Shown here one piece after another: positions 1 through 64,000 of a stretch of 64,000 nucleotides of DNA. This DNA is from Mesorhizobium sp. RMAD-H1. GTDB lineage: Bacteria > Pseudomonadota > Alphaproteobacteria > Rhizobiales > Rhizobiaceae. Made by a program: the position numbers and the translations under genes. The stretch is taken from assembly GCF_014191375.1 (NCBI RefSeq), contig NZ_JACHWN010000003.1:186001-250000 (forward strand), read 5' to 3'. The notes under the pieces are model-generated. The model did not search any database and was not told the origin of the DNA. It was given only the letters and a program-made list of their open reading frames with translations. Numbering within the stretch: the first letter of the stretch is position 1; the number at the start of each line of letters is the position of its first letter.

Positions 1-1
1 C

Positions 2-505
2 ATGTCGTTTTCCGATTTCATCGAGGCGACCATGGGTGCGGTGCGGACAACGGCCATGGTGCTGCTCATCATCGGTGCTGCAGCCTCCTTCGGTTGGCTT
101 CTCGCCTTCCTGCGCGTACCGGCGGCGATGATCGATTTCATGCAGTCGATCTCGACCGAACCGCTCGTCATCTTTCTCCTGATCAATGTGCTGCTGCTCT
201 TCCTCGGCACTTTCATGGACATGTCGCCGCTGATCATCATCACCACGCCGATCTTCCTGCCGGTCGTGCAGGCCTATGGCATGGACCCGGTGCATTTCGG
301 CGTCATTCTCATCCTTAATCTCGGCATCGGCCTTTGCACGCCGCCGGTGGGCGCGGTGCTTTTCGTCGGCTGTGCTGTGGGCAAGATCAGGATCTGGGAA
401 GCGATGCGCACCATCTGGCCATTCTATTTCGGCGCGCTCGCCGTGCTGATGCTGGTCACCTATATCCCCGCGCTGTCGCTGTGGCTGCCGAAACTCTTCC
501 ATTGA
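2..505 (+). CDS. TRAP transporter large permease (DctM family), 3' part only
   Basis: C-terminal 167 residues of a DctM-type large membrane subunit of a TRAP transporter, which drives uptake of a periplasmic-protein-bound acid with an ion gradient. The window edge cuts off the 5' part, so the ATG at base 2 is probably internal. Hydrophobic helices alternate with the family motifs FMDMSPLIIITTPI, GMDPVHFGV and CTPPVGAVLFVG. The same C-terminal motif set occurs in the second DctM at 33199-34497, so the two are paralogues. The next genes are a cupin, kduI and kduD in the same direction, so the likely cargo is a pectin-derived unsaturated or keto uronate; that is inference from context. Confidence 0.93.
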   Translation: MSFSDFIEATMGAVRTTAMVLLIIGAAASFGWLLAFLRVPAAMIDFMQSISTEPLVIFLLINVLLLFLGTFMDMSPLIIITTPIFLPVVQAYGMDPVHFGVILILNLGIGLCTPPVGAVLFVGCAVGKIRIWEAMRTIWPFYFGALAVLMLVTYIPALSLWLPKLFH

Positions 506-523
506 TGCGATACGAGGTGTGAA

Positions 524-844
524 ATGACGGATCGACAAAATCCCCTGCCATGGGTCGAGACGGGGGGAGGGGTAAGCCGCCGCGTGCTTTCCCATTCGCC
601 GGAGGTGATGCTGGTGGAATTCCGCTTCGGGCCCGACGGGTTCGGCGCCCCGCACCACCATCCCCATATCCAGGCGACCTATGTGCGCGAAGGCCGCTTC
701 GAATTCACCATCGATGGCGTGGCGCATGTCATCAGCGCGGGTGACACGCTGATCGTGCCCTCCAATGCCGTGCATTCCTGCCGGGCGCTCGAGCCAGGAA
801 CTCTGATCGACGTGTTCACTCCGCGTCGTGACGATTTCCTCTGA
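524..844 (+). CDS. Small cupin-domain protein
   Basis: 106-residue single-domain cupin. The metal-binding cupin motif 1 is visible as HHHPHIQATYVREGRFEF (about residues 44-61) and motif 2 as GDTLIVPSNAVHSC (about 73-86). Such small cupins next to kduI are common in pectin-degradation clusters (KdgF-like) and are proposed to help linearise unsaturated uronates. A KdgF role fits the length, the motifs and the neighbours but is not proven. The gene starts 18 bases after the permease stop, behind GAGGTG, and precedes kduI by 36 bases in one apparent operon. Confidence 0.85.
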   Translation: MTDRQNPLPWVETGGGVSRRVLSHSPEVMLVEFRFGPDGFGAPHHHPHIQATYVREGRFEFTIDGVAHVISAGDTLIVPSNAVHSCRALEPGTLIDVFTPRRDDFL

Positions 845-880
845 TCAATTCATACAATCCAGAAAAACGAGGAGGCAGAG

Positions 881-1708
881 ATGCTGAAAACTGAAACGCG
901 GCAGGCCATTGACCCGCGCCACGCAAAGACGCTGGATACGGCGGCGCTTCGCAAGGAGTTCCTGATCGAGGACCTTTTCACCGAGGGCAGGATCAATCTC
1001 GTCTACAGCCATCTCGACCGCATGATCGTCGGTGGCGCGGTGCCGGGAGCGGGCACGCTGGAGCTGAAGGAGGCCAAGGAGACCGGCACGCCGGGCTTCC
1101 TCGACCGTCGCGAGGCCGTCATCGTCAATGTCGGCGGCGAGGGCGGGGTTTCGGTCGGCGGCACGGACCATGTGCTCGGCAATCGCGATATGCTCTATGT
1201 CGGCATGGGCGCGGGTCCGCTGACGTTTTCGGGCAAGGATGCGCGCTTCTACATCCTTTCCGCGCCCGCCCATCGCGCCCTGCCGACAAGGCTGGTGCGC
1301 ATCAGCGACGCCAAGCGCCTCGATCTTGGCGACCGGGCGACCTCCAACGAACGCTCCATCTTTCAGTTCGTGCACCCGGATGTGATGGAATCCTGCCAGC
1401 TCGTCGTCGGCATGACGAAGCTCGCGGAAGGCTCCGTCTGGAACACGATGCCGGCCCATGTCCATGACCGGCGTTCGGAAGCCTATCTCTATTTCGACCT
1501 GCCGGAGGATCAGCGTGTCTTCCATTTCATGGGCGAGCCTTCCGAAACCCGCCATATGATCGTGAAGAACGAGCAGGCCATCCTTTCGCCGGGTTGGTCG
1601 GTGCATTGTGGCGCGGGCACCGCGTCCTACACCTTCATCTGGGCGATGGCGGGCGACAATGTCGATTACCGCGATGTCGACATGGTGAAGATGGAGGATC
1701 TGCGGTGA
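881..1708 (+). CDS. kduI: 5-keto-4-deoxyuronate isomerase KduI
   Basis: 275 residues, close to the 278 of the E. coli enzyme. KduI isomerises 5-keto-4-deoxyuronate to 2,5-diketo-3-deoxygluconate in the cytoplasm, the first dedicated step after oligogalacturonide cleavage. The zinc site is intact: H193, H195 and E200 in HVHDRRSE, and H242 in WSVHCG, equivalent to H196/H198/E203/H245 of E. coli. The start has a good ribosome site (GAGGAGG). Its stop overlaps the GTG start of kduD by four bases (GTGA), so the two are translationally coupled. Kinase and aldolase genes for the final steps are not in this window. Confidence 0.97.
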   Translation: MLKTETRQAIDPRHAKTLDTAALRKEFLIEDLFTEGRINLVYSHLDRMIVGGAVPGAGTLELKEAKETGTPGFLDRREAVIVNVGGEGGVSVGGTDHVLGNRDMLYVGMGAGPLTFSGKDARFYILSAPAHRALPTRLVRISDAKRLDLGDRATSNERSIFQFVHPDVMESCQLVVGMTKLAEGSVWNTMPAHVHDRRSEAYLYFDLPEDQRVFHFMGEPSETRHMIVKNEQAILSPGWSVHCGAGTASYTFIWAMAGDNVDYRDVDMVKMEDLR

Positions 1709-2463
1709 GCGGCCTTTTCGATCTCTCCGGTCGTCGCGCTTTCGTGACGGGAGCCAATACCGGCATCGGCCAGGCGATCGCACTCTCCCTCGGGCAGGCC
1801 GGTGCGCAGGTGATCTGCGCCGGCCGCTCCTCAATGGTCGAGACGCTGGCCATGCTGAAGGAAGCGGGCGCGACGGGTTTCGAATGCCTGACCGATTTTG
1901 CCGACAAGGATGCCGCCGTCGAGGCTTTCGGGAAGGTGGCGGAAGCACACGGTCCCATCGACATTCTTGTCAATAATGCCGGCATCATCCGGCGTGCCGA
2001 TGCGGTCGATTTCACGGAGGATGACTGGGACGAGGTGATGGACGTCAACCTGAAGACGGTCTTCTTCCTTTGCCAGGCATTCGCCCGTGATCTCCTGGCG
2101 CGTAAGACGGAAGGCACCATCATCAACATCGCCTCGATGCTGTCCTTCCAGGGCGGCATCCGCGTCGCGTCCTATACGGCGTCCAAGAGCGGCATTGCCG
2201 GGCTGACGAAGCTGCTTGCCTGCGAATGGGCTGCCAAGGGCATCAATGTCAACGCCATCGCGCCGGGCTATATCGCCACCAACAATACCGAGGCTCTGCG
2301 CGCCGACAGGCAACGTAATGAGGACATCCTGAAGCGCATCCCGGCGGGGCGCTGGGGCGAAGCGTCGGATATCGGCGGCGCCGCGGTGTTCCTGGCGTCG
2401 AAGGCGGCGCGCTATGTCCATGGCGCGGTGATCCCGGTCGATGGCGGATGGCTGGCGCGATAG
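1705..2463 (+). CDS. kduD: 2-dehydro-3-deoxy-D-gluconate 5-dehydrogenase KduD
   Basis: 252-residue classical short-chain dehydrogenase that reduces 2,5-diketo-3-deoxygluconate to 2-keto-3-deoxygluconate. The NAD-binding motif TGANTGIG lies near residues 14-21, NNAG follows about residue 90, and the catalytic Y157/K161 pair is in YTASK. The start is taken as the GTG at 1705. An in-frame ATG at 1594 lies inside kduI and would give an N-terminal extension the family lacks. The length matches E. coli KduD (253). It is the last gene of the TRAP-cupin-kduI-kduD run; only 15 bases separate its stop from the convergent toxin gene, with no clear terminator. Confidence 0.96.
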   Translation: MSGLFDLSGRRAFVTGANTGIGQAIALSLGQAGAQVICAGRSSMVETLAMLKEAGATGFECLTDFADKDAAVEAFGKVAEAHGPIDILVNNAGIIRRADAVDFTEDDWDEVMDVNLKTVFFLCQAFARDLLARKTEGTIINIASMLSFQGGIRVASYTASKSGIAGLTKLLACEWAAKGINVNAIAPGYIATNNTEALRADRQRNEDILKRIPAGRWGEASDIGGAAVFLASKAARYVHGAVIPVDGGWLAR

Positions 2464-2478
2464 ACCGCGCCTGACCGG

Positions 2479-2991
2479 CTACCGGCCTTCGGGCCGGTGG
2501 GCCAGCCGGCCTTCATCATCGATAAGCGTGAGACGCGCCGGAGCGGCATCTCCCCATTGCCAGAGCACGAGATTGAGGTTCGTCTGGTTCGTGCCCGGCG
2601 CGAAACTTCTAACAAGCAAGGCGTGATAACCCTTGGCTATCAGCCGCTGGGCGAAAGCCTGCGTCCTTGCCTCTCCGGCCGCCCTCATTTCATCGCGCCA
2701 GGTACTGTCGGCGAGAGCGGCGGCATCCATGCCCTCTGCCCTGAGCGCGGCATCATTCCGGCTGTCGAAGACGCCGTCGATCTCGGCCTCATAGGAGACA
2801 AGCGTCGTGGGCTGGAGATTGCCGACCTGGTTTGCTTCCCTCAGCGCGGTCAGCACCGACAGCGAGGTGTAGAGCGCCGGCATCCCCTTGGGGTTGAAGC
2901 GCCCGCCATAGAGTGCTGCGCCGCGCCCCGAGAGCGGCTCACGTGCATAGACCGGATTGAGGGCGCGAAAGAGCTGGCCGCGATAGAGCAT
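2479..2991 (-). CDS. RES-domain toxin of a RES/Xre toxin-antitoxin pair
   Basis: 170-residue RES-domain protein. Known members (MbcT, ParT, Res) attack NAD+ or ADP-ribosylate a host target. The RES signature GGRFNPKGMPALYTS is visible at about residues 29-43, with conserved arginine, tyrosine and glutamate positions around it (YRGQLFRAL near the start, ALREANQ after the signature). It lies eight bases downstream of an Xre/MbcA-type antitoxin gene on the same strand, the usual antitoxin-first order. Whether this one degrades NAD+ is inferred from the family. Confidence 0.92.
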   Translation of the reverse strand: MLYRGQLFRALNPVYAREPLSGRGAALYGGRFNPKGMPALYTSLSVLTALREANQVGNLQPTTLVSYEAEIDGVFDSRNDAALRAEGMDAAALADSTWRDEMRAAGEARTQAFAQRLIAKGYHALLVRSFAPGTNQTNLNLVLWQWGDAAPARLTLIDDEGRLAHRPEGR

Positions 2992-2999
2992 TGCCGATG

Positions 3000-3350
3000 T
3001 CAGGCGTGAACGCCGGCATCGGTCGCGTCGATATAGTCGAGCACCTCGTCGGCCCGTCCGCTGCGCACCAGCTGCATGGCGGTCTGGCCGGAGAAGCCGG
3101 GCAGCGGCTCCGACCGGTACCAGGCATAGGCCATCAGGGCGGAACCGAAGCGCGGCTCGAGCTTGTTGATGATCTCCACCATCTCGCGCAATCGCTTCTG
3201 CGTCCTGTCGGAATGGACGCGGTCCTTGCGCTGCACCGCATCCCGGCCAAGGCCGGCGGTCCGGGCGACTTCCTCGCTGGTCGTGCGCAGCGCCTCGGCG
3301 ATCTTGCGCGGGGCGAAGAAGCCGTTGTCCGCATATTGAACCAGTGCCAT
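3000..3350 (-). CDS. Xre/MbcA/ParS-type antitoxin
   Basis: 116 residues. The first half carries a helix-turn-helix (FAPRKIAEALRTTSEEVARTAGL). The second half carries the Xre/MbcA/ParS toxin-binding domain (DUF2384), with AMAYAWYRSEPLPGFSGQ-like family features and a final DEVLDYIDATDAGVHA segment expected to plug the toxin active site. It precedes the RES toxin in one operon. An AAGGA ribosome site lies nine bases before the ATG. Transcription probably starts from the promoter inside the palindrome at 3370-3415, which would give autoregulation. Confidence 0.92.
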   Translation of the reverse strand: MALVQYADNGFFAPRKIAEALRTTSEEVARTAGLGRDAVQRKDRVHSDRTQKRLREMVEIINKLEPRFGSALMAYAWYRSEPLPGFSGQTAMQLVRSGRADEVLDYIDATDAGVHA

Positions 3351-3369
3351 CTCAATCGTTCCTTCGACA

Positions 3370-3415
3370 ATTGCCGCATGTATTGACGCAATATAGCGTC
3401 GGTATGAGCGGCAAT
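3370..3415. promoter_or_regulatory. Nested palindromic operator of the toxin-antitoxin operon
   Basis: Two inverted repeats share one centre (3392.5). The outer arms are ATTGCCGC (3370-3377) and GCGGCAAT (3408-3415); the inner arms are GACGC (3385-3389) and GCGTC (3396-3400). The element sits 20 bases upstream of the antitoxin start and overlaps its predicted promoter. This is the arrangement expected for autorepression by the antitoxin or the toxin-antitoxin complex. Confidence 0.8.
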
Positions 3416-3418
3416 CAA
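3390..3418 (-). promoter_or_regulatory. Predicted sigma-70 promoter of the antitoxin-toxin operon
   Basis: On the minus strand a -35 TTGATT (3418-3413) and a -10 TATATT (3395-3390) are separated by exactly 17 bases. The -10 lies at the centre of the palindromic operator, so a bound repressor would block RNA polymerase. Confidence 0.7.
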
Positions 3419-3464
3419 GGGTGGGAGGAGGAGGCAGGGCCAGGCAGCGGAGGCTAGACTGGAG

Positions 3465-3671
3465 CTATGGTATCGTCGGCTTTTCGTCTTTCCGTTGCCC
3501 GTTGCACCAGAGGTTGGTCGCACGGGACAGCATCCGCAGCGGCGCTGTCACAAGCCGAGGTACGGGCGTTCCGAGCTCCTCGTAGAACCGGTCCTCAGCA
3601 TTCCGCCGGCTGCGCGGGTTGTCGTCCTTGGGCGGGGCGCAGGAAATGATGGCTGCAATCACTTCATACAT
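3465..3671 (-). CDS. Small hypothetical protein, 68 residues
   Basis: I do not recognise this protein. It begins MYEVIAAIISCAPPKDDNPR and continues with an arginine/glutamate-rich stretch. The start at 3671 is preferred over an upstream in-frame ATG because GGAGG lies seven bases before it. It is divergent from the LysR gene at 3762, with 90 bases between, so it could be a target of that regulator. There is no signal peptide beyond a short hydrophobic N-terminus and no conserved motif I can name. Confidence 0.55.
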   Translation of the reverse strand: MYEVIAAIISCAPPKDDNPRSRRNAEDRFYEELGTPVPRLVTAPLRMLSRATNLWCNGQRKDEKPTIP

Positions 3672-3761
3672 GGCAAACCTCCGTGAATGAAAAGCCATCA
3701 ATTCAATTACTGTGATTTTTTCGTTTCCTGAACAGCGGCAATTGCACTAGGCTTTTCAGCC

Positions 3762-4637
3762 ATGAAAAACATAGGCTGGGATACTTACGAGTTGTTCATG
3801 CAGGTCGCGCGCCACGGCGGCCTTACCGGCGCGACCGCCGCCAGCGGTCTCAGCCCGGCGACGATCGGGCGGCGGATGCTGGAACTTGAAGCCGGTATCG
3901 GGCGCGTGCTCTTCGTGCGAAGCCGGACGGGCTATCGGCTAACCGCGGACGGCTCATTGCTCTTTGATCAGGTCCTGGAAATGGAAGGGGCTGCCCGCCG
4001 GATCCGGAATTGGCGGGAAGAGGGGGCGGGTATGCCCCTGGTGAGGATCGCCTGCGGGACATGGGTTGCCTGGTGGGTATCGAGAAATTTCACGGCGATC
4101 CAGAGCGAGCGGGACGATTTCCGCGTCGATCTTTTCATCGCCGAGCAGCGTGCGAGCCTTGCCCACCGGGAGAGCGATGTCGGAATCCGTGCTTTCGAGC
4201 CGAAAGAGCCGAACCTCGCCTCGCGCCGGCTTGGCGAAGTGGCTTATGCTGTCTATCGGGCTCGCAACGCCCACCCTTCGGCTGCTGATCGATGGGTTGC
4301 GGTTGCGGAGGAGCAGGCGATTTCAGCCTATCTGCGTTATCCCCACCAGGAGATGGCGAGCCGAATAGCGGTGACTGTAAACCGGCCGCGATCGCTGCGG
4401 GATCTGGTGCTCGCCGGTGCCGGCGTTGCGGTTCTGCCCTGTTTCGTCGCGGATCAGGATGAAAGGCTGGAACGCATGGATGAGGAGATCGGCGCCCTGC
4501 GGCACAGCCAGTGGATCGTCATGAACAATGACGATCGCCACAGGCGGGAGATCCGAACGGTGGTCGATCGTATGACGAAACTGGTCCGCGGCCATGGCGA
4601 GCTGTTTGCGGGACGGTTCCCGGCCCGTGAAATTTAG
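3762..4637 (+). CDS. LysR-family transcriptional regulator
   Basis: 291 residues. The N-terminal winged helix-turn-helix spans about residues 5-65 (LFMQVARHGGLTGATAASGL, then PATIGRRMLELEAGIG and RTGYRLTADG). The remainder is a LysR-type effector-binding domain, ending in a segment with VLAGAGVAVLPCFVAD typical of the family. The inducer is unknown. It is divergent from the small gene at 3465-3671 and is followed, after 316 bases, by the large unknown gene at 4954. Either could be controlled by it. No clear T-N11-A box was picked out in the 90-base gap. Confidence 0.9.
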   Translation: MKNIGWDTYELFMQVARHGGLTGATAASGLSPATIGRRMLELEAGIGRVLFVRSRTGYRLTADGSLLFDQVLEMEGAARRIRNWREEGAGMPLVRIACGTWVAWWVSRNFTAIQSERDDFRVDLFIAEQRASLAHRESDVGIRAFEPKEPNLASRRLGEVAYAVYRARNAHPSAADRWVAVAEEQAISAYLRYPHQEMASRIAVTVNRPRSLRDLVLAGAGVAVLPCFVADQDERLERMDEEIGALRHSQWIVMNNDDRHRREIRTVVDRMTKLVRGHGELFAGRFPAREI

Positions 4638-4953
4638 AACGGATTTGTGATTCAGGATGCTGGCCGGGGTTTGATGCAAGCATAGGATGGTATCAGCTCA
4701 TTCCAATGATCTTCGTGAGCGCGTCAGCCTGATCTTCGCGGGGCAGCCGGAAAAAGCACACGCCTGCCAAGAACATTCAAAATGGAACGAAGCAGGAAAA
4801 ACATTACAAATGGAAATTTAATTTGTTGTGCACAATCGTCGGAAGTACTTAATTCTGTCATTTGGGCTCGATGGACGACCAAATTGCGGAGGGAATTGGT
4901 CATTCCGTCGATGGAGCGGTGATCTTGGCGGGGTAGTATTGCGAGGAGGAATA
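4638..4953. other. AT-richer intergenic region upstream of the large unknown gene
   Basis: No gene is supported here. It is visibly richer in A and T than its surroundings, especially 4790-4860. It holds a perfect 10-base palindrome TTGTGCACAA (4826-4835). A GTG within it is in frame with the downstream gene, but that start has no ribosome site, and the ATG at 4954 has a strong one. A GTCAGCCTGATC stretch near 4725 faintly resembles the start of rhizobial tts boxes; I do not consider it convincing. Confidence 0.5.
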
Positions 4954-7900
4954 ATGCCTGCGATTACCAGAATTAATAACAAATGGACGCCGCTCAATAA
5001 CAAAGCAAATCCGAATTCATCCATCATCTGGAATAGGATCGTCGAGCAGAATCGACCTGGGAGTACCGAGGCGACAGCGGCAAACAACTCCGTTGATTCT
5101 GCCGGAAATGATCGATTAGCCGCCGAAAATGGTCAGCCCCGAAACAATATCCACACAAACGGGGTCGACAATTATCAGAACTCGCCTTTCGTCTTCGCGT
5201 ATCATACGCCGCTGACGGGCGGAAATGAGCCGTTCCATGTGGCGCCGGTCTACAACGTTGCTCCGGCGCAAGAACCCATAACCGAGTTCGACGGCAGCAA
5301 TCCCGCGAATGACAGTCCCACGGGCCAGATCACCTACAGGGCACAGGAGGACGATTCGCTTATCGAGATCGCGCGGCAGCTCGGTTACGACGAAAACCTC
5401 GACCCGGAAGTGGCGGAAAGGCTCGGTTTCGACCCCGATAAGGATTATGCCGAGCAATATGCGGAGCTTTTGACGCGGATCAATCCCGAAATGCGTTCGA
5501 ATCCGGACGGCCTGCCGGAAACGCATGTGATTACGGTCCTTAGCGACGAACGCATGCAGGATATCCAGGGAATGTTCGAGATTCTCGATGGGGTGGGTTC
5601 CGTCGACGATCTATCGAACACCCAGAAGACGGAGCTGCAAGGGCTTGTGGACGCCGAACTCATCTCCGCCGCGGGCATAATGGACGGTGAAGCGTTCGAA
5701 GCTGAACTGAACGGGATCAGGGACCATTTGCAAGCCATTCTGCCGCAAGCCGAGGGCTTGTCGGACCTGATCGAATCCCGGGCAGATTCCTTCGAAATGA
5801 GCATGAACGGGCTGTTTTCCGGCTTGCGGGAAAGCGGGGCGGCCGCGGTTGAGAGCGGAGACTGGAGCGCCTTCCAGGAGGATCTAGAGGACGTCTTGCG
5901 CCGGAGGCTCAACCCGCCCTATCCGACGTCATCCGATTTCGATAGCGATCAGGTCGTAAACGACCTCATAGCGGAACTGGCATTTTACGGCCCGATCGAT
6001 GCTGAAACGCTGAAGGTCGATCAGGGCTATCTCGACGCGCTGGAGGCTGCGCAGCATCAGGTGATGGTCACCGATGTTGCCGAGAGGATCACCGATGGCG
6101 AGTCGCTGGAACTTCAATTGTTTGGGGTTCCCGCCGATCGGGCAGACAAGATCCTTGTCGAACTTTCGCAGATGCCGCCGACCGGAACCTATGAGGGTGA
6201 GGATAATCCGCCAACCTCGCGGCTGGCCGAGATTGTCCATCCGCTGCAGGAGACTTCAGCGGATGGAGATGGGACGATCTCCGACGAAGAGGCTGAACTG
6301 CTCAGCGACTTGAACCTGGTCGCCACCCAGGCCGGCGCATCTGCGGAACTCGATGAAAACGGGCGGATGCAGATTCCCGAAGGCGTCTCCCGCCTGGCGG
6401 AACTGTTGGTGGACGCAGATAGCGGCGACCTGGTCCCTGAAGCAGGAACGGCCGGTGACCGGATGCTGCGATTGGGGATGGCGGAAAGCATCGGCAATGG
6501 AGACGGCGCGACCCTGGCGATTGCCATGGCCGACCATTACGCGGAAAAAGGCTGGGATGGAGCAGCCGACAACATGCTGCACATGGTCTCCGTCGGCGTC
6601 AACAAGCTGACGCAGGACGCGGACCGGACCACGCAGGAATATATACGCCTCTTCGGTGATCCCCAGTATGCAGGGGGGCATCTGGAAGGGCTTGTTCCCG
6701 AGGAGGACCGCCAGCAAGCGATTGAGGCCACCGAACAAGGAAACCTCGAGGAAAACCCTGAAATCGTCAGGGATTTCGAGCGCCTTTTCGCCGGCGCGGC
6801 TGCAACGAATGCGGCCTTGGAGGCTTTGCCCGAGTCCTTGCGCAACCTTGAAGGAACCGGCCTCGATGGCTACGAGCGTCTGACCGGTGAACATGGGGAT
6901 CTGAAGACAACGCTTCTCGGCGAAGACGAAAACTCAATCTCGATGATTGGGGCGTCCGGCTTGGGCATGCCACAGGAGCCGCTCACCACTCTGACACTGG
7001 AGCAGGTCGAGACCAGACTGGAAAATTCCGAACTGTTTCAGGAATATATTTCCCTCTACGAGAATGTCTCCGACGAGGAGTTTAACACCGTCTTCAACGA
7101 TGTTCTGGATGTCTATGACAGAATAGAAGACCAGCTCGAAAATCCGGATTCCGACATTATCGATCTGCCGCCCGGAATGGCGGAACTACCAGGACCGGTG
7201 CGGGAAGTCTTGGATAGTCTGGAGGGCAAAAGCCGCGAGGAAGCCCTTGAGGCCCTGCGCGACCAACCTGTCCACGGCGCAGCGCTCCTGATGACATTGG
7301 AAGCGCTGGAGAACGGGCAGCCCAATGGCCCGAGCGGCGGTTTCATCTCGCGCGAAATCAAGAATTCGAGCCTGCAGGTTTCAACGGCTTTGGTAAATCC
7401 GTCGCCCATTGCGGAAAACATTACCAATCGCTGGAATACGGCAACAGGCGGCCAGAATTTCGAGCCACAGGAAGGTCTGCGTGGCCAGCGAGCCGCGGCG
7501 ATTCCCTTCAGCTCCGTCAGCGGCGCCCTGAACATATGGGGCGTCAATGAGTTCATGGCTTCCGACCGTCTCGACGACAAGGCCTGGGCGGTAGTCTTCG
7601 GCACCCTGGCTGGGGTGGATATGTCGCGCGTGGCGGCCGCCGGTGTTCAGAACTTCTTCATTCCACAGGGCAGGCACGTCAGACCGTCAACGGGAATGAG
7701 TAGCATCTTCAATCAGGGCGGACGCCTTGACAGATTTACCCGCACCGGATTCGTGAACGGCCCCGGCGCTATCAGGGTCCTAGGAAACACGGTTGCGGCG
7801 GTGACGGGGCCGATCGCCTTCTGGACCGCGGGCACCGAATTTTCCAACGGCAATACGCTGGGCGGTGTCGTTTGGACCTCCATGGGCGCTGTCAGCACGG

Positions 7901-8484
7901 CTCACGCCGTCGCGATATTTGCCGGCTCGTCCTGGGCGGGACCATTGGGATGGATTTCAGCGGCGGTTTGGCTGGGCGGCGCAGCAATCTTGCACTGGAA
8001 ATCGAATGAGAACCAGCGCACCTATTTCGAAGCAGACATGAAGTCCATCCTGGCCAATCTGGAACCGCCCGTGAACGAAGAGCGCGCGGCGATCCTGGCG
8101 GAAGGCAGGGATGATTTCGGCGCCTCTGATGAGGCGGTCGGCCGTCCGCTGTTCCCGCTGCTGGAGCAACTGGCCGAGTATCGCGGCTATGACACGCCTG
8201 AAGAGAAACAGGAGTTCTTCGAATATATTCTCTACAATGAGGAGGCGTTGCCCAACGATATGCTCAGAGAGCTGTCCGAAGCGTCGAAAGGCATCATCGT
8301 CGATCACCAATCTGACGACGACGGATACCTTATGGAGTCACGGGCCGCGGACGAGCGGGGCTATTATCCTCAGCCGCTAACGATCGAGCAGCTGAACAAT
8401 TGGATTGAAGGCACGATCCCCGAAGGACAGACAATGGGTATCTTCAATAATCCCGGTATCGTGTTGCCGCCGATGAGGAACTAG
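4954..8484 (+). CDS. Large unknown protein with LysM-like, EF-hand-like and hydrophobic segments
   Basis: 1176 residues; I do not recognise the family. The start is the ATG at 4954, behind GAGGAGGAATA. An in-frame GTG at 4828 would add 42 residues but lacks a ribosome site. The N-terminus has no signal peptide and is rich in Asn and Ser for about 100 residues. A LysM-like segment follows at about 126-195 (ITYRAQEDDSLIEIARQLGY). An EF-hand-like loop lies at 435-446 (SADGDGTISDEE), with Ser at position 1 instead of Asp. Long acidic helical stretches follow. Gly/Ala-rich hydrophobic segments lie at about 850-905, 938-965 and 970-1014. The whole protein is acidic. The unstructured N-terminus plus late hydrophobic segments recall type III translocator or effector proteins (HrpK/NopX-like), but no secretion genes are in the window, so this is only a hypothesis. 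Confidence 0.85.
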   Translation: MPAITRINNKWTPLNNKANPNSSIIWNRIVEQNRPGSTEATAANNSVDSAGNDRLAAENGQPRNNIHTNGVDNYQNSPFVFAYHTPLTGGNEPFHVAPVYNVAPAQEPITEFDGSNPANDSPTGQITYRAQEDDSLIEIARQLGYDENLDPEVAERLGFDPDKDYAEQYAELLTRINPEMRSNPDGLPETHVITVLSDERMQDIQGMFEILDGVGSVDDLSNTQKTELQGLVDAELISAAGIMDGEAFEAELNGIRDHLQAILPQAEGLSDLIESRADSFEMSMNGLFSGLRESGAAAVESGDWSAFQEDLEDVLRRRLNPPYPTSSDFDSDQVVNDLIAELAFYGPIDAETLKVDQGYLDALEAAQHQVMVTDVAERITDGESLELQLFGVPADRADKILVELSQMPPTGTYEGEDNPPTSRLAEIVHPLQETSADGDGTISDEEAELLSDLNLVATQAGASAELDENGRMQIPEGVSRLAELLVDADSGDLVPEAGTAGDRMLRLGMAESIGNGDGATLAIAMADHYAEKGWDGAADNMLHMVSVGVNKLTQDADRTTQEYIRLFGDPQYAGGHLEGLVPEEDRQQAIEATEQGNLEENPEIVRDFERLFAGAAATNAALEALPESLRNLEGTGLDGYERLTGEHGDLKTTLLGEDENSISMIGASGLGMPQEPLTTLTLEQVETRLENSELFQEYISLYENVSDEEFNTVFNDVLDVYDRIEDQLENPDSDIIDLPPGMAELPGPVREVLDSLEGKSREEALEALRDQPVHGAALLMTLEALENGQPNGPSGGFISREIKNSSLQVSTALVNPSPIAENITNRWNTATGGQNFEPQEGLRGQRAAAIPFSSVSGALNIWGVNEFMASDRLDDKAWAVVFGTLAGVDMSRVAAAGVQNFFIPQGRHVRPSTGMSSIFNQGGRLDRFTRTGFVNGPGAIRVLGNTVAAVTGPIAFWTAGTEFSNGNTLGGVVWTSMGAVSTAHAVAIFAGSSWAGPLGWISAAVWLGGAAILHWKSNENQRTYFEADMKSILANLEPPVNEERAAILAEGRDDFGASDEAVGRPLFPLLEQLAEYRGYDTPEEKQEFFEYILYNEEALPNDMLRELSEASKGIIVDHQSDDDGYLMESRAADERGYYPQPLTIEQLNNWIEGTIPEGQTMGIFNNPGIVLPPMRN

Positions 8485-8513
8485 AACCTCCACGGTGGAA
8501 TGGAAATCATTCA

Positions 8514-8530
8514 GTGGAAGCGGTTTCCAC
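8514..8530 (+). terminator. Short hairpin after the large unknown gene
   Basis: GTGGAA (8514-8519) and TTCCAC (8525-8530) form a six-base-pair stem with a five-base loop, 30 bases after the stop. There is no T-run behind it, so it is a weak terminator candidate. Confidence 0.35.
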
Positions 8531-8607
8531 GGCAAGGACTTGGCTGTTTACAACATTCCAGAGCGTTTTCGAGGCGGGTGGGTTCACCTGACGTCCGCAT
8601 AATGCGG

Positions 8608-8657
8608 CAAGACAAACAGATAGAGCGGCAGCGCGAGCGAATGCGAGCGTATCCGCT

Positions 8658-8662
<5 letters not shown>
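8608..8662 (-). terminator. Stem-loop terminator of the agl operon
   Basis: Read on the minus strand, GATAGAGCGG (8662-8653) pairs with CCGCTCTATC (8628-8619), a perfect ten-base-pair stem. The 24-base loop is itself GC-rich. TGTTTGTCTTG follows. The left arm includes the aglK stop codon. It fits a transcription end for the aglEFGAK operon. Confidence 0.6.
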
Positions 8663-9743
<1,081 letters not shown>

Positions 9744-9760
9744 CGTGTCCCTCCCTCCGG

Positions 9761-11440
9761 TCAGCTTATTCTTGCAAAGAACGCGTCATATGCGGGCAAC
9801 TCTATCCTGTCCTGGTGCAGGAAGCCCGAAAAACCGTGATGGTCGAGAGGTTCGACGTGCCCCTCTGGCCGAGCGATGAACTGTTCCTTCTCCGATAGAT
9901 TGAAGGCGCAGAAGATCGTTTCGTTGCCATGTCGCCTGACGAACGACAGAACCGGTCCCGTCGTCTGCAGGAACGCGATATCGCCTCTCACCAGTGCCGG
10001 ATGAGACCGGCGGAAGGCAAGCAGGCGACGGTAGTGGTTGAGCATTGACCCCAGCACATGCTCCTGCGCATCGACGGCGAGCGGCAGGTGCTCGCGCGGC
10101 ACCGGCAGCCAAGGGTTGCCCTCAGTGAAGCCGCCCGCGTGGCCGTTCTTTTCCCAGACCATCGGCGTGCGGCATCCGTCGCGTCCCTTGAAGTCGGGCC
10201 AGAACTGGATGCCGTAGGGATCCTGCAGGTCCTCGAAGGCGATATCGGCTTCGGTGAGGCCTAGCTCCTCGCCCTGATAGAGGCAGACCGAGCCGCGCAG
10301 CGACAGTAGTAGCCCGGCCATAAGCCGCAGATAGCGCTCCGAGTCGGCGGTTTGTGCCGCCCAGCGGGTCGCCGGTCGCACCACGTCATGGTTGGAGAAC
10401 GCCCAGCAGGCCCAGCCCTCCGGGGCAGCCTTCTCGAACTCGCCGATGATGGAGGCGATGCTGCCGGGCGACAGCAGGTCGGGCGACAGGAACTCGAAGG
10501 CATAGCATTTATGCAGCTTGTCGCCGCCGGAGGTATATTCCGCGACGAGCTCGAGCCCGCGCTGTGCCTCGCCCACCTCGCCGATGGCGGCAATGGCCGG
10601 ATATTCCTCCATCAGGGCGCGCAGCCGGCGCAGGAAGCCGATATTCTCGGGCCGGTTCTTGTCATAGACATGGTCCTGGTAGTTATAGGGATTCACCGCC
10701 GGCGTGACCTTGGCGTTGCGCATCTCCGGCAGAAGCGGCGGGTTGTCGCGCAATTCCTTGTCGCAGAAGCAGAAATTGACGGCGTCGAGGCGAAATCCGT
10801 CGACGCCGCGCTCCAGCCAGAAGCGCGCTACGTCAAGGACCGCATCCTGCACGTCCGGGTTATGGAAGTTCAGGTCCGGCTGCGAGGTGAGGAAATTGTG
10901 CAGGTAATATTGCCGCCGCCGCGTGTCCCACGTCCACGCGGAGCCGCCGAAGACCGAAAGCCAGTTGTTGGGTGGTGTGCCGTCGGGTTTCGCCTCAGCC
11001 CAGACATACCAGTCCGCCTTCGGATTGTCGCGGCTCTTGCGACTCTCGATGAACCAGGGATGCTGATCGGAGGTATGCGAGAGGACGAGGTCGATCATGA
11101 CGCGGATGCCGAGGCGGTGCGCCTCGGTGACGAGATGGTCGAAATCCTGCAGCGTGCCGAACATCTCGTCGACGCCGTAATAATCCGATACGTCGTAGCC
11201 GAAATCCTTCATCGGCGAGGGAAAGAAGGGCGAGATCCAGACGGCGTCGACGCCGAGCGAGGCGATATAGGGAAGCTTTTCGGCAATGCCGCGCAGATCG
11301 CCGATGCCGTCGCCGCTGGTATCGCGAAAGGAGCGGGGATAGACCTGATAGATGACGGCGCCGCGCCACCACTCCCGGTCGGGTTCCTGTCCGATCGGGG
11401 CCCGGTAGGGCGCCTTGTCAGTGCGAATAGTCGTCGTCAT
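9761..11440 (-). CDS. aglA: GH13 alpha-glucosidase AglA
   Basis: 559-residue glycoside hydrolase family 13 enzyme, expected to hydrolyse imported sucrose, maltose, trehalulose-type or similar alpha-glucosides in the cytoplasm (there is no signal peptide). The retaining triad is intact: nucleophile D219 in DGFRLDAVNF, acid/base E288 in IGEVGEA and D352 in FSNHDVVR. The conserved region I is IDLVLSHTSDQHPW. The start at 11440 (MTTTIRTDK) is chosen over an upstream in-frame start at 11689 that would lie deep within aglG. The length is close to Sinorhizobium AglA (about 550). Confidence 0.95.
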   Translation of the reverse strand: MTTTIRTDKAPYRAPIGQEPDREWWRGAVIYQVYPRSFRDTSGDGIGDLRGIAEKLPYIASLGVDAVWISPFFPSPMKDFGYDVSDYYGVDEMFGTLQDFDHLVTEAHRLGIRVMIDLVLSHTSDQHPWFIESRKSRDNPKADWYVWAEAKPDGTPPNNWLSVFGGSAWTWDTRRRQYYLHNFLTSQPDLNFHNPDVQDAVLDVARFWLERGVDGFRLDAVNFCFCDKELRDNPPLLPEMRNAKVTPAVNPYNYQDHVYDKNRPENIGFLRRLRALMEEYPAIAAIGEVGEAQRGLELVAEYTSGGDKLHKCYAFEFLSPDLLSPGSIASIIGEFEKAAPEGWACWAFSNHDVVRPATRWAAQTADSERYLRLMAGLLLSLRGSVCLYQGEELGLTEADIAFEDLQDPYGIQFWPDFKGRDGCRTPMVWEKNGHAGGFTEGNPWLPVPREHLPLAVDAQEHVLGSMLNHYRRLLAFRRSHPALVRGDIAFLQTTGPVLSFVRRHGNETIFCAFNLSEKEQFIARPEGHVEPLDHHGFSGFLHQDRIELPAYDAFFARIS

Positions 11441-11463
11441 GAAGAATATATCCGTATCGTGGT

Positions 11464-12615
11464 TCAACCGCCCTTGACCGATCCGGCCAGAAGGCCGCGG
11501 ACCAGGAAGCGCTGGAGACTGAAGAAGACGATCAGCGGAACGATGATCGTGATGAAGGCCGAGGCGGTCAGGATTTCCCAATTGCCGCCGCGTGATCCCA
11601 GGAGATTGACGAGACGCCCCGTCAGCACCAGCTGGTCGTCGCGCGAGCCGAGGAAGACGAGAGCGACAAGCAGGTCGTTCCAGGTCCACAGGAACTGGAA
11701 GATGGCGAAGGAGGCGAGCGCCGGGAAGGACAGGGGCAGCACGATCTTGACGAAGATATCGAAATCGCTGGCGCCGTCGACGCGTGCCGATTCCATGATT
11801 TCTCTCGGCAGTCCCGCTATGTAGTTGCGCAAGAGATAGATGGCCAGCGGCAGGCCGAAACCCGTATGGGCGAGCCAGATGCCGAGATAGCCTTTCGGCG
11901 ACACGCCGAACTGCGCTCCGATATCGTTATAGAGCCGGAGGAGCGGAATGAGCGACATCTGCAGCGGCACGACGAGCAGGCCGACCACGAGCGCGACAAG
12001 AAGCGCCCGGCCGGGGAATTTCATCCAGGCAAGCGCATAGGCGGCGAAAGCGGCGATCAGGATGGGGATGACGGTGGAGGGGATCGCCACCGTCAGGGAA
12101 TTGATGAAGGACTGGCCGAGCCCCTGGGCGCTCAGCACCTCTCGGTAATTGTCGAGCGTGAACTGCGGCGGGACGGAGGTGGTGTAGAAGATGCGCTCAC
12201 CGCGTCGCCCCTTCATTGGCTCGCCCGAGGAAAGCGTGAAATCGCCGTTTTCCGCCACGCTCAGGGTCGTCCCGTCGGGTAGAGTAGCCGTCTCTCCGGC
12301 CTCGAACTCGTCCGGCGACTGCACCGAATAGCCGAAGGCCGAAACCGTGCCGGAGCCGCCTTCGAAAACATTGCCGCGGATGAGATAGCGGCCGCCTTCT
12401 TCGACCTGGGTATCTGGCGCCGGCGCGCGATAGACCGCGTTCTGCCTGGATGGCGCGAGCGCCGTCCACCAGCCCGAGACCGCGATCTGGTCCTTGTCGC
12501 GCAAGGAGGAGATCAAAAGGCCGGCCGTCGGCAGGGTCCACAGCACGACGAGGAGGAGAACCGTGAGATGAACGACGAAAGTGAGGGGCGAGCGGCGCGT
12601 GGACGACCCGATCAT
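11464..12615 (-). CDS. aglG: Alpha-glucoside ABC transporter permease AglG
   Basis: 383-residue inner-membrane permease of the MalG type. After the first helix (about residues 12-35) there is an insert of about 100 mostly polar residues facing the periplasm, containing RYLIRGNVFEGGSGT and DGTTLSVAENGDFTL. The usual five-helix permease core follows, with the ATPase-contacting EAA loop MESARVDGASDFDIFVKIVL. The insert explains why it is longer than typical 280-300 residue MalG proteins. The start at 12615 is one base after the aglF stop; an in-frame ATG at 12645 would overlap aglF. Confidence 0.93.
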   Translation of the reverse strand: MIGSSTRRSPLTFVVHLTVLLLVVLWTLPTAGLLISSLRDKDQIAVSGWWTALAPSRQNAVYRAPAPDTQVEEGGRYLIRGNVFEGGSGTVSAFGYSVQSPDEFEAGETATLPDGTTLSVAENGDFTLSSGEPMKGRRGERIFYTTSVPPQFTLDNYREVLSAQGLGQSFINSLTVAIPSTVIPILIAAFAAYALAWMKFPGRALLVALVVGLLVVPLQMSLIPLLRLYNDIGAQFGVSPKGYLGIWLAHTGFGLPLAIYLLRNYIAGLPREIMESARVDGASDFDIFVKIVLPLSFPALASFAIFQFLWTWNDLLVALVFLGSRDDQLVLTGRLVNLLGSRGGNWEILTASAFITIIVPLIVFFSLQRFLVRGLLAGSVKGG

Positions 12616-12616
12616 C

Positions 12617-13627
12617 TCAGCGGCCCTCCATCTCTTTGGCGGCATTACGGATGTTCCAGATCATGATCGGCACGACAAGGATCATGATGACCATGGCGAT
12701 CACGGCGCCCCGGCCGAAATCGCCGCCGCCGCGGAACATCCAGTTGAACATCAGATTGGCGAGCACCTGCGTGTTCCACTGGCCGTTGGTCATCGCCAGC
12801 ACGATGTCGAAGACCTTGAGCACGAGGATGGTGATGGTGGTCCAGACCACGGCGATCGTGCCCCAGATCTGTGGCACCATGATCTTGAAGAAGATCTGCA
12901 GGCCGCTGGCGCCGTCGATAACGGCGGCCTCGATGGTCTCCTCGGGAATGCCGCGCAGCGCCGCCGAGAGGATCACCATGGCAAAGCCCGTCTGGATCCA
13001 GATGAGGATGATCATCAGGAAGATGTTGTTCCAGAAGGGGAGCGTGATCCAGGCTTCCGGAGTGCCGCCGAAATAGGTGACGATCGCGTTGAGGAGACCT
13101 ATCTGCTGGGCGCCTTCCGGTCGGTAATCATAGACGAATTTCCAGATCACCGAAGCACCCACGAAGGAAATCGCCATCGGCATGAAGATCAGCGATTTGG
13201 CGATATTGCCCCACCATATCCGGTCGGTCAGCGCGGCGATGATCAGGCCGAAGAAGGTGGCGGCGGCGGGGACGATCAGCAGCCAGAGGAAATTGTTGAA
13301 GATCGACTGGCGGAATTCGCCGTCATTGATCATCCAGTGGTAATTGGCCAGTCCGACGAATTGCCGGCCGTCCCTGCCGTTGAGGCTGAGCCAGGCGGAT
13401 TCGATGACGGGATAGACCAGATAGACCATTAGCGCGATGAGCGCAGGGGCGAGGAACAGCCATGGCCTGATCATGTTGCTTCTGCGCAGGTTGCGGGAAG
13501 CAATGGCGCCGCTGCGCCCCTTGGAGGGGAAGATCAGATCGAGCGCCCAGTTGCTCGCGATAAAATAGGCCGCACAGCCGGCGACCCCGATGACCATGGT
13601 GAACAGGGCAAAAAGAAGCTGCTGCAT
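12617..13627 (-). CDS. aglF: Alpha-glucoside ABC transporter permease AglF
   Basis: 336-residue MalF-type permease. An extra N-terminal helix (about residues 1-25) precedes the common core, which begins at SNMIRPWLFLAPALIALMVY. The EAA loop ETIEAAVIDGASGLQIFFKIM is present near residue 230. It forms the channel with AglG. It lies 102 bases downstream of aglE, behind the hairpin at 13685-13715, and its stop nearly abuts the aglG start. Confidence 0.94.
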   Translation of the reverse strand: MQQLLFALFTMVIGVAGCAAYFIASNWALDLIFPSKGRSGAIASRNLRRSNMIRPWLFLAPALIALMVYLVYPVIESAWLSLNGRDGRQFVGLANYHWMINDGEFRQSIFNNFLWLLIVPAAATFFGLIIAALTDRIWWGNIAKSLIFMPMAISFVGASVIWKFVYDYRPEGAQQIGLLNAIVTYFGGTPEAWITLPFWNNIFLMIILIWIQTGFAMVILSAALRGIPEETIEAAVIDGASGLQIFFKIMVPQIWGTIAVVWTTITILVLKVFDIVLAMTNGQWNTQVLANLMFNWMFRGGGDFGRGAVIAMVIMILVVPIMIWNIRNAAKEMEGR

Positions 13628-13684
13628 TCGTATCCCCTCTCCCGGATTGTTCTTGTATCAGTTCACCCCGCCAACGCGCCGGCA

Positions 13685-13715
13685 GCCAGAGGGAGGTGCC
13701 ATGCCCCCCTCTGGC
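13685..13715 (-). other. Intercistronic hairpin between aglE and aglF
   Basis: GCCAGAGGG (13685-13693) and CCCTCTGGC (13707-13715) form a perfect nine-base-pair stem with a 13-base loop, just after the aglE stop. No T-run follows. Such hairpins after binding-protein genes commonly protect the upstream mRNA or reduce read-through, so more binding protein than permease is made. Confidence 0.7.
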
Positions 13716-13729
13716 GTCGGGAGTCTCGC

Positions 13730-15085
13730 CTATTTGATGGCATCCCAGGAGGTCTGCACTTCCTTGGCCGCATCCTCGGCGGACTTGCCGCCGACATAAT
13801 CGACCATCGCCGTCCAGAAGGCACCGGCGCCGATCTTGCCTGGCATCAGGTCCGAGCCGTCGAAGCGGAAGGTAGTCGCCTCCGTCAGGATCTGTCCCTG
13901 CTTCTTCAGGATATCGTTGGCGTAGGCATCCGGGTTGACGGTCTTGTAGGGCGTGAGAAAGCCCGATTGCGCCATCCAGACCTCATGCGCAATCGGCGTT
14001 TCCAGGAATTCGATGAAGGCGCGGGCGGCAGGGCTGTCCTTGGTGATCATGGCCAGTGTTCCAGCGCCCAGAACCGGCTTGCCGAGATCCTTGCTGGCAT
14101 AGGGCGGGAAATAGAAAAAATCCGCGTCCACGCCGAGTTCGGTTCCCTGCGGGAAGAAGGAGGAGATGAACTGCGCCTGGTGGTGCAGGTAGCATTTCGG
14201 CGGCAGCGAGAAGAGACCGTCCGGGCTTTCGCGGAAGTCGGTGGTGGCGACAGCGGCGGTGCCGCCGGCGACGAATTTCGGGTTCTTGGCAAACCAGCCG
14301 AATTCGTTGATGGCCTCGATCACGGCGGGATCGTTGAAGGGGATTTCGTTGGTCACCCATTTGTCGTAGGTCTCGGGCGGTGCGACGCGCAGCATCAGGT
14401 CCTCCACCCAGTCGGTGGCAGGCCAGCCGGTGGCGCCGCCCGAACCGAGGCCGATGCACCAGGGCGTCCCGCCATCTGCGACGATCTGCTCGGTCAGCGC
14501 CTTCAGGTCCTCCATGGTCTGCGGGATTTCGTAGTCGGCATCCTCGAAATTTTCCGGTGAATACCAAACGAGCGACTTCACGTCGGCCTTGTAGGGGAAG
14601 GCGTAGAATTCCTCCTTGCCATCCTTGCCCTTGTAGGTGCCGAGCTGCACCCAGGAATCGCCGGCCGCGTAATTGTCCTGGACGAATTTCTTCGTCTCTT
14701 CGCCGAGCGGGGTGAGCAGTCCCTTCGAGGCCAGATCGGCAATGAGGCCAGGTTGCGGCAGGATGGCGATATTGGGCGGGCTGCCGGCCTGCGTGTCGAT
14801 GACGATCTGCTGCTCGTAATTCTCCGAAGAGGAATATTCGAGCTTGGCGCCTGTCGCCTCCTCGAAATAGGCGGCAATGGATTTGAACAGGGTTTCGTCC
14901 TCGCCGCGCCAGGGGCCGAACACGGTGAGGGTCTGGCCGCTCAGATCATGGCCGGCCTTGAAATCCTCATAGCTCTTCCAGGTGAAGCGCGAATCCTCGC
15001 CGGGCTTGAATTTCAGGTCAGCGGCATGGGCGAAAGTGGCGCATAGCGCAGCCACCGCAACGCCCAGAACAAATGTCTTTCGCAT
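13730..15085 (-). CDS. aglE: Alpha-glucoside-binding periplasmic protein AglE
   Basis: 451-residue family 1 extracellular solute-binding protein. The first 22 residues form a signal peptide (MRKTFVLGVAVAALCATFA, cleaved around HAADLKF). The start at 15085 has GGAGGAT eight bases upstream; an in-frame ATG at 15148 adds 21 polar residues before the signal peptide and is rejected. It delivers alpha-glucosides to AglFG. It is the first gene of the operon, behind the palindromic operator at 15173-15184. Confidence 0.95.
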   Translation of the reverse strand: MRKTFVLGVAVAALCATFAHAADLKFKPGEDSRFTWKSYEDFKAGHDLSGQTLTVFGPWRGEDETLFKSIAAYFEEATGAKLEYSSSENYEQQIVIDTQAGSPPNIAILPQPGLIADLASKGLLTPLGEETKKFVQDNYAAGDSWVQLGTYKGKDGKEEFYAFPYKADVKSLVWYSPENFEDADYEIPQTMEDLKALTEQIVADGGTPWCIGLGSGGATGWPATDWVEDLMLRVAPPETYDKWVTNEIPFNDPAVIEAINEFGWFAKNPKFVAGGTAAVATTDFRESPDGLFSLPPKCYLHHQAQFISSFFPQGTELGVDADFFYFPPYASKDLGKPVLGAGTLAMITKDSPAARAFIEFLETPIAHEVWMAQSGFLTPYKTVNPDAYANDILKKQGQILTEATTFRFDGSDLMPGKIGAGAFWTAMVDYVGGKSAEDAAKEVQTSWDAIK

Positions 15086-15172
15086 TCGAAGTATCCTCCC
15101 TGCTTCGATCGAACCATCGTCGGAATTACCGGACCGGCTTGCAAGCAATCATGACGGAACAGCCACGTCGCT

Positions 15173-15184
15173 CAAAGCGCTTTG
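15173..15184. promoter_or_regulatory. AglR operator upstream of aglE
   Basis: CAAAGCGCTTTG is a perfect 12-base palindrome with the central GC step typical of LacI-family operators, 88 bases upstream of the aglE start. The same core recurs at 15379-15392 near aglR. The regulator is inferred to be AglR from adjacency and the matching pair. Confidence 0.8.
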
Positions 15185-15378
15185 ATCGTGTCGAGGACAT
15201 ATCGCCTGCAACCGAGAGTCAAGGCAAAACTGATGGTTATGAGAAAGAATGTCTCATTTGCTGCGGTGCAGCACAAAATTTGGGAACAAGATTCTGCTTT
15301 TCGGCTTCCATTTGAAATGGGCGTGTAGTTTTATGAAAGCTGGAGAAGGCTGAAAAAGCGGCGAGAATGGATGTCTTC

Positions 15379-15392
15379 CCAAAGCGCTTTGG
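15379..15392. promoter_or_regulatory. AglR operator upstream of aglR
   Basis: CCAAAGCGCTTTGG is a perfect 14-base palindrome, 20 bases before the aglR TTG start, and identical over 12 bases to the operator near aglE. This position suggests autorepression of aglR. The rest of the 326-base gap also holds a minor inverted repeat, ATGAGA (15239-15244) with TCTCAT (15252-15257). Confidence 0.8.
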
Positions 15393-15411
15393 ATAAACCG
15401 GGATAACCATC

Positions 15412-16476
15412 TTGAACCTCAAGGAACTGGCGAGGCTGCTCGATCTCTCACAGACAACGGTGAGCCGCGCCCTCAACGGCTATCCCGAGGTGAACGAGGC
15501 GACGAGGCAGCGCGTGCTTGCCGCGGTGAAGGCCACGGGCTACCGGCCCAACAGGGCGGCGCAGCGTCTGGCGACGGGCAAGGCGGGATCGATCGGCCTC
15601 GTCATGCCGACCGGTACCGGCGACGGCACGGACCTGCATTTCGCGGAGTTTCTTTCAGGTCTGGGCGAGGTCGCCGAGTTGCGGGATGTGCAACTCGTCA
15701 TCGATCCGAGCCGCGTGGGAAATGAAGCCGCTGCGTTCCAGCGGCTTGCGGCGAGCGGTACGGTCGACGCCCTGTCCCTCTCCTATGTGCGCGCCAGCGA
15801 TCGCCGGATAGAGATGCTCAAAACGCTGAAGCTGCCGTTCCTCGTGCATGGCCGGCATATCGGCTCAAAGCCGGATTATCCCTTTATGGATATCGACAAC
15901 AAAGGCGCTTTTTGCGATGCGGCGCGCCTTCTCCTGCAATTGGGGCACCGGCGCATCGCGCTGCTCAACGGCCTGGCCGAGTTGAGCTTCGCCGTGCGCC
16001 GCCGCGAGGGCATGGCCGAGGCGCTTGCCGGCCATGGCATAACGCTGGAGGAGAGGCTCTGCCAGCACAGCGCCATGACGGAGGAGAACGGCTATCGCGG
16101 CATGGTGCGGTTTCTCGACATGCAGGAGGCGCCGACGGCTGTCCTGTGCTCCAGCATCGTGCTGGCGCTGGGCGCGACGAGAGCGATCAATCAGCGCGGG
16201 CTGAAGATCGGCCGTGATATCTCGATCATCGCCCATGACGACGTCTTCCCCTATCTCAAGCCCGAGAACTTCTCGACACCGCTGACCACGACCACGTCAT
16301 CGATCCGCGCCGCCGGCGCCCGCATCGCCGAGCGCCTCATCGAGGAAGTCGCGGGACATAAAGCAATGCCGCAACAGGAGATCTGGAAGGCTGATCTCAT
16401 CGTGCGGGCGTCGACGGGACCAGCGCCCTCCCGCAGGCGCAAGGGAACAAGGCGACATATCGAAGCTGCCGAATAG
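15412..16476 (+). CDS. aglR: LacI-family repressor of the alpha-glucoside operon, AglR
   Basis: 354 residues. The N-terminal LacI helix-turn-helix is LKELARLLDLSQTTVSRALN, followed by the hinge GYRPNRAAQRLATG. A periplasmic-binding-protein-like sugar-sensing domain follows (about 60-330). The start is the TTG at 15412; it places MNLKEL directly before the helix-turn-helix, as in Sinorhizobium AglR. It is divergent from aglEFGAK. Matching palindromes lie before both transcription units, so it most likely represses both until an alpha-glucoside binds. Confidence 0.92.
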   Translation: MNLKELARLLDLSQTTVSRALNGYPEVNEATRQRVLAAVKATGYRPNRAAQRLATGKAGSIGLVMPTGTGDGTDLHFAEFLSGLGEVAELRDVQLVIDPSRVGNEAAAFQRLAASGTVDALSLSYVRASDRRIEMLKTLKLPFLVHGRHIGSKPDYPFMDIDNKGAFCDAARLLLQLGHRRIALLNGLAELSFAVRRREGMAEALAGHGITLEERLCQHSAMTEENGYRGMVRFLDMQEAPTAVLCSSIVLALGATRAINQRGLKIGRDISIIAHDDVFPYLKPENFSTPLTTTTSSIRAAGARIAERLIEEVAGHKAMPQQEIWKADLIVRASTGPAPSRRRKGTRRHIEAAE

Positions 16477-16522
16477 AATTGCCGGGAAGCCGGTCGGCGG
16501 CATTCTGCAGTGCGTGTGTTGA

Positions 16523-16540
16523 ATCTGTAACGTTACAGAT
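16523..16540. promoter_or_regulatory. Distal LacI-type operator of the mannoside operon
   Basis: ATCTGTAACGTTACAGAT is a perfect 18-base palindrome. A near-copy lies at 16688-16705 over the predicted transcription start, 165 bases away centre to centre, which would allow DNA looping. Its sequence differs from the AglR operator, so AglR is probably not the ligand. Confidence 0.75.
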
Positions 16541-16658
16541 GAGCTTTGGCTGTTGATAAAGTCGATGATTGATCGGCGTGGCAGGTCAAAAACTCCTTTT
16601 ATATCAACTAATTATGCATAGTATAGCCGTTAGATATCCGTTTGTGCGGAATAGGGGC

Positions 16659-16686
16659 TTGCATATGCGATTGTTTTCAATACGAT
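16659..16686 (+). promoter_or_regulatory. Predicted sigma-70 promoter of the mannoside operon
   Basis: TTGCAT (16659-16664) and TACGAT (16681-16686) are separated by 16 bases, directly upstream of the proximal operator. The binding-protein gene starts 33 bases downstream. Confidence 0.6.
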
Positions 16687-16687
16687 C

Positions 16688-16705
16688 ACCTGTAACGTTT
16701 CAGAT
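16688..16705. promoter_or_regulatory. Proximal LacI-type operator of the mannoside operon
   Basis: ACCTGTAACGTTTCAGAT differs from the perfect distal palindrome at three of 18 positions. It begins one base after the predicted -10, so bound repressor would cover the transcription start. Confidence 0.75.
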
Positions 16706-16719
16706 CGGGAGGATATCAG

Positions 16720-17961
16720 ATGCGTTACGGTTTGGTTGCGGCCCTGTCCGCCTCGGTTGTCTTTAGCGGTGTTTCGTTCGGTCAGGCGTCCGATCTCGAG
16801 GTCACCCACTGGTGGACATCCGGCGGCGAGGCAGCGGCGGCGAAGGTGCTCGCGGAGGAGTTCGACAAGCTGGGCGGGGACAAATGGGTGGACGGGGCCA
16901 TTGCCGGCAGCGGCAACACGGCGCGTCCGATCATCGTCAGCCGCATTCTTGGCGGCAATCCGATGGGCGCCACCCAGTTCAACCATGGCCGCCAGGCGGA
17001 GGAACTCGTCCAGGCCGGGCTGATGCTGGATCTGACGGAGCTCGCTGAAAAGGAAGGCTGGGCGAACTTCATCCGTCCCAAGAGCCTGCTCGATTCCTGC
17101 ACCTATGAGGGGAAGATCTATTGTGCTCCGCTCAACATCCATTCCTGGGAATGGATGTGGATCAACCCCAATGTCTATAAGGAAGCAGGCCTCGAGCCGC
17201 CGAAGAACTGGGAAGAGTTCGTCGCCGCCGCTCCCAAGCTCAAGGAAAAAGGGATAACGCCGCTGGCGACCGGCGACGGTTTCCAGGTGAATGGCATTTT
17301 GACCGTCCTGACGGCCGCGATCGGTGGCAAGGACCTTTATCTGAAGGTCAATAAGGACAAGGATGGCGAAGCCGCCCGCGGTCCGGAGATGAAGAAGGTT
17401 CTGCAGGCATTGGCCGATGCACGTTCGATGGCCGATCCCGGCTATGTCGGCCGTTCCTGGAACGAAGCGACCAACATGGTGATGACCGGCAAGGCCGGCG
17501 GACAGATCATGGGCGACTGGGCGCAGGGCGAATTCAGCACCGCGGGAAAGGTCGCCGGCAAGGATTATGACTGTCTTCCCGGTCTGGGCGATCATGCGCT
17601 GCTCGATACTGGCGGCGACGCCTTCTATTTCCCCAAGAACAGCGACCCCGAAATCACCAAAGCGCAGATGAAGCTCGCCAGCATGCTGGTTTCGAAGCAG
17701 GCGCAGGTCGCTTTCAATCTGGCGAAGGGATCGCTGCCGATCCGCGGCGATATCGACCTGGCAAGTGCCAGCACCTGCATGAAGAAAGGCATCGATATTC
17801 TTGGCAATCCCGACAATATCATTCCTTCCACCGATCAGTTGCGCGCACCGGACGAGCAGGGGCAGATCGAGGGACTGGCGGCCGAGTTCTTCTCCAATCC
17901 CGAGATGAGCGTGGAGGATATGCAGGAGCGCTTCGCCGAAATCATTGAATCGGCGAACTGA
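16720..17961 (+). CDS. Sugar ABC transporter substrate-binding protein
   Basis: 413-residue family 1 extracellular solute-binding protein with a signal peptide (about residues 1-23, MRYGLVAALSASVVFSGVSF). Motifs such as VTHWWTSGGEAAA and NIHSWEWMWINPNVYKEAG are typical of binding proteins for oligosaccharides and glycosides. GGGAGGATAT precedes the ATG. The operon also encodes a GH2 beta-mannosidase, so a beta-mannoside is the likely ligand (inferred). A strong hairpin separates it from the first permease gene. Confidence 0.93.
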   Translation: MRYGLVAALSASVVFSGVSFGQASDLEVTHWWTSGGEAAAAKVLAEEFDKLGGDKWVDGAIAGSGNTARPIIVSRILGGNPMGATQFNHGRQAEELVQAGLMLDLTELAEKEGWANFIRPKSLLDSCTYEGKIYCAPLNIHSWEWMWINPNVYKEAGLEPPKNWEEFVAAAPKLKEKGITPLATGDGFQVNGILTVLTAAIGGKDLYLKVNKDKDGEAARGPEMKKVLQALADARSMADPGYVGRSWNEATNMVMTGKAGGQIMGDWAQGEFSTAGKVAGKDYDCLPGLGDHALLDTGGDAFYFPKNSDPEITKAQMKLASMLVSKQAQVAFNLAKGSLPIRGDIDLASASTCMKKGIDILGNPDNIIPSTDQLRAPDEQGQIEGLAAEFFSNPEMSVEDMQERFAEIIESAN

Positions 17962-17964
17962 TTG

Positions 17965-18011
17965 AAGGCCTTCGGCACGACCGGTGTTCCCGCAGGTCGT
18001 GCCTTCGCCTT
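17965..18011 (+). other. Intercistronic hairpin after the binding-protein gene
   Basis: GGCACGACC (17974-17982) pairs perfectly with GGTCGTGCC (17995-18003), with a 12-base loop. The stem continues, after a small internal loop, with AAGGC (17965-17969) and GCCTT (18007-18011). It starts four bases after the stop and ends before the ribosome site of the permease gene. Confidence 0.75.
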
Positions 18012-18026
18012 TCGAGGAGGCCATTG

Positions 18027-18917
18027 ATGGCTGACGACAGAAGACCGCTCGGACTGTTCCGCAATCTCAACGCCAAGATCGCAGCGCTGCCGATGATCGC
18101 GACCGTACTCGTCGTTTTTATCGGCTGCACCCTGTGGACCGTGGTCTATTCCTTCACCTCGTCGCGCTCGCTGCCGATGCTGAACTTTGTCGGCATCGAC
18201 CAGTATACGCGGCTGTTCAACTCGTCGCGCTGGATGGTCTCGGTCGAGAACATCGCGATCTACGGCTGTCTGTCGCTGGTCTTTTCCATTGTCACCGGTT
18301 TCCTCCTTGCCGTCTTGATGGACCAGAAGATCCGCTTCGAGAATACGTTCCGCACCATCTTCCTCTACCCTTTCGCACTTTCGTTCATCGTCACCGGCCT
18401 CGTATGGCAATGGATCCTCAATCCGCTGGGGATCGAGAAGGTCGTGCGCGACATGGGTTTCGAAAGCTTCAGCCTGCCGCTGCTGACCGACCGCAGGCTG
18501 GTCATCTACGCCATCGTCATTGCCGGCCTTTGGCAGGGGACCGGTCTCGTCATGGCGCTGATGCTCGCCGGCTTGCGCAATATCGATGAGGAGATCTGGA
18601 AGGCGGCGCGCGTTGACGGCATCCCCACCTGGAGGACCTATGTCTTCATCATCATTCCGATGATGCGTCCGGTCTTCGTCACCACGCTGGTGCTGATCGC
18701 GACCGGCATCGTCAAGCTCTACGATCTCGTGGTCGCCATGACCAAGGGCGGACCTGGAATTTCATCGGAAGTGCCGGCGAAATATGTCTACGACTTCATG
18801 TTCGGCTGGGCCAATCTGGGGCAGGGCCTCGCCGCCTCGACCGTCATGCTGGCCACTGTTCTCATCATCCTCATTCCATGGGCGATGCTTGAGTTCGGCG
18901 GTCGGAAAGCCAAATGA
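18027..18917 (+). CDS. Sugar ABC transporter permease (MalF type)
   Basis: 296-residue inner-membrane permease with six predicted helices. The EAA loop is WKAARVDGIPTWRTYVFIIIPM, slightly degenerate (WKAARVDG in place of EAA). The ATG at 18027 is chosen over an adjacent TTG at 18024 because it sits six bases after GAGGAGG. It pairs with the permease at 18928 and the ATPase at 19848. Confidence 0.94.
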   Translation: MADDRRPLGLFRNLNAKIAALPMIATVLVVFIGCTLWTVVYSFTSSRSLPMLNFVGIDQYTRLFNSSRWMVSVENIAIYGCLSLVFSIVTGFLLAVLMDQKIRFENTFRTIFLYPFALSFIVTGLVWQWILNPLGIEKVVRDMGFESFSLPLLTDRRLVIYAIVIAGLWQGTGLVMALMLAGLRNIDEEIWKAARVDGIPTWRTYVFIIIPMMRPVFVTTLVLIATGIVKLYDLVVAMTKGGPGISSEVPAKYVYDFMFGWANLGQGLAASTVMLATVLIILIPWAMLEFGGRKAK

Positions 18918-18927
18918 GGAGCCCGTG

Positions 18928-19848
18928 ATGGCGGAAGCAACGGCAATCCAAGCTGGATCTCACACACATGCGGAGCCATGGGGCGCCAGGCCGAAGCGCA
19001 TGTTCGCACCGGCGACCATCATGGTGTACTCGGTGCTGATCGTGGCTGCGCTCTATTACCTCGTGCCGCTCTATGTGATGATCATGACCTCGCTCAAGGG
19101 CATGCCGGAGATCCGCCTCGGCAATATCTTTGCGCCGCCCCTTGAGGTGACCTTCGAACCCTGGGTGAAGGCGTGGGACGAGGCCTGCACCGGTCTTTAT
19201 TGCGAGGGCATCAAGACCGGCTTCTGGAATTCGGTGAAGATCACCATCCCGAGCGTCATCGCCTCGATCCTGATCGCGTCGGTCAATGGCTATGCGCTTT
19301 CCAACTGGAAGTTCAGGGGATCGGAAACCTTCTTCACCATCCTGCTCTTCGGGGCGTTCATTCCCTATCAGGTGATGCTCTACCCACTCGTGATCATCAC
19401 CCGCGAGCTCGGCATCTTCGGCACGCTGACCGGCGTTGTCGTCATCCATACCATCTTCGGCATGCCGATCCTCACATTGCTCTTCCGCAATTATTTCGCT
19501 TCATTGCCACCGGAACTGTTCAAGGCGGCGCGCGTCGACGGTGCCGGGTTCTGGCGCATCTTCCTGCAGATCATGCTGCCCATGTCGCTGCCGATCTTCG
19601 TCGTCGCCATCATCCTCCAGGTGACCGGCATCTGGAATGACTTCCTGTTCGGTGTGATCTTCGCGGGCACACCGAATTTCCCGATGACGGTGCAGCTCAA
19701 CAACATCGTGAACTCGGTTCAGGGCGTCAAGGAATACAACGTCAACATGGCCGCGACGATCCTTACGGGCGTGGTGCCGCTTCTCATCTATTTTCTTTCC
19801 GGCCGCTATTTCGTCCGGGGTATCGCAGCGGGGGCGGTGAAGGGATAA
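18928..19848 (+). CDS. Sugar ABC transporter permease (MalG type)
   Basis: 306-residue permease. A polar N-terminus of about 30 residues precedes six helices, with the EAA loop FKAARVDGAGFWRIFLQIMLPM. The start at 18928 follows the previous stop by ten bases; an in-frame ATG at 18784 would overlap the preceding gene. Its TAA shares one base with the ATG of the ATPase gene, so the two are translationally coupled. Confidence 0.94.
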   Translation: MAEATAIQAGSHTHAEPWGARPKRMFAPATIMVYSVLIVAALYYLVPLYVMIMTSLKGMPEIRLGNIFAPPLEVTFEPWVKAWDEACTGLYCEGIKTGFWNSVKITIPSVIASILIASVNGYALSNWKFRGSETFFTILLFGAFIPYQVMLYPLVIITRELGIFGTLTGVVVIHTIFGMPILTLLFRNYFASLPPELFKAARVDGAGFWRIFLQIMLPMSLPIFVVAIILQVTGIWNDFLFGVIFAGTPNFPMTVQLNNIVNSVQGVKEYNVNMAATILTGVVPLLIYFLSGRYFVRGIAAGAVKG

Positions 19849-20954
19849 TGCTTATGAAGATCGATACACATGTCGGTACCAGCGTCTCGATCCGGGACCT
19901 GTCGCTCAGCTTCGGCTCGGTCAATGTCCTGAAGAAGCTCGATCTCGATATCAGGGACGGTGAGTTCCTCGTGCTTCTCGGGCCGTCCGGCTGCGGCAAG
20001 TCCACGCTTCTGAACTGCATTGCTGGTCTTCTCGACATCTCCGAGGGGCAGATCATCATCAAGGGCAGGAACGTCACCTGGAAGGAACCGAAGGACCGCG
20101 GCATCGGCATGGTGTTCCAGTCCTATGCGCTTTACCCGCAGATGACGGTGGAGAAGAATCTCTCCTTCGGCTTGCGGGTTGCCGGCGTGCCGAAGGGAGA
20201 GATAAAGAAGCGCATCGCGCGCGCCGCCGAGATCCTGCAGATCGAGCCGCTCCTGCAGCGCAAGCCCTCCGCGCTTTCCGGCGGGCAGCGGCAGCGCGTG
20301 GCGATCGGCCGGGCGCTGGTGCGCGATGTCGATGTCTTTCTCTTCGACGAGCCGCTTTCCAATCTCGATGCGAAGCTGCGCTCGGAGCTGCGCGTCGAGA
20401 TCAAGCGGCTGCACCAGAAGCTCGGCAACACCATGATCTATGTCACGCACGACCAGATCGAGGCGTTGACGCTTGCAGACCGCATCGCGGTCATGAAGGG
20501 CGGCGTGGTACAGCAGCTCGACGATCCCATGACCATCTACAACAAGCCGCGCAATCGTTTCGTCGCCGGCTTCATCGGCTCGCCCTCGATGAACTTCATC
20601 TCCGGTGCGCTCGCCGAGAAGGGCGGCCAGCCGGTCTTTAGCGCCGACGGCCTCGAGATCGTGCTCGACGGCTATGAGGCCGACGGGGCGCTGACCCCGG
20701 GCCGCGAAGTGGTGCTGGGGCTGCGGCCCGAGCATATCCACATCGGCGGAGAGGGAAGCGACGGGTACGATGCGATCGTCGATCTCGATGAACCGATGGG
20801 CGCCGACAGCCTCGTCTGGCTGAAGGTGGCGGGCCACCCGCTCTCGGTCCGGGTCGAATCCGGCAAGCGCTATCGTGCGGGCGAGAAGGTCAAGGTGCAC
20901 TTCAATCTGACCGTGGCCTCGCTCTTCGACGCCAAGACCGAGGAGCGGATCTAG
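19848..20954 (+). CDS. Sugar ABC transporter ATPase (MalK/UgpC type)
   Basis: 368-residue ATPase energising the importer encoded just upstream. Walker A is [12 protein letters not shown], the signature [14 protein letters not shown], Walker [17 protein letters not shown], and the switch histidine lies in [10 protein letters not shown]. The C-terminal regulatory domain carries GLRPEHI. The first ATG (19848) overlaps the permease stop; a second ATG six bases on is possible. Confidence 0.94.
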   Translation: MLMKIDTHVGTSVSIRDLSLSFGSVNVLKKLDLDIRDGEFLVLLGPSGCGKSTLLNCIAGLLDISEGQIIIKGRNVTWKEPKDRGIGMVFQSYALYPQMTVEKNLSFGLRVAGVPKGEIKKRIARAAEILQIEPLLQRKPSALSGGQRQRVAIGRALVRDVDVFLFDEPLSNLDAKLRSELRVEIKRLHQKLGNTMIYVTHDQIEALTLADRIAVMKGGVVQQLDDPMTIYNKPRNRFVAGFIGSPSMNFISGALAEKGGQPVFSADGLEIVLDGYEADGALTPGREVVLGLRPEHIHIGGEGSDGYDAIVDLDEPMGADSLVWLKVAGHPLSVRVESGKRYRAGEKVKVHFNLTVASLFDAKTEERI

Positions 20955-21033
20955 GCGGATGGTGCGTGATGGAATTGCCAAGCACGCCCCTCTCTGTCCT
21001 GCCGACATTTCCGTGTGAAAGAACCCTGGCATC

Positions 21034-23522
21034 GTGAACATACCCGCACGTTCAAAAGCCGAAAACATTCTCGACCTCGCCGGCGAGTGGCGCCTGCGTG
21101 ATGTCAGTGGCCGCCATGAGGCGGCGATGGCGATCCCCGGCGATGCCATCTCCGCGCTTCATGCGGCGGGCCTGATCCCCGATCCCTATTTCGGCCGCAA
21201 CGAATATGAGCTGCGCTGGATCGCGGAGGAGGATTGGCTGGCGAGCCGCAGCTTTGTACTGCCAGCGGATGCTGCGCTTGACGGTTGGCATCTCGACATC
21301 GACTATCTCGATACGGTCGCGGAGGTCAGGATCAACGGCAGGATCGTGCTCGAGGCCGCCAACAGCTTCCGCCGGTTCCGTGTCGATGTCTCGCATGCGC
21401 TGCAGCCGGGCGAGAACCGCATCGACATCCTCTTCCGTTCCAACATCAGGGCAGGGCAGGCGCTGCAGGAGGCGCAGCCATTCTACGTGCCCTACCATGC
21501 CGGCAATTCGCCAATCCCCAACGGCAACATGCTGCGCAAGACGCAATGCCATTTCGGCTGGGACTGGAATATCGCCATCGCGCCTTTCGGTCTTTACGGG
21601 CGGATCGTGCTCGAACGCGTCGACAATATCCTGATCGCGCAGGTGCTGGTGCACCAGGCGCACGAGAACGGTTCCGTGCGCCTGACTGTCGAGATCGAGG
21701 TGGATGCCCGACATGAGGACAGCCTCTCCTATGCCATCGCCTTCGGCGATCAGGCTATATCAGGATATGCTGATATTTCCGCCGGCACCAACTGGCTGAC
21801 GGAGAGTTTTGATGTCGTCAAGCCGCAGTTGTGGTGGCCGGCGGGCAGCGGCGAGCAGCATCTCTATCAGCTCGATATCCGCGTCGGCGCGCTTGTCGAA
21901 ACCCGCCGGATCGGCCTGCGCCGGATCGAACTGGTGACGGAGCCGGACGAGGTCGGCAACCGCTTCCTCTTTCGCGTCAATGGCCGCGAAATCTTCTGCC
22001 GCGGTGCTAACTGGATCCCGCAGGATGCACTCCCCTCACGGATCACACCGCAGGCGACTGAGGATCTGCTGCAATCCGCCGTTGATGCCAACATGAACAT
22101 GATCCGCGTCTGGGGCGGCGGCTTCTACGAGCCGGACTGGTTCTATGATCTGTGCGACCGGCTGGGGTTGATGGTCTGGCAGGACTTCATGTTCGCGTGC
22201 AATCTCTATCCCTCGACCCCGGAATTCCTGGCGGAGGTGGATGAGGAGGTGCGCTATCAGACGGCGCGGCTTTCGCACCATGCCTGCATTGCGTTATGGT
22301 GCGGCGACAATGAGTTGATCGGCGCGCTCAACTGGTTCGAGGAATCCCGGCGCAACCGCGACCGCTATCTGGTGAGCTACGACCGGCTCAATCGCGTGAT
22401 CGAGACCGCTCTCAAGGAGATGCTGCCCGATACCAATTGGTGGCCGTCGAGCCCGTCACCCGGGCCGATGAACTTCGGCGATGCCTGGCATGATGACTCC
22501 TCCGGCGACATGCATTTCTGGAGCGTCTGGCATGAGGGAAAATCCTTTGACGCCTATCGCAGCGTCAATCCGCGCTTCTGCTCGGAATTCGGCTTCCAGT
22601 CCTTCCCGTCGATGCCCGTCATCCGGACCTTCGCAGAGCCGCAGGACATGAACATCGCCTCGCCCGTCATGGAGGCGCATCAGAAGAATGCCGGCGGCAA
22701 TGCGCGCATCGCCGAGACGATGTTCCGTACGTTCCGCTTTCCCGAGGGCTTCGAAAACTTCGTCTATTTGAGCCAGGTCCAGCAGGGGCTGGCGATCCGC
22801 ACCGCCGTCGAATACTGGCGCTCGCTCAAACCCCATTGCATGGGTGCGCTTTACTGGCAATTGAACGACACCTGGCCGGTGGCCTCCTGGTCGAGCCTCG
22901 ACTATGGCGGCGGCTGGAAGGCGCTGCATTACATGGCGCGGCGCTTCTTCGCGCCGGTGACGGTCAGCGCCATTCCCGACAGGGATGGATCGGCGATAAC
23001 CCTCCATGCCGTCAACGATACTCTGCATCCGGTTTCCATCGATCTGGAAATCCTCAGCATCGATGTGTCGGGCAAGGCAGTGGCGCTGCAGCAGATTAGC
23101 CAGGCCGTGCCGACCGACCGGCCGTTTCGGTCGCCTCAATCGCGCTCGATGAGACCCCCGAGGACTCGATCCTGTTCTACCGCTGGTCCGCCTCGGACGG
23201 CGGCACCGGCTGCGATCATTTCTCGCCGAAACCCTATAAGGCGCTGGCGCTGCGGGATGCCGGTATCGGTATGGTGGTGACGACCATCGCCGAGGGGCTG
23301 TCGATCACGCTCGAAGCCTCGGCACTGGCGCTCTACGTGATGCTCGAATGCGATGCAAAGGGCCGCTTCTCCGACAATGTGCTCACCCTTTATCCCGGCG
23401 AATGCGCGACTGTCATCTTTATCGCCAATGAGCAGGAGGCGGCGAAAGCCGCGGCGACATTGGTCGTGCGCGATCTCCATTCGAGTTTCCGTCCGCAATC
23501 GCAGGCGGCTTTCAGACAATGA
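21034..23522 (+). pseudogene. GH2 beta-mannosidase, interrupted by a one-base frameshift near 23115-23130
   Basis: A cytoplasmic glycoside hydrolase family 2 beta-mannosidase, expected to release mannose from imported beta-mannosides. It has an N-terminal jelly-roll, an Ig-like domain and a TIM barrel with acid/base E427 in LWCGDNE and nucleophile E518 in [11 protein letters not shown]. Frame 1 reads well to QAVPTDRP and then becomes an Arg/Pro/Ser-rich nonsense tail ending at 23280. The frame starting one base earlier continues as typical protein ([19 protein letters not shown] onward) to a stop at 23522. Restoring one base, for example a G in CCGGCC, gives 829 residues, the normal family length. 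As written, the product keeps both catalytic residues but loses the C-terminal domain. It may be a real mutation or a sequencing error. The GTG start at 21034 fits the family N-terminus. Confidence 0.85.
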
Positions 23523-23565
23523 GGAACAGTCCGGCTTTCGGCCGGCGACAAAGAAGGAACGAGGA

Positions 23566-24327
23566 ATGACCGAATTCTCCTACCAGCTCTACAGCTCGCG
23601 CAATTTTCCGCCGCTGGCCGATACGCTCGCGATGCTGAAGCATGCCGGCTACAGGAATGTCGAGGGCTATGGCGGCGTCTATGGCGATCTCGCAGGCCTC
23701 AAGAAGGGCCTCGGCGACAACGGTCTTGCCATGCCGACCGGCCATTTCGGCATCGACATGCTGGAGAAGGAGCAGGACCGCGTCCTGGAGATCGCGCAGA
23801 CGCTTGGGATGAAGGCGATCTATTGTCCTTATCTCCAGGAGGAGTTCCGCCCGTCCGGCGCCGCCGGCTGGAGGGCCTTCGGCGAGCGCCTGCAGAAGGC
23901 GGGCGAGCCCTACCGCAAGGCCGGCTATATCTTCGGCTGGCACAATCATGATTTCGAATTCCAGCCGCTTCCCGACGGCTCGGTCCCGCAGCAGCTGATC
24001 TTTGAGGCCGCGCCGGATCTTTCCTGGGAGGCCGACATTGCCTGGATCATCCGCGGCGGGGGCGATGCTCTCAAATGGATTGCCGCCTATGGCGACCGGA
24101 TCACTGCGGTGCATGTCAAGGATATCGCGCCCGTGGGTGAGAATGCCGATGAAGATGGCTGGGCCGATGTCGGCCACGGCACCATCGATTGGGCTGATAT
24201 CATGAAGGCGCTGCACAAGACGCAGGTGGAGTATCTCATCATGGAACACGACAATCCAGGCGATGCCGAACGTTTCGCCACTCGTTCGCTTGAGACGGCA
24301 AAGCGCCTCTGGGCTGCAGCCCACTGA
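23566..24327 (+). CDS. Sugar phosphate isomerase/epimerase family protein (TIM barrel)
   Basis: 253-residue AP endonuclease 2-like TIM-barrel protein, a family including xylose-isomerase-like epimerases and inosose dehydratases. Metal-site motifs are visible as FGWHNHDFEF, WEADIAWIIRGG, VHVKDIAP and EHDNPGD. The start at 23566 is preceded by GGAACGAGGA; an in-frame ATG at 23353 lies in the GH2 gene. It is co-transcribed with the GH2 and dehydrogenase genes, so it probably epimerises or isomerises an oxidised sugar from the mannoside. The exact substrate is unknown. Confidence 0.9.
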   Translation: MTEFSYQLYSSRNFPPLADTLAMLKHAGYRNVEGYGGVYGDLAGLKKGLGDNGLAMPTGHFGIDMLEKEQDRVLEIAQTLGMKAIYCPYLQEEFRPSGAAGWRAFGERLQKAGEPYRKAGYIFGWHNHDFEFQPLPDGSVPQQLIFEAAPDLSWEADIAWIIRGGGDALKWIAAYGDRITAVHVKDIAPVGENADEDGWADVGHGTIDWADIMKALHKTQVEYLIMEHDNPGDAERFATRSLETAKRLWAAAH

Positions 24328-24395
24328 AACAATGACCGGAGCGGTTCTCAGGGAAGGGAAGGCCGCTCCACAATTCATGAAATCTGGAGACTTAA

Positions 24396-25535
24396 ATGGG
24401 AAAAACGCTTGGTGTCGGCATTATCGGCTGCGGTAATATCTCGACCACCTATCTGAAACTGGCGCCGCTCTTTAAAGGCATCGAGATGCGTGCCTGCGCC
24501 GACGCCAACCCGGCGGTGGCCAAGCTCAGGGCAGGGGAATACGGAATCGTCGCGCAGAGCGTCGACGAGCTTCTGGCTAATGACGACATCGATATCGTCG
24601 TCAATCTCACGATACCGGATGCGCATTTCATGGTGACGAAGCGCATCCTTTCTTCCGGCAAGCACGCCTATTCGGAAAAGCCGCTGGTGCTTTCGCTGGG
24701 AGAGGGACTGGAGCTGAAGAAGCTCGCCGACGAGCGGGGACTGAAGGTCGGCTGCGCGCCGGACACCTTCCTTGGTGGGGCGCACCAGCTTGCCCGCCGG
24801 GCGATCGACGAGGGCAAGGTGGGCAGGATCACCTCCGGCACCTGCCATGTCATGAGCCACGGCATGGAGCACTGGCACCCCAACCCCGATTTCTTCTTCA
24901 AGCCGGGCGGCGGACCGATCCTCGATCTCGGGCCTTATTACATCGCCAATCTGATCAATCTGATCGGGCCGGTGAAGCGCGTGGCGGCCCTGACCTCCAT
25001 GGCGACGCCGACCCGCACAATCACGTCCGAACTGCGCAAGGGCGAGGTCATCCCGGTGGAAACGCCGACCACCATCCAGGCGCTGCTCGAATTCGTAAAT
25101 GGCGCCACCATTACGCTTTCGGCAAGCTGGGATGTCTGGGCGCACCGCCACGACAATATGGAGCTCTACGGCACGGAAGGCTCGCTCTTCCTCCCCGATC
25201 CGAACTTCTTCGGCGGCGATGTGCTGATCGGTCTTCCGGGAAAGAAGAAGATCAAGCCGTTGAAAGGCTGGAAGCATCCCTTCGGCATTTCCAATCAGAA
25301 ACATCCGCAGGGGGCGATGGCCAATTATCGCACCGCCGGCCTCGCCGATATGGCGGCTGCCATCATCGAAGGCCGCGACATGCGCTGCTCCATCGAGCGC
25401 GCCCTGCACGGGGTGGACGTGATGCTGTCGATCCTGCGCTCGGGCGAGGAAAAGCGCTTTGTGGATATCGAGACGAGTTGCACGCGGCCGGAAGCGCTTG
25501 ATATCGGCGAGGCCAAGGCGCTGCTGCGGAAATGA
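24396..25535 (+). CDS. Gfo/Idh/MocA-family NAD(P)-dependent oxidoreductase
   Basis: 379 residues. The N-terminal Rossmann fold shows GIIGCGNIS (about residues 8-16) and the family motif EKPLVLS with the catalytic lysine. The second domain carries GGGPILDLGPYYI, in which the conserved aspartate is retained. It oxidises or reduces a sugar or cyclitol; pairing with the adjacent TIM-barrel protein is a frequent arrangement for oxidised-sugar pathways. It is the last gene of the mannoside operon, ending just before the hairpin at 25543-25568. Confidence 0.92.
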   Translation: MGKTLGVGIIGCGNISTTYLKLAPLFKGIEMRACADANPAVAKLRAGEYGIVAQSVDELLANDDIDIVVNLTIPDAHFMVTKRILSSGKHAYSEKPLVLSLGEGLELKKLADERGLKVGCAPDTFLGGAHQLARRAIDEGKVGRITSGTCHVMSHGMEHWHPNPDFFFKPGGGPILDLGPYYIANLINLIGPVKRVAALTSMATPTRTITSELRKGEVIPVETPTTIQALLEFVNGATITLSASWDVWAHRHDNMELYGTEGSLFLPDPNFFGGDVLIGLPGKKKIKPLKGWKHPFGISNQKHPQGAMANYRTAGLADMAAAIIEGRDMRCSIERALHGVDVMLSILRSGEEKRFVDIETSCTRPEALDIGEAKALLRK

Positions 25536-25542
25536 GAGGTCG

Positions 25543-25568
25543 AGCGCACCGGGCGATGCCGGTGCGCT
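25543..25568 (+). terminator. Hairpin terminating the mannoside operon
   Basis: AGCGCACCGG (25543-25552) and CCGGTGCGCT (25559-25568) form a perfect ten-base-pair stem with a six-base loop, eight bases after the dehydrogenase stop. No T-run follows. It separates this operon from the convergent deaminase-like gene. Confidence 0.6.
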
Positions 25569-25613
25569 TCAGCCACGCTCGGCCGTGCCCGGTAACTGAC
25601 GATCGCCGGCGAC

Positions 25614-26903
25614 CTAATATCGGGGCACGAAATCCCGACCACCATCGATGGAAGACGGGCGCATCTCCAGGAAAAGCGCGCCGATGCGCGGCGCGGTCTT
25701 TGCGATAATTTTCCCGCCCTTCACCACGAAAAGACGATTTGGCTTCAAACGCAGGGCTTCCAGGACGTCTTCTGCCTGGAGGACAACGAAATCGGCCTTG
25801 CAGCCAACATCGAGGCCGTAGCCGGTCAGGCCCATGGTTTTGGCCGAATTGATCGTCAAGGCATCGAAGATCCGGCGTTTGTCCTCGATCCCGCTCATTT
25901 GGGCCACATGGATCGCCATATGCCCGACCTCGAGCATGTCGGCCGAACCCATGGAATACCACGGGTCCATCATGCAATCCTGACCGAACGAGACATTCAC
26001 GCCCGCCGCCATCAATTCACGCACACGCGTCATGCCCCGGCGCCTGGGATAGGTGTCGTGCCGGCCTTGCAGCATGATATTGATCAGCGGATTGGGAATG
26101 ACGTTGATCTCGGCTTCGGCCATCAGGGGAATGAGTTTCGAGACATAGTAGTTGTCCATCGAGTGCATCGATGTCAGGTGCGACCCCGCAACACGGCCCT
26201 GCAAGCCGAAGCGGATCGTCTCGGCGGCCAGTGTCTCGATATGGCGGGACAGCGGGTCGTCGGTCTCGTCGCAATGCATGTCGACCGGCAGGCCGCGATC
26301 GGCGGCAATCCGGCAGAGCGCTTCAACCGAGCGACGCCCTTCCTCCATGGTGCGTTCGAAATGCGGGATGCCGCCGACGATATCGATGCCCATGTCGAGC
26401 GCGCGCTCCAGCGAGGCCGCACCCCCCGGCGCCCTGTAATAGCCGTCCTGCGGAAAGGCCACGAGCTGAAGCTCGATATAGGGCGCGACCTTTTCGCGAG
26501 CTTCGAGCAACGCCTCTGCAGTCACGAGACGCGGGTCTGAGGTATCAACGTGGCTGCGGATATAGAGCAGCCCCTGAGTGACCGCGAGGTCGCAATAGCG
26601 CAGCGCGCGCTCGACCAGAGCTTCCCTGGTCAACTGTGGGCGCAACTCACCCCACAGGGCGATACCCTCCAGCAGCGTGCCGGTGATATTCATGCGCGGC
26701 ATGCCGAGGGAGAGCGTTGCGTCCATGTGGAAATGCGGATCGCAGAAGGGCGGGCTGACGAGCCGGCCGCTCGCATCGATCTCCGCGCCTGCCTCGGCGG
26801 TTATGTTTTTTTCTATCGCGGCAATCTTGCCGTCCGAAACGCCGATATCGAAACCTCTGCGCCCATCGGGCAGGTTGCCGTTGCGGATAATGAGATCAAA
26901 CAT
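25614..26903 (-). CDS. Cytosine-deaminase-like amidohydrolase with altered active-site neighbour
   Basis: 429 residues, close to the 427 of E. coli CodA, which it resembles along its whole length. Metal ligands are seen as H57/H59 in DPHFHMD, the HCDE motif with catalytic Glu, HLTSMHS, and D309 in FGQDCMMDPWY. The glutamine of VAFPQDG, used for base binding in CodA, is kept. However E. coli has FGHDDVFDPWY here: the residue before the metal Asp is Gln rather than His, and the one after is C310 rather than Asp. Change at that last position is known to alter CodA selectivity, so the substrate may be another base or cyclic amide. The start at 26903 has AGAGG upstream. It is the last gene of the BMP-type importer operon. 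Confidence 0.88.
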   Translation of the reverse strand: MFDLIIRNGNLPDGRRGFDIGVSDGKIAAIEKNITAEAGAEIDASGRLVSPPFCDPHFHMDATLSLGMPRMNITGTLLEGIALWGELRPQLTREALVERALRYCDLAVTQGLLYIRSHVDTSDPRLVTAEALLEAREKVAPYIELQLVAFPQDGYYRAPGGAASLERALDMGIDIVGGIPHFERTMEEGRRSVEALCRIAADRGLPVDMHCDETDDPLSRHIETLAAETIRFGLQGRVAGSHLTSMHSMDNYYVSKLIPLMAEAEINVIPNPLINIMLQGRHDTYPRRRGMTRVRELMAAGVNVSFGQDCMMDPWYSMGSADMLEVGHMAIHVAQMSGIEDKRRIFDALTINSAKTMGLTGYGLDVGCKADFVVLQAEDVLEALRLKPNRLFVVKGGKIIAKTAPRIGALFLEMRPSSIDGGRDFVPRY

Positions 26904-26928
26904 GACAAGCCTCTTTGGATGAAAATGA

Positions 26929-27873
26929 TCAGCGTTCGCCGCGGCGATAGGGTTGCATGAGCGCCTGGGGAACTCTGGCGCGCCGCGCCATGACGGCAAG
27001 TGCCGCGATGGAAAGAATGTAGGGGATCATCAGGAAAATCTGGTAGGGGACAACGCCGCTCAAAACCGTCTGCAATCGCAATTGGAAGCCGTCGAAGAAC
27101 GCGAAGAGCAGCGCGCCCAGCAAGGCCCGCCCCGGTCGCCACGATGAAAAGACCACCAGCGCAATACAGATCCATCCGCGCCCCTGAACCATGGTCGGAA
27201 AGAAACTGTTGAAGGCGGACAATGTCAGAAATGCTCCGGCAGCGCCCATCAGGGCGCTTCCGGCGACGAGGGCGCCGTAGCGGACGATCACCGGATTTAT
27301 CCCCTGGGCCTCCGCCGCAAGCGGATTCTCACCGGTCATGCGCACGGCCAGACCAAGTGGCGTGCGAAACAGGAGATACGCCAGGATCAGCGCCAGGACG
27401 ATCGCCAGATAGGTCGGCGCGGTTTGCGAGAAGAGGGCGGGGCCGATGAAGGGCAGGAACGACAGGCCCGGGATATCGATCGGCTGGAACGGCTCGATGG
27501 TAGGAGGCGTCCCGGCCACCGGTACGAACAGCCGGAAGAGGTAATAGGCAAAACTCGAGGCAAACAGCGTCACGCCAAGACCCGCGACATGCTGCGAAAG
27601 ACCGAGCGTGACTGTCAGCATGGCAAGCAGCAGTCCGAAAACGCCGCCGGAAAAGGCAGCGATGAGAAAACCTGTCCAGAGATCGGCTCCGCTATAAACC
27701 GAATACCAGCCGATCATGGCACCGAAGGTCATGATGCCCTCGATGCCAAGGTTGAGAACGCCCGCGCGCTCGCAAATCAACGCTCCAAGCGTGCCCAGGA
27801 TAAGGGGCGTTGCGATCCGCAGCACGGCTGCCCACAAGCCCGCTGAGGCGAGTATATCGAAAAGCGTGCTCAT
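26929..27873 (-). CDS. BMP-type ABC transporter permease, second subunit
   Basis: 314-residue membrane permease of the branched-chain/nucleoside (BPD_transp_2) class. Family motifs include LICERAGVLNLGIEGIM near residue 30 and a later GENPLAAEAQGI. The start at 27873 overlaps the stop of the preceding permease gene by four bases (ATGA); a long upstream in-frame extension is arginine-rich antisense of that gene and is rejected. It partners with the permease at 27870-28919 for uptake of a nucleoside or base. Confidence 0.94.
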   Translation of the reverse strand: MSTLFDILASAGLWAAVLRIATPLILGTLGALICERAGVLNLGIEGIMTFGAMIGWYSVYSGADLWTGFLIAAFSGGVFGLLLAMLTVTLGLSQHVAGLGVTLFASSFAYYLFRLFVPVAGTPPTIEPFQPIDIPGLSFLPFIGPALFSQTAPTYLAIVLALILAYLLFRTPLGLAVRMTGENPLAAEAQGINPVIVRYGALVAGSALMGAAGAFLTLSAFNSFFPTMVQGRGWICIALVVFSSWRPGRALLGALLFAFFDGFQLRLQTVLSGVVPYQIFLMIPYILSIAALAVMARRARVPQALMQPYRRGER

Positions 27874-28919
27874 CGGCGGATCCTGTATTGGGTGAAAAAC
27901 AATGCGACCAACATGGAGAGCAGCGAAAGAGCGACCGTGACGTCGGCGATATAGGTGGGGATGCCCATGCTCCGGCTCATGCTGTCGGCGCCGACGAACA
28001 TGGTTGCCGTAAAGAGCGCTGCCAGTATCACCCCGAGCGGGTTGAGATTGGCAAGCATGGCAACGACAATTCCTGAATAGCCGTAGCCGGGAGAGAGGTT
28101 CGTTGTCACATAACCCTGCACGCCCATGACTTCGATGGCGCCGGCAAGACCGGCAAGACCGCCCGAGATACAGGCGACCTTGACGAGGGTGGCGCCGAGC
28201 GGCACGCCGGCGAAAGCCGCACCGGACGGATTGAGGCCTGCCGCGCGGGATTGCATTCCGAAGGCCGTGCGTGATTGCACGAGGTGAACCAGGATCGCGA
28301 GAACGACGGCAATGATGATGCCGATATGGAGACGCGCGCGCGCGAGTAGCTTTGGCAGCATTGCGGCATCGGCGACGGATTCCGACTGCGGCCACCCGAA
28401 GGCCAGCGGATCCTTCAGGACGGTATCGATGAGCAGAGAAACGAAAAGCAGCGCGACGAAATTCAACAGCAGTGTCGTAACCACTTCATCGACGGCGAAG
28501 CGAAGTCGCAGCCACAAAGGCACGAGCAGGAGTGCCATGCCGGCCATCGCACCGAAAGCCAGCAGAAGCGGGATCTGGAAAATGGATGGCAGTCCACCGA
28601 AGAAATGGGCGCTTAAACCGGCAACCGCAATTGCGCCAAGATAAAACTGGCCCTCGCCACCGATATTCCAGAGGCGGGCCCGGAACGCCACCGCCGCCGC
28701 CAGTCCCGTCAATATCAGCGGTGCCGCACGGGTCAGTGTCTCGGTCGCCGAAAGTCGTGAGCCGAAGGCGCCGGTCAGGATGCGCCAATAGGCTTCCAGC
28801 ACCGGGGCGCCGGCAATGGCGATCAGCACGCCGGCAAGACCAAGCGCGATGAGAACCGCCAGCAAGGGCGCAGCCACGATCAGCGCTGGTGACCGGTGTT
28901 CGCGGCGTTCAAAGCGCAT
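27870..28919 (-). CDS. BMP-type ABC transporter permease, first subunit
   Basis: 349-residue permease of the same class, with RARLWNIGGEGQFYLGAI near residue 80 and FGMQSRAAGLNPSGAAFAG in the cytoplasmic loop. The ATG at 28919 has GGAGG upstream and overlaps the ATPase gene by 11 bases; a GTG at 28943 would add eight residues and is less likely. About nine hydrophobic helices are visible. Confidence 0.93.
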   Translation of the reverse strand: MRFERREHRSPALIVAAPLLAVLIALGLAGVLIAIAGAPVLEAYWRILTGAFGSRLSATETLTRAAPLILTGLAAAVAFRARLWNIGGEGQFYLGAIAVAGLSAHFFGGLPSIFQIPLLLAFGAMAGMALLLVPLWLRLRFAVDEVVTTLLLNFVALLFVSLLIDTVLKDPLAFGWPQSESVADAAMLPKLLARARLHIGIIIAVVLAILVHLVQSRTAFGMQSRAAGLNPSGAAFAGVPLGATLVKVACISGGLAGLAGAIEVMGVQGYVTTNLSPGYGYSGIVVAMLANLNPLGVILAALFTATMFVGADSMSRSMGIPTYIADVTVALSLLSMLVALFFTQYRIRR

Positions 28920-30429
28920 TGCCGGCCTCCACCTTCCAGTCACCCGCCATCATCAGGCCGAGCGCGCGGGCATCCGCTTCATCCGCGGTGAGAGATGGCG
29001 ACAGCCGCCCGCCGACAATCGCTTGGATGCGATCGGCAAGAGCCATGACCTCATCGAGATCCTCCGAGATCAGCAGAATGGCCGTTCCCTGATTCCTGGC
29101 CTGCAGGATACGCTCATGGACGGCGGCAACTGCTCCCTCGTCAAGACCACGTGCCGGCTGCGCGGCGACAAGTATGCGGGGCCGATTGATCAGGTTGCGG
29201 CCGAGGATGAGCTTCTGCATGTTGCCGCCTGATAAGAGCCGGATACGGCTGGTGGCGGTTCCGCCCCGCACATCGAATGCCTCGATGACTGAGCGGGCGA
29301 ATTCCTGGCCAGCTTTACGGTCGACGATCCCGTGTCTTGAAAAGGCGGGCAACCGCTCGAGTATCGCATTCTCCCAAATGGCCATTTCGCCGATCGCGCC
29401 CTCGTGGTTGCGGTCTTCAGGAATCCGGCCGATCCCAGCCGCGACTGCCTCTGCCACAGTGAGGTCGTCGACCGTTTTGCCGAAAAGCAACATTTCTCCA
29501 TCGCTGCGGCGCTCCATCCCCGACAGGAGGCCGGAGAGCACGGTCTGGCCGTTGCCTGAAACGCCGATAATGCCGAGCACCTCGCCGGCTCGCAGGTGGA
29601 AATTCACAGATTTCAGCCGGTCGACACCGCCCGCGCGAACCGTCACGTCAATCGCTTCGAACACGATGTCGCCCGGTACCGATGGCGTACGAACCGGCCG
29701 CTTCACGCGATGGCCGACCATAAGTTCCGCGAATTCGGCCTTGCTGGTTTCCGTGGCTTTGCGTTCCGCCACTTTTCTGCCACCGCGCAGGACGACGATC
29801 CGGTCAGCTGTCGCCATGACCTCATCCAGCTTGTGCGAGATGAAGATGAGTGAAAGTCCGCCCCGCGCCATTTCCTTCAATGTGGCGAAGAGGCGCGCCG
29901 CCTCGATATTGGTCAGTACGGCGGTCGGCTCGTCGAGGACGAGTATGCGGGCATCGTTATAAAGGGCCTTCAATATCTCGGCACGCTGCCGCTCACCGAC
30001 GGCAAGATCGCCGACGCGCGCATCCGCATCGACCTTGAGGCCGAAGCGCTCCGAAATGGCGCTGAGCTTGTTGCGTGCGGCGGCTATGCCTGATTTCAGC
30101 GACCATAGCGGCTCGGTACCGGTCATCACGTTTTCGAGCACGGTGAGATTGGGTGCCAGAGAAAAATGCTGGTGCACCATGCCGATGCCGGCACGGATCG
30201 CCTCGCGCGGCTTGCCCGGCGGCAATTCCCGTCCGTCAACCAGAACCTTTCCCGTATCGGGCAGGTAGTGGCCGAACAGAATGTTCATCAGCGTCGTCTT
30301 GCCGGCACCGTTTTCGCCAAGGAGGGCTACGATTTCTCCCTTTTCCAGCGACATCGATATATTATCGTTGGCGTGATTGGTGCCGAAAGTCTTGCTGACG
30401 CCGGATATTTCGAGAACTGGAACTGTCAT
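28909..30429 (-). CDS. BMP-type ABC transporter ATPase with two nucleotide-binding domains
   Basis: 506-residue double ATPase. The first half has Walker A GENGAGKTT, the family signature VGERQRAEILKAL and Walker B ILVLDEPTAVLT. The second half has a modified Walker A (GVSGNGQTVLS, without lysine), LLSGGNMQKLILGR and a modified Walker B with ARGLDEG, as is usual for nucleoside (BMP/YufO) and ribose-type importers, so the second site is probably catalytically poor. The ATG at 30429 overlaps the amidase stop by four bases (ATGA). Confidence 0.94.
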   Translation of the reverse strand: MTVPVLEISGVSKTFGTNHANDNISMSLEKGEIVALLGENGAGKTTLMNILFGHYLPDTGKVLVDGRELPPGKPREAIRAGIGMVHQHFSLAPNLTVLENVMTGTEPLWSLKSGIAAARNKLSAISERFGLKVDADARVGDLAVGERQRAEILKALYNDARILVLDEPTAVLTNIEAARLFATLKEMARGGLSLIFISHKLDEVMATADRIVVLRGGRKVAERKATETSKAEFAELMVGHRVKRPVRTPSVPGDIVFEAIDVTVRAGGVDRLKSVNFHLRAGEVLGIIGVSGNGQTVLSGLLSGMERRSDGEMLLFGKTVDDLTVAEAVAAGIGRIPEDRNHEGAIGEMAIWENAILERLPAFSRHGIVDRKAGQEFARSVIEAFDVRGGTATSRIRLLSGGNMQKLILGRNLINRPRILVAAQPARGLDEGAVAAVHERILQARNQGTAILLISEDLDEVMALADRIQAIVGGRLSPSLTADEADARALGLMMAGDWKVEAGNAL

Positions 30430-31835
30430 TCGGCAAGCCCTGAAACGGGGTGACGGTGTCGCCACCGTTCTTCAAATTCGAGACGTGCGGCGAGTTGCAA
30501 CAGAAGCCGATCGTGCCCCATGGGAGCCATGATCTGCACCGGCAAAGGCAGGCCATCGGCATCCGAGCCGAAGGGGAGAGCCAAGGCTGGGAAACCGGAG
30601 ATATTGGCAAGCGAAGCGAGTGGCGCGAAGGCAGCCATACGCTGAAAATGCAGATCGATATCCGAATGATCGGTCGGAAGCGAACCGGTCGGCAGCGGCG
30701 CCGACGAGAGGATAGGTGTCAGAAGACAGTCGATGTCATCGAAAATGCGCCAGAGATCCCGGCTTACGAGAACCATGGCGTTGAGGCTGGCCCAGATATC
30801 CACGGCTGACATGCGTTCGCCGCGTTCCACTGCGGCCTGGGTTACGTGCTCCAGGAGATCGAGGTCGATTTTGGATCTGGCGGTGGCTTCTGCGAGGTTG
30901 ACGCAGATGATGTCGCCGAAAATCCGTGCGCTGTCTACCACCAGGCTGTCGAGCATTTGCCACCCGATCGGCACGATATGATGACCGTCGGCTTCCAGCA
31001 TGCGGCCAGCCTCCTCGACGACGGAGAGCCTCGCAGCGGCTGTCGGATGCTTCGGCCCCGTATCCAGGAGTACGCCAATGCGCAGTTTGCGTTCCGGCGG
31101 AAGGGTCTGGGCCGCTGGTGGAAATGGTCCCCGGGTTTCGCCGGACAGCGCTTCAAACGCCGCTGCCGCGTCACGTACCGAGCGGCAGACGGCTAATTCG
31201 CTGGCAATGCCGCCGAGGTGATTGCCGAAATCCGGTCCAGCCGGCATGGTCCCGCGGCCCGGCTTTAATCCGACCAGTCCGCAGCAGGCGGCAGGTACCC
31301 GGATCGACCCCCCGGCATCCGTGGCATGCGCGATGGCGACAATCCCGGCCGCCACCGCAGCCGCCGCGCCACCGGACGAGCCGCCGGCGGTCAGAGTTTG
31401 ATCCAGCGGATTGCGGCAGACCTGCCCCGCTTTCGGCTCGCTCGCCAGCGAAAGACCGAATTCAGGTACGGTCGTCAGACCGAAGACGCATAAGCCGGTT
31501 TCGCGGACGCGTGCCGCCAGGTCTGAATCGGCCTGGGCTTCAAGCCGAGGGACGGCATGCGAGCCGGCGGTGGCGGGGAAGCCTGGAAACGGTGCGCCGA
31601 GGTTTTTCGCAAGCGTGGGCACTCCGATGAACGGCAACGTCGCCCGAAGCCGGTCATCCCAACCGATCGCGTCGATGGCCCGTGCTGCCTGCATTCCCTT
31701 TTCCGCATCGAGATAAGCAATCGCCCCGAGGGATGAAAATCTGCTGCAGGATTCCAGCGATGCTTGCATGGCCTGAAGGCTGCTCAGCCGACCGGTTCGG
31801 ATCGCCTGAGCCAGCGTTGTCGCATCACTTTGCAT
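30426..31835 (-). CDS. Amidase signature family hydrolase
   Basis: 469-residue amidase signature enzyme that hydrolyses a carboxamide or carbamoyl bond in the cytoplasm. The Ser-cisSer-Lys triad is visible: Lys in [11 protein letters not shown], the glycine/serine-rich [14 protein letters not shown], and the nucleophile region [13 protein letters not shown]. It lies between the binding-protein gene (eight bases upstream) and the ATPase gene, inside the importer operon. With the deaminase-like enzyme at the operon end, it suggests that the imported compound is broken down by ring or amide hydrolysis. The specific substrate cannot be read from the sequence. Confidence 0.93.
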
Positions 31836-31843
31836 GAAAGCGA

Positions 31844-32833
31844 TTACTTCGGCTCGTCCATGATCTTCGGCACCTCGAACGAACCTGCCTTGATCTCGGC
31901 GCGCTTCGCCTCCATCGCGGCTTCTGCTTCCGCCGGAGCCACGCCCTTCACATAAACGATGTCGCTGCCGCCCTCCTTCATCAGCCCATAGACGGTGTAG
32001 TCACGGCCGGTGGGTTTGCCCGCAGCGACATCCGCCAGCGCAGCATTCAAAATGGGGCGGAAATTCCATAAAGCGTTGGCGAAGACGGTGTCGGGATAGC
32101 GCGGCGTATAATCGATCAGCGATCCCACGGATTTGATGCCACGCTCCTTGGCCGCGTCCGCCGTGCCGATGCGCTCGCCGAAGAGAATGTCGGCGCCGGC
32201 GTCGATCTGGGCAAGACCGGCCTCGCGTGCCTTCGGTGGATCGAAGAAGGTGCCGATAAAGGTCACGAGGTGCTTTGCGTCGGGGTTTACCGACTTTACG
32301 CCCGCTGCAAAGGCATTGATCAGCATGTTGACTTCCGGAATGGGCATCGCCCCGACCGAGCCGACGATGTTGGATTTCGTCATCTTCCCGGCGAGCATGC
32401 CCGCCAGATAGGCGCCGTCGAAATTCCATGTGCCGAACACGCCGAAATTGTCGCCGGCTTCCTTGCCGCTGGACCCCATCACGAAGGCCGTATCGGGATA
32501 ATCGGCCGCCACTTGTCGGGCCTGCTTCTCGACAGGGAAAGTCTCACCGATGACAAGCTTGGCACCCTGCTCGGCATATTCGCTCATGGCACGCGGGTAG
32601 TCTGTTCCGGAAACGCCCTCGGAGAAGACATATTCGATCACTCCTTCGGCCGCTGCTTCCTGCAGCGCCTTATGGAGCACCGAATTCCAGGCATTTTCAA
32701 CCGGAGAGCCGTGAATCCCCGCCACTTTGATGGGTGCCGCCGCCCGTGCAAAGGGCGCCAAAGTGCTGCTCGCGGCCAGTGCGAGGCCCGACCCGAGGAT
32801 CGCGCGCCGGGAGATCATCAAGCGATTTGTCAT
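31844..32833 (-). CDS. BMP-family ABC transporter substrate-binding protein
   Basis: 329-residue basic-membrane-protein family binding protein, usually specific for nucleosides or purines. The N-terminus MTNRLMISRRAILGSGLALA resembles a twin-arginine signal, with cleavage after FARAAAP. Family features include SEYAEQGAKLVIGETF and FGERIGTADAAKERGIKSVG. It is the first gene of the minus-strand operon binding protein / amidase / ATPase / permease / permease / amidohydrolase, driven by the promoter at 32862-32890. Confidence 0.93.
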   Translation of the reverse strand: MTNRLMISRRAILGSGLALAASSTLAPFARAAAPIKVAGIHGSPVENAWNSVLHKALQEAAAEGVIEYVFSEGVSGTDYPRAMSEYAEQGAKLVIGETFPVEKQARQVAADYPDTAFVMGSSGKEAGDNFGVFGTWNFDGAYLAGMLAGKMTKSNIVGSVGAMPIPEVNMLINAFAAGVKSVNPDAKHLVTFIGTFFDPPKAREAGLAQIDAGADILFGERIGTADAAKERGIKSVGSLIDYTPRYPDTVFANALWNFRPILNAALADVAAGKPTGRDYTVYGLMKEGGSDIVYVKGVAPAEAEAAMEAKRAEIKAGSFEVPKIMDEPK

Positions 32834-32861
32834 TTGGAAGTTCCCCTATTTGTTTTGCTGA

Positions 32862-32890
32862 TTGATATGGGGCGCCCAAAAAAGTGTCAA
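32862..32890 (-). promoter_or_regulatory. Predicted sigma-70 promoter of the BMP importer operon
   Basis: On the minus strand TTGACA (32890-32885), a perfect -35, is followed after exactly 17 bases by TATCAA (32867-32862). The start codon lies about 29 bases further on. Confidence 0.75.
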
Positions 32891-33198
32891 GCAGCTCTTC
32901 AGATCAAAAAGAGAGCAATCATGAGGCATCAGAATGATCCGGCATTTTTCTGACAGGCCACCACGCGGAAAGGCGGATTTCCGCCCCGGCAATACGGGTT
33001 CATGCCATGATTGGCCGGCGAAGGCCTGCAGGATCGAGGGGGGCTGCTGGTGTTCCTTCCGCCGCAGGTCCAGCGACGGCCCTTGCCGGAGCAACCCGGC
33101 CGCTTCACGTCCCGGAGTTCACGCGTTGGCCGGATATAGCTCCGCTGCCGTGGGACGGCCAAAGGCTGGGGTTGAAGGAAAGCAGTTCCAGTCTTTGG
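32891..33198. other. Intergenic region between the TRAP operon end and the BMP promoter
   Basis: No gene is supported. The open frames here have biased, arginine-rich or low-complexity translations. A small inverted repeat GGCGG (32972-32976) / CCGCC (32981-32985), followed on the minus strand by TTTCC, could be a weak terminator for the TRAP operon read-out. Confidence 0.4.
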
Positions 33199-34497
33199 TC
33201 ACATTCCGAGATAACGGGGCAGCGCCAGCGTCAGCGCCGGCACGTAGGCCACGATCAGGAGGATGATGAAAAGCAATATGTAGAAGGGCAGAAGCGCCCG
33301 GATCGCTCGATCAACCTTCACCTTGGCGACACTGGCGCCGACGAAAAGACCTGTGCCGACCGGCGGTGTGATGGTCCCGATTGCGAGATTGAAGACCATC
33401 ATCACCCCGAAATGGACAGGATCCATGCCGACACTGGTCGCAATCGGCAGCAGGATCGGCGTGAAAATGAGGATTGCCGGACCGATATCCATGAAACAGC
33501 CGACGATAAGCAGCACCAGGTTGATGACGAGCAGCACGATATAGGGATCGTCTGACACCCCGAGGATCAGTGAGGTTACCGCGGCAGGGATGCCCGTGAA
33601 CGCCATGGCGAAGGACAATGCCGCTGAGGCCGAGAGCAGGAGCATGATGGTTCCGGTCATCACCGACGTCTCGACCAGGAATGCCGGGAAGGCGCGCAGC
33701 GGCATGGTTCGGTGGACCACGAAGGCGAGCAGCATGGTGTAGATGACGGCAATTGCCGATGCTTCCACAGCCGTGAAGATGCCCATGACGATGCCGCCGA
33801 TGATGATGACGATCAGCATGAGGCTCGGAATCGCCTCAAGCGTTATCCGCAATGCCTCACTGCCGGTGACCGAGCCGGAAACCGGATAGCCGCGCCGCTT
33901 TGCGATGATCCAGACCATGGCCATCAGCGCCAGGCCCCAAAGCGTGCCGACGACCGCTCCGCCGAGGAAAAGCGCGCCGACCGACGTGCCGCCGGATACG
34001 AGCGCATAAATGATGAAGGCGGTGGTCGGCGGAATGAGCATGCCCGTCGGAGCGGAGGCGATATTCGCGGCGGCGGCAAACTCCCGATCATAGCCTTCCT
34101 TTGCCTGCAGCGGCACCATCACGCCTCCGATCGAGGTCGAGGCGGCGATGGCCGAGCCGGAGATGCAGCCGAACAGCATGTTGCCCGCGATGTTTGTCTG
34201 GGTCAAAGAGCCCGGAATGCGGCCGGCGATCAGCTTGGCGAAATTGACAAGCCGCACAGCTATGCCGCCGCTGTTCATCATCACGCCGGAGAGAATGAAG
34301 AAGGGGACGGCGAGCAGGGAGAAACTGTCGAGGCTGGCCAGCATCTTCTGCGCCGCGGTGAACAGCGCCATGTCAAGCGGCGCCATCAGCAGCACCGCCG
34401 AGAGCGAGGCTGCAACCATGCAGATGCCGAGTGGTATGCCCAGTGCGGCAAGCGCAAGAAAGACGCCGATCAGAAGAAAGCTTGATTGGGCGACCAT
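33199..34497 (-). CDS. TRAP transporter large permease (DctM family)
   Basis: 432-residue large membrane subunit with about 12 helices. Motifs CFMDIGPAILIFTPILLP, GMDPVHFGV and TPPVGTGLFVG match the partial DctM at 2-505. The ATG at 34497 is two bases after the DctQ stop; a TTG at 34503 is a less likely start. With DctQ and DctP it forms a complete TRAP system, and the GH105 gene upstream points to unsaturated uronides as cargo (inferred). Confidence 0.95.
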   Translation of the reverse strand: MVAQSSFLLIGVFLALAALGIPLGICMVAASLSAVLLMAPLDMALFTAAQKMLASLDSFSLLAVPFFILSGVMMNSGGIAVRLVNFAKLIAGRIPGSLTQTNIAGNMLFGCISGSAIAASTSIGGVMVPLQAKEGYDREFAAAANIASAPTGMLIPPTTAFIIYALVSGGTSVGALFLGGAVVGTLWGLALMAMVWIIAKRRGYPVSGSVTGSEALRITLEAIPSLMLIVIIIGGIVMGIFTAVEASAIAVIYTMLLAFVVHRTMPLRAFPAFLVETSVMTGTIMLLLSASAALSFAMAFTGIPAAVTSLILGVSDDPYIVLLVINLVLLIVGCFMDIGPAILIFTPILLPIATSVGMDPVHFGVMMVFNLAIGTITPPVGTGLFVGASVAKVKVDRAIRALLPFYILLFIILLIVAYVPALTLALPRYLGM

Positions 34498-34499
34498 GA

Positions 34500-35012
34500 T
34501 CAATCCCCGGCCATCACGGCTTTTTCGACGGACGTGGCTTCATGGCTTCTTCCGCGGAAGAGGTCGGCAATATTCACAAGACTGTAGAGGCAGATCAGTA
34601 CGCCGCTGAGGGGGAGGGCGGCATAGACAAGCCCCATTGGAAGCCTGAGCACCGCCGAATACTGATGTGACGCGATCACCACCGCCCGCGAGCCGCCGAC
34701 GATCAGGACCGCAGCGGCAAAGACGCAAAAGGAGACCGGCACCAGGAACTCAAGCAGCCAGCGTCCGCGTCCGATTGTCATATCCTTGAAGAGATCGACG
34801 GCCATATGCGTGCCCTTGCCGGTGGCGAAGGCTGCCCCGAACAGGGATAACCATATGACGCCGAAACGCAGGAGTTCCTCGGAAAACGTGGAGGGATCGT
34901 TCAGTGCATAGCGGCTGAAGACCTGCCAGCAGACGATGACGATCATCGCGGAAAGCAGAGCACAACATACCGCGCTCGTCACCCAATCGAGAATTGCCCG
35001 AAAACGGTGCAT
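34500..35012 (-). CDS. TRAP transporter small permease (DctQ family)
   Basis: 170 residues, four hydrophobic helices. The family feature ALNDPSTFSEELLRFGVIWLS is near residue 36, and the second pair of helices lies at about 88-110 and 126-148. It starts five bases after the DctP stop in the operon GH105-DctP-DctQ-DctM. Confidence 0.94.
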   Translation of the reverse strand: MHRFRAILDWVTSAVCCALLSAMIVIVCWQVFSRYALNDPSTFSEELLRFGVIWLSLFGAAFATGKGTHMAVDLFKDMTIGRGRWLLEFLVPVSFCVFAAAVLIVGGSRAVVIASHQYSAVLRLPMGLVYAALPLSGVLICLYSLVNIADLFRGRSHEATSVEKAVMAGD

Positions 35013-35017
35013 TGCAT

Positions 35018-35998
35018 TTACTTCCCGCCCGCAGCGCGGATCTTTTCATAGACCGCGTATTTTTCCTCGCTGGACTTCAGGTCGTCATACATCGGCTGCA
35101 CCGCCCTTTGGAATTCCGACACATCGGGCTCGATGAACTTGACGCCGAATTTTTCGGCGCTTTCCTTACGCGCGGCCTCGACGGAGGCATTCCAGGCCGA
35201 TTTCTGGAACTCCGTGGATTCCCTGGCGGCCTCCATGACCGCTTTCTGCTGTTCCGGTGTCAGTTTCGCCATCGTGGCGGTGCTGATCAGCATGATATCG
35301 GGAATGCGTGTGTGGACGTCGTAGGTATAGAACTTGGCCACTTCCGCATGGCGAGCGACCGTCAGTGCAAACTCGTTGTTTTCCGCACCGTCCAGAACAC
35401 CCTGCTGCAGCGAGGTATAGACTTCGTCCTGGCTCATCGCGATTGGCGCGGCGCCGAGGAGCTGGACCATCTGGATCGATGTGGGGCTTTGCAGGACACG
35501 GATTTTCAGGCCCTTCAGGTCGGCAACCCTCTCGATCGGCTTTTTCGACGTATAGAAGCTTCGAGCGCCGCTATCATAATAGGTGATCGCGACCATGCCC
35601 CTGTCTTTGGTGGATTCGTAGATCGGCCTCACGATGTCTTCGTTGTCCATCACCTTGTAGAAATGCTCCTGACTGTTGAACAGGTAGGGCATGGAAAAGA
35701 TGCCGTAGACGGGCGAGAAGCTCTCCAGCAGGCCGCCGCTTACCTTGGTCATGTCGAGCAGACCGCCCTGGACCATCTCGACGAGTTCGCGCTCGCCGCC
35801 GAGCTGACTGTCGGGAAAGTAGGCGACCTTGACTTCGCCATTGGTCTTCTGTTCGAGAAGCGTGCCGAATTTCGCCATCGCCTCCTTGGTGGGCGTGGCA
35901 TTGCTTGCATAGGCAAAGCGCAGCGTCGTCTCCGCATGGGCAAACGATACGCTGGCCAGCAGGCCAAAGGTCGCAAGGATGGCTGTGACCGGCTTCAT
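35018..35998 (-). CDS. TRAP transporter solute-binding protein (DctP family)
   Basis: 326-residue periplasmic binding protein. The signal peptide spans about residues 1-22, cleaved after FAHA. The DctP signature arginine that binds the substrate carboxylate is expected in LKGLKIRVLQSPTSIQM (about residues 145-160), which is present, as is the Asn of GVLDGAENNEFA. The ligand is therefore an organic acid, probably a uronide. It follows the GH105 gene by 54 bases. Confidence 0.94.
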   Translation of the reverse strand: MKPVTAILATFGLLASVSFAHAETTLRFAYASNATPTKEAMAKFGTLLEQKTNGEVKVAYFPDSQLGGERELVEMVQGGLLDMTKVSGGLLESFSPVYGIFSMPYLFNSQEHFYKVMDNEDIVRPIYESTKDRGMVAITYYDSGARSFYTSKKPIERVADLKGLKIRVLQSPTSIQMVQLLGAAPIAMSQDEVYTSLQQGVLDGAENNEFALTVARHAEVAKFYTYDVHTRIPDIMLISTATMAKLTPEQQKAVMEAARESTEFQKSAWNASVEAARKESAEKFGVKFIEPDVSEFQRAVQPMYDDLKSSEEKYAVYEKIRAAGGK

Positions 35999-36052
35999 GG
36001 GTTTCTCCTCCCCAGTTCGAATGATGGATGGCGCCGCCTCCCGCGGCCGCCG

Positions 36053-37177
36053 TCAGATATAGGACCGCAGGTATTCGGAAAGGCACAGGATCGCCATCGC
36101 CTGTCCGTAGGGCATCGAGGTCAGCTTGATATTGCGGTAGAAGTCGAGGTCGGGGCCCATCGCGGTGCCGAAAGAGACCTGCTGGAGCTCCCCATTCGTG
36201 CCGATATTGTCGATGACGCCCTTCACGGCGCGCTCGGCGACCGGCAGATAGTCGGCGCTGATATAGCGTTTGCGCACGGCCTTCAGCAGGCCATAGGCAA
36301 AGCCGGCGGTCGCCGAAGCTTCCAGATAGCTTTCCCTGTCATCGACGAGCGTGTGCCAGAGCCCGGAAGGGTCCTGATACTTCGCAAGCGCCGCCGCCTG
36401 CCGGTCGAGCGTCGAGACGAGATGACGGCGCAGGGCATCGCCCTCAGGAAGGCCGACGAGTTCGATGAATTCCGGAATGGCGATGGTGATCCAGGAATTT
36501 CCGCGCGCCCATAGCGCCCTTGCGAAATTATGGCCGCCGTCGAACGTCCAGCCGTGAAACCATAGCCCGGTTTGCCGGTCGGCCAGATATTGGGTGTGGA
36601 TCAGAAACTGGTACTTGGCCTCCTCCACATAGTCCGCGCGGTTGAGGATCAGGCCGATCTTGGCAAGCGGCATGACGCTCATCATCAGCGTGTCGTCCCA
36701 CATCTGCTGATCGTTGACGCTGTTATAGACGATGTGTTGCAGGCCTCCCTCGCGGGTGCGCGGCATTTCGTACATCACCCATTCCGCCCAGGCCTCGAGA
36801 TACGGGATCCAGGCCGGATTCGGCGTATGCTCGTAGAGGCAGGCAAGCGTCAGGAAGGGGCAGACGGTATTGATGTTCTTGGTGGGCGTCCCTTCCGCGA
36901 GACGGGCGGAAAACCAGTCGGTGATGATGGCCATCGCCTTCGTGTCGCCGGTCAGCTGCCAATATCTGTAAAGGCCGTAAAGGCCGATGCCGTGGGTCCA
37001 TTCCCAGCCGGCCCATCCTTTGGTGTCAATCACCCGGCCATCCTCGAGCCGGAGCAGGAATTCTCCGGTCCGGTCCTCGATATTGACCAGATTGTCCGTC
37101 AGTCGCCCGATCAGCCCGACAATCTCGTCCCGCGTTGCGAAGCGCTCCTTTTGCCGGAGCAAGGGATGCATGTTCAC
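36053..37177 (-). CDS. GH105 unsaturated rhamnogalacturonyl/glucuronyl hydrolase
   Basis: 374-residue (alpha/alpha)6-barrel hydrolase of family GH105/GH88 (YteR/YesR-like), which removes the unsaturated uronic acid from lyase products by hydrating the double bond. The catalytic Asp motif WDDTLMMSV, WEWTHGIGLYG near residue 58 and FHGWTFDGGHNFARALWARGNSW-type substrate-site segments are visible. There is no signal peptide, so it acts in the cytoplasm. The GTG at 37177 is chosen as start because GGAGG lies seven bases upstream; an ATG two codons later is possible. It leads the TRAP operon and is divergent from the IclR gene. Confidence 0.93.
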   Translation of the reverse strand: MNMHPLLRQKERFATRDEIVGLIGRLTDNLVNIEDRTGEFLLRLEDGRVIDTKGWAGWEWTHGIGLYGLYRYWQLTGDTKAMAIITDWFSARLAEGTPTKNINTVCPFLTLACLYEHTPNPAWIPYLEAWAEWVMYEMPRTREGGLQHIVYNSVNDQQMWDDTLMMSVMPLAKIGLILNRADYVEEAKYQFLIHTQYLADRQTGLWFHGWTFDGGHNFARALWARGNSWITIAIPEFIELVGLPEGDALRRHLVSTLDRQAAALAKYQDPSGLWHTLVDDRESYLEASATAGFAYGLLKAVRKRYISADYLPVAERAVKGVIDNIGTNGELQQVSFGTAMGPDLDFYRNIKLTSMPYGQAMAILCLSEYLRSYI

Positions 37178-37237
37178 GTCTGGTCCTCCTGCGCCTCAAG
37201 CGGCGCCCCCCAAATCCCTCGGCGCTCTACACGCCGA

Positions 37238-37270
37238 ACAAAATCGAAACGCGATTTCATTTTTTTAAAA
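37238..37270. promoter_or_regulatory. Candidate IclR/KdgR-type operator between GH105 and the IclR gene
   Basis: GAAACGCGATTTC (37246-37258) is an inverted repeat with arms GAAA and TTTC, flanked by A and T runs, about 70 bases upstream of the GH105 start. It resembles the AT-rich GAAA...TTTC pattern of KdgR-type sites. A related stretch, GATTTCGATTTTTATGG, lies at about 37406-37422, right before the IclR gene. The match is loose. Confidence 0.4.
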
Positions 37271-37429
37271 GAAAGCATAGAAGTTTGCAGCGCGCAAGAC
37301 GCTGACCATCTAAACGTGCTGGAATAAAAATAGGCGAGATCAACCAGCTATTTAGCTCATGGCTCCCGAGCTCCTTGACAGACATCCTCGCATATTTCAA
37401 AATTAGATTTCGATTTTTATGGAACAAAC

Positions 37430-38218
37430 ATGTCCGTTCAACATGCGCCCAAGCCAGATAATGTCGCCGCGGTTCTCAAGGTCTTCGGCGTGCTCGAAAC
37501 GCTTGTGGATGCCAGGCGGGCGAGCCTCGCGGACATTGCTCAACGCGCGATGACATCGAAGGCAACAGCCTACCGCCTGCTCCAGACGATGATTGATCTG
37601 GGCTATGTGGAGCAGGACGAAGAGACCGAGAAATACAGCCTTACGCTGAAGCTGTTCAGTCTTGGGGCACGAACCCTGAGCGGTCATGCGGACCTGATGC
37701 GCGTGGCTGATCGGGCGATGGGCGTGCTATCCCGGGCAACGGGCGAGTCGATCAATCTCGGCGTCATGGATGAGCGCGAAAACCGCGTTGCGTATATCCA
37801 CAAATATGATTCAGCCTATAATCTTTCCATGCAATCGCCGCTGGGCAAGCGTAATCCCCTCCACAGCACCTCGTTGGGCAAGGCACTGCTTGCATGGCGA
37901 GACCTGAAGGAAGTGCACGAACGACTGGAAAGAATGCATTTCGACAAATCAGCGCCCAATACGATCACCGATCCCGCGGTTCTGCTGGAGCAATTGCACC
38001 GCATCCGGGAGGATGGATATGCGGAAGAGGTGGAGGAGAGCGAGGCCGGCGTGCGCTGCATGGCTGTTCCTGTCCTCGACCACCTCGGTAAGTCCATCGC
38101 GGCAATCAGCATTTCCTTTCCGCTGTTCCGCTTCGATCCCGCCCGCAAGCCGGATTACGTGAAGCTGCTGAAAGCGGCAGGACATGAGGCCTCGATCGGG
38201 TTGGGCTTTCCCGGATAA
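37430..38218 (+). CDS. IclR-family transcriptional regulator
   Basis: 262 residues. The N-terminal winged helix-turn-helix covers about residues 12-75 (ASLADIAQRAMTSKATAYRL is the recognition region). The IclR ligand-binding domain follows, with HKYDSAYNLSMQSPLGKRNP, HSTSLGKALLAW and EESEAGVRCMAVPVLD. It is divergent from the GH105/TRAP operon, so it is the probable uronide-responsive repressor of that operon, in the manner of KdgR. This is inferred from position and family. Confidence 0.93.
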   Translation: MSVQHAPKPDNVAAVLKVFGVLETLVDARRASLADIAQRAMTSKATAYRLLQTMIDLGYVEQDEETEKYSLTLKLFSLGARTLSGHADLMRVADRAMGVLSRATGESINLGVMDERENRVAYIHKYDSAYNLSMQSPLGKRNPLHSTSLGKALLAWRDLKEVHERLERMHFDKSAPNTITDPAVLLEQLHRIREDGYAEEVEESEAGVRCMAVPVLDHLGKSIAAISISFPLFRFDPARKPDYVKLLKAAGHEASIGLGFPG

Positions 38219-38285
38219 GGTTCTGTGCTGACCCGGTGGAGCGCTCAATCCCGAATGGGCCGAAATCATGCCGATTCGATCTTGT

Positions 38286-38843
38286 TCAGCCTGAGCTCTG
38301 CTCCTCGCCTCCGGCCAACTCATTCTCAATCCCGATAATCAGCTTTCGCAGAAGACCGGCGAGTGTCTCGCGCTCTTTCGCATCCAGCGCGTGGAGAAAC
38401 CGCGATTCGCTCGCCATATCCGTGCGAAATGCTTCCTCGGCAAGCGCCACGCCCGCCTCGGTCAGCGCCACCAGGACGCTGCGCCCGTCGCGCGGCGATT
38501 TCTCGCGTCGGATCAGCCCTGCCTTCTCCAGCCGGTCGAGCCGATGGGTGAGTCCGCCCGAGGAAATCATCAATGAGGCGTACATCTCCGTCGGCATGAG
38601 ACGGTAAGGCGGTCCGGAACGCCGCAGGGTCGCGATCACGTCGAATTCGCCCCGGTCGAGACCGAAGCCGGCGAAGGTTGCCTCGATGCTGGGACGCACG
38701 AGGTTCGACAGCCGAAACGCCCGCCCGAGGATCGTCATCGGCTCGGTGTCGAGGTCAGGCAGTTCCCGTGCCCATTGCCGGCGCAGGCGGTCCACATGGT
38801 CGACAGCGCCCGGATCTTTGTTTTCGCTCATTCCACTCGTCAT
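38286..38843 (-). CDS. MarR-family transcriptional regulator
   Basis: 185-residue winged helix-turn-helix protein. MARR features include RGEFDVIATLRRSG, MPTEMYASLMISSGGLTHRL (recognition helix), the wing SPRDGRSVLVALTEAG and a C-terminal dimerisation helix. The start at 38843 follows GAGGC; an in-frame ATG at 38831 is an alternative. It is divergent from the cupin/VOC genes, and five AAGATA boxes lie in the gap, so it probably represses both. Confidence 0.92.
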   Translation of the reverse strand: MTSGMSENKDPGAVDHVDRLRRQWARELPDLDTEPMTILGRAFRLSNLVRPSIEATFAGFGLDRGEFDVIATLRRSGPPYRLMPTEMYASLMISSGGLTHRLDRLEKAGLIRREKSPRDGRSVLVALTEAGVALAEEAFRTDMASESRFLHALDAKERETLAGLLRKLIIGIENELAGGEEQSSG

Positions 38844-38899
38844 TCATTGCCTCGGATATTGATCTGCGAGCGAAACATACACGTTGCGGGCCCTTCGGC

Positions 38900-38973
38900 A
38901 AAGATATCTCGACGGGAAGATATGTGTCTTGACAGGAAGATAGTTTTGAGGAATATATCTTCTCGCAAAGATA
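38900..38973. promoter_or_regulatory. Cluster of AAGATA boxes between the MarR and cupin genes
   Basis: AAGATA occurs at 38901-38906, 38917-38922, 38937-38942 and 38968-38973, and inverted as TATCTT at 38956-38961. GAAGATA (38936-38942) and TATCTTC (38956-38962) form one inverted repeat. The cluster fills the divergent promoter region, as expected for a MarR operator array. Confidence 0.65.
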
Positions 38974-39006
38974 ATTTTGTTCGCAGAGCGAGAAGGAGAT
39001 AGCGGG

Positions 39007-39342
39007 ATGTTCAGGGTTTTTCGTCACCAGGAACCTCAGCCTGGGCAGAGCCGTACGGTCCGCTTCGAAGGGCGGGATCTCGACGGTCCGGTGTCATTCT
39101 TCCTGGTCGATGCCGAGCCGGGCAGGGGATCGGTCCTGCATGTCCATCCCTATACGGAGACCTGGATCGTCAGAAAAGGAGAGGCCGAATTCACCGTGGG
39201 TGACGACAGGACACGCGCCTATCCCGGCGATATCGTGGTGGCCGCCGCCAATGTTCCGCACCGCTTCGAGAATGTCGGTGCGCAACGGCTCGAGCTTGTC
39301 TGCATTCATCCAAGCGACACGATCGTGCAGAAGAATCTTTGA
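39007..39342 (+). CDS. Small cupin-domain protein
   Basis: 111-residue single-domain cupin with motif 1 LHVHPYTETWIVRKGEAEF (about 45-63, two His and one Glu for metal) and motif 2 PGDIVVAAANVPHRFENVG (about 75-93). The start at 39007 has AAGGAGAT upstream; an in-frame ATG at 38977 is rejected. The function is unknown; small cupins of this kind bind metal and may act on an aromatic or sugar-like compound. It is co-directional with the VOC gene 40 bases later and probably under MarR control. Confidence 0.88.
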   Translation: MFRVFRHQEPQPGQSRTVRFEGRDLDGPVSFFLVDAEPGRGSVLHVHPYTETWIVRKGEAEFTVGDDRTRAYPGDIVVAAANVPHRFENVGAQRLELVCIHPSDTIVQKNL

Positions 39343-39382
39343 AGCAAACATTATTCCACGGAAACACAAAAGGAGAGCCGCA

Positions 39383-39802
39383 ATGCCGAAGATGATTTTC
39401 ATAAACCTGCCGGTGAAGGATATCGCCGCCGCGACCCGTTTCTATGAAGCGATCGGGTGCAGGAAGAACGAGCAGTTCAGCGACGACAACGCATCCTCGA
39501 TGGTCTGGTCCGACACCATCACCTTTCAATTGCTGACTCAGGATTATTTCACGACCTTCGCGACAAAGCCGATTGCCAATGCGCATGAGACTGTCGGCAT
39601 GCTGATCGCCCTTTCGTGCGACAGCCGTAAGGACGTGGACAGCATTACGGAGGCTGCAGCGGCTGCCGGCGGCAAGGCCGATATCCGTGAGCCCCAGGAC
39701 ATGGGCTTCATGTATCTTCGCACATTCGAAGATCCCGATGGCCATGTCTTCGAACCCGCCTGGATGGACATGGAAGCAGCATCCACCACCGCGAGCGAAT
39801 AG
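39383..39802 (+). CDS. VOC (glyoxalase/bleomycin resistance) family protein
   Basis: 139-residue vicinal-oxygen-chelate fold protein. It has two beta-alpha-beta-beta-beta repeats, recognised by INLPVKDIAAATRFYEAIGC at the start and MYLRTFEDPDGHVFEPAWMD at the end. Its enzymatic or binding role is unknown. It is preceded by AGGAGAG and probably co-transcribed with the upstream cupin. Confidence 0.9.
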   Translation: MPKMIFINLPVKDIAAATRFYEAIGCRKNEQFSDDNASSMVWSDTITFQLLTQDYFTTFATKPIANAHETVGMLIALSCDSRKDVDSITEAAAAAGGKADIREPQDMGFMYLRTFEDPDGHVFEPAWMDMEAASTTASE

Positions 39803-39959
39803 CAAATCGGCGATTGATGGAGCGGGATGCGCTCGCGCTCCCGCTCCATCTGTTTATCTTGCCGCGTTTATGGCGGACGTCAGGTGAAGCCATCTGACTG
39901 CAAAATGCTCCAGATCATAAGATCGGATCGGGCATATATCCCGATCTTTTATGCCCAAA

Positions 39960-40982
39960 TCAGCCGATGCTTTGCAGTGTGCCGGTATCGGCGCCGCCGA
40001 TGCGGGCAAGCACCGCCTGGGCAAGCTTGCGGCCGGCCAGCTTGAAACTTTCGTCGACGACGATGAGCTCTGGCCGGAACCATGGCAGGATGTCGGAGGA
40101 CTGTTTCGAAGCGACATCGACATCGCTGCCGAGGCGGAGGCCTGCCGCCTCCAGCCCTGCAACGGTCGCGATCGCGGACGCGCTAGAGCCGCAGACGATG
40201 CCGTCAGGGCGATCGCTGCGCCGCATGATGACCTCGATACGCTGACGCACTGTGTCGAGCGGCGCATCGATATCGATTCCCGGCAGGATGGTTCCGGTGC
40301 CGCCGCTTTCCTGCACGGCATCGAAAAAGCCGCTCACCATGTGCCGATAATAGGTCAGATGCGCCGGCGGCGTCAGGATCGCCAGCCGCCGGCGGCCCCG
40401 TTCGACGAGCCTGGCAACGACGTCACGCGCGAAGCTGTAATTGTCGAAATCGTGAAACGGATGCTCGATCCCCATGTCGGTCCGGCCATGGGTGGCGAAG
40501 GGCACATTGTGCTCGGTCAGATAGCGCACGCGGGCATCGTCCGGTTCCGTGCGCGAAAAAATGATGCCGTCGGCCGAGCCCGTCTCCACGATATAGCGGA
40601 TCGGCTCCATCGGGTCCTTTGAATGGGAATAGGGCGTGACGATCAGATGGTACTGGGTATTGGCCAGAACCTCCGACACGCCATGGATGACATGGGAGGT
40701 GAAGCCCATGATCTCGTCCTGCGTGTTGAGGACGAGGGCGATGACGTTGGTCTTGCCGGTGCGCAGGCGCACGCCGGCGCGATTGGGCCTGTAGCCCACC
40801 TGCCGGGCGATCAGCTGAACGCGCTTCCTGGTTTCGATGCCGATCTCCGGTGCATCCTTCAATGCCCGTGAAACCGTGGTGACGCCGAGCCCCGCCATGA
40901 AGGCGATGGTCTTCAGGGTCGGCCGATCGCTTTCCTGCGCTCCCTGACCTTCCTTCTTGCCGTTGTCTGCTTCACGCTTCAT
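39960..40982 (-). CDS. LacI-family transcriptional regulator
   Basis: 340 residues. A charged 20-residue extension precedes the LacI helix-turn-helix (LKTIAFMAGLGVTTVSRALK) and hinge (GYRPNRAGVRLRTGKTNVIA). The sugar-sensing domain follows. No transport operon lies directly next to it; the neighbours are a DUF3775 gene and, further on, an SDR. It is therefore an orphan candidate for the palindromes at 16523 and 16688, but nothing in the sequence ties it to them. Confidence 0.92.
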   Translation of the reverse strand: MKREADNGKKEGQGAQESDRPTLKTIAFMAGLGVTTVSRALKDAPEIGIETRKRVQLIARQVGYRPNRAGVRLRTGKTNVIALVLNTQDEIMGFTSHVIHGVSEVLANTQYHLIVTPYSHSKDPMEPIRYIVETGSADGIIFSRTEPDDARVRYLTEHNVPFATHGRTDMGIEHPFHDFDNYSFARDVVARLVERGRRRLAILTPPAHLTYYRHMVSGFFDAVQESGGTGTILPGIDIDAPLDTVRQRIEVIMRRSDRPDGIVCGSSASAIATVAGLEAAGLRLGSDVDVASKQSSDILPWFRPELIVVDESFKLAGRKLAQAVLARIGGADTGTLQSIG

Positions 40983-41080
40983 TCACAATGGTCCGCCCGT
41001 CGCCCGCGAAAGCTGTCCTTTCGCTTATACGACCGGGGGCGGGAAACGCAAAGGCTTCAGGCGGGTGAATGTCGATCCGC

Positions 41081-41530
41081 TTAGAGGCGGTTGGCTTCGT
41101 AATCGGCGCAGGAATAATCGAGAATTGACAGCCCGTCGGCGAGATAGTCGGCAAGAAGTGGCGTGCCGAAGAGATAGTCCGCCGTGTGCTCGTTATGCGC
41201 CTCCGCAGCATCCCTGCGCACGGTCTCCCAGTCCTCGGCGACATGGTCGTCGCGCCCGAGCCACATCAGGGCGACCAGTTCGATCTGCTCGTCGACGGAA
41301 AGATTGGCGATGAGAGAACGCAGTTCCTGTTCCACCGCGTCATTGCCATGATCCTCGAGAACCGCGGTGCTCCGGTCGTCGGACGGGTTGGAGCCGGGGT
41401 TCGGCTCGGTGACGACGTCCTTTGCATAATATTCCCGTGCTTTCATGATGATGAAGCAGACCGTCTGAAGCGGAACGGTCAGTTCCATATCGCCGGTCTC
41501 GGTTTGAGCGGTTCGTCGCGTCATTTCCAT
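41081..41530 (-). CDS. DUF3775-domain protein
   Basis: 149 residues. The region ELTVPLQTVCFIIMKAREYY followed by LIANLSVDEQIELVALMWLGR and a C-terminal HTADYLFGTPLLADYLADGL matches the DUF3775 family, small alphaproteobacterial proteins of unknown function. The start at 41530 has GGAGG four bases upstream, and the ATG at 41524 is an alternative. A longer upstream in-frame start lies antisense to the SDR gene and is rejected. Confidence 0.82.
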   Translation of the reverse strand: MEMTRRTAQTETGDMELTVPLQTVCFIIMKAREYYAKDVVTEPNPGSNPSDDRSTAVLEDHGNDAVEQELRSLIANLSVDEQIELVALMWLGRDDHVAEDWETVRRDAAEAHNEHTADYLFGTPLLADYLADGLSILDYSCADYEANRL

Positions 41531-41659
41531 CGTGCCTCCATGCGAATGGAGAAGTAACGCGCGCCCCCACGCGCGGTTCCTTGCTTGAAGGGGTTGGACA
41601 TTCCGGCCGGGCTGGTCAATATCGTCACGAAAATCGTTCGACGCGGGAGGAACAAGCGC

Positions 41660-42406
41660 ATGAACAGAATAGATCTCGAGGGCCAGCACGCGATCGTGAC
41701 CGGGGGAGCACAGGGGCTGGGCTTTGCCATGGCCCGGCGTTTCGTTCAGTCAGGCGCCTCGGTGACCCTGTGGGACATGAATGCCGAATTGCTGGAGAAG
41801 GCGAAAGAGGCGCTGGGGACCGCGGCAAGAACGGTGGTCGTCGATATCGCGGATCACGAGGCGGTTGCCGCCGCGCATGGGAAGACGGAAGCCGAGGGCG
41901 GGCCAGTCTCGATCCTCGTCAATTCCGCCGGCATCGCAGGTCCCGCCGCTCCGCTCGATACCTACGACATCGCCTGGTGGAAGAAGATCATCGACATCAA
42001 TGTCAACGGCACCTTCTATGTCAACCGCGCCGTCGTGCCCGGCATGAAGGAGCGCAATTACGGGCGTATCGTCAATATCGCCTCGATTGCCGGCAAGGAG
42101 GGCAATCCCAACGCATCGGCCTATTCCGCCTCGAAGGCGGCCGTGATCGGGCTTACCAAATCGCTCGGCAAGGAGCTGGCCGGCTATGATATCGCCGTCA
42201 ACTGCATCACGCCGGCGACGGCGCAGACGCGCATCCTCGAGCAGCTGACGCCTGAGTTCATCGAGTATATGCGCTCGAAGATCCCGCGCGGCCGCTTCCT
42301 CGAGGTGGAGGAGGCAGCCTCCATGGTGGCGTGGCTGGTTTCGAAGGAGAACAGCTTCACGACCGCTTCCACCTTCGATCTCTCAGGCGGCCGCGCCACC
42401 TACTGA
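41660..42406 (+). CDS. Short-chain dehydrogenase/reductase
   Basis: 248-residue classical SDR with the cofactor motif TGGAQGLG (about residues 14-21), NSAGI in place of NNAGI, and catalytic Y155/K159 in YSASK. It is of the type that oxidises sugar alcohols or sugar acids, but the substrate is not clear. GGGAGG precedes the ATG. Its stop lies only three bases from the stop of the convergent otnC gene. It may belong to the neighbouring four-carbon acid module. Confidence 0.9.
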   Translation: MNRIDLEGQHAIVTGGAQGLGFAMARRFVQSGASVTLWDMNAELLEKAKEALGTAARTVVVDIADHEAVAAAHGKTEAEGGPVSILVNSAGIAGPAAPLDTYDIAWWKKIIDINVNGTFYVNRAVVPGMKERNYGRIVNIASIAGKEGNPNASAYSASKAAVIGLTKSLGKELAGYDIAVNCITPATAQTRILEQLTPEFIEYMRSKIPRGRFLEVEEAASMVAWLVSKENSFTTASTFDLSGGRATY

Positions 42407-42409
42407 CCT

Positions 42410-43045
42410 TCAGCGCAGCGCCCGGCGCTGCTCTGATGTCAGCGGCCTGATCCGGTGGCCGTGCAGGAGGAGATAGAGCTTGGCCGTCTCCTCAAGCTCT
42501 TCCGTCGCGTATTGTGCATCGAGGAGCGTCTTGCCGGCGACCACCGGCCCGTGATTGGCGAGCAGCACCGCATGGCTCTTCTCGGCTCTTGCCGCCACCG
42601 CCTCGGCCAGGGCCTTGTCGCCCGGCGGATAATAGGGGACGAGCGGCAACGAGCCGACGCGCATGACATAATAGGCGGTCAGGGGCGGCAGCACGTCCTC
42701 CGGATCGACATTGGCCAGAATGCTCACCGCCACCGCATGGGTGGAGTGGAGATGCACGACGGCGCCGCTGTGCGATTGCTTGCAGTACATGCACTGATGC
42801 AGGAAGGCCTCCTTGGTCGGCTTGTCGCCGTCGATATGCACGCCCTCGGCGGAGAAGCGCGAGAGACGCTCCGGTTCGAGGTTGCCGAGCGAGGCGTTGG
42901 TCGGCGTCATCAGGATTTCACCGTTCGAGAGCTTCGCGCTGATATTGCCGGTCGAGCCAAAGGTCAGCCCGCGCTCGAAGAGCGATTTGCCGACGCTCAC
43001 GATCTGGTCGCGCAGTCTGGTCGCTTCCGAAAGAATGGCGCTCAT
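42410..43045 (-). CDS. otnC: 3-oxo-tetronate 4-phosphate decarboxylase OtnC (class II aldolase family)
   Basis: 211-residue class II aldolase/adducin protein. In the established tetronate pathway OtnC decarboxylates 3-oxo-tetronate 4-phosphate to dihydroxyacetone phosphate. Zinc ligands are in VVHLHSTHA and the later ANHGPVVAG; TFGSTGNISAKL is the phosphate-binding region near the N-terminus. The ATG at 43045 overlaps the otnK stop by four bases (ATGA); an ATG at 43060 is an alternative. It is the last gene of the minus-strand unit lacI-otnK-otnC. Confidence 0.92.
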   Translation of the reverse strand: MSAILSEATRLRDQIVSVGKSLFERGLTFGSTGNISAKLSNGEILMTPTNASLGNLEPERLSRFSAEGVHIDGDKPTKEAFLHQCMYCKQSHSGAVVHLHSTHAVAVSILANVDPEDVLPPLTAYYVMRVGSLPLVPYYPPGDKALAEAVAARAEKSHAVLLANHGPVVAGKTLLDAQYATEELEETAKLYLLLHGHRIRPLTSEQRRALR

Positions 43046-44316
43046 TTGAGGATATCCCATGCCTTGAGGAAGAAATCGTCGGCGCCGAAATTGCCGGATT
43101 TGAGGGCGAGCGCGATCGGCTCGCCGCCGTCGAGGCTCCGCGTCCAGGGAACGCCGGGGTCGATCTCGGGGCCGATCCGGAGCGCGGCGACGCCGAGCCC
43201 GCCCACCACTGCACCCGAGGTTTCGCCGCCGGCGATGATCAAGCGGCTGAAACCATGGTTGCGCAGGGTTACGGCGGTCTTCGCCAGAAGATGCTCCACG
43301 AGCGCGCCGGCCCGGTCACGGCCGAGCTTTTCCTGCGCCGAGCGCACCTCGTCGGGATCCGCGCTGGAATAGGCAAGCGGGTGGGGATGGCCGGCGGACG
43401 CCAGCCAGTCGGCTACACCGGCGGCGGTGGTCCGGCCCTCGGCAATGGCGATCGGATCGATCTTCAGGGCCGGCACGCCCGCGGCGATCGCCGCGTCGAT
43501 CTGCCGGCGTGTTGCCGCCGAGCAGGAGCCGGCGAGGATGGCCGCCCGTCCGGCGGGCGCGTCGAACGCCGTCTCGGCCTTCCTGGCGACGAGCTTGCCC
43601 GCCCGGCGGAAATTCTCCGGCAGGCCGATGGCGATGCCGGAGCCACCAGTGATGAACTTCATATCGGCCGCGGCCCGTCCGATGGCCCGCAAATGGTCGT
43701 CCGTGACCGCGTCGACGATGACGAACCGGTTTCCTTTTGTCTCGGCGTCGGCGAAAGCGGCGGCTATCGCCTCGCTACCCCGGTCGACCGTGGCGAAGGG
43801 AACGAGGCCGACGGGCCGCCCGGTTTGCTTTTGCAGCACGCGGACGAGATCGGCGTCGGTCATCGGCGTCAGCGGATGATCCTTCATCGGGCTGTCGGAA
43901 AGCAGCATGGAACCGACGAACAGGTGCCCCTGGTAGACGGTGCGGCCATTGGCCGGAAAGGCGGGGCAGGCAAGAGCCAGGGGCGCGTCGAGAAAATCCG
44001 CAAGCGCTTCTGCGACCGGACCGATATTGCCTTCAGGGGTGGAATCGAAGGTCGAGCAATATTTGAAGATGATCTGCTCGGCGCCTGCGGCAAGAAGCGC
44101 GCGCGCCGCATCGAGCGACAAGTCGACGGCTTCCGCCGCTGGGATCGTCCGCGATTTCAAGGCGACCACGACCGCCTCGGCATCGCCGAAGTCGAAACCC
44201 GCCGGCGGCACGCCGACCACCTGCACCGTGCGCATTCCTTCGCGCGAAAGCGTCAGCGCAAGATCCGTCGCGCCGGTCAGATCGTCGGCAACTGCACCCA
44301 GAAGCATGTCTCTCAT
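43042..44316 (-). CDS. otnK: 3-oxo-tetronate kinase OtnK (DUF1537 family)
   Basis: 424-residue four-carbon acid sugar kinase (DUF1537). It phosphorylates 3-oxo-tetronate at O4 using ATP. Family motifs are GAVADDLTGATDLALTL near the start, FKYCSTFDSTPEGNIGPV near residue 95, and a C-terminal ATP-binding region with IAGGETSGAVVGGLGV. The start at 44316 (MRDMLLGAV) is chosen; an ATG at 44307 gives three fewer residues. It follows the LacI gene by ten bases. Confidence 0.93.
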   Translation of the reverse strand: MRDMLLGAVADDLTGATDLALTLSREGMRTVQVVGVPPAGFDFGDAEAVVVALKSRTIPAAEAVDLSLDAARALLAAGAEQIIFKYCSTFDSTPEGNIGPVAEALADFLDAPLALACPAFPANGRTVYQGHLFVGSMLLSDSPMKDHPLTPMTDADLVRVLQKQTGRPVGLVPFATVDRGSEAIAAAFADAETKGNRFVIVDAVTDDHLRAIGRAAADMKFITGGSGIAIGLPENFRRAGKLVARKAETAFDAPAGRAAILAGSCSAATRRQIDAAIAAGVPALKIDPIAIAEGRTTAAGVADWLASAGHPHPLAYSSADPDEVRSAQEKLGRDRAGALVEHLLAKTAVTLRNHGFSRLIIAGGETSGAVVGGLGVAALRIGPEIDPGVPWTRSLDGGEPIALALKSGNFGADDFFLKAWDILK

Positions 44317-44326
44317 TTCCTCCCTG

Positions 44327-45328
44327 TTATGCCGTCGCTCCGGCGATGATCTCATAGCCCGTATCGACGATCAGCTTTTCCTCCGGCCGTTCGCTGCTTT
44401 CCAGGAGCTTCTCGACAGCGATCCTGCCGATGTCGAAGCGGTGGGAACGGATGGTCGAAAGCGGCACGGGAAGCGCCTGGCCGATATCAAGGCCGTTGAA
44501 GCCGAAGAGACCAAGCTCCCGGCCCACACGTATGTTTGCGCCGAGGCAGTGGAAAAAGCCGCCCACGGCCATATCGTCATTTGAAAACACCACGACATCG
44601 ACATCCGGCTTCCGCGACAAAAGCACCGCAAGCGTCTGGCGGCCGGCTATTGTCGAGCTCGACCCGTCGAACCGCTCTTCGGCGATCACGCCGAGACCTG
44701 CCTCGGCGAGCGCGGCGCGAAATCCCTCATAGCGCAGGCGGGCGCGGTGATCGGCGTTCCAGTCATGGCCGACATAGCCGAAACGCCGGTAGCCGCGTTC
44801 CACCAGATGCCTGCCTGCATCGAAGCCGGCCCGGCGCTGCGAAAGACCGACCGCGATGTCGATGGGTTCGGCATCGATATCCATGAGTTCGGCGACGCGG
44901 ACCCGGCTTCCGGCAAGCATCTGCCGGGTCGCATCGGTATGTTCGAAGCCCGTGGTGATGATGGCAGCGGGCTGCCATGCCAGGAGGGAGGAAAGAAGGT
45001 CCTGCTCTTTCACCGGATCATAATCCGTCACGCCGATAAGCGGCTGATAGCCGGTCGCAGCTAGGGCGGTGTGAATGCCGCGCAGCACTTCGGGGAAAAC
45101 GATGTTGGAAAGCGAAGGCAAGAGCACGCCGATCAGCGGCGCGCCGGCTGAGGCAAGCGCGCCCGCCGCCCGGTTGGGAACGTAGCCGAGCTTGACGATC
45201 GCTTCCTGCACGCGGGCGCGGGTTGCCTCGGCGATCGATCCCTTGTTGCGGACCACGCGTGATACGGTGATTTCGCTGACCCCGGCCAATCTCGCCACAT
45301 CAGTCAGCGTCGGCGCACTCCGCCGCAT
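44327..45328 (-). CDS. LacI/GntR-type repressor of the tetronate module
   Basis: 333-residue LacI-family regulator resembling gluconate-operon GntR proteins. The helix-turn-helix is LTDVARLAGVSEITVSRVV and the hinge is GYVPNRAAGALAS. The ATG at 45328 puts a short MRRSAPT leader before it; an ATG at 45352 is possible. It heads the unit with otnK and otnC and is divergent from ltnD. Two operators in the gap, with the AGCGCT core typical of this subfamily, suggest it controls both directions, probably released by a tetronate. Confidence 0.92.
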   Translation of the reverse strand: MRRSAPTLTDVARLAGVSEITVSRVVRNKGSIAEATRARVQEAIVKLGYVPNRAAGALASAGAPLIGVLLPSLSNIVFPEVLRGIHTALAATGYQPLIGVTDYDPVKEQDLLSSLLAWQPAAIITTGFEHTDATRQMLAGSRVRVAELMDIDAEPIDIAVGLSQRRAGFDAGRHLVERGYRRFGYVGHDWNADHRARLRYEGFRAALAEAGLGVIAEERFDGSSSTIAGRQTLAVLLSRKPDVDVVVFSNDDMAVGGFFHCLGANIRVGRELGLFGFNGLDIGQALPVPLSTIRSHRFDIGRIAVEKLLESSERPEEKLIVDTGYEIIAGATA

Positions 45329-45370
45329 TTTTGCAATTCTCCATGTACCCACAGGGCGCGTCCGAAAATA

Positions 45371-45386
45371 ATGACAGCGCTAGCAT
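45371..45386. promoter_or_regulatory. LacI-type operator, copy 1, of the tetronate module
   Basis: ATGACAGCGCTAGCAT fits the symmetric pattern ATG-NN-AGCGCT-NN-CAT. Read on the other strand, the second copy at 45425-45440 is the same except at one base. The centres are 54 bases apart, and this copy is on the side of the regulator gene. Confidence 0.8.
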
Positions 45387-45424
45387 TTTACCTTGCACCA
45401 TGCCGGAGCCTGTGTCTAGAATAA

Positions 45425-45440
45425 ATGGTAGCGCTGTCAT
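45425..45440. promoter_or_regulatory. LacI-type operator, copy 2, of the tetronate module
   Basis: ATGGTAGCGCTGTCAT is the inverted near-copy of the operator at 45371-45386. It lies 40 bases upstream of the ltnD start. Confidence 0.8.
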
Positions 45441-45480
45441 AAAGAGATAAAAGCGCCGCCGCATTATCCGGGAGGAGATC

Positions 45481-46392
45481 GTGAAGCAGTCGAACAATGC
45501 CGTTGTCGGTCTGGGCTCGATGGGGCAGGGCATGGCTCGTTCGCTGCTGCGAGCGGGGCTCCATGTGTCGGGTTGCGACATCAATCCGGCTGCGCTCGAA
45601 GGTCTCAAGGCGAGCGGCGGGCATCCTTTCGCGACACCCGCACAGGCTTGCGAGAATGCGGACGTGGCCGTCATCGTCGTGGTGAACGCGGCACAGACGG
45701 AAAGCGTGCTCTTCGGTCCTGACGGTGCGGTTGCCGTCCTGAAGCCGGGTTCGGTCATCATTTCATCAGCAACCATGTCGCCTGCCGATGCCAAGGCCCT
45801 GGCGACGCGTGCGGCGGAGAAAGACATCCATTTTCTCGATGCGCCGATCAGCGGCGGGGCGGCAAAGGCCGGTGAGGGGAAGCTGACGGTGATGGCTTCC
45901 GGTTCGATGGAAGCATTTGCTAAGGCCAAGCCTGCGCTCGATGCCATGGCCGAGACGGTTTACGAACTGGGCGATGCGGTGGGGATCGGCTCCTCCTTCA
46001 AGATCGTCAACCAGCTGCTGGCGGGCGTGCATATCGCGGCGGCTTGCGAGGCGATCACCTTCGCCAGGAGTCTTGATCTCGACATCACCAGGGTTTTCGA
46101 GGTCATCACGAAATCGGCCGGCAACAGCTGGATGTTCGAAAACCGGGTGCCGCGCGTGCTTGCCGGCGATTATGCACCGCGCAGCGCTGTTTCGATCTTC
46201 ACCAAGGACCTCGGCATCGTCTCCGACCTCGGCAGGAAGCAGAAATTTCCGCTGCCGATCGCCAGCGCCGCGCTGCAGCTTTTCGTGATGACCGAGGCGG
46301 CCGGCATGGGCGGCGACGATGATGCCTCGGTCGCAAGGCTTCTCGCCCGTATCGCCGGCATCGATCTGCCCGGCATGAAGGAAGAGATCTGA
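45481..46392 (+). CDS. ltnD: L-threonate dehydrogenase LtnD (3-hydroxyisobutyrate dehydrogenase family)
   Basis: 303-residue beta-hydroxyacid dehydrogenase that would oxidise L-threonate to 2-oxo-tetronate. The nucleotide motif VGLGSMGQGMA is at residues 9-19, the substrate motif DAPISGGAAKAGEG near 120, and the catalytic K174 in SSFKIVNQLL. The start is a GTG at 45481 behind GGGAGGAG. LtnD is assigned rather than another family member because otnI, otnK and otnC are directly adjacent. It is the first gene of the plus-strand unit. Confidence 0.9.
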   Translation: MKQSNNAVVGLGSMGQGMARSLLRAGLHVSGCDINPAALEGLKASGGHPFATPAQACENADVAVIVVVNAAQTESVLFGPDGAVAVLKPGSVIISSATMSPADAKALATRAAEKDIHFLDAPISGGAAKAGEGKLTVMASGSMEAFAKAKPALDAMAETVYELGDAVGIGSSFKIVNQLLAGVHIAAACEAITFARSLDLDITRVFEVITKSAGNSWMFENRVPRVLAGDYAPRSAVSIFTKDLGIVSDLGRKQKFPLPIASAALQLFVMTEAAGMGGDDDASVARLLARIAGIDLPGMKEEI

Positions 46393-46393
46393 C

Positions 46394-47161
46394 ATGCCGC
46401 GCTTTGCCGCCAACCTGACGATGATGTTCAGCGAGCATGCCTTCCCCGACCGGTTCGGGGCAGCGGCTGCCGCCGGGTTCAAGGCGGTTGAATATCTCTT
46501 CCCCTATGATTTCCCGGCGGAACTGATCGCCGAAAAACTGTCGCAAGCCGGGCTGAAGCAGGCCCTGTTCAACCTGCCGCCCGGCGATTGGGCAAAGGGG
46601 GAGAGGGGACTAGCCGCCCTTCCGGAGCGCAGGCAAGAGTTCCGCCAGTCGGTGAAAAAGGCCCTCGACTATGGCCGGGTGATCGGAACGCCGCTCCTGC
46701 ACATGATGGCGGGCATCGCCTCGCCCGGCGATCAGGCGGCACGGACCGCCTATCGCGATGCTGTCGCCTTCGCCGCCGATGCCGCAGGGACGGAAGGGAT
46801 CGGCCTGGTGATCGAGCCGATCAACGGGCGCGACATGCCGGGCTACTTCCTCAATGATTTCGATCAGGCAGCGGAGATCATCACCGATCTCGGGCATCCC
46901 AATCTCAAGCTGCAGTTCGACATCTACCACCGCCAGGTGATGCGCGGCGATGTGCTGACGGCGTTGCAGGAGATGATGCCGCTGATCGGCCATGTGCAGA
47001 TCGCATCCGTGCCGAAGCGCAACGAGCCGGGGACCGGCGAGCTCGATGATTTCAGAATTCTGCGCGAGCTCGACCGCCTGGGTTACCAGGGCTATGTCGG
47101 TTGCGAATACCGCCCGGCCGCGGAAACCATGGCCGGACTGGGCTGGCTGAAAGGGATATGA
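46394..47161 (+). CDS. otnI: 2-oxo-tetronate isomerase OtnI (hydroxypyruvate isomerase family)
   Basis: 255-residue TIM-barrel isomerase that converts 2-oxo-tetronate to 3-oxo-tetronate. Family features include the start PRFAANLTMMFSEHAFPDRF, the metal/catalytic glutamate in GLVIEPINGRDMPGYFL, FDIYHRQVM and GCEYRPA with the second glutamate. It begins one base after the ltnD stop. The 130 bases that follow before denD carry no gene I can support. Confidence 0.92.
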   Translation: MPRFAANLTMMFSEHAFPDRFGAAAAAGFKAVEYLFPYDFPAELIAEKLSQAGLKQALFNLPPGDWAKGERGLAALPERRQEFRQSVKKALDYGRVIGTPLLHMMAGIASPGDQAARTAYRDAVAFAADAAGTEGIGLVIEPINGRDMPGYFLNDFDQAAEIITDLGHPNLKLQFDIYHRQVMRGDVLTALQEMMPLIGHVQIASVPKRNEPGTGELDDFRILRELDRLGYQGYVGCEYRPAAETMAGLGWLKGI

Positions 47162-47291
47162 GCTTGCAATGCCGTGCCGCTTCCGGGATTACTACCGATG
47201 CAGCACAGCAAGGGTGGGTGAAGAGGACAGAGCTTGAGGAAATGAGACTTCCCGGGAGGGGAGGCGGCATGACAAGGGAGGATGACCGCGA

Positions 47292-48275
47292 ATGAATGTG
47301 CTGGTGATAGGCGCCGCCGGAATGGTGGGCCGCAAGCTGGTGGAGAGGATTGCCGCGGAAGATGGCATCCTGGGCGCTTCCATTGATCATTTGTGGCTTG
47401 TCGACGTGGTCACGCCGCCGGTGCCGCCGGCTCTCGAGGGCGTTGCCACCGCCGCCGCCATGGATCTTTCGGCGCCTGAAAGCGCGGCGAAGCTCGCGGG
47501 CCTTCGTGCGGATCTGATCATCCATCTGGCGGCGATCGTCTCCGGCGAGGCGGAAGCGGATTTCGAGAAGGGCTATCGCGTCAATCTCGACGGCACGCGG
47601 GCGCTTTTCGAGGCGATCCGGCTGGAAGGGCAGAAGGAGCCTTATCGTCCGCGCGTCGTCTTCGCCTCCTCCGTCGCCGTCTTCGGCGCGCCGTTCCCGG
47701 ACAAGATCGGCGACGAGTTCTTCACCACGCCGCTGACCAGCTACGGCACGCAGAAGGCCATCTCCGAACTGCTTCTCTCCGACTACTCCCGGCGCGGCTT
47801 CTTCGACGGGATCGGCATTCGCCTGCCGACGATCTGCATCCGCCCCGGCGCGCCCAACAAGGCGGCATCCGGCTTCTTCTCCAACATTCTGCGTGAGCCG
47901 CTTGCCGGTAAGGAAGCGGTGCTTCCTGTCGACGAAAACGTCCGCCATTGGTTTGCAAGCCCGCGCTCGGCGGTCGGGTTCTTCCTCCACGCCGCGCGGC
48001 TCGATCTGGCGCAGGTCGGACCCAGGCGCAATCTGACGATGCCCGGTCTCTCGGCCCTCGTCGGCGAGGAGATCGAGGCGCTGCGGCGCGTGGCCGGAGA
48101 AAAGGCCGTCAAGCTGATCAGGCGCGAGCATGACCCGGTGATCGCCGGGATCGTCGCGGGCTGGCCCACCAATTTCGAAGCTGTGCGGGCAGCGGCTCTC
48201 GGCTTCAAGGCCGAAACGAGTTTCGACGAGATCATCAAAATCCATATCGAGGACGAACTGGGCGGAAAGGTTTGA
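47292..48275 (+). CDS. denD: D-erythronate dehydrogenase DenD (extended SDR)
   Basis: 327-residue NAD-dependent epimerase/dehydratase-type protein. It has [10 protein letters not shown] at residues 7-16, a catalytic Y151/K155 pair in YGTQK, and SSVAVFGAP before it. DenD oxidises D-erythronate to 2-oxo-tetronate, feeding OtnI. Having both ltnD and denD upstream of one shared otnI/otnK/otnC route implies use of both L-threonate and D-erythronate. GGGAGG lies upstream of the ATG. The stop is one base before the next SDR start. Confidence 0.9.
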
Positions 48276-48276
48276 A

Positions 48277-49053
48277 ATGGCGTCTGCAGGAAGGACGGGA
48301 GTGGGAAAGATCGCGCTGGTGACCGGTGGAGGCACCGGCGTCGGCCGCGGCATCGCCGAGGCGCTTGCCGCGGAAGGCTATACCGTCGTCATCAGCGGCC
48401 GGCGGGCCGAGATCCTCGATATGGCGGCGCGCGAGATGGCGGCGAAGACGGGCGGCGCGGTCAAGCCGGTGGTTGCCGATGTCGGCGATCCCAATGCGGT
48501 CAAAGCGCTTTTCGGCGAGATCGAAAGCACCTTCGGCCGTCTCGATCTTCTCATCAACAATGCCGGCATCAATGTCCCGGCGGTGCCGATGGAGGAGATT
48601 ACCTTCGAGCAGTGGAACGCGATCGTGGCGGCCAATCTCACCGGCGCTTTCCTCTGCACGCAGCAGGCCATGCGGCTGATGAAGGCGCAGACGCCGCGTG
48701 GCGGCCGCATCATCAACAATGGTTCGATCTCGGCGACCACACCGCGTCCGCATTCCGCGCCCTACACGGCGACGAAGCACGCCATCACCGGGTTGACGAA
48801 ATCGACGGCGCTCGATGGGCGGGCCTTCGACATCGCCTGTGGCCAGATCGATATCGGCAATGCCTCCACCGACATGACGTCGAAGATGAGCAGCGGCGTC
48901 ATGCAGGCCAATGGCGATATCGCCAGCGAGCCGACGATACCGGTCAAGTATATCGCCGACGCGATCATCTACATGGCGAGCCTGCCCTTGGATGCGAATG
49001 TGCTGACGATGACCGTAATGGCGACGAAGATGCCTCTGGTCGGACGAGGATAG
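48277..49053 (+). CDS. Short-chain dehydrogenase/reductase of the tetronate module
   Basis: 258-residue classical SDR with [10 protein letters not shown] near residue 17, NNAGI near 92, and catalytic Y163/K167 in YTATK. An unusual NNGSIS precedes the active Tyr. It is tightly linked to denD (one-base gap). It is not part of the published threonate/erythronate pathway, so it may widen the range to a related aldonate or lactone, or interconvert a tetrose or tetritol with its acid. That is a guess from context. Confidence 0.88.
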
Positions 49054-49144
49054 CGAACAGCGTGATATCCGGCAGGAAGTGGGGGAGCATTTCTGCCGGG
49101 ACGTATCAGGAATAGAAAATATCTGCACTCTGGGAGGAGCGGAA

Positions 49145-50212
49145 ATGGCAGCGGTAAATTTCGTCGATGTGAGGAAGTCCTTCGGAGCGGTTCCCGTCAT
49201 CAAAGGGGTCAACGTCGAGATAGAGGATGGCGAATTCGTCATTTTGGTCGGGCCTTCCGGCTGCGGGAAATCGACCCTGCTGCGCATGTTGGCGGGGCTG
49301 GAGAACATCTCCGCCGGGGAGATCCGCATCGGCAACCGTGTGGTCAATACGGTTCCGCCCAAGGACCGCGATATCGCCATGGTCTTCCAGAATTATGCGC
49401 TCTACCCGCATATGACCGTTGCCGACAACATGGCCTTCTCGCTCAATCTCAAGGGTACGTCCAAGGAGGAGATCGGCAAGCGCGTCAAGGGGGCGGCGGA
49501 AATCCTCGGGCTTTCGCGTCTCCTCGACCGTTATCCCCGGCAATTGTCGGGCGGCCAGCGCCAGCGTGTCGCCATGGGCCGTGCCATCGTGCGCGACCCG
49601 CAGGTCTTTCTCTTCGACGAGCCGCTTTCCAACCTCGATGCGAAACTCCGCGTCGCCATGCGCGCGGAGATCAAGGAGCTGCACCAGCGGTTGAAGACCA
49701 CCACCGTCTATGTGACGCACGACCAGATCGAGGCAATGACCATGGCCGACAAGATCGTCGTCATGCATGACGGTATCGTCGAGCAGATCGGCGCGCCGCT
49801 CGATCTCTATGACCGGCCGGCCAATCTCTTCGTCGCCGGCTTCATCGGGTCCCCGGCGATGAACATGATCCCCGGCAAGCTCAGCCCCGACGACCGCACG
49901 AAGTTCGTTACGAGCGACGGCACCATATTGCCGGTTGCCAATCCTTCCGCCAAGGCGGAGGGACGCGCGCTGATCTATGGCCTGCGTCCCGAATATATCC
50001 GTCTCGACCCGGCGGGACTGCCGGCCGAAGTCGTGGTGATCGAGCCCACGGGCTATGAAACGCAGATGATCACCAAGTTTGGCGGCAGCGACGTGACGTG
50101 CGTGTTCCGCGAACGTGTGCAGGCCAAACCGGGTGAGACCATCAATGTCTCCATCGACGCCGAACATGTCCATCTGTTCGATGCCGAGACCGGGGAGAGG
50201 CTGTCGAAATAG
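49145..50212 (+). CDS. ABC transporter ATPase (MalK/UgpC type) of the tetronate module
   Basis: 355-residue ATPase with Walker [14 protein letters not shown], signature [15 protein letters not shown], Walker [17 protein letters not shown] and switch motif [12 protein letters not shown]-terminal regulatory domain carries [10 protein letters not shown]. The ATG at 49145 sits behind GGAGGAGCGG; an in-frame ATG at 49079 lacks such a site. It energises the permeases at 51772-53618. The gene order is ATPase, binding protein, permease, permease. Confidence 0.93.
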
Positions 50213-50341
50213 AACTCTATCGGCCAGCGTTCAGAGGCACGAGGAGGGTGCTTCCTGAGAGCCGGCCGGCCAGGCGGTAATCACCTTTCGGGACGGTGAA
50301 TGCCGGAGAAATCAGGTCCCGTAATCGTGAGGAGGAGTACC

Positions 50342-51655
50342 ATGACCATCAAGAGACGTGATTTCATCGCCGGTTCGGCGGGCCTTGCGGGTTTGGCCGG
50401 GCTCAATGCGCTCGGCATCCGCCCGTCCTTCGCGCAGAGCGAACCGAGCTACAAGCCCGAGGAAGGCGCCAGTCTTCGGCTCCTGCGCTGGACGCCTTTC
50501 GTCCAGGGCGACGAGGACGCCTGGCTCGCCAATACGAAGAAGTTCACCGAGGCGACCGGCGTCGAGGTGCGCATCGACAAGGAGAGCTGGGAGGACATCC
50601 GTCCCAAGGCGGCCGTCGCCGCCAATGTCGGCTCGGGCCCCGACATGGTGATGTGCTGGTTCGACGACGCCCATCAATATCCCGACAAACTGGTCGACGT
50701 GACCGAGCTCGCCAATTATCTCGGCGACAAATATGGCGGCTGGTATGACGGCCTGCGGGGCTATGCCGTGCATGACGACAAGTTCATCGCCATGCCACTG
50801 ACGGCGATCGGCAATGCCGTCTGCTATCGCGACAGCCATATGAAGGCGGCGGGCTTCAGCGAATTCCCGAAGGACACTGCCGGCTTCCTCGAGCTCTGCA
50901 AGGCGTTGAAGGCCAAGGGCACGCCGGCTGGTTTCCCGCACGGCAAGGCCGTCGGCGACGGCAACAATTATGCCCACTGGCTGCTCTGGAGCCACGGCGG
51001 CAAGATGGTCGACGAGGAGGGCAAGGTCACCATCAACAGCCCCGAGACGATCGCCGCGATCAACTACGCCAAGGCGCTCTACGAAACCTTCATCCCGGGC
51101 ACTGAAAGCTGGCTCGACATCAACAACAACCGCGCCTTCCTGGCCGGCCAGGTGTCGCTGACGGCCAATGGCGTGTCGCTCTACTACGCGGCGAAGAAGG
51201 ACCCGGCGCTCGCTGAGCTGGCGGCGGACATTCGCTCGACCAATTTCCCGGTCGGCCCGGTGGGCAAGAGCGTCGAGCTTCACCAGACGAGCTCGATCCT
51301 GCTGTTCAAGCACACCAAATATCCCGAAGCCGCCAAGGCCTATATCAAGTTCATGATGGAAGCCGACCAGATGAACGCGTGGCTTCAGGGCTCCAGCGCC
51401 TATTGCTGCCAGCCGCTCAAGGCATTCGCCGACAATCCGGTGTGGAAGGCAGACCCGATCCACGCGCCCTATGCCCGTGCTTCGGAAACCCTGCGGCCGA
51501 ACGGCTATGCCGGCCCGCTCGGCTATGCCTCCGCGGGAACAATGGCCGATTATGTGCTGGTCGATATGTTCGCCCAAGCGGTTACCGGCCAGATGTCGCC
51601 GGAAGACGCCGCCACTGAGGCGGAAAGGCGCGCCAATCGCTACTACCGCGTCTGA
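50342..51655 (+). CDS. ABC transporter substrate-binding protein with twin-arginine signal
   Basis: 437-residue family 1 extracellular solute-binding protein. The N-terminus MTIKRRDFIAGSAGLAGLAG is a twin-arginine signal (RRDFIAG), cleaved near SFAQS, so it is exported folded. The ligand is presumed to be a four-carbon sugar acid or a precursor because of the neighbouring catabolic genes. GAGGAGTACC precedes the ATG at 50342. A strong hairpin follows the stop. Confidence 0.93.
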   Translation: MTIKRRDFIAGSAGLAGLAGLNALGIRPSFAQSEPSYKPEEGASLRLLRWTPFVQGDEDAWLANTKKFTEATGVEVRIDKESWEDIRPKAAVAANVGSGPDMVMCWFDDAHQYPDKLVDVTELANYLGDKYGGWYDGLRGYAVHDDKFIAMPLTAIGNAVCYRDSHMKAAGFSEFPKDTAGFLELCKALKAKGTPAGFPHGKAVGDGNNYAHWLLWSHGGKMVDEEGKVTINSPETIAAINYAKALYETFIPGTESWLDINNNRAFLAGQVSLTANGVSLYYAAKKDPALAELAADIRSTNFPVGPVGKSVELHQTSSILLFKHTKYPEAAKAYIKFMMEADQMNAWLQGSSAYCCQPLKAFADNPVWKADPIHAPYARASETLRPNGYAGPLGYASAGTMADYVLVDMFAQAVTGQMSPEDAATEAERRANRYYRV

Positions 51656-51668
51656 CGCCTCGCGCGAT

Positions 51669-51695
51669 GGACGGCCTCTTCCGGAGAGGCCGTCC
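51669..51695 (+). other. Intercistronic hairpin after the binding-protein gene
   Basis: GGACGGCCTCT (51669-51679) pairs perfectly with AGAGGCCGTCC (51685-51695): 11 base pairs, five-base loop, 13 bases after the stop and without a T-run. It separates the binding-protein gene from the first permease. Confidence 0.75.
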
Positions 51696-51771
51696 GCCAT
51701 GCTGAACAGTACCTCCCGAAATGTCCGTGCCGAACGCCGGACAGGGAGCACGAATTCACCGGAGATGTCCG

Positions 51772-52707
51772 ATGTCGATCACTCTACCGTCCGAGAAGAC
51801 GGGCTTTTCGTTTTCCGCCCTCATGCAGAACGGCAAGATGCTTGCTTTCCTGTTCATGCTGCCGGCAGCCGTCTTTCTCCTCTGCTTTCTTACCTATCCG
51901 CTGGGGCTCGGGGTATGGCTTGGCTTCACCGATACGCGCATCGGGCGTCCCGGTATATTCATCGGGCTGGAGAACTATGCCTATCTGGCTAGCGACTCGG
52001 TCTTCTGGCTCGCCGTGTTCAACACGCTGCTTTACACTGTGGTCGCCTCGGTGCTGAAATTCGTGCTCGGCCTCTGGCTGGCGCTGCTTCTCAACGAGAA
52101 GCTGCCGTTCAAATCCTTCTTCCGGGCCATCGTGCTCCTGCCCTGGGTGGTGCCGACCGTGCTTTCGGCGCTGGCCTTCTGGTGGATCTATGATTCCCAG
52201 TTCTCGATCATTTCGTGGTCGCTGATGGAACTGGGCCTCATCGACCGGCCCATCAATTTCCTCGGCGACCCCAACAATGCGCGCGCGTCGGTGATCGCCG
52301 CCAATGTCTGGCGCGGCATTCCCTTCGTGGCCATATCGCTGCTCGCCGGGCTGCAGACCATCCCGCAGTCGCTGCAGGAGGCGGCATCACTCGACGGGGC
52401 AACGAGCTGGCAGCGCTTCCGCTATGTGACGCTGCCGATGCTGACGCCGATCATCGCCGTCGTCATGACCTTCTCGGTGCTGTTCACCTTCACTGACTTC
52501 CAGCTCATCTACGTGCTGACCAGGGGCGGGCCGGTGAACGCCACCCATCTGATGGCGACGCTTTCCTTCCAGCGCGGCATCCCCGGCGGTCAGCTTGGTG
52601 AAGGCGCAGCCATCGCGGTGGCGATGATCCCCTTCCTGCTCGCCGCCATCATGTTCAGCTTCTTCGGTCTGCAACGCCGCAAATGGCAGCAGGGCGGCCA
52701 GGATTGA
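51772..52707 (+). CDS. ABC transporter permease (MalF type) of the tetronate module
   Basis: 311-residue permease with six helices and the EAA loop LQEAASLDGATSWQRFRYV. The start at 51772 has GGAGAT seven bases upstream; an in-frame ATG at 51721 is rejected for lack of a ribosome site and its polar leader. Confidence 0.93.
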   Translation: MSITLPSEKTGFSFSALMQNGKMLAFLFMLPAAVFLLCFLTYPLGLGVWLGFTDTRIGRPGIFIGLENYAYLASDSVFWLAVFNTLLYTVVASVLKFVLGLWLALLLNEKLPFKSFFRAIVLLPWVVPTVLSALAFWWIYDSQFSIISWSLMELGLIDRPINFLGDPNNARASVIAANVWRGIPFVAISLLAGLQTIPQSLQEAASLDGATSWQRFRYVTLPMLTPIIAVVMTFSVLFTFTDFQLIYVLTRGGPVNATHLMATLSFQRGIPGGQLGEGAAIAVAMIPFLLAAIMFSFFGLQRRKWQQGGQD

Positions 52708-52718
52708 GAGGTGATCCA

Positions 52719-53618
52719 ATGACCACGCAACCCAGTACCGCGCCAGCCGTCCTGCAGGACGATGCGGAAGGCATGAGCTATCTGAACCGGCTGCCGCGGC
52801 GGATCGTCGTGCTTTATCTGCCGCTGGCGGTCTTCGTCTTCGTGCTGCTCTTCCCATTCTACTGGATGGCGATCACGGCGGTAAAACCCAACTCTCAGCT
52901 CACGGATTACAACAATTACAGCCCGTTCTGGGTCGTCCGACCGACGCTCGACCATATCAAATATCTGCTTTTCGAAACCTCTTATCCCGGATGGCTGGTC
53001 AACACCATGGTGGTGGCGGTCTGCGCGACGATCCTGTCGCTCGCCGCGTCAGTCTTTGCCGCTTACGCGATCGAGCGCATCCGCTTCACCGGCGCGCGCA
53101 CAGTGGGTCTCCTGATCTTTCTCGCCTATCTCGTGCCGCCGTCGATCCTGTTCATCCCGCTGGCCGTCCTCGTCTTCAATTTCGGCATCTATGATTCCAA
53201 GCTGGCGCTGATCTTCACCTATCCGACCTTCCTCATCCCGTTCTGCACCTGGCTGCTGATGGGCTATTTCCGTTCGATCCCCTTTGAGCTTGAGGAAAGC
53301 GCGCTGGTCGACGGCGCGTCGCGATGGCAGATCCTGGTGAAGATCATCCTGCCGCTGGCTGTGCCGGGGCTGATCTCGGCCGGCATCTTCGCCTTCACCC
53401 TGTCATGGAACGAGTTCATCTACGCGCTGACCTTCATCCAGTCGTCGGAGAACAAGACCGTCCCTGTCGGCGTCCTCACGGAGCTTGTGCGCGGCGACGT
53501 TTTCGAATGGGGCTCGCTGATGGCCGGTGCGCTCTTCGGATCGCTGCCGGTGGTGCTGCTCTATTCCTTCTTTGTCGATTACTACGTCTCCTCGATGACG
53601 GGAGCGGTAAAGGAATAG
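52719..53618 (+). CDS. ABC transporter permease (MalG type) of the tetronate module
   Basis: 299-residue permease with six helices and the EAA loop LEESALVDGASRWQILVKI. The ATG at 52719 follows GAGGTGATC. It ends nine bases before a strong intrinsic terminator, which closes the long operon running from ltnD. Confidence 0.93.
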   Translation: MTTQPSTAPAVLQDDAEGMSYLNRLPRRIVVLYLPLAVFVFVLLFPFYWMAITAVKPNSQLTDYNNYSPFWVVRPTLDHIKYLLFETSYPGWLVNTMVVAVCATILSLAASVFAAYAIERIRFTGARTVGLLIFLAYLVPPSILFIPLAVLVFNFGIYDSKLALIFTYPTFLIPFCTWLLMGYFRSIPFELEESALVDGASRWQILVKIILPLAVPGLISAGIFAFTLSWNEFIYALTFIQSSENKTVPVGVLTELVRGDVFEWGSLMAGALFGSLPVVLLYSFFVDYYVSSMTGAVKE

Positions 53619-53627
53619 GCATGCCGC

Positions 53628-53662
53628 ATTCCGCCGGACGGTTTCCGTTCGGCGGAATTTTA
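53628..53662 (+). terminator. Intrinsic terminator of the tetronate operon
   Basis: ATTCCGCCG (53628-53636) pairs with CGGCGGAAT (53650-53658), continued by a G-T wobble and ACGG/CCGT to a three-base loop, giving a stem of about 14 base pairs. TTTAT follows directly. Confidence 0.88.
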
Positions 53663-54169
53663 TATCCGCAATAATTGTTTTGATGCCATTCATAGAAGGT
53701 ATCGCTGCGCCTCCGAATAGGCCCGTCTCCTTGGGTGTTTTCCATGAACTCCCGATAGGGCCGCGTCGCAACGAATATCGAATTCTTATCAGTAATCGTG
53801 CGGGGCCGAGCTGCGGATCGTTCCGTGAACGATAGCCTCGGGCTTGCAGGCATTGCAGGGGCCGGGCATCGCCGATCGTCACGCGCGGCCGCTCGCAAAA
53901 CGAGATATACCAGCCATTTTCTCTGAAATCGCGCCACTGGTTAGCAGCTCTAACCAACCTATCTTGAATGGCAAGTGGATCGCGCCAAACGATAAATCTA
54001 CGTTTCCCGGGTGAGGCAATGGCAGGCGTGCTCATTCAAGCTCAACCGAAGGACAAGCCATGCCATGCTAAGCGGCGCCGTGGTGGGACGATCCTATAAC
54101 TCGGGAGGCGGCCACCGCTGCGGATGCTTCCGCGCTGTGCACACTCAAAGCATTGAAAGGAAAAACGCA
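53663..54169. other. Intergenic stretch with a possible degraded gene on the minus strand
   Basis: About 500 bases without a gene I can support. The minus-strand frame from 54035 reads protein-like at first (FIVWRDPLAIQDRLVRAANQ, then RENGWYISFCERPRV) but has no ribosome site I trust, and it continues into antisense of the permease gene. It may be a gene remnant or chance. Confidence 0.35.
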
Positions 54170-54748
54170 ATGAACATTCGTATGCAATTTGCCAGCGTTG
54201 TTCTGGCCGCGCTTGGTGTAACGCCTGCTTTCGCACAGTCCGCCTGTCCGTCGAAGGGTCCAGACGCCCCAGCAGAGCTGCATCGGGTCTGGATTCTGGA
54301 AGGGTGGAATCGTACCGAGGGTGATCCGCGGTTCGCTTTCGCGGAAAAACTCGGAAGATATTACGAGTTGGATGCACCAGGGGTCTATTACGACGATCTC
54401 GCGCCGGGTCAAAAGACGGCTTATACACCCGCTGAATACGGCAAAATGTGGGAAGGCCCGTTCAACAGCATGCGCTCTGCCAAACACGGCATTTCGGACA
54501 AGGTCAATGCCATCGTAGGCGATCGCGTAGCGTCTACAACGTTGGAATTCGTTGCCCGGTTGGAGGGGCAGGACGGTAAGGTCTTCGCGATCTTCGACCG
54601 CTCACAGCTTGGCTGGGAATGTCTCGAAAAGGGTCGTTGGGTTATCCGCCATGAGCACAACTCGTCGCGTGAGGCAACGGTTGACGAGATCGCCGAGTTT
54701 CTGCCGGCGGCTTTAGAGGGAGTGGCCGGAAAGAGCGGCGGCAACTGA
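54170..54748 (+). CDS. Secreted NTF2/SnoaL-like protein of unknown function
   Basis: 192 residues. A signal peptide (residues 1-22, ending AFAQS) is followed by a cone-shaped NTF2-like domain, recognised by the pattern FAEKLGRYYELDAPGVYYDD, YTPAEYGKMWEGPF and a C-terminal WVIRHEHNSSREATV. This resembles SnoaL/DUF4440-type proteins. The ligand or enzymatic activity is unknown. The start at 54170 has AAGGA upstream; an in-frame ATG at 54011 would put 53 non-signal residues ahead of the signal peptide. Confidence 0.85.
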   Translation: MNIRMQFASVVLAALGVTPAFAQSACPSKGPDAPAELHRVWILEGWNRTEGDPRFAFAEKLGRYYELDAPGVYYDDLAPGQKTAYTPAEYGKMWEGPFNSMRSAKHGISDKVNAIVGDRVASTTLEFVARLEGQDGKVFAIFDRSQLGWECLEKGRWVIRHEHNSSREATVDEIAEFLPAALEGVAGKSGGN

Positions 54749-54804
54749 GGCAGACCCGGTGCAGCGCTGGCGGCAATCTGCAGATGCAGGCGCTCACTTG
54801 CGCA

Positions 54805-54831
54805 AAAGGCGGATGGCGAACTTCCGCCTTT
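54805..54831 (+). terminator. Hairpin after the NTF2-like gene
   Basis: AAAGGCGGA (54805-54813) and TCCGCCTTT (54823-54831) form a perfect nine-base-pair stem with a nine-base loop. The T-run forms part of the right arm. It lies 57 bases after the stop. Confidence 0.6.
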
Positions 54832-55088
54832 ACGTGCTCCTGAAACGCGAAACGCTGGGATTGCGGCCAAAGAGAAGAACTTCCGCTGGTCCGTCGTCCC
54901 TCTGGACGACAGGTGTATCAACGAGCCCCATGAGGTGCGCGAGCGGTCGGGCCTTCGCCATCGTGCAGGGGAGCGAAACATATCCTCGAACCGCTTTTGC
55001 ACGGTTTTTATGCAGTGTCGGTTGACAAGCCGCACCGGCTTTCCCATCCTCCCGCCTCAAATTAAGATTCCGAAAAAGGGGGAATGAG
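54832..55088. other. Region upstream of the TAXI binding-protein gene
   Basis: No gene is supported. A TTGACA at 55022-55027 could be a -35 for the TAXI operon, but no good -10 follows at the right distance. Short open frames on both strands have arginine/serine-rich translations and no ribosome sites. Confidence 0.35.
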
Positions 55089-56078
55089 ATGAATTTCCGC
55101 AAGAACCTCCGCCGGTTTTCGATCGGCGCCGTCCTCGGTTCTCTGGTGCTGGGGGCGACTTTCGCCATCGCACAGACGCCGGCGTTTTTCCGCATCGGCA
55201 CCGGCGGCACCGCCGGGACCTACTATCCCATCGGCGGGCTGATCGCCAATGCGATCTCCGGCCGTGGAGACCAGGGCGTGCCGGGACTTGTCGCCACGGC
55301 CGTTTCGTCGAACGGGTCGGTCGCCAATATCAACGCGATCCAGGGCGGCTCGCTGGAATCGGGCTTCACCCAATCCGATGTTGCTTACTGGGCCTATACC
55401 GGCACCGGCCTTTATGAAGGCAAGGGCAAGGTCGAGGACCTGCGCCTGATCGCGACACTCTACCCCGAGACGATCCACCTGGTCGCCCGCAAGGATGCCG
55501 GGATCAAATCCGTGGCGGATCTCAAGGGCAAGCGCGTCTCGATCGACGAGCCGGGCTCGGGTACGATCGTCGACGCCCGTATCGTGCTGGGCGCCTACGG
55601 CCTGACGGAAAACGATATCCACGCCGAACATCTGAAGCCCGGCCCCGCAGGCGAGCGCCTGCGCGACGGCGCGCTGGATGCCTATTTCTTCGTCGGCGGT
55701 TACCCGACCGGCGCGATCTCCGAACTGGCCACGTCGAGCGGCATCTCGCTGGTGCCGATCAGCGGCCCGGAGGCCGACAAGCTTTTGAAAGAATACAGCT
55801 TCTTCTCCAAGGATACGGTCCCGGCCGGAACCTATCAGGGCGTGGATGAAACGCCGACCATCGCCGTCGCCGCCCAGTGGGTGACGAGCGCCAAGCAGCC
55901 CGACGAGCTTGTCTACAACATCACCAAGGTGATGTGGGACGATGCGACCCGCAAGGCGCTCGACGCGGGCCACGCGAAGGGCAAGCTGATCACGCTCAAG
56001 AATGCCGTCACCAGCCTCGGCATTCCGCTTCATCCGGGCGCGGAGCGCTTCTACAAGGAAGCGGGCGTCCTGAAATAA
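55089..56078 (+). CDS. TAXI-family TRAP transporter solute-binding protein
   Basis: 329-residue periplasmic binding protein of the TAXI family, which serves fused-permease TRAP transporters. The signal peptide spans about residues 1-28 (cleavage near AIAQTP). The family start IGTGGTAGTYYPIGG is present at about residues 36-50, and VSSNGSVANINAIQGG follows. The ligand is unknown; TAXI proteins mainly bind dicarboxylates or amino acids. A hairpin follows before the fused permease gene. Confidence 0.95.
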   Translation: MNFRKNLRRFSIGAVLGSLVLGATFAIAQTPAFFRIGTGGTAGTYYPIGGLIANAISGRGDQGVPGLVATAVSSNGSVANINAIQGGSLESGFTQSDVAYWAYTGTGLYEGKGKVEDLRLIATLYPETIHLVARKDAGIKSVADLKGKRVSIDEPGSGTIVDARIVLGAYGLTENDIHAEHLKPGPAGERLRDGALDAYFFVGGYPTGAISELATSSGISLVPISGPEADKLLKEYSFFSKDTVPAGTYQGVDETPTIAVAAQWVTSAKQPDELVYNITKVMWDDATRKALDAGHAKGKLITLKNAVTSLGIPLHPGAERFYKEAGVLK

Positions 56079-56103
56079 CCGGTAATCCGGATCAGACACC
56101 AGT

Positions 56104-56141
56104 GACGGCGGTCGCGGGAATCTCCCAGGCCGCCGTCTTTT
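56104..56141 (+). other. Intercistronic hairpin after the TAXI gene
   Basis: GACGGCGG (56104-56111) pairs with CCGCCGTC (56130-56137), with an 18-base loop, followed by TTTT. It may act as a partial terminator that keeps expression of the fused permease below that of the binding protein. Confidence 0.65.
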
Positions 56142-56192
56142 CAATCATAAAGATGATAAGATCGTAATCGGGCGTAACGGAGCGATATCGAC

Positions 56193-58247
56193 ATGGCGGC
56201 AGATCAGAAATCTTCGCTATCTCCCATGGAACTGGACGAAGCCAAGGCACGCGAGCTCGAGGAACAGTTCGATTCCGAGATCAGGTTCCGCCCGCTGGCG
56301 CCGCTTGCGGGCCGTCTGGTCGGCGTGTTGCTGGTCGCCCTCTCGATCTTCCATTATTACACTGCGGGTTTCGGTCTCCTGCCGGAGATGATTCACCGCG
56401 GCATCCATCTGGCCTTCGTTCTCGGCCTCGTCTTCCTGGTTTTCCCTTTCAGCCGGAGAGGCTATGACCAACCGGCGACCTCCAGCCTGCTCAGGCCGCT
56501 CGGCATATCGATCATCGATTGGCTCCTGGCGATCGGCGCGGTGGTGGCCGTGCTGCACGTGCCGCTTATCCCGCTGGACGATCTCGCCTTCCGGGTGGGC
56601 AATCCGACAACCACGGATGTCGTCCTCGGCGGTCTGCTGATCCTCGTGCTGCTCGAGGCGACACGGCGTTCCGTCGGCTGGCCGCTGCCGATCATCGCGC
56701 TCATCTTCATGGCCTATGCGATTTACGGACCATCGATGCCGGGCATCCTGGTTCATCCCGGCGCCAGTTTCTCGCAACTGGTCGATCACCTCTACCTGAC
56801 GACCCAGGGCATTTACGGCATCGCGCTCGGCGTCGTCGCCACCTATGTCTTCCATTTCGTTCTGTTCGGCGTCTTCGCCACACGGATCGGGCTTGGCCAG
56901 CTCTTTCTCGATTGTGCCGCCTGGGTCGCGGGCCGGTTTGCCGGCGGCCCGGCCAAGGTCTCGATCTTCGGCTCGGCGCTGTTCGGCATGATCTCTGGTT
57001 CCTCGGTCGCCAACACCGTCACGGTCGGCTCGCTGACGATCCCGGCCATGAAGCGGCTCGGCTACAAGCCGCATTTCGCCGCGGCCGTCGAAGCGGCATC
57101 CTCGACCGGTGGGCAGATCATGCCGCCGATCATGGGCGCCGCCGCCTTCCTGATGATCGAATTCCTCAACCTGCCCTACACGACCATCATTCTCGCGGCG
57201 ATCGTGCCAGCCTTCATGCATTTCTTCGGCGTGCTGATCCAGGTGCATTTCGAGGCCAAACGCACAGGCCTGCGAGGGATGACGGCCGAGGAGATGCCCG
57301 ATCTGAAGGAGGCATTCAAGCGAGACTGGCCCACGGTCATTCCACTGGTCGTGCTGCTCGGCGTGCTGCTGTCGGGCTATACACCCTATCTCGCTGCCTT
57401 CTGGGGCATCACGCTCTGTGTCCTGGTCGGCCTGTTGAATCCGCGCAAGCGCATGACGTTCCTCGAACTTTTCGAAGGCCTGCGCGATGGTGCCAAATAT
57501 GCACTTGCCGTAGGTGCGGCAGCGGCGACCGTCGGCATCATCGTCGGCGTGGTGACGCTGACCGGCGTCGGCTTCAAGATTTCCTATATCGTCACCTCCA
57601 CGGCAGCGCAGCTGGCCGGCTGGTTCGAGACGTTCATTCCGGCCGCCCTGGCCGGTCCGCAGGCGCTGACGCTTCTGTTCACGCTGATCATGACCGGGAT
57701 TGTCTGCATTCTGATGGGCTGCGGCATTCCGACGACGGCCAACTACATCATCATGGCGACGATCGCGGCGCCGGCCCTCGGGCTGCTCGGCGTCGAGCCG
57801 ATCGTGGCGCATTTCTTCGTCTTCTATTACGGGGTGCTTGCCGATATCACGCCGCCGGTGGCGCTTGCCGCCTATGCCGCCGCCGGCATGGCCGGAGCCG
57901 ATCCGTTCAAGACGGGCAATACTGCGTTCCGTCTTGGTCTCGGCAAGGTGCTGGTGCCCTTCGTCTTCGTATTCTCGCCGTCGCTGCTGCTGGTGACCTC
58001 AGATTTCTCCTGGCACGCCTTCTTTGTCGCCCTTATCGGATGCGTCGTCGGCATCACGTGTCTTGGTGCGGCACTCTCCGGCTTCCTGCTGGTGCGGACG
58101 AAATTCTGGGAGAGGATCCTGCTGATACTGGCCTCAATCCTGCTCATAGCGCCTGAAATCTATTCGTCGCTGTTGGGTGCGGCGCTGATCATCCCGGTGC
58201 TCGTCAGGCATGTCATCAGCGCGAGGCGGGCGCCGGTGCCTGGCTAA
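56193..58247 (+). CDS. TRAP transporter fused permease (DctQM fusion, TAXI type)
   Basis: 684-residue membrane protein uniting the small (DctQ, about residues 35-170) and large (DctM, about 180-650) TRAP subunits. Family motifs are GSALFGMISGSSVANTVTVG, ASSTGGQIMPPIMGAAAFLM and GCGIPTTANYIIMA. It works with the TAXI protein encoded 114 bases upstream. No catabolic gene adjoins it, so the cargo cannot be guessed. Confidence 0.95.
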   Translation: MAADQKSSLSPMELDEAKARELEEQFDSEIRFRPLAPLAGRLVGVLLVALSIFHYYTAGFGLLPEMIHRGIHLAFVLGLVFLVFPFSRRGYDQPATSSLLRPLGISIIDWLLAIGAVVAVLHVPLIPLDDLAFRVGNPTTTDVVLGGLLILVLLEATRRSVGWPLPIIALIFMAYAIYGPSMPGILVHPGASFSQLVDHLYLTTQGIYGIALGVVATYVFHFVLFGVFATRIGLGQLFLDCAAWVAGRFAGGPAKVSIFGSALFGMISGSSVANTVTVGSLTIPAMKRLGYKPHFAAAVEAASSTGGQIMPPIMGAAAFLMIEFLNLPYTTIILAAIVPAFMHFFGVLIQVHFEAKRTGLRGMTAEEMPDLKEAFKRDWPTVIPLVVLLGVLLSGYTPYLAAFWGITLCVLVGLLNPRKRMTFLELFEGLRDGAKYALAVGAAAATVGIIVGVVTLTGVGFKISYIVTSTAAQLAGWFETFIPAALAGPQALTLLFTLIMTGIVCILMGCGIPTTANYIIMATIAAPALGLLGVEPIVAHFFVFYYGVLADITPPVALAAYAAAGMAGADPFKTGNTAFRLGLGKVLVPFVFVFSPSLLLVTSDFSWHAFFVALIGCVVGITCLGAALSGFLLVRTKFWERILLILASILLIAPEIYSSLLGAALIIPVLVRHVISARRAPVPG

Positions 58248-58895
58248 GCGACACCGTCGTCAACACGCAATCCGTGTTCATCGGCAGATAATGTTCTGTG
58301 GGCCGGCACCCTGGCCAAGGGTGCCGAATCGCAGCGGGTTTCTGCGCGGCATGGTCTCTTGCAGGGATGGCGGCTGATATCTTTGTAACCGCTCTTCCAG
58401 CGCGGGCCGCACTTTTCGGCCTGGCGTCTACCACCGTTGTCAGCCCGGTTATAGGCAAGCGCCCCGGCTTGCGCATTCCCGGTTTTCACAGCTATTTTAT
58501 GGGGTTCCCTAGGCAATTTTCGATGATTTCTCTTCGAAATTTCGCCGAAAAAATGAAAAATCGCGCCCCAGATTCCATGAAAAATGGCGCAGGGCAGGGT
58601 GGCAATCGCCTCTCGCCTTGCGCGTTCGGGTAGAATTAATGCACCGTTGTTGCCATTTCGGTTGACAAATGAAGCGTTTTAAAAAATCATATTATATAAT
58701 TTAAGTCCGGGAGGCGGCCACAAATTCCCTAGAGCGAGATGCGCATTTGGTCCTGCGTTCAGGATCGAAAGGGAAGGAGTTTGCCAATATCCGGATTTGG
58801 GTGGGATCGGTCGCCTGCACTCCGGCAACAGCTTTTCCGGCTGGGGCCTGAGGCGGTTGCCGGCTGAAATGCGATCATCAACTGGGAGGATATCC
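58248..58895. other. Long intergenic region upstream of chvE
   Basis: About 650 bases. Near the left end, CGGCACCC (58304-58311) and GGGTGCCG (58319-58326) form an eight-base-pair hairpin, probably ending the TRAP operon. 58490-58700 is AT-rich: TTGACA at 58662-58667 is followed by ATTATATAAT at 58691-58700, a likely chvE promoter region although the spacing between those two is too long (27 bases) for a single promoter. No regulator gene (such as the GbpR of Agrobacterium) is present here. Confidence 0.5.
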
Positions 58896-59960
58896 GTGAA
58901 GATACTCAAGATTGCTTTAGCAGCGCTTCTGTCCGTGGCCTGGATGGGCGCGGGCCAGACTCTGGCGCAAGACAAGGGCACGATCGGCATTTCGATGCCG
59001 ACCAAATCGTCGGCGCGCTGGATCGCCGACGGCGATAACATGGTGAAGATCCTGCAGGAGCGCGGCTACGGCACCGACCTGCAATATGCGGAAGACGACA
59101 TCCCCAACCAGCTGTCGCAGATCGAAAACATGATCACCAAGGGCGTGAAGGTCCTCGTCATCGCTGCGATCGACGGCACGACCCTTTCCAGCGCCCTGCA
59201 GCAGGCTCATGACGCCGGTATCAAGGTCATCGCCTATGACCGTCTGATCCGCGATTCCGCGAATGTCGACTACTACACGACCTTCGACAATTTCCAGGTC
59301 GGCGTGCTGCAGGCGCAGTCGCTGGTCAACGCGCTCGGACTGCCGGATGCGGCCGGCCCCTTCAACATCGAGCTGTTCGGCGGCTCGCCTGACGACAACA
59401 ATGCCTATTTCTTCTATGACGGCGCGATGTCGGTGCTGCAGCCTCTGATCGACAGCGGCAAGCTCGTCGTCCAGTCCGGCCAGATGGGCATGGACAAGGT
59501 CGGCACGCTGCGCTGGGATGGCGCCGTGGCGCAGGCCCGCATGGACAACCTGCTTTCGGCCTATTACACCGACAAGAAGGTCAATGCGGTTCTCTCGCCC
59601 TATGACGGCCTGTCCATCGGCATCCTGTCGTCGCTGCGCGGCGTCGGCTACGGCTCGCCGGACCAGCCCTTCCCCTATGTTTCCGGCCAGGACGCGGAAA
59701 TCCCGTCCGTCAAGTCGATCATTGCGGGCGAGCAGTATTCGACCGTGTTCAAGGATACGCGTGAACTCGCCAAGGTCACGGCCAACATGATCGACGCCGT
59801 GCTCTCGGGCAAGGAGCCGGAAATCAACGACACCAAGACCTATAACAACGGTGTCAAGGTGGTTCCGTCCTATCTCCTGAAGCCCGTTCTGGTCGACAAG
59901 AACAATTGGAAGGAAGTTCTGGTCGGTTCCGGCTATTATAAGGAAGATCAGCTCCAGTAA
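58896..59960 (+). CDS. chvE: Multiple sugar-binding periplasmic protein ChvE
   Basis: 354 residues, the same length as Agrobacterium ChvE, which it resembles throughout: [52 protein letters not shown] and the terminal GYYKEDQLQ. The signal peptide spans about residues 1-24. ChvE binds glucose, galactose, arabinose, xylose and related sugars for uptake; in Agrobacterium it also signals to VirA and in chemotaxis. A virulence role here is not implied. The start is a GTG at 58896 behind GGGAGGATAT. A hairpin separates it from gguA. Confidence 0.96.
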
Positions 59961-59973
59961 CGAGCGATGCGCT

Positions 59974-59999
59974 GGGCCTCGGATTTGACGCCGAGGCCC
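59974..59999 (+). other. Intercistronic hairpin between chvE and gguA
   Basis: GGGCCTCGG (59974-59982) pairs perfectly with CCGAGGCCC (59991-59999), with an eight-base loop, 13 bases after the chvE stop. It has no T-run. Confidence 0.75.
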
Positions 60000-60074
60000 T
60001 TCCTGCCGTCCCGATCCGCGCGGGCTTAGGCCTGCGGCGACGGAGACGGCTGATACATGCGGGTGCGGATCACG

Positions 60075-61601
<1,527 letters not shown>

Positions 61602-61603
61602 CA

Positions 61604-62797
61604 ATGAGTGAAATCGCATCTGCGGAAACGAAACCGGCCAAGCCCAAGCAGTCGCTGTCCCTCTACAGCAATTTCCGTGATTACGGATTGGTGATGGCGC
61701 TGATCCTGATCATGCTGTTCTTCCAGTATACGACCGATGGCACGCTGTTCCGTCCGGTCAATCTGACCAATCTGGTTCTGCAGAACAGCTATATCATCAT
61801 CATGGCGCTCGGCATGCTGCTGGTGATCGTGTCGGGGCATATCGATCTGTCCGTCGGGTCGGTGGCAGGATTCATCGGCGGCCTGTCCGCCGTGATGATG
61901 GTGCAATGGCATATCCATTATGTGCCGGCGACGATCCTGTGCCTTGCCGCCGGCGCCCTGATCGGCGCCGCCCAGGGCTACTGGGTCGCCTATCACAAGA
62001 TACCGTCCTTTATCGTCACGCTCGCCGGCATGCTGGTGTTCAAAGGGCTCACGCTGGCGCTTCTGGGCGGCCGGTCGATCGGGCCGTTCCCCCCGCAGTT
62101 CCAGCTTCTGAGCTCGGGCTTCATCCCGGATTTCTTTCCGGGTTACGGCATTCACGTCACCTCCATGCTGATCGGTATCATCCTGGTGGCGCTGATGGTC
62201 TATTCGAGCGTACGCCGGCGCATCAAGCGCGAGCGTCACGGCTATGAGGGCGAGCCCTTCGTGCTGTTCGCGGGGAAGAACCTGATCATCGGCGGTCTCG
62301 CCCTGTTCCTGTGCTATCTCATGGCCTCCTACAGGGGGCTTCCGAACGTCCTCATCGTCATGGCTGTCCTGATCGGCCTTTTCACCTTCGTCACCCGGCA
62401 CACCACGATCGGCCGTCGGATCTATGCCATGGGCGGCAATGAAAAAGCGGCGAAGCTTTCCGGCATCCGCACCGAGCGGCTGACCTTCCTCACCTTCGTC
62501 AACATGGGCGTTCTGGCCGCGCTGGCGGGGCTGATCTTCGCCGCCCGCCTCAATACCGCGACGCCGAAGGCCGGCCTCGGCTTCGAGCTTGATGTCATCG
62601 CCGCGGTGTTCATCGGCGGCGCTTCCGCCATGGGCGGCGTCGGCCAGGTGATGGGTGCCGTCATCGGCGCCTTCATCATGGGCGTGATGAACAACGGCAT
62701 GTCGATCATGGGCATCAATATCGACTGGCAGCAGGTCATCAAGGGGCTTGTCCTGCTCGCGGCCGTCGTCTTCGACGTCTACAACAAGAACAAATAG
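61604..62797 (+). CDS. gguB: Sugar ABC transporter permease GguB
   Basis: 397-residue permease of the ribose/xylose (BPD_transp_2) class with about ten helices. VIVSGHIDLSVGSVAGFIGG and ATPKAGLGFELDVIAAVFIG are family motifs. It begins two bases after the gguA stop and closes the chvE-gguA-gguB operon. The gguC gene found after gguB in Agrobacterium is absent; a terminator and an unrelated GntR regulator follow. Confidence 0.95.
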   Translation: MSEIASAETKPAKPKQSLSLYSNFRDYGLVMALILIMLFFQYTTDGTLFRPVNLTNLVLQNSYIIIMALGMLLVIVSGHIDLSVGSVAGFIGGLSAVMMVQWHIHYVPATILCLAAGALIGAAQGYWVAYHKIPSFIVTLAGMLVFKGLTLALLGGRSIGPFPPQFQLLSSGFIPDFFPGYGIHVTSMLIGIILVALMVYSSVRRRIKRERHGYEGEPFVLFAGKNLIIGGLALFLCYLMASYRGLPNVLIVMAVLIGLFTFVTRHTTIGRRIYAMGGNEKAAKLSGIRTERLTFLTFVNMGVLAALAGLIFAARLNTATPKAGLGFELDVIAAVFIGGASAMGGVGQVMGAVIGAFIMGVMNNGMSIMGINIDWQQVIKGLVLLAAVVFDVYNKNK

Positions 62798-62817
62798 GCC
62801 CTGGCCCCAGAATACGC

Positions 62818-62852
62818 ACCGGCCCGGAAACCGGATTGGTTTCCGGGCCGGT
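62818..62852 (+). terminator. Strong hairpin after gguB
   Basis: A 15-base-pair perfect stem (62818-62832 with 62838-62852, core GGCCCGGAAACC / GGTTTCCGGGCC) and a five-base loop GGATT lie 20 bases after the gguB stop. There is no T-run. As it is symmetric, it may serve both the gguB read-out and the convergent GntR gene. Confidence 0.75.
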
Positions 62853-62927
62853 CGCACATTCAGCCCGTTGCGGCGCGGTTCCGGGCAATGCGGCGGGTGC
62901 GTTTTCCCCGATCTTCCCGGACCCGCA

Positions 62928-63611
62928 TCAGGAATAGCGCAGATGCCGCTCCACATTTTGCAGATGGGCGCGCATTGCGGCCGCCGCGCCGGCGGTATCC
63001 CGATTGGCGATGGCGTCGACGATCTGGTCGTGTTCGGCGAAGCTGTGGTGATCCACCGGCGGCCGAACCGGCGTGTCACGCAGCCGGCCCCAGGTCACTT
63101 CCCGCTTTACGGCATTGAGCGTATCGAGCAGGCCGAGGAGCAGGCTGTTCTGCGTTGCCTCGGCGATGGTGCGATGAAGCCTGTTGTCCCACAATTCGTA
63201 CTGGCGCCATGAGGGTGCCTGGCGGGTGCGCACGATGCAGTTGCGCATATCTGCCACCTGTGCGGGGGTTGCGTTCAGTGCCGCGCACCGGGCGATCTCG
63301 GGCTCGATGGCGATCCTGGCGCCCATCACTTCGATCGGATTGCTGCGCCGTGCCATGGCGCTGATATCGGCCACGGTGTCGATGGGGCGGCTTCCTGTGA
63401 AGGTGCCCTTGCCCACATGGCGCCAAAGCTGACCCTCGGCCTGCAGTTCCGCAAGCGCCTTGCGCAGCGCCGCGCGGCTGACGCCGAGAATTTCCGCCAG
63501 TTCGCGCTCGGGAGGCAGGCGCCCGTCGCTGGGCAGTTCCGCTTCGAGCAGAAAGCCGCGCAATTTGCTTGCCGCATCGGGCTGTCGTTTGGTCTCAGCT
63601 AACTCAGTCAT
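62928..63611 (-). CDS. GntR/FadR-family transcriptional regulator
   Basis: 227 residues. The N-terminal winged helix-turn-helix (LPPERELAEILGVSRAALRKAL, then EGQLWRHVGKGTF as wing) is followed by an all-helical FCD ligand domain with the metal-site pattern ELWDNRLHRTIAEATQN, HDQIVDAIANRD and a final His-containing helix. The ATG at 63611 is preferred over a TTG at 63623. It is divergent from the secreted-protein gene at 63900. The perfect palindrome at 63618-63637 overlaps the region just before its start. Confidence 0.93.
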   Translation of the reverse strand: MTELAETKRQPDAASKLRGFLLEAELPSDGRLPPERELAEILGVSRAALRKALAELQAEGQLWRHVGKGTFTGSRPIDTVADISAMARRSNPIEVMGARIAIEPEIARCAALNATPAQVADMRNCIVRTRQAPSWRQYELWDNRLHRTIAEATQNSLLLGLLDTLNAVKREVTWGRLRDTPVRPPVDHHSFAEHDQIVDAIANRDTAGAAAAMRAHLQNVERHLRYS

Positions 63612-63617
63612 ATTGTG

Positions 63618-63637
63618 AACCAATTTTCAGATTGGTT
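63618..63637. promoter_or_regulatory. Operator of the GntR-family regulator
   Basis: AACCAATTTTCAGATTGGTT has perfect seven-base arms (AACCAAT / ATTGGTT) around a six-base centre and lies six bases before the regulator start. A further ATTGGTTTGG lies at 63842-63851, ahead of the next operon. Confidence 0.7.
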
Positions 63638-63841
63638 TAGGTATATTCGTTTGCGGTCACCCTGTCAATCCGTAAGAGGCGGGGATCCCGTCGCGGCACG
63701 CGGATACAGACAAACTACTGAATTCTCAAGATAAAATGTATTCCCTTTCATGCCTTCTGAGGCGATTTTGGATATGTCCCTTCCGGGGATGTCAGTGCGC
63801 TGTTGACTCTTAGAGCGATATCAATTTAGTTTATTGAAGAA

Positions 63842-63851
63842 ATTGGTTTGG
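63842..63851 (+). promoter_or_regulatory. Half-site matching the GntR operator upstream of the next gene
   Basis: ATTGGTTTGG repeats the right arm and following bases of the operator at 63618-63637. It lies 49 bases before the start at 63900. This suggests that the regulator also controls the gene running off the window. Confidence 0.45.
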
Positions 63852-63899
63852 ATTGCGCCGGGAGGAGGCGTATTCGGCCGATCGCTATGGGAGGAAAAA

Positions 63900-64000
63900 A
63901 TGTATAGATTTGCTGCCAGACTGAGAGCGGCTGCGGCCGCTTTGACACTCAGCACGTTTTTCGCCGCCGCGCCGGTGGCGGCATTGGCCGATCCGATCCG
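63900..64000 (+). CDS. Start of a secreted protein, probably a binding protein (partial)
   Basis: Only 33 codons are inside the window. They form a complete-looking signal peptide: MYRFAARLR, a hydrophobic core rich in Ala and Leu, and a probable cleavage after PVAALA before DPI. GGAGGAAAAA precedes the ATG at 63900. By the pattern of this region it is most likely a transporter binding protein, but no mature sequence is available to confirm it. Confidence 0.7.
   Translation, partial: MYRFAARLRAAAAALTLSTFFAAAPVAALADPI

Follow-up and report, generated by a model that had tools for sequence, protein, structure and literature searches.

The type III secretion systems (T3SS) of the Rhc-II type in rhizobia are presented in PMC3973906 as having a role that is not settled. 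Rhc-II genes are reported, in excerpts of the respective papers, to be up-regulated in bacteroids of NGR234 (PMC3732241) and by salt in Mesorhizobium alhagi, in which deletion lowered stress tolerance (PMC5826200). PMC3574062 mentions a hypothetical HrpK-like translocator in the Pseudomonas syringae member of this group, but not in the NGR234 system. Our literature searches turned up no translocator or effector of Rhc-II systems that had been characterised by experiment.

The gene described here, referred to as family A, lies at positions 4954..8484 on the plus strand of the window (the whole stretch of 64,000 nucleotides from Mesorhizobium sp. RMAD-H1) and encodes a protein of 1176 aa. An AGGAGG ribosome-binding site is located at 4944..4949 (plus strand), and the same motif was found just 5' of the start at the other three family A loci. 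Orthologues in three other genomes were 86-89% identical to the window protein (one of four genomes matched in an initial homologue search, G077, was removed because its match was an RNase E), and pairwise dN/dS among the orthologues was 0.15-0.20, showing that the gene is under purifying selection. The lack of a named family and the patchy occurrence could be explained by a chance long ORF or a decaying gene. However, with four intact orthologues, low dN/dS and conservation of both the upstream block described below and the ribosome-binding site, the ORF is genuine; the selection test ruled this explanation out, and its probability is negligible. The spot had been described as AT-richer, and it is so only slightly, at 58.1% compared to 60.8% G+C.

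Searches of the family A protein against Pfam, NCBIfam and PDB sequences gave nothing above threshold, and no enzymatic domain was detected with Pfam or NCBIfam. Ribosomal_L22, ArgR, BTH_I2691 and VbhA were sub-threshold matches only and were rejected. The protein was not placed in an ordinary cytoplasmic family by these searches, and its homologues are not confined to genomes without a specialised secretion system.

The original prediction proposed a type III translocator or effector with no secretion gene nearby. The latter holds for the ORFs listed in positions 1-16000 of the window; a T3SS was found in the same genome on a separate contig, contig 11. Its SctT, SctR, SctQ, SctJ and SctV exceed the cut-off of the T3SS models, the ATPase SctN passes the FliI/YscN subfamily cut-off only, and SctS, SctU, SctD and SctC were recognised with scores below the curated cut-offs. 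The family A gene does not adjoin a T3SS in three of its four carriers. In Phyllobacterium salinisoli, the orthologue adjoins a T3SS cluster whose SctV is 93% identical to that of our genome and 89% identical to that of G002. In S. sojae, the fourth carrier, SctV is plasmid-borne.

When 346 genomes of the bacterial family were searched, the family A gene was present in 4 and family B, a LysM protein of the T3SS cluster, in 14. For family A, 27 genomes matched at E ≤ 1, of which those above E 1e-3 were treated as noise, leaving the 4; for family B, the LysM-only matches G151, G201 and G288 were removed, reducing 17 genomes to 14. All four family A carriers also have B (naive P 1.7e-6, with three of the four belonging to the same genus). 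As 10 of the 14 B carriers lack family A, A is not a core part of the system. Among 20 plasmid records with an SctV at least 54% identical to our own, B was present in 15, only its N-terminus in one, and four had no B match; B is thus usual, not universal, in related plasmid-borne T3SS. A class-wide search for B matched 54 of 385 genomes, and, except for our own gene, the matches were confined to the LysM stretch (E ≥ 8e-6), so they are uninformative on B outside the order.

Family B proteins (~1040 aa) belong to Rhc-II clusters, for example on pNGR234b of NGR234 and pRmeGR4c of S. meliloti GR4, and showed near-full-length homology to family A combined with two further families, E and F (A+E+F profile against B, E 1.9e-14). 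In profile-profile comparison, A matched E and F combined over residues ~122-1150 with a probability of 98.8 and E 5.8e-17, compared to 0.14 for reversed A. Compared singly with E, F and B, the probabilities were 74.5, 68.1 and 83.7 (E 2.7e-5, 4.8e-5 and 8.1e-6), and the best value for 40 other ORFs tested against A as a control was E 0.013. These comparisons show the homology and place A, B, E and F in a divergent superfamily of proteins of ~1000-1200 aa, in which A is only ~22% identical to its relatives. With the family A query alone, tblastn against plasmids gave one weak match (E 0.8), which led to family F. Two other groups were not included: family N, from NGR234 and others, occupies similar slots and had no detectable homology to A (E 0.36), and protein M matched both N and A+E+F too weakly for merging.

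The relatives are mostly linked to T3SS genes. Of the nine E/F loci fetched, six are no more than 10 kb away from T3SS genes or B, and the T3SS replicon carries eight; for one F locus, the T3SS is on another plasmid. An order-wide search matched seven genomes, of which one was our own and three (G423, G575 and G580) matched the LysM part only; the others carry three distant relatives, and both that were testable (G511 and G705) are near SctV/SctU. The type III proposal is supported by the T3SS in the genome, the one orthologue that adjoins a T3SS, the mostly T3SS-linked homologues and the co-occurrence. The HrpK/NopX match that had also been predicted was not obtained by profile search, as PF16937 (HrpK/HrpF) did not match the family A protein; the only PF16937 match in the genome (E ≤ 10) was a contig-2 protein.

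Alternatively, the protein could be a toxin that inserts into membranes, or a surface protein, and use a different route, such as T1SS, T6SS or contact-dependent delivery, with an incidental T3SS link. In Paramesorhizobium deserti, genes identified by eye as HlyD/ABC-type stand close to the family A gene, and there is a weak likeness to the T6SS effector family BTH_I2691 (NF041559), with 9.7 bits for A and 24.7 for B against a curated cut-off of 150. However, in the Pfam and NCBIfam searches no T1SS or T6SS family exceeded its cut-off for the family A protein, relatives adjoin T3SS genes in several genera and a T3SS is present in all four carriers, which makes this explanation very unlikely. 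Export of the family A protein by the Rhc-II T3SS is likely.

The anatomy claimed in the original prediction was borne out, except that the LysM-like segment, although it aligns with that of the relatives, has no Pfam LysM (PF01476) match itself. Residues 1-50 contain 38% S+N+T, in agreement with the Asn/Ser-rich N-terminus, which ranks 7th of 709 ORFs >150 aa in the fetched loci (mean 15.4%; the set includes shadow ORFs). No 19-residue hydrophobic window ≥1.2 was found near the start, so composition and hydropathy give no indication of a signal peptide. The LysM-like segment (residues 122-200; 5317..5553, plus strand), defined by profile alignment to families E and F, carries an insert of ~23 extra residues compared to the relatives. 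The near-canonical calcium-loop-like pattern with Ser at position 1 (residues 435-446; 6256..6291, plus strand) is kept in all four orthologues, had no Pfam EF-hand match, and was absent, with the pattern used, from the eight E/F relatives examined. Residues ~450-563 resemble a 511-aa T3SS-locus protein of G003 and G004 that has no Pfam match. The Gly/Ala-rich region at residues 880-1013 (7591..7992, plus strand), supported by hydropathy and homology, has Kyte-Doolittle windows ≥1.2 beginning at 880, 938, 972 and 995. It is only moderately hydrophobic, with a maximum of 1.46, below the usual transmembrane cut-off of 1.6. It lies at about 75-85% of the length, a position similar to that in B, E and F (three members per family). 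The window protein is very acidic, with a net charge of -126, all four orthologues lack cysteine, and structure prediction gave a pLDDT of 29.

These features could be combined in one explanation, to which we would give an even chance: the family A protein may be an accessory substrate of the Rhc-II-type T3SS on the other contig. As in the superfamily as a whole, the S/N/T-rich N-terminus is a probable export signal; the LysM-like segment, a probable contact with glycan or wall, leads into a long middle stretch, and the last quarter of the chain is hydrophobic. The protein would leave unfolded through the T3SS, which fits its absence of cysteine, its LysM-like part would touch a glycan layer and its Gly/Ala-rich C-terminal segments would insert into the target membrane. 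Alongside B, and alongside the HrpK-like family C in genomes that have it, the protein could then serve as a further or alternative translocator; C coexists with A in our genome and in G002.

A translocator-type membrane role is our best guess, one we consider evenly balanced, and the main rival is an effector injected whole by the same T3SS, with a C-terminus acting at an internal membrane of the target cell. The latter could explain the patchy, mobile distribution (4/346) of a gene accessory to B. The dS of family A to the other genus (0.45-0.46) is only slightly above that within the genus (0.33-0.42), while SctV and B are 54% and 66% identical between the same genera. In addition, N-termini of the B type occur fused to other parts, such as DUF4781, which is a pattern known from effectors. 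However, the near-full-length homology to B, which is found in most related plasmid-borne T3SS and adjoins sctT where read, the lack of a detected enzymatic domain and the hydrophobic C-terminal quarter common to B, E and F argue against an effector, which we regard as possible but rather doubtful.

The family A gene is mobile, as it is found in four different contexts with an upstream block travelling along. This block of ~60 bp (4802..4860, plus strand) is common to all four loci despite differing flanks, and is a probable promoter/operator. It contains the palindrome TTGTGCACAA at 4826-4835, within the 14-mer TTTGTTGTGCACAA (4822-4835), which is present as a single copy in each of the four carriers and absent from genomes G001, G003 and G004. 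A sigma-70 scan found no promoter-like site in the block, no copy of it was present in the T3SS loci scanned, and no regulatory motif common to the family A gene and the T3SS operons was found.

A T3SS-linked protein could be overlooked here because the gene has left the cluster and is so divergent from its relatives. Linking this orphan gene to the Rhc-II machine provides a candidate list (A, B, C, E and F) for that system and makes the question testable through simple deletions. In a wider reading, which we consider unlikely, T3SS translocon proteins would have a third class besides YopB/YopD and HrpF/HrpK, made up of families A, B, E and F. Its members would contact the wall by LysM and insert into the membrane, with B as the usual Rhc-II component and A, E and F as exchangeable, horizontally mobile 'tips' setting the target range. 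If so, a roaming family A gene would re-tool the injection machine from a distance.

One of the known systems close to family A is family B, whose annotation in LMB1 and P. zundukense says no more than LysM peptidoglycan-binding domain-containing protein. Like A, B has LysM followed by a hydrophobic C-terminus and is free of cysteine in 19 of 20 proteins (starts set at M-[SAV]-[YF]-R-I-D; cluster members L116 and L132 excluded from the profile and the count), whereas E proteins carry 2-3 cysteines. In the annotated clusters read, B adjoins sctT; its LysM is canonical, one member exceeding the Pfam cut-off (33.1 vs 20.9 bits). A, in contrast, is accessory and mobile; its LysM-like part is degenerate and carries an insert, and A has a calcium-like loop of its own.

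The putative translocators HrpK1/HrpF (PF16937) resemble A in size class, T3SS association and hydrophobic C-terminal segments, which are moderate in A. The C-terminus of the A+E+F+B profile matched HrpK-like proteins weakly (E 1.1e-4, 56% probability; reversed control 0.14), and neither the repeats of family C nor its central HrpK part were detected in A. By description, family A can also be likened to the unknown 1060-aa protein with low similarity to HrpK1 in the Rhc-III clusters of Agrobacterium K84/A4, as given in the relevant part of PMC3973906, in size and in position within a rhizobial T3SS cluster. HpaT of Xanthomonas translucens, likened to A by description too, differs in being co-regulated with its T3SS (PMC5483457). 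It adjoins that T3SS and is partly interchangeable with HrpF, an earlier example of a translocon candidate beside a T3SS that belongs to another family.

The family A gene of the window is intact (4954-8484, plus strand); it is preceded by an AGGAGG ribosome-binding site and its ORF and translation give 1176 residues. No curated family profile named the protein, and the structure-sequence search found no match among solved structures. The gene occurs in 3 of 101 relatives including the genome itself, the others being Paramesorhizobium deserti and Phyllobacterium salinisoli; a fourth match in that search (G077) was rejected as RNase E. A profile search of 346 genomes of the family added Sinorhizobium sojae CCBAU 05684. 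The window protein is 86-89% identical to these three orthologues. Pairwise dN/dS is 0.15-0.20, looser in alignment columns 1-125 (0.36-0.45) than in the remainder (0.11-0.16). Synonymous divergence is barely higher to the other genus (0.45-0.46) than inside the genus (0.33-0.42), while between the same genera family B, a large relative described below, is 66% identical and the type III secretion system (T3SS) component SctV 54% identical, which points to horizontal movement of the family A gene.

When the A loci were compared, upstream identity was found to climb from about position 4750 of the window, including a block of ~60 bp that holds the perfect palindrome TTGTGCACAA (4826-4835), possibly the operator of some regulator, and downstream identity was gone by 60 bases past the stop codon. 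All four carriers contain a single copy of the 14-mer TTTGTTGTGCACAA, which is missing from three relatives that lack the gene. The flanking genes are unlike one another across the four loci, and in P. salinisoli the orthologous counterparts of the LysR and ABC genes that flank A in the window sit on a different contig from A. A RES/Xre-like toxin-antitoxin pair, named by eye, lies near A in the window (2479-3350).

In P. salinisoli, A is located about 2 kb beyond SctU of a T3SS cluster, with an L,D-transpeptidase-like gene (named by analogy with annotated clusters) in between. By eye, this cluster also includes SctV and a Tad-type secretin; a Tad-derived secretin is described as a trait of rhizobial T3SSs (PMC3459982). 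The window's genome carries such a T3SS cluster as well, on contig 11, and its SctV shares 93% identity with the P. salinisoli protein. In the contig 11 cluster the cut-off of a T3SS model was passed by SctT, R, Q, J and V and that of the FliI/YscN subfamily by the ATPase; S, U, D and the secretin were recognisable, with scores under their cut-offs. On the SctU side of the T3SS in this genome and P. deserti, further RES/Xre-like pairs were seen by eye past the L,D-transpeptidase-like gene (loci L042:6863-8034 and L043:11792-12966); the only counterparts seen there in P. salinisoli, immediately before its family A gene, were an Xre-like ORF of reduced length and a resolvase-like fragment.

The genome's SctV is nearer to those of the NGR234 second system (54.3%) and S. 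meliloti GR4 pRmeGR4c (54.8%) than to those of the NGR234 first system (42.6%) and R. etli Mim1 (44.3%). The group of the former two has been named Rhc-II, its role being given there as unknown (PMC3973906). Rhc-II genes are reported as up-regulated in NGR234 bacteroids, and deletion of seven of them as causing no symbiotic defect (PMC3732241); the Mesorhizobium alhagi system is described as salt-induced (PMC5826200).

In many such clusters SctT is adjoined by family B, a ~1040-residue protein with a real LysM. B is usual, not universal, in Rhc-II clusters, being present in 15 of 20 plasmid records with an SctV at least 54% identical to our own; these 15 include the fragmented B of Phyllobacterium sp. 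A18/5-2 (L106:30730-33632), which has transposase-like ORFs close by (by eye). Four records had no B match (Rhizobium johnstonii TP25, Phyllobacterium T1293, Phyllobacterium 628 and S. fredii CCBAU 45436), and in Ensifer adhaerens NER9 the place of B next to sctT is taken by a 1473-residue protein (L138:20001-24422) that has only about its first 200 residues in common with B. Slots near B carry family E (S. meliloti, S. sojae, E. adhaerens), family F (Phyllobacterium, S. americanum and genome G254), family N, large proteins without detectable homology to A (NGR234, R. gallicum, R. sullae, Ciceribacter, P. zundukense), or the HrpK-like family C (PF16937, E 7e-26). Among nine E/F loci fetched, six lie <10 kb from T3SS genes or B, two more within about 25 kb on the same replicon as the T3SS, and one (Phyllobacterium T1293) has its T3SS on a separate plasmid. 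Phyllobacterium 628 and T1293 (NZ_CP050302.1 and NZ_CP088276.1; L126, L127) carry a T3SS and F, but no B match came up for them among the plasmid records, as though F might take the place of B. Across the 346 genomes B occurs in 14, among them all four A carriers; the naive probability of this, 1.7e-6, overstates independence because three carriers belong to one genus. A, B and C are each on separate contigs in our genome and P. deserti, and P. salinisoli has A and B with no PF16937 match.

A is related to these large proteins at low pairwise identity (21-23%). In profile-profile comparison, A alone matched E, F and B in colinear blocks with probabilities of 74.5, 68.1 and 83.7 (E 2.7e-5, 4.8e-5 and 8.1e-6), and against merged E+F it aligned from residue ~122 to ~1150 (98.8%, E 5.8e-17; reversed-A control 0.14). 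An HMM built from just E and F recovered the window protein among 959 ORFs (E 2.4e-17), and A+E+F could be aligned with B across most of its length (E 1.9e-14). None of 40 other ORFs did better than E 0.013 with A or E 0.12 with A+E+F+B, a somewhat lenient control since ORFs matched by the family profiles at E <= 1 had been left out beforehand. In 397 genomes of the order, an A/E/F profile found the own gene and three relatives (E 1e-11 to 1e-21), with SctV about 8 kb off (G511), next to SctU (G705) and on a contig too short to show its neighbourhood (G503); these extend the T3SS link to new genomes, not fully independently, as the query included T3SS-linked E and F. Residues ~450-563 of the window protein also resemble a 511-residue protein of two further T3SS clusters (L045:7551-9086; L048:12415-14133), itself without a Pfam match.

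The window protein is placed neither in HrpK/HrpF, whose profile PF16937 does not match it, nor in the LysM proteins, whose profile does not match the protein itself. Similarity of the A+E+F+B profile to the hydrophobic C-terminus of C is suggestive only (56% probability, E 1.1e-4; reversed control 0.14). Filing as an EF-hand protein was rejected, and the calcium-like loop turned up only in the orthologues when A was compared with its relatives. The protein is classed here as a new family among the large proteins associated with T3SSs.

The window protein and its three orthologues contain no cysteine, with about 13 expected from the other ORFs of the set, shadow ORFs included. Cysteine is also absent from 19 of 20 B proteins (start fixed at the conserved M-[SAV]-[YF]-R-I-D) and from 4 of 12 other large ORFs, the 12 including two B proteins omitted from the B list; E proteins have 2-3 each. 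Net charge is -126, and the moderately hydrophobic peaks fall 75-85% of the way along the protein, near the B, E and F positions (three members per family). The Asn/Ser-rich N-terminus noted originally stands out indeed, residues 1-50 being 38% S+N+T (7th of 709 ORFs). These traits would fit a putative T3SS-exported protein. An AlphaFold model from three sequences reached a pLDDT of 29.

The simplest reading is that the window protein is an accessory, mobile, predicted T3SS substrate related to B, a usual Rhc-II component. Proteins of 1404-1420 residues (L110:4336-8550, L111:5738-10000, L124:5717-9964) match family B over their own first ~350 residues, L110 additionally having a DUF4781 part (PF16013; Pfam search of L110 alone), probably through domain shuffling onto a common N-terminus, predicted to be T3SS-exported. 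The main rival is that the window protein is an effector, in line with the patchy, mobile distribution of A and with the fusion of a B-type N-terminus to a DUF4781 part in other genomes. A translocator-type function is favoured, given the near-full-length homology to the cluster protein B, the LysM-like part, which may serve as the contact part, the hydrophobic C-terminal quarter, and the description of plant-associated T3SSs as using several translocon candidates that come from different families and are in part redundant, namely HrpK, HrpF and HpaT (PMC5483457). No description of family A was found in the literature searched, as judged from titles, abstract openings and passages. The nearest published mention, compared by description alone, is a 1060-residue protein of the Agrobacterium K84/A4 clusters with low similarity to HrpK1 (PMC3973906).
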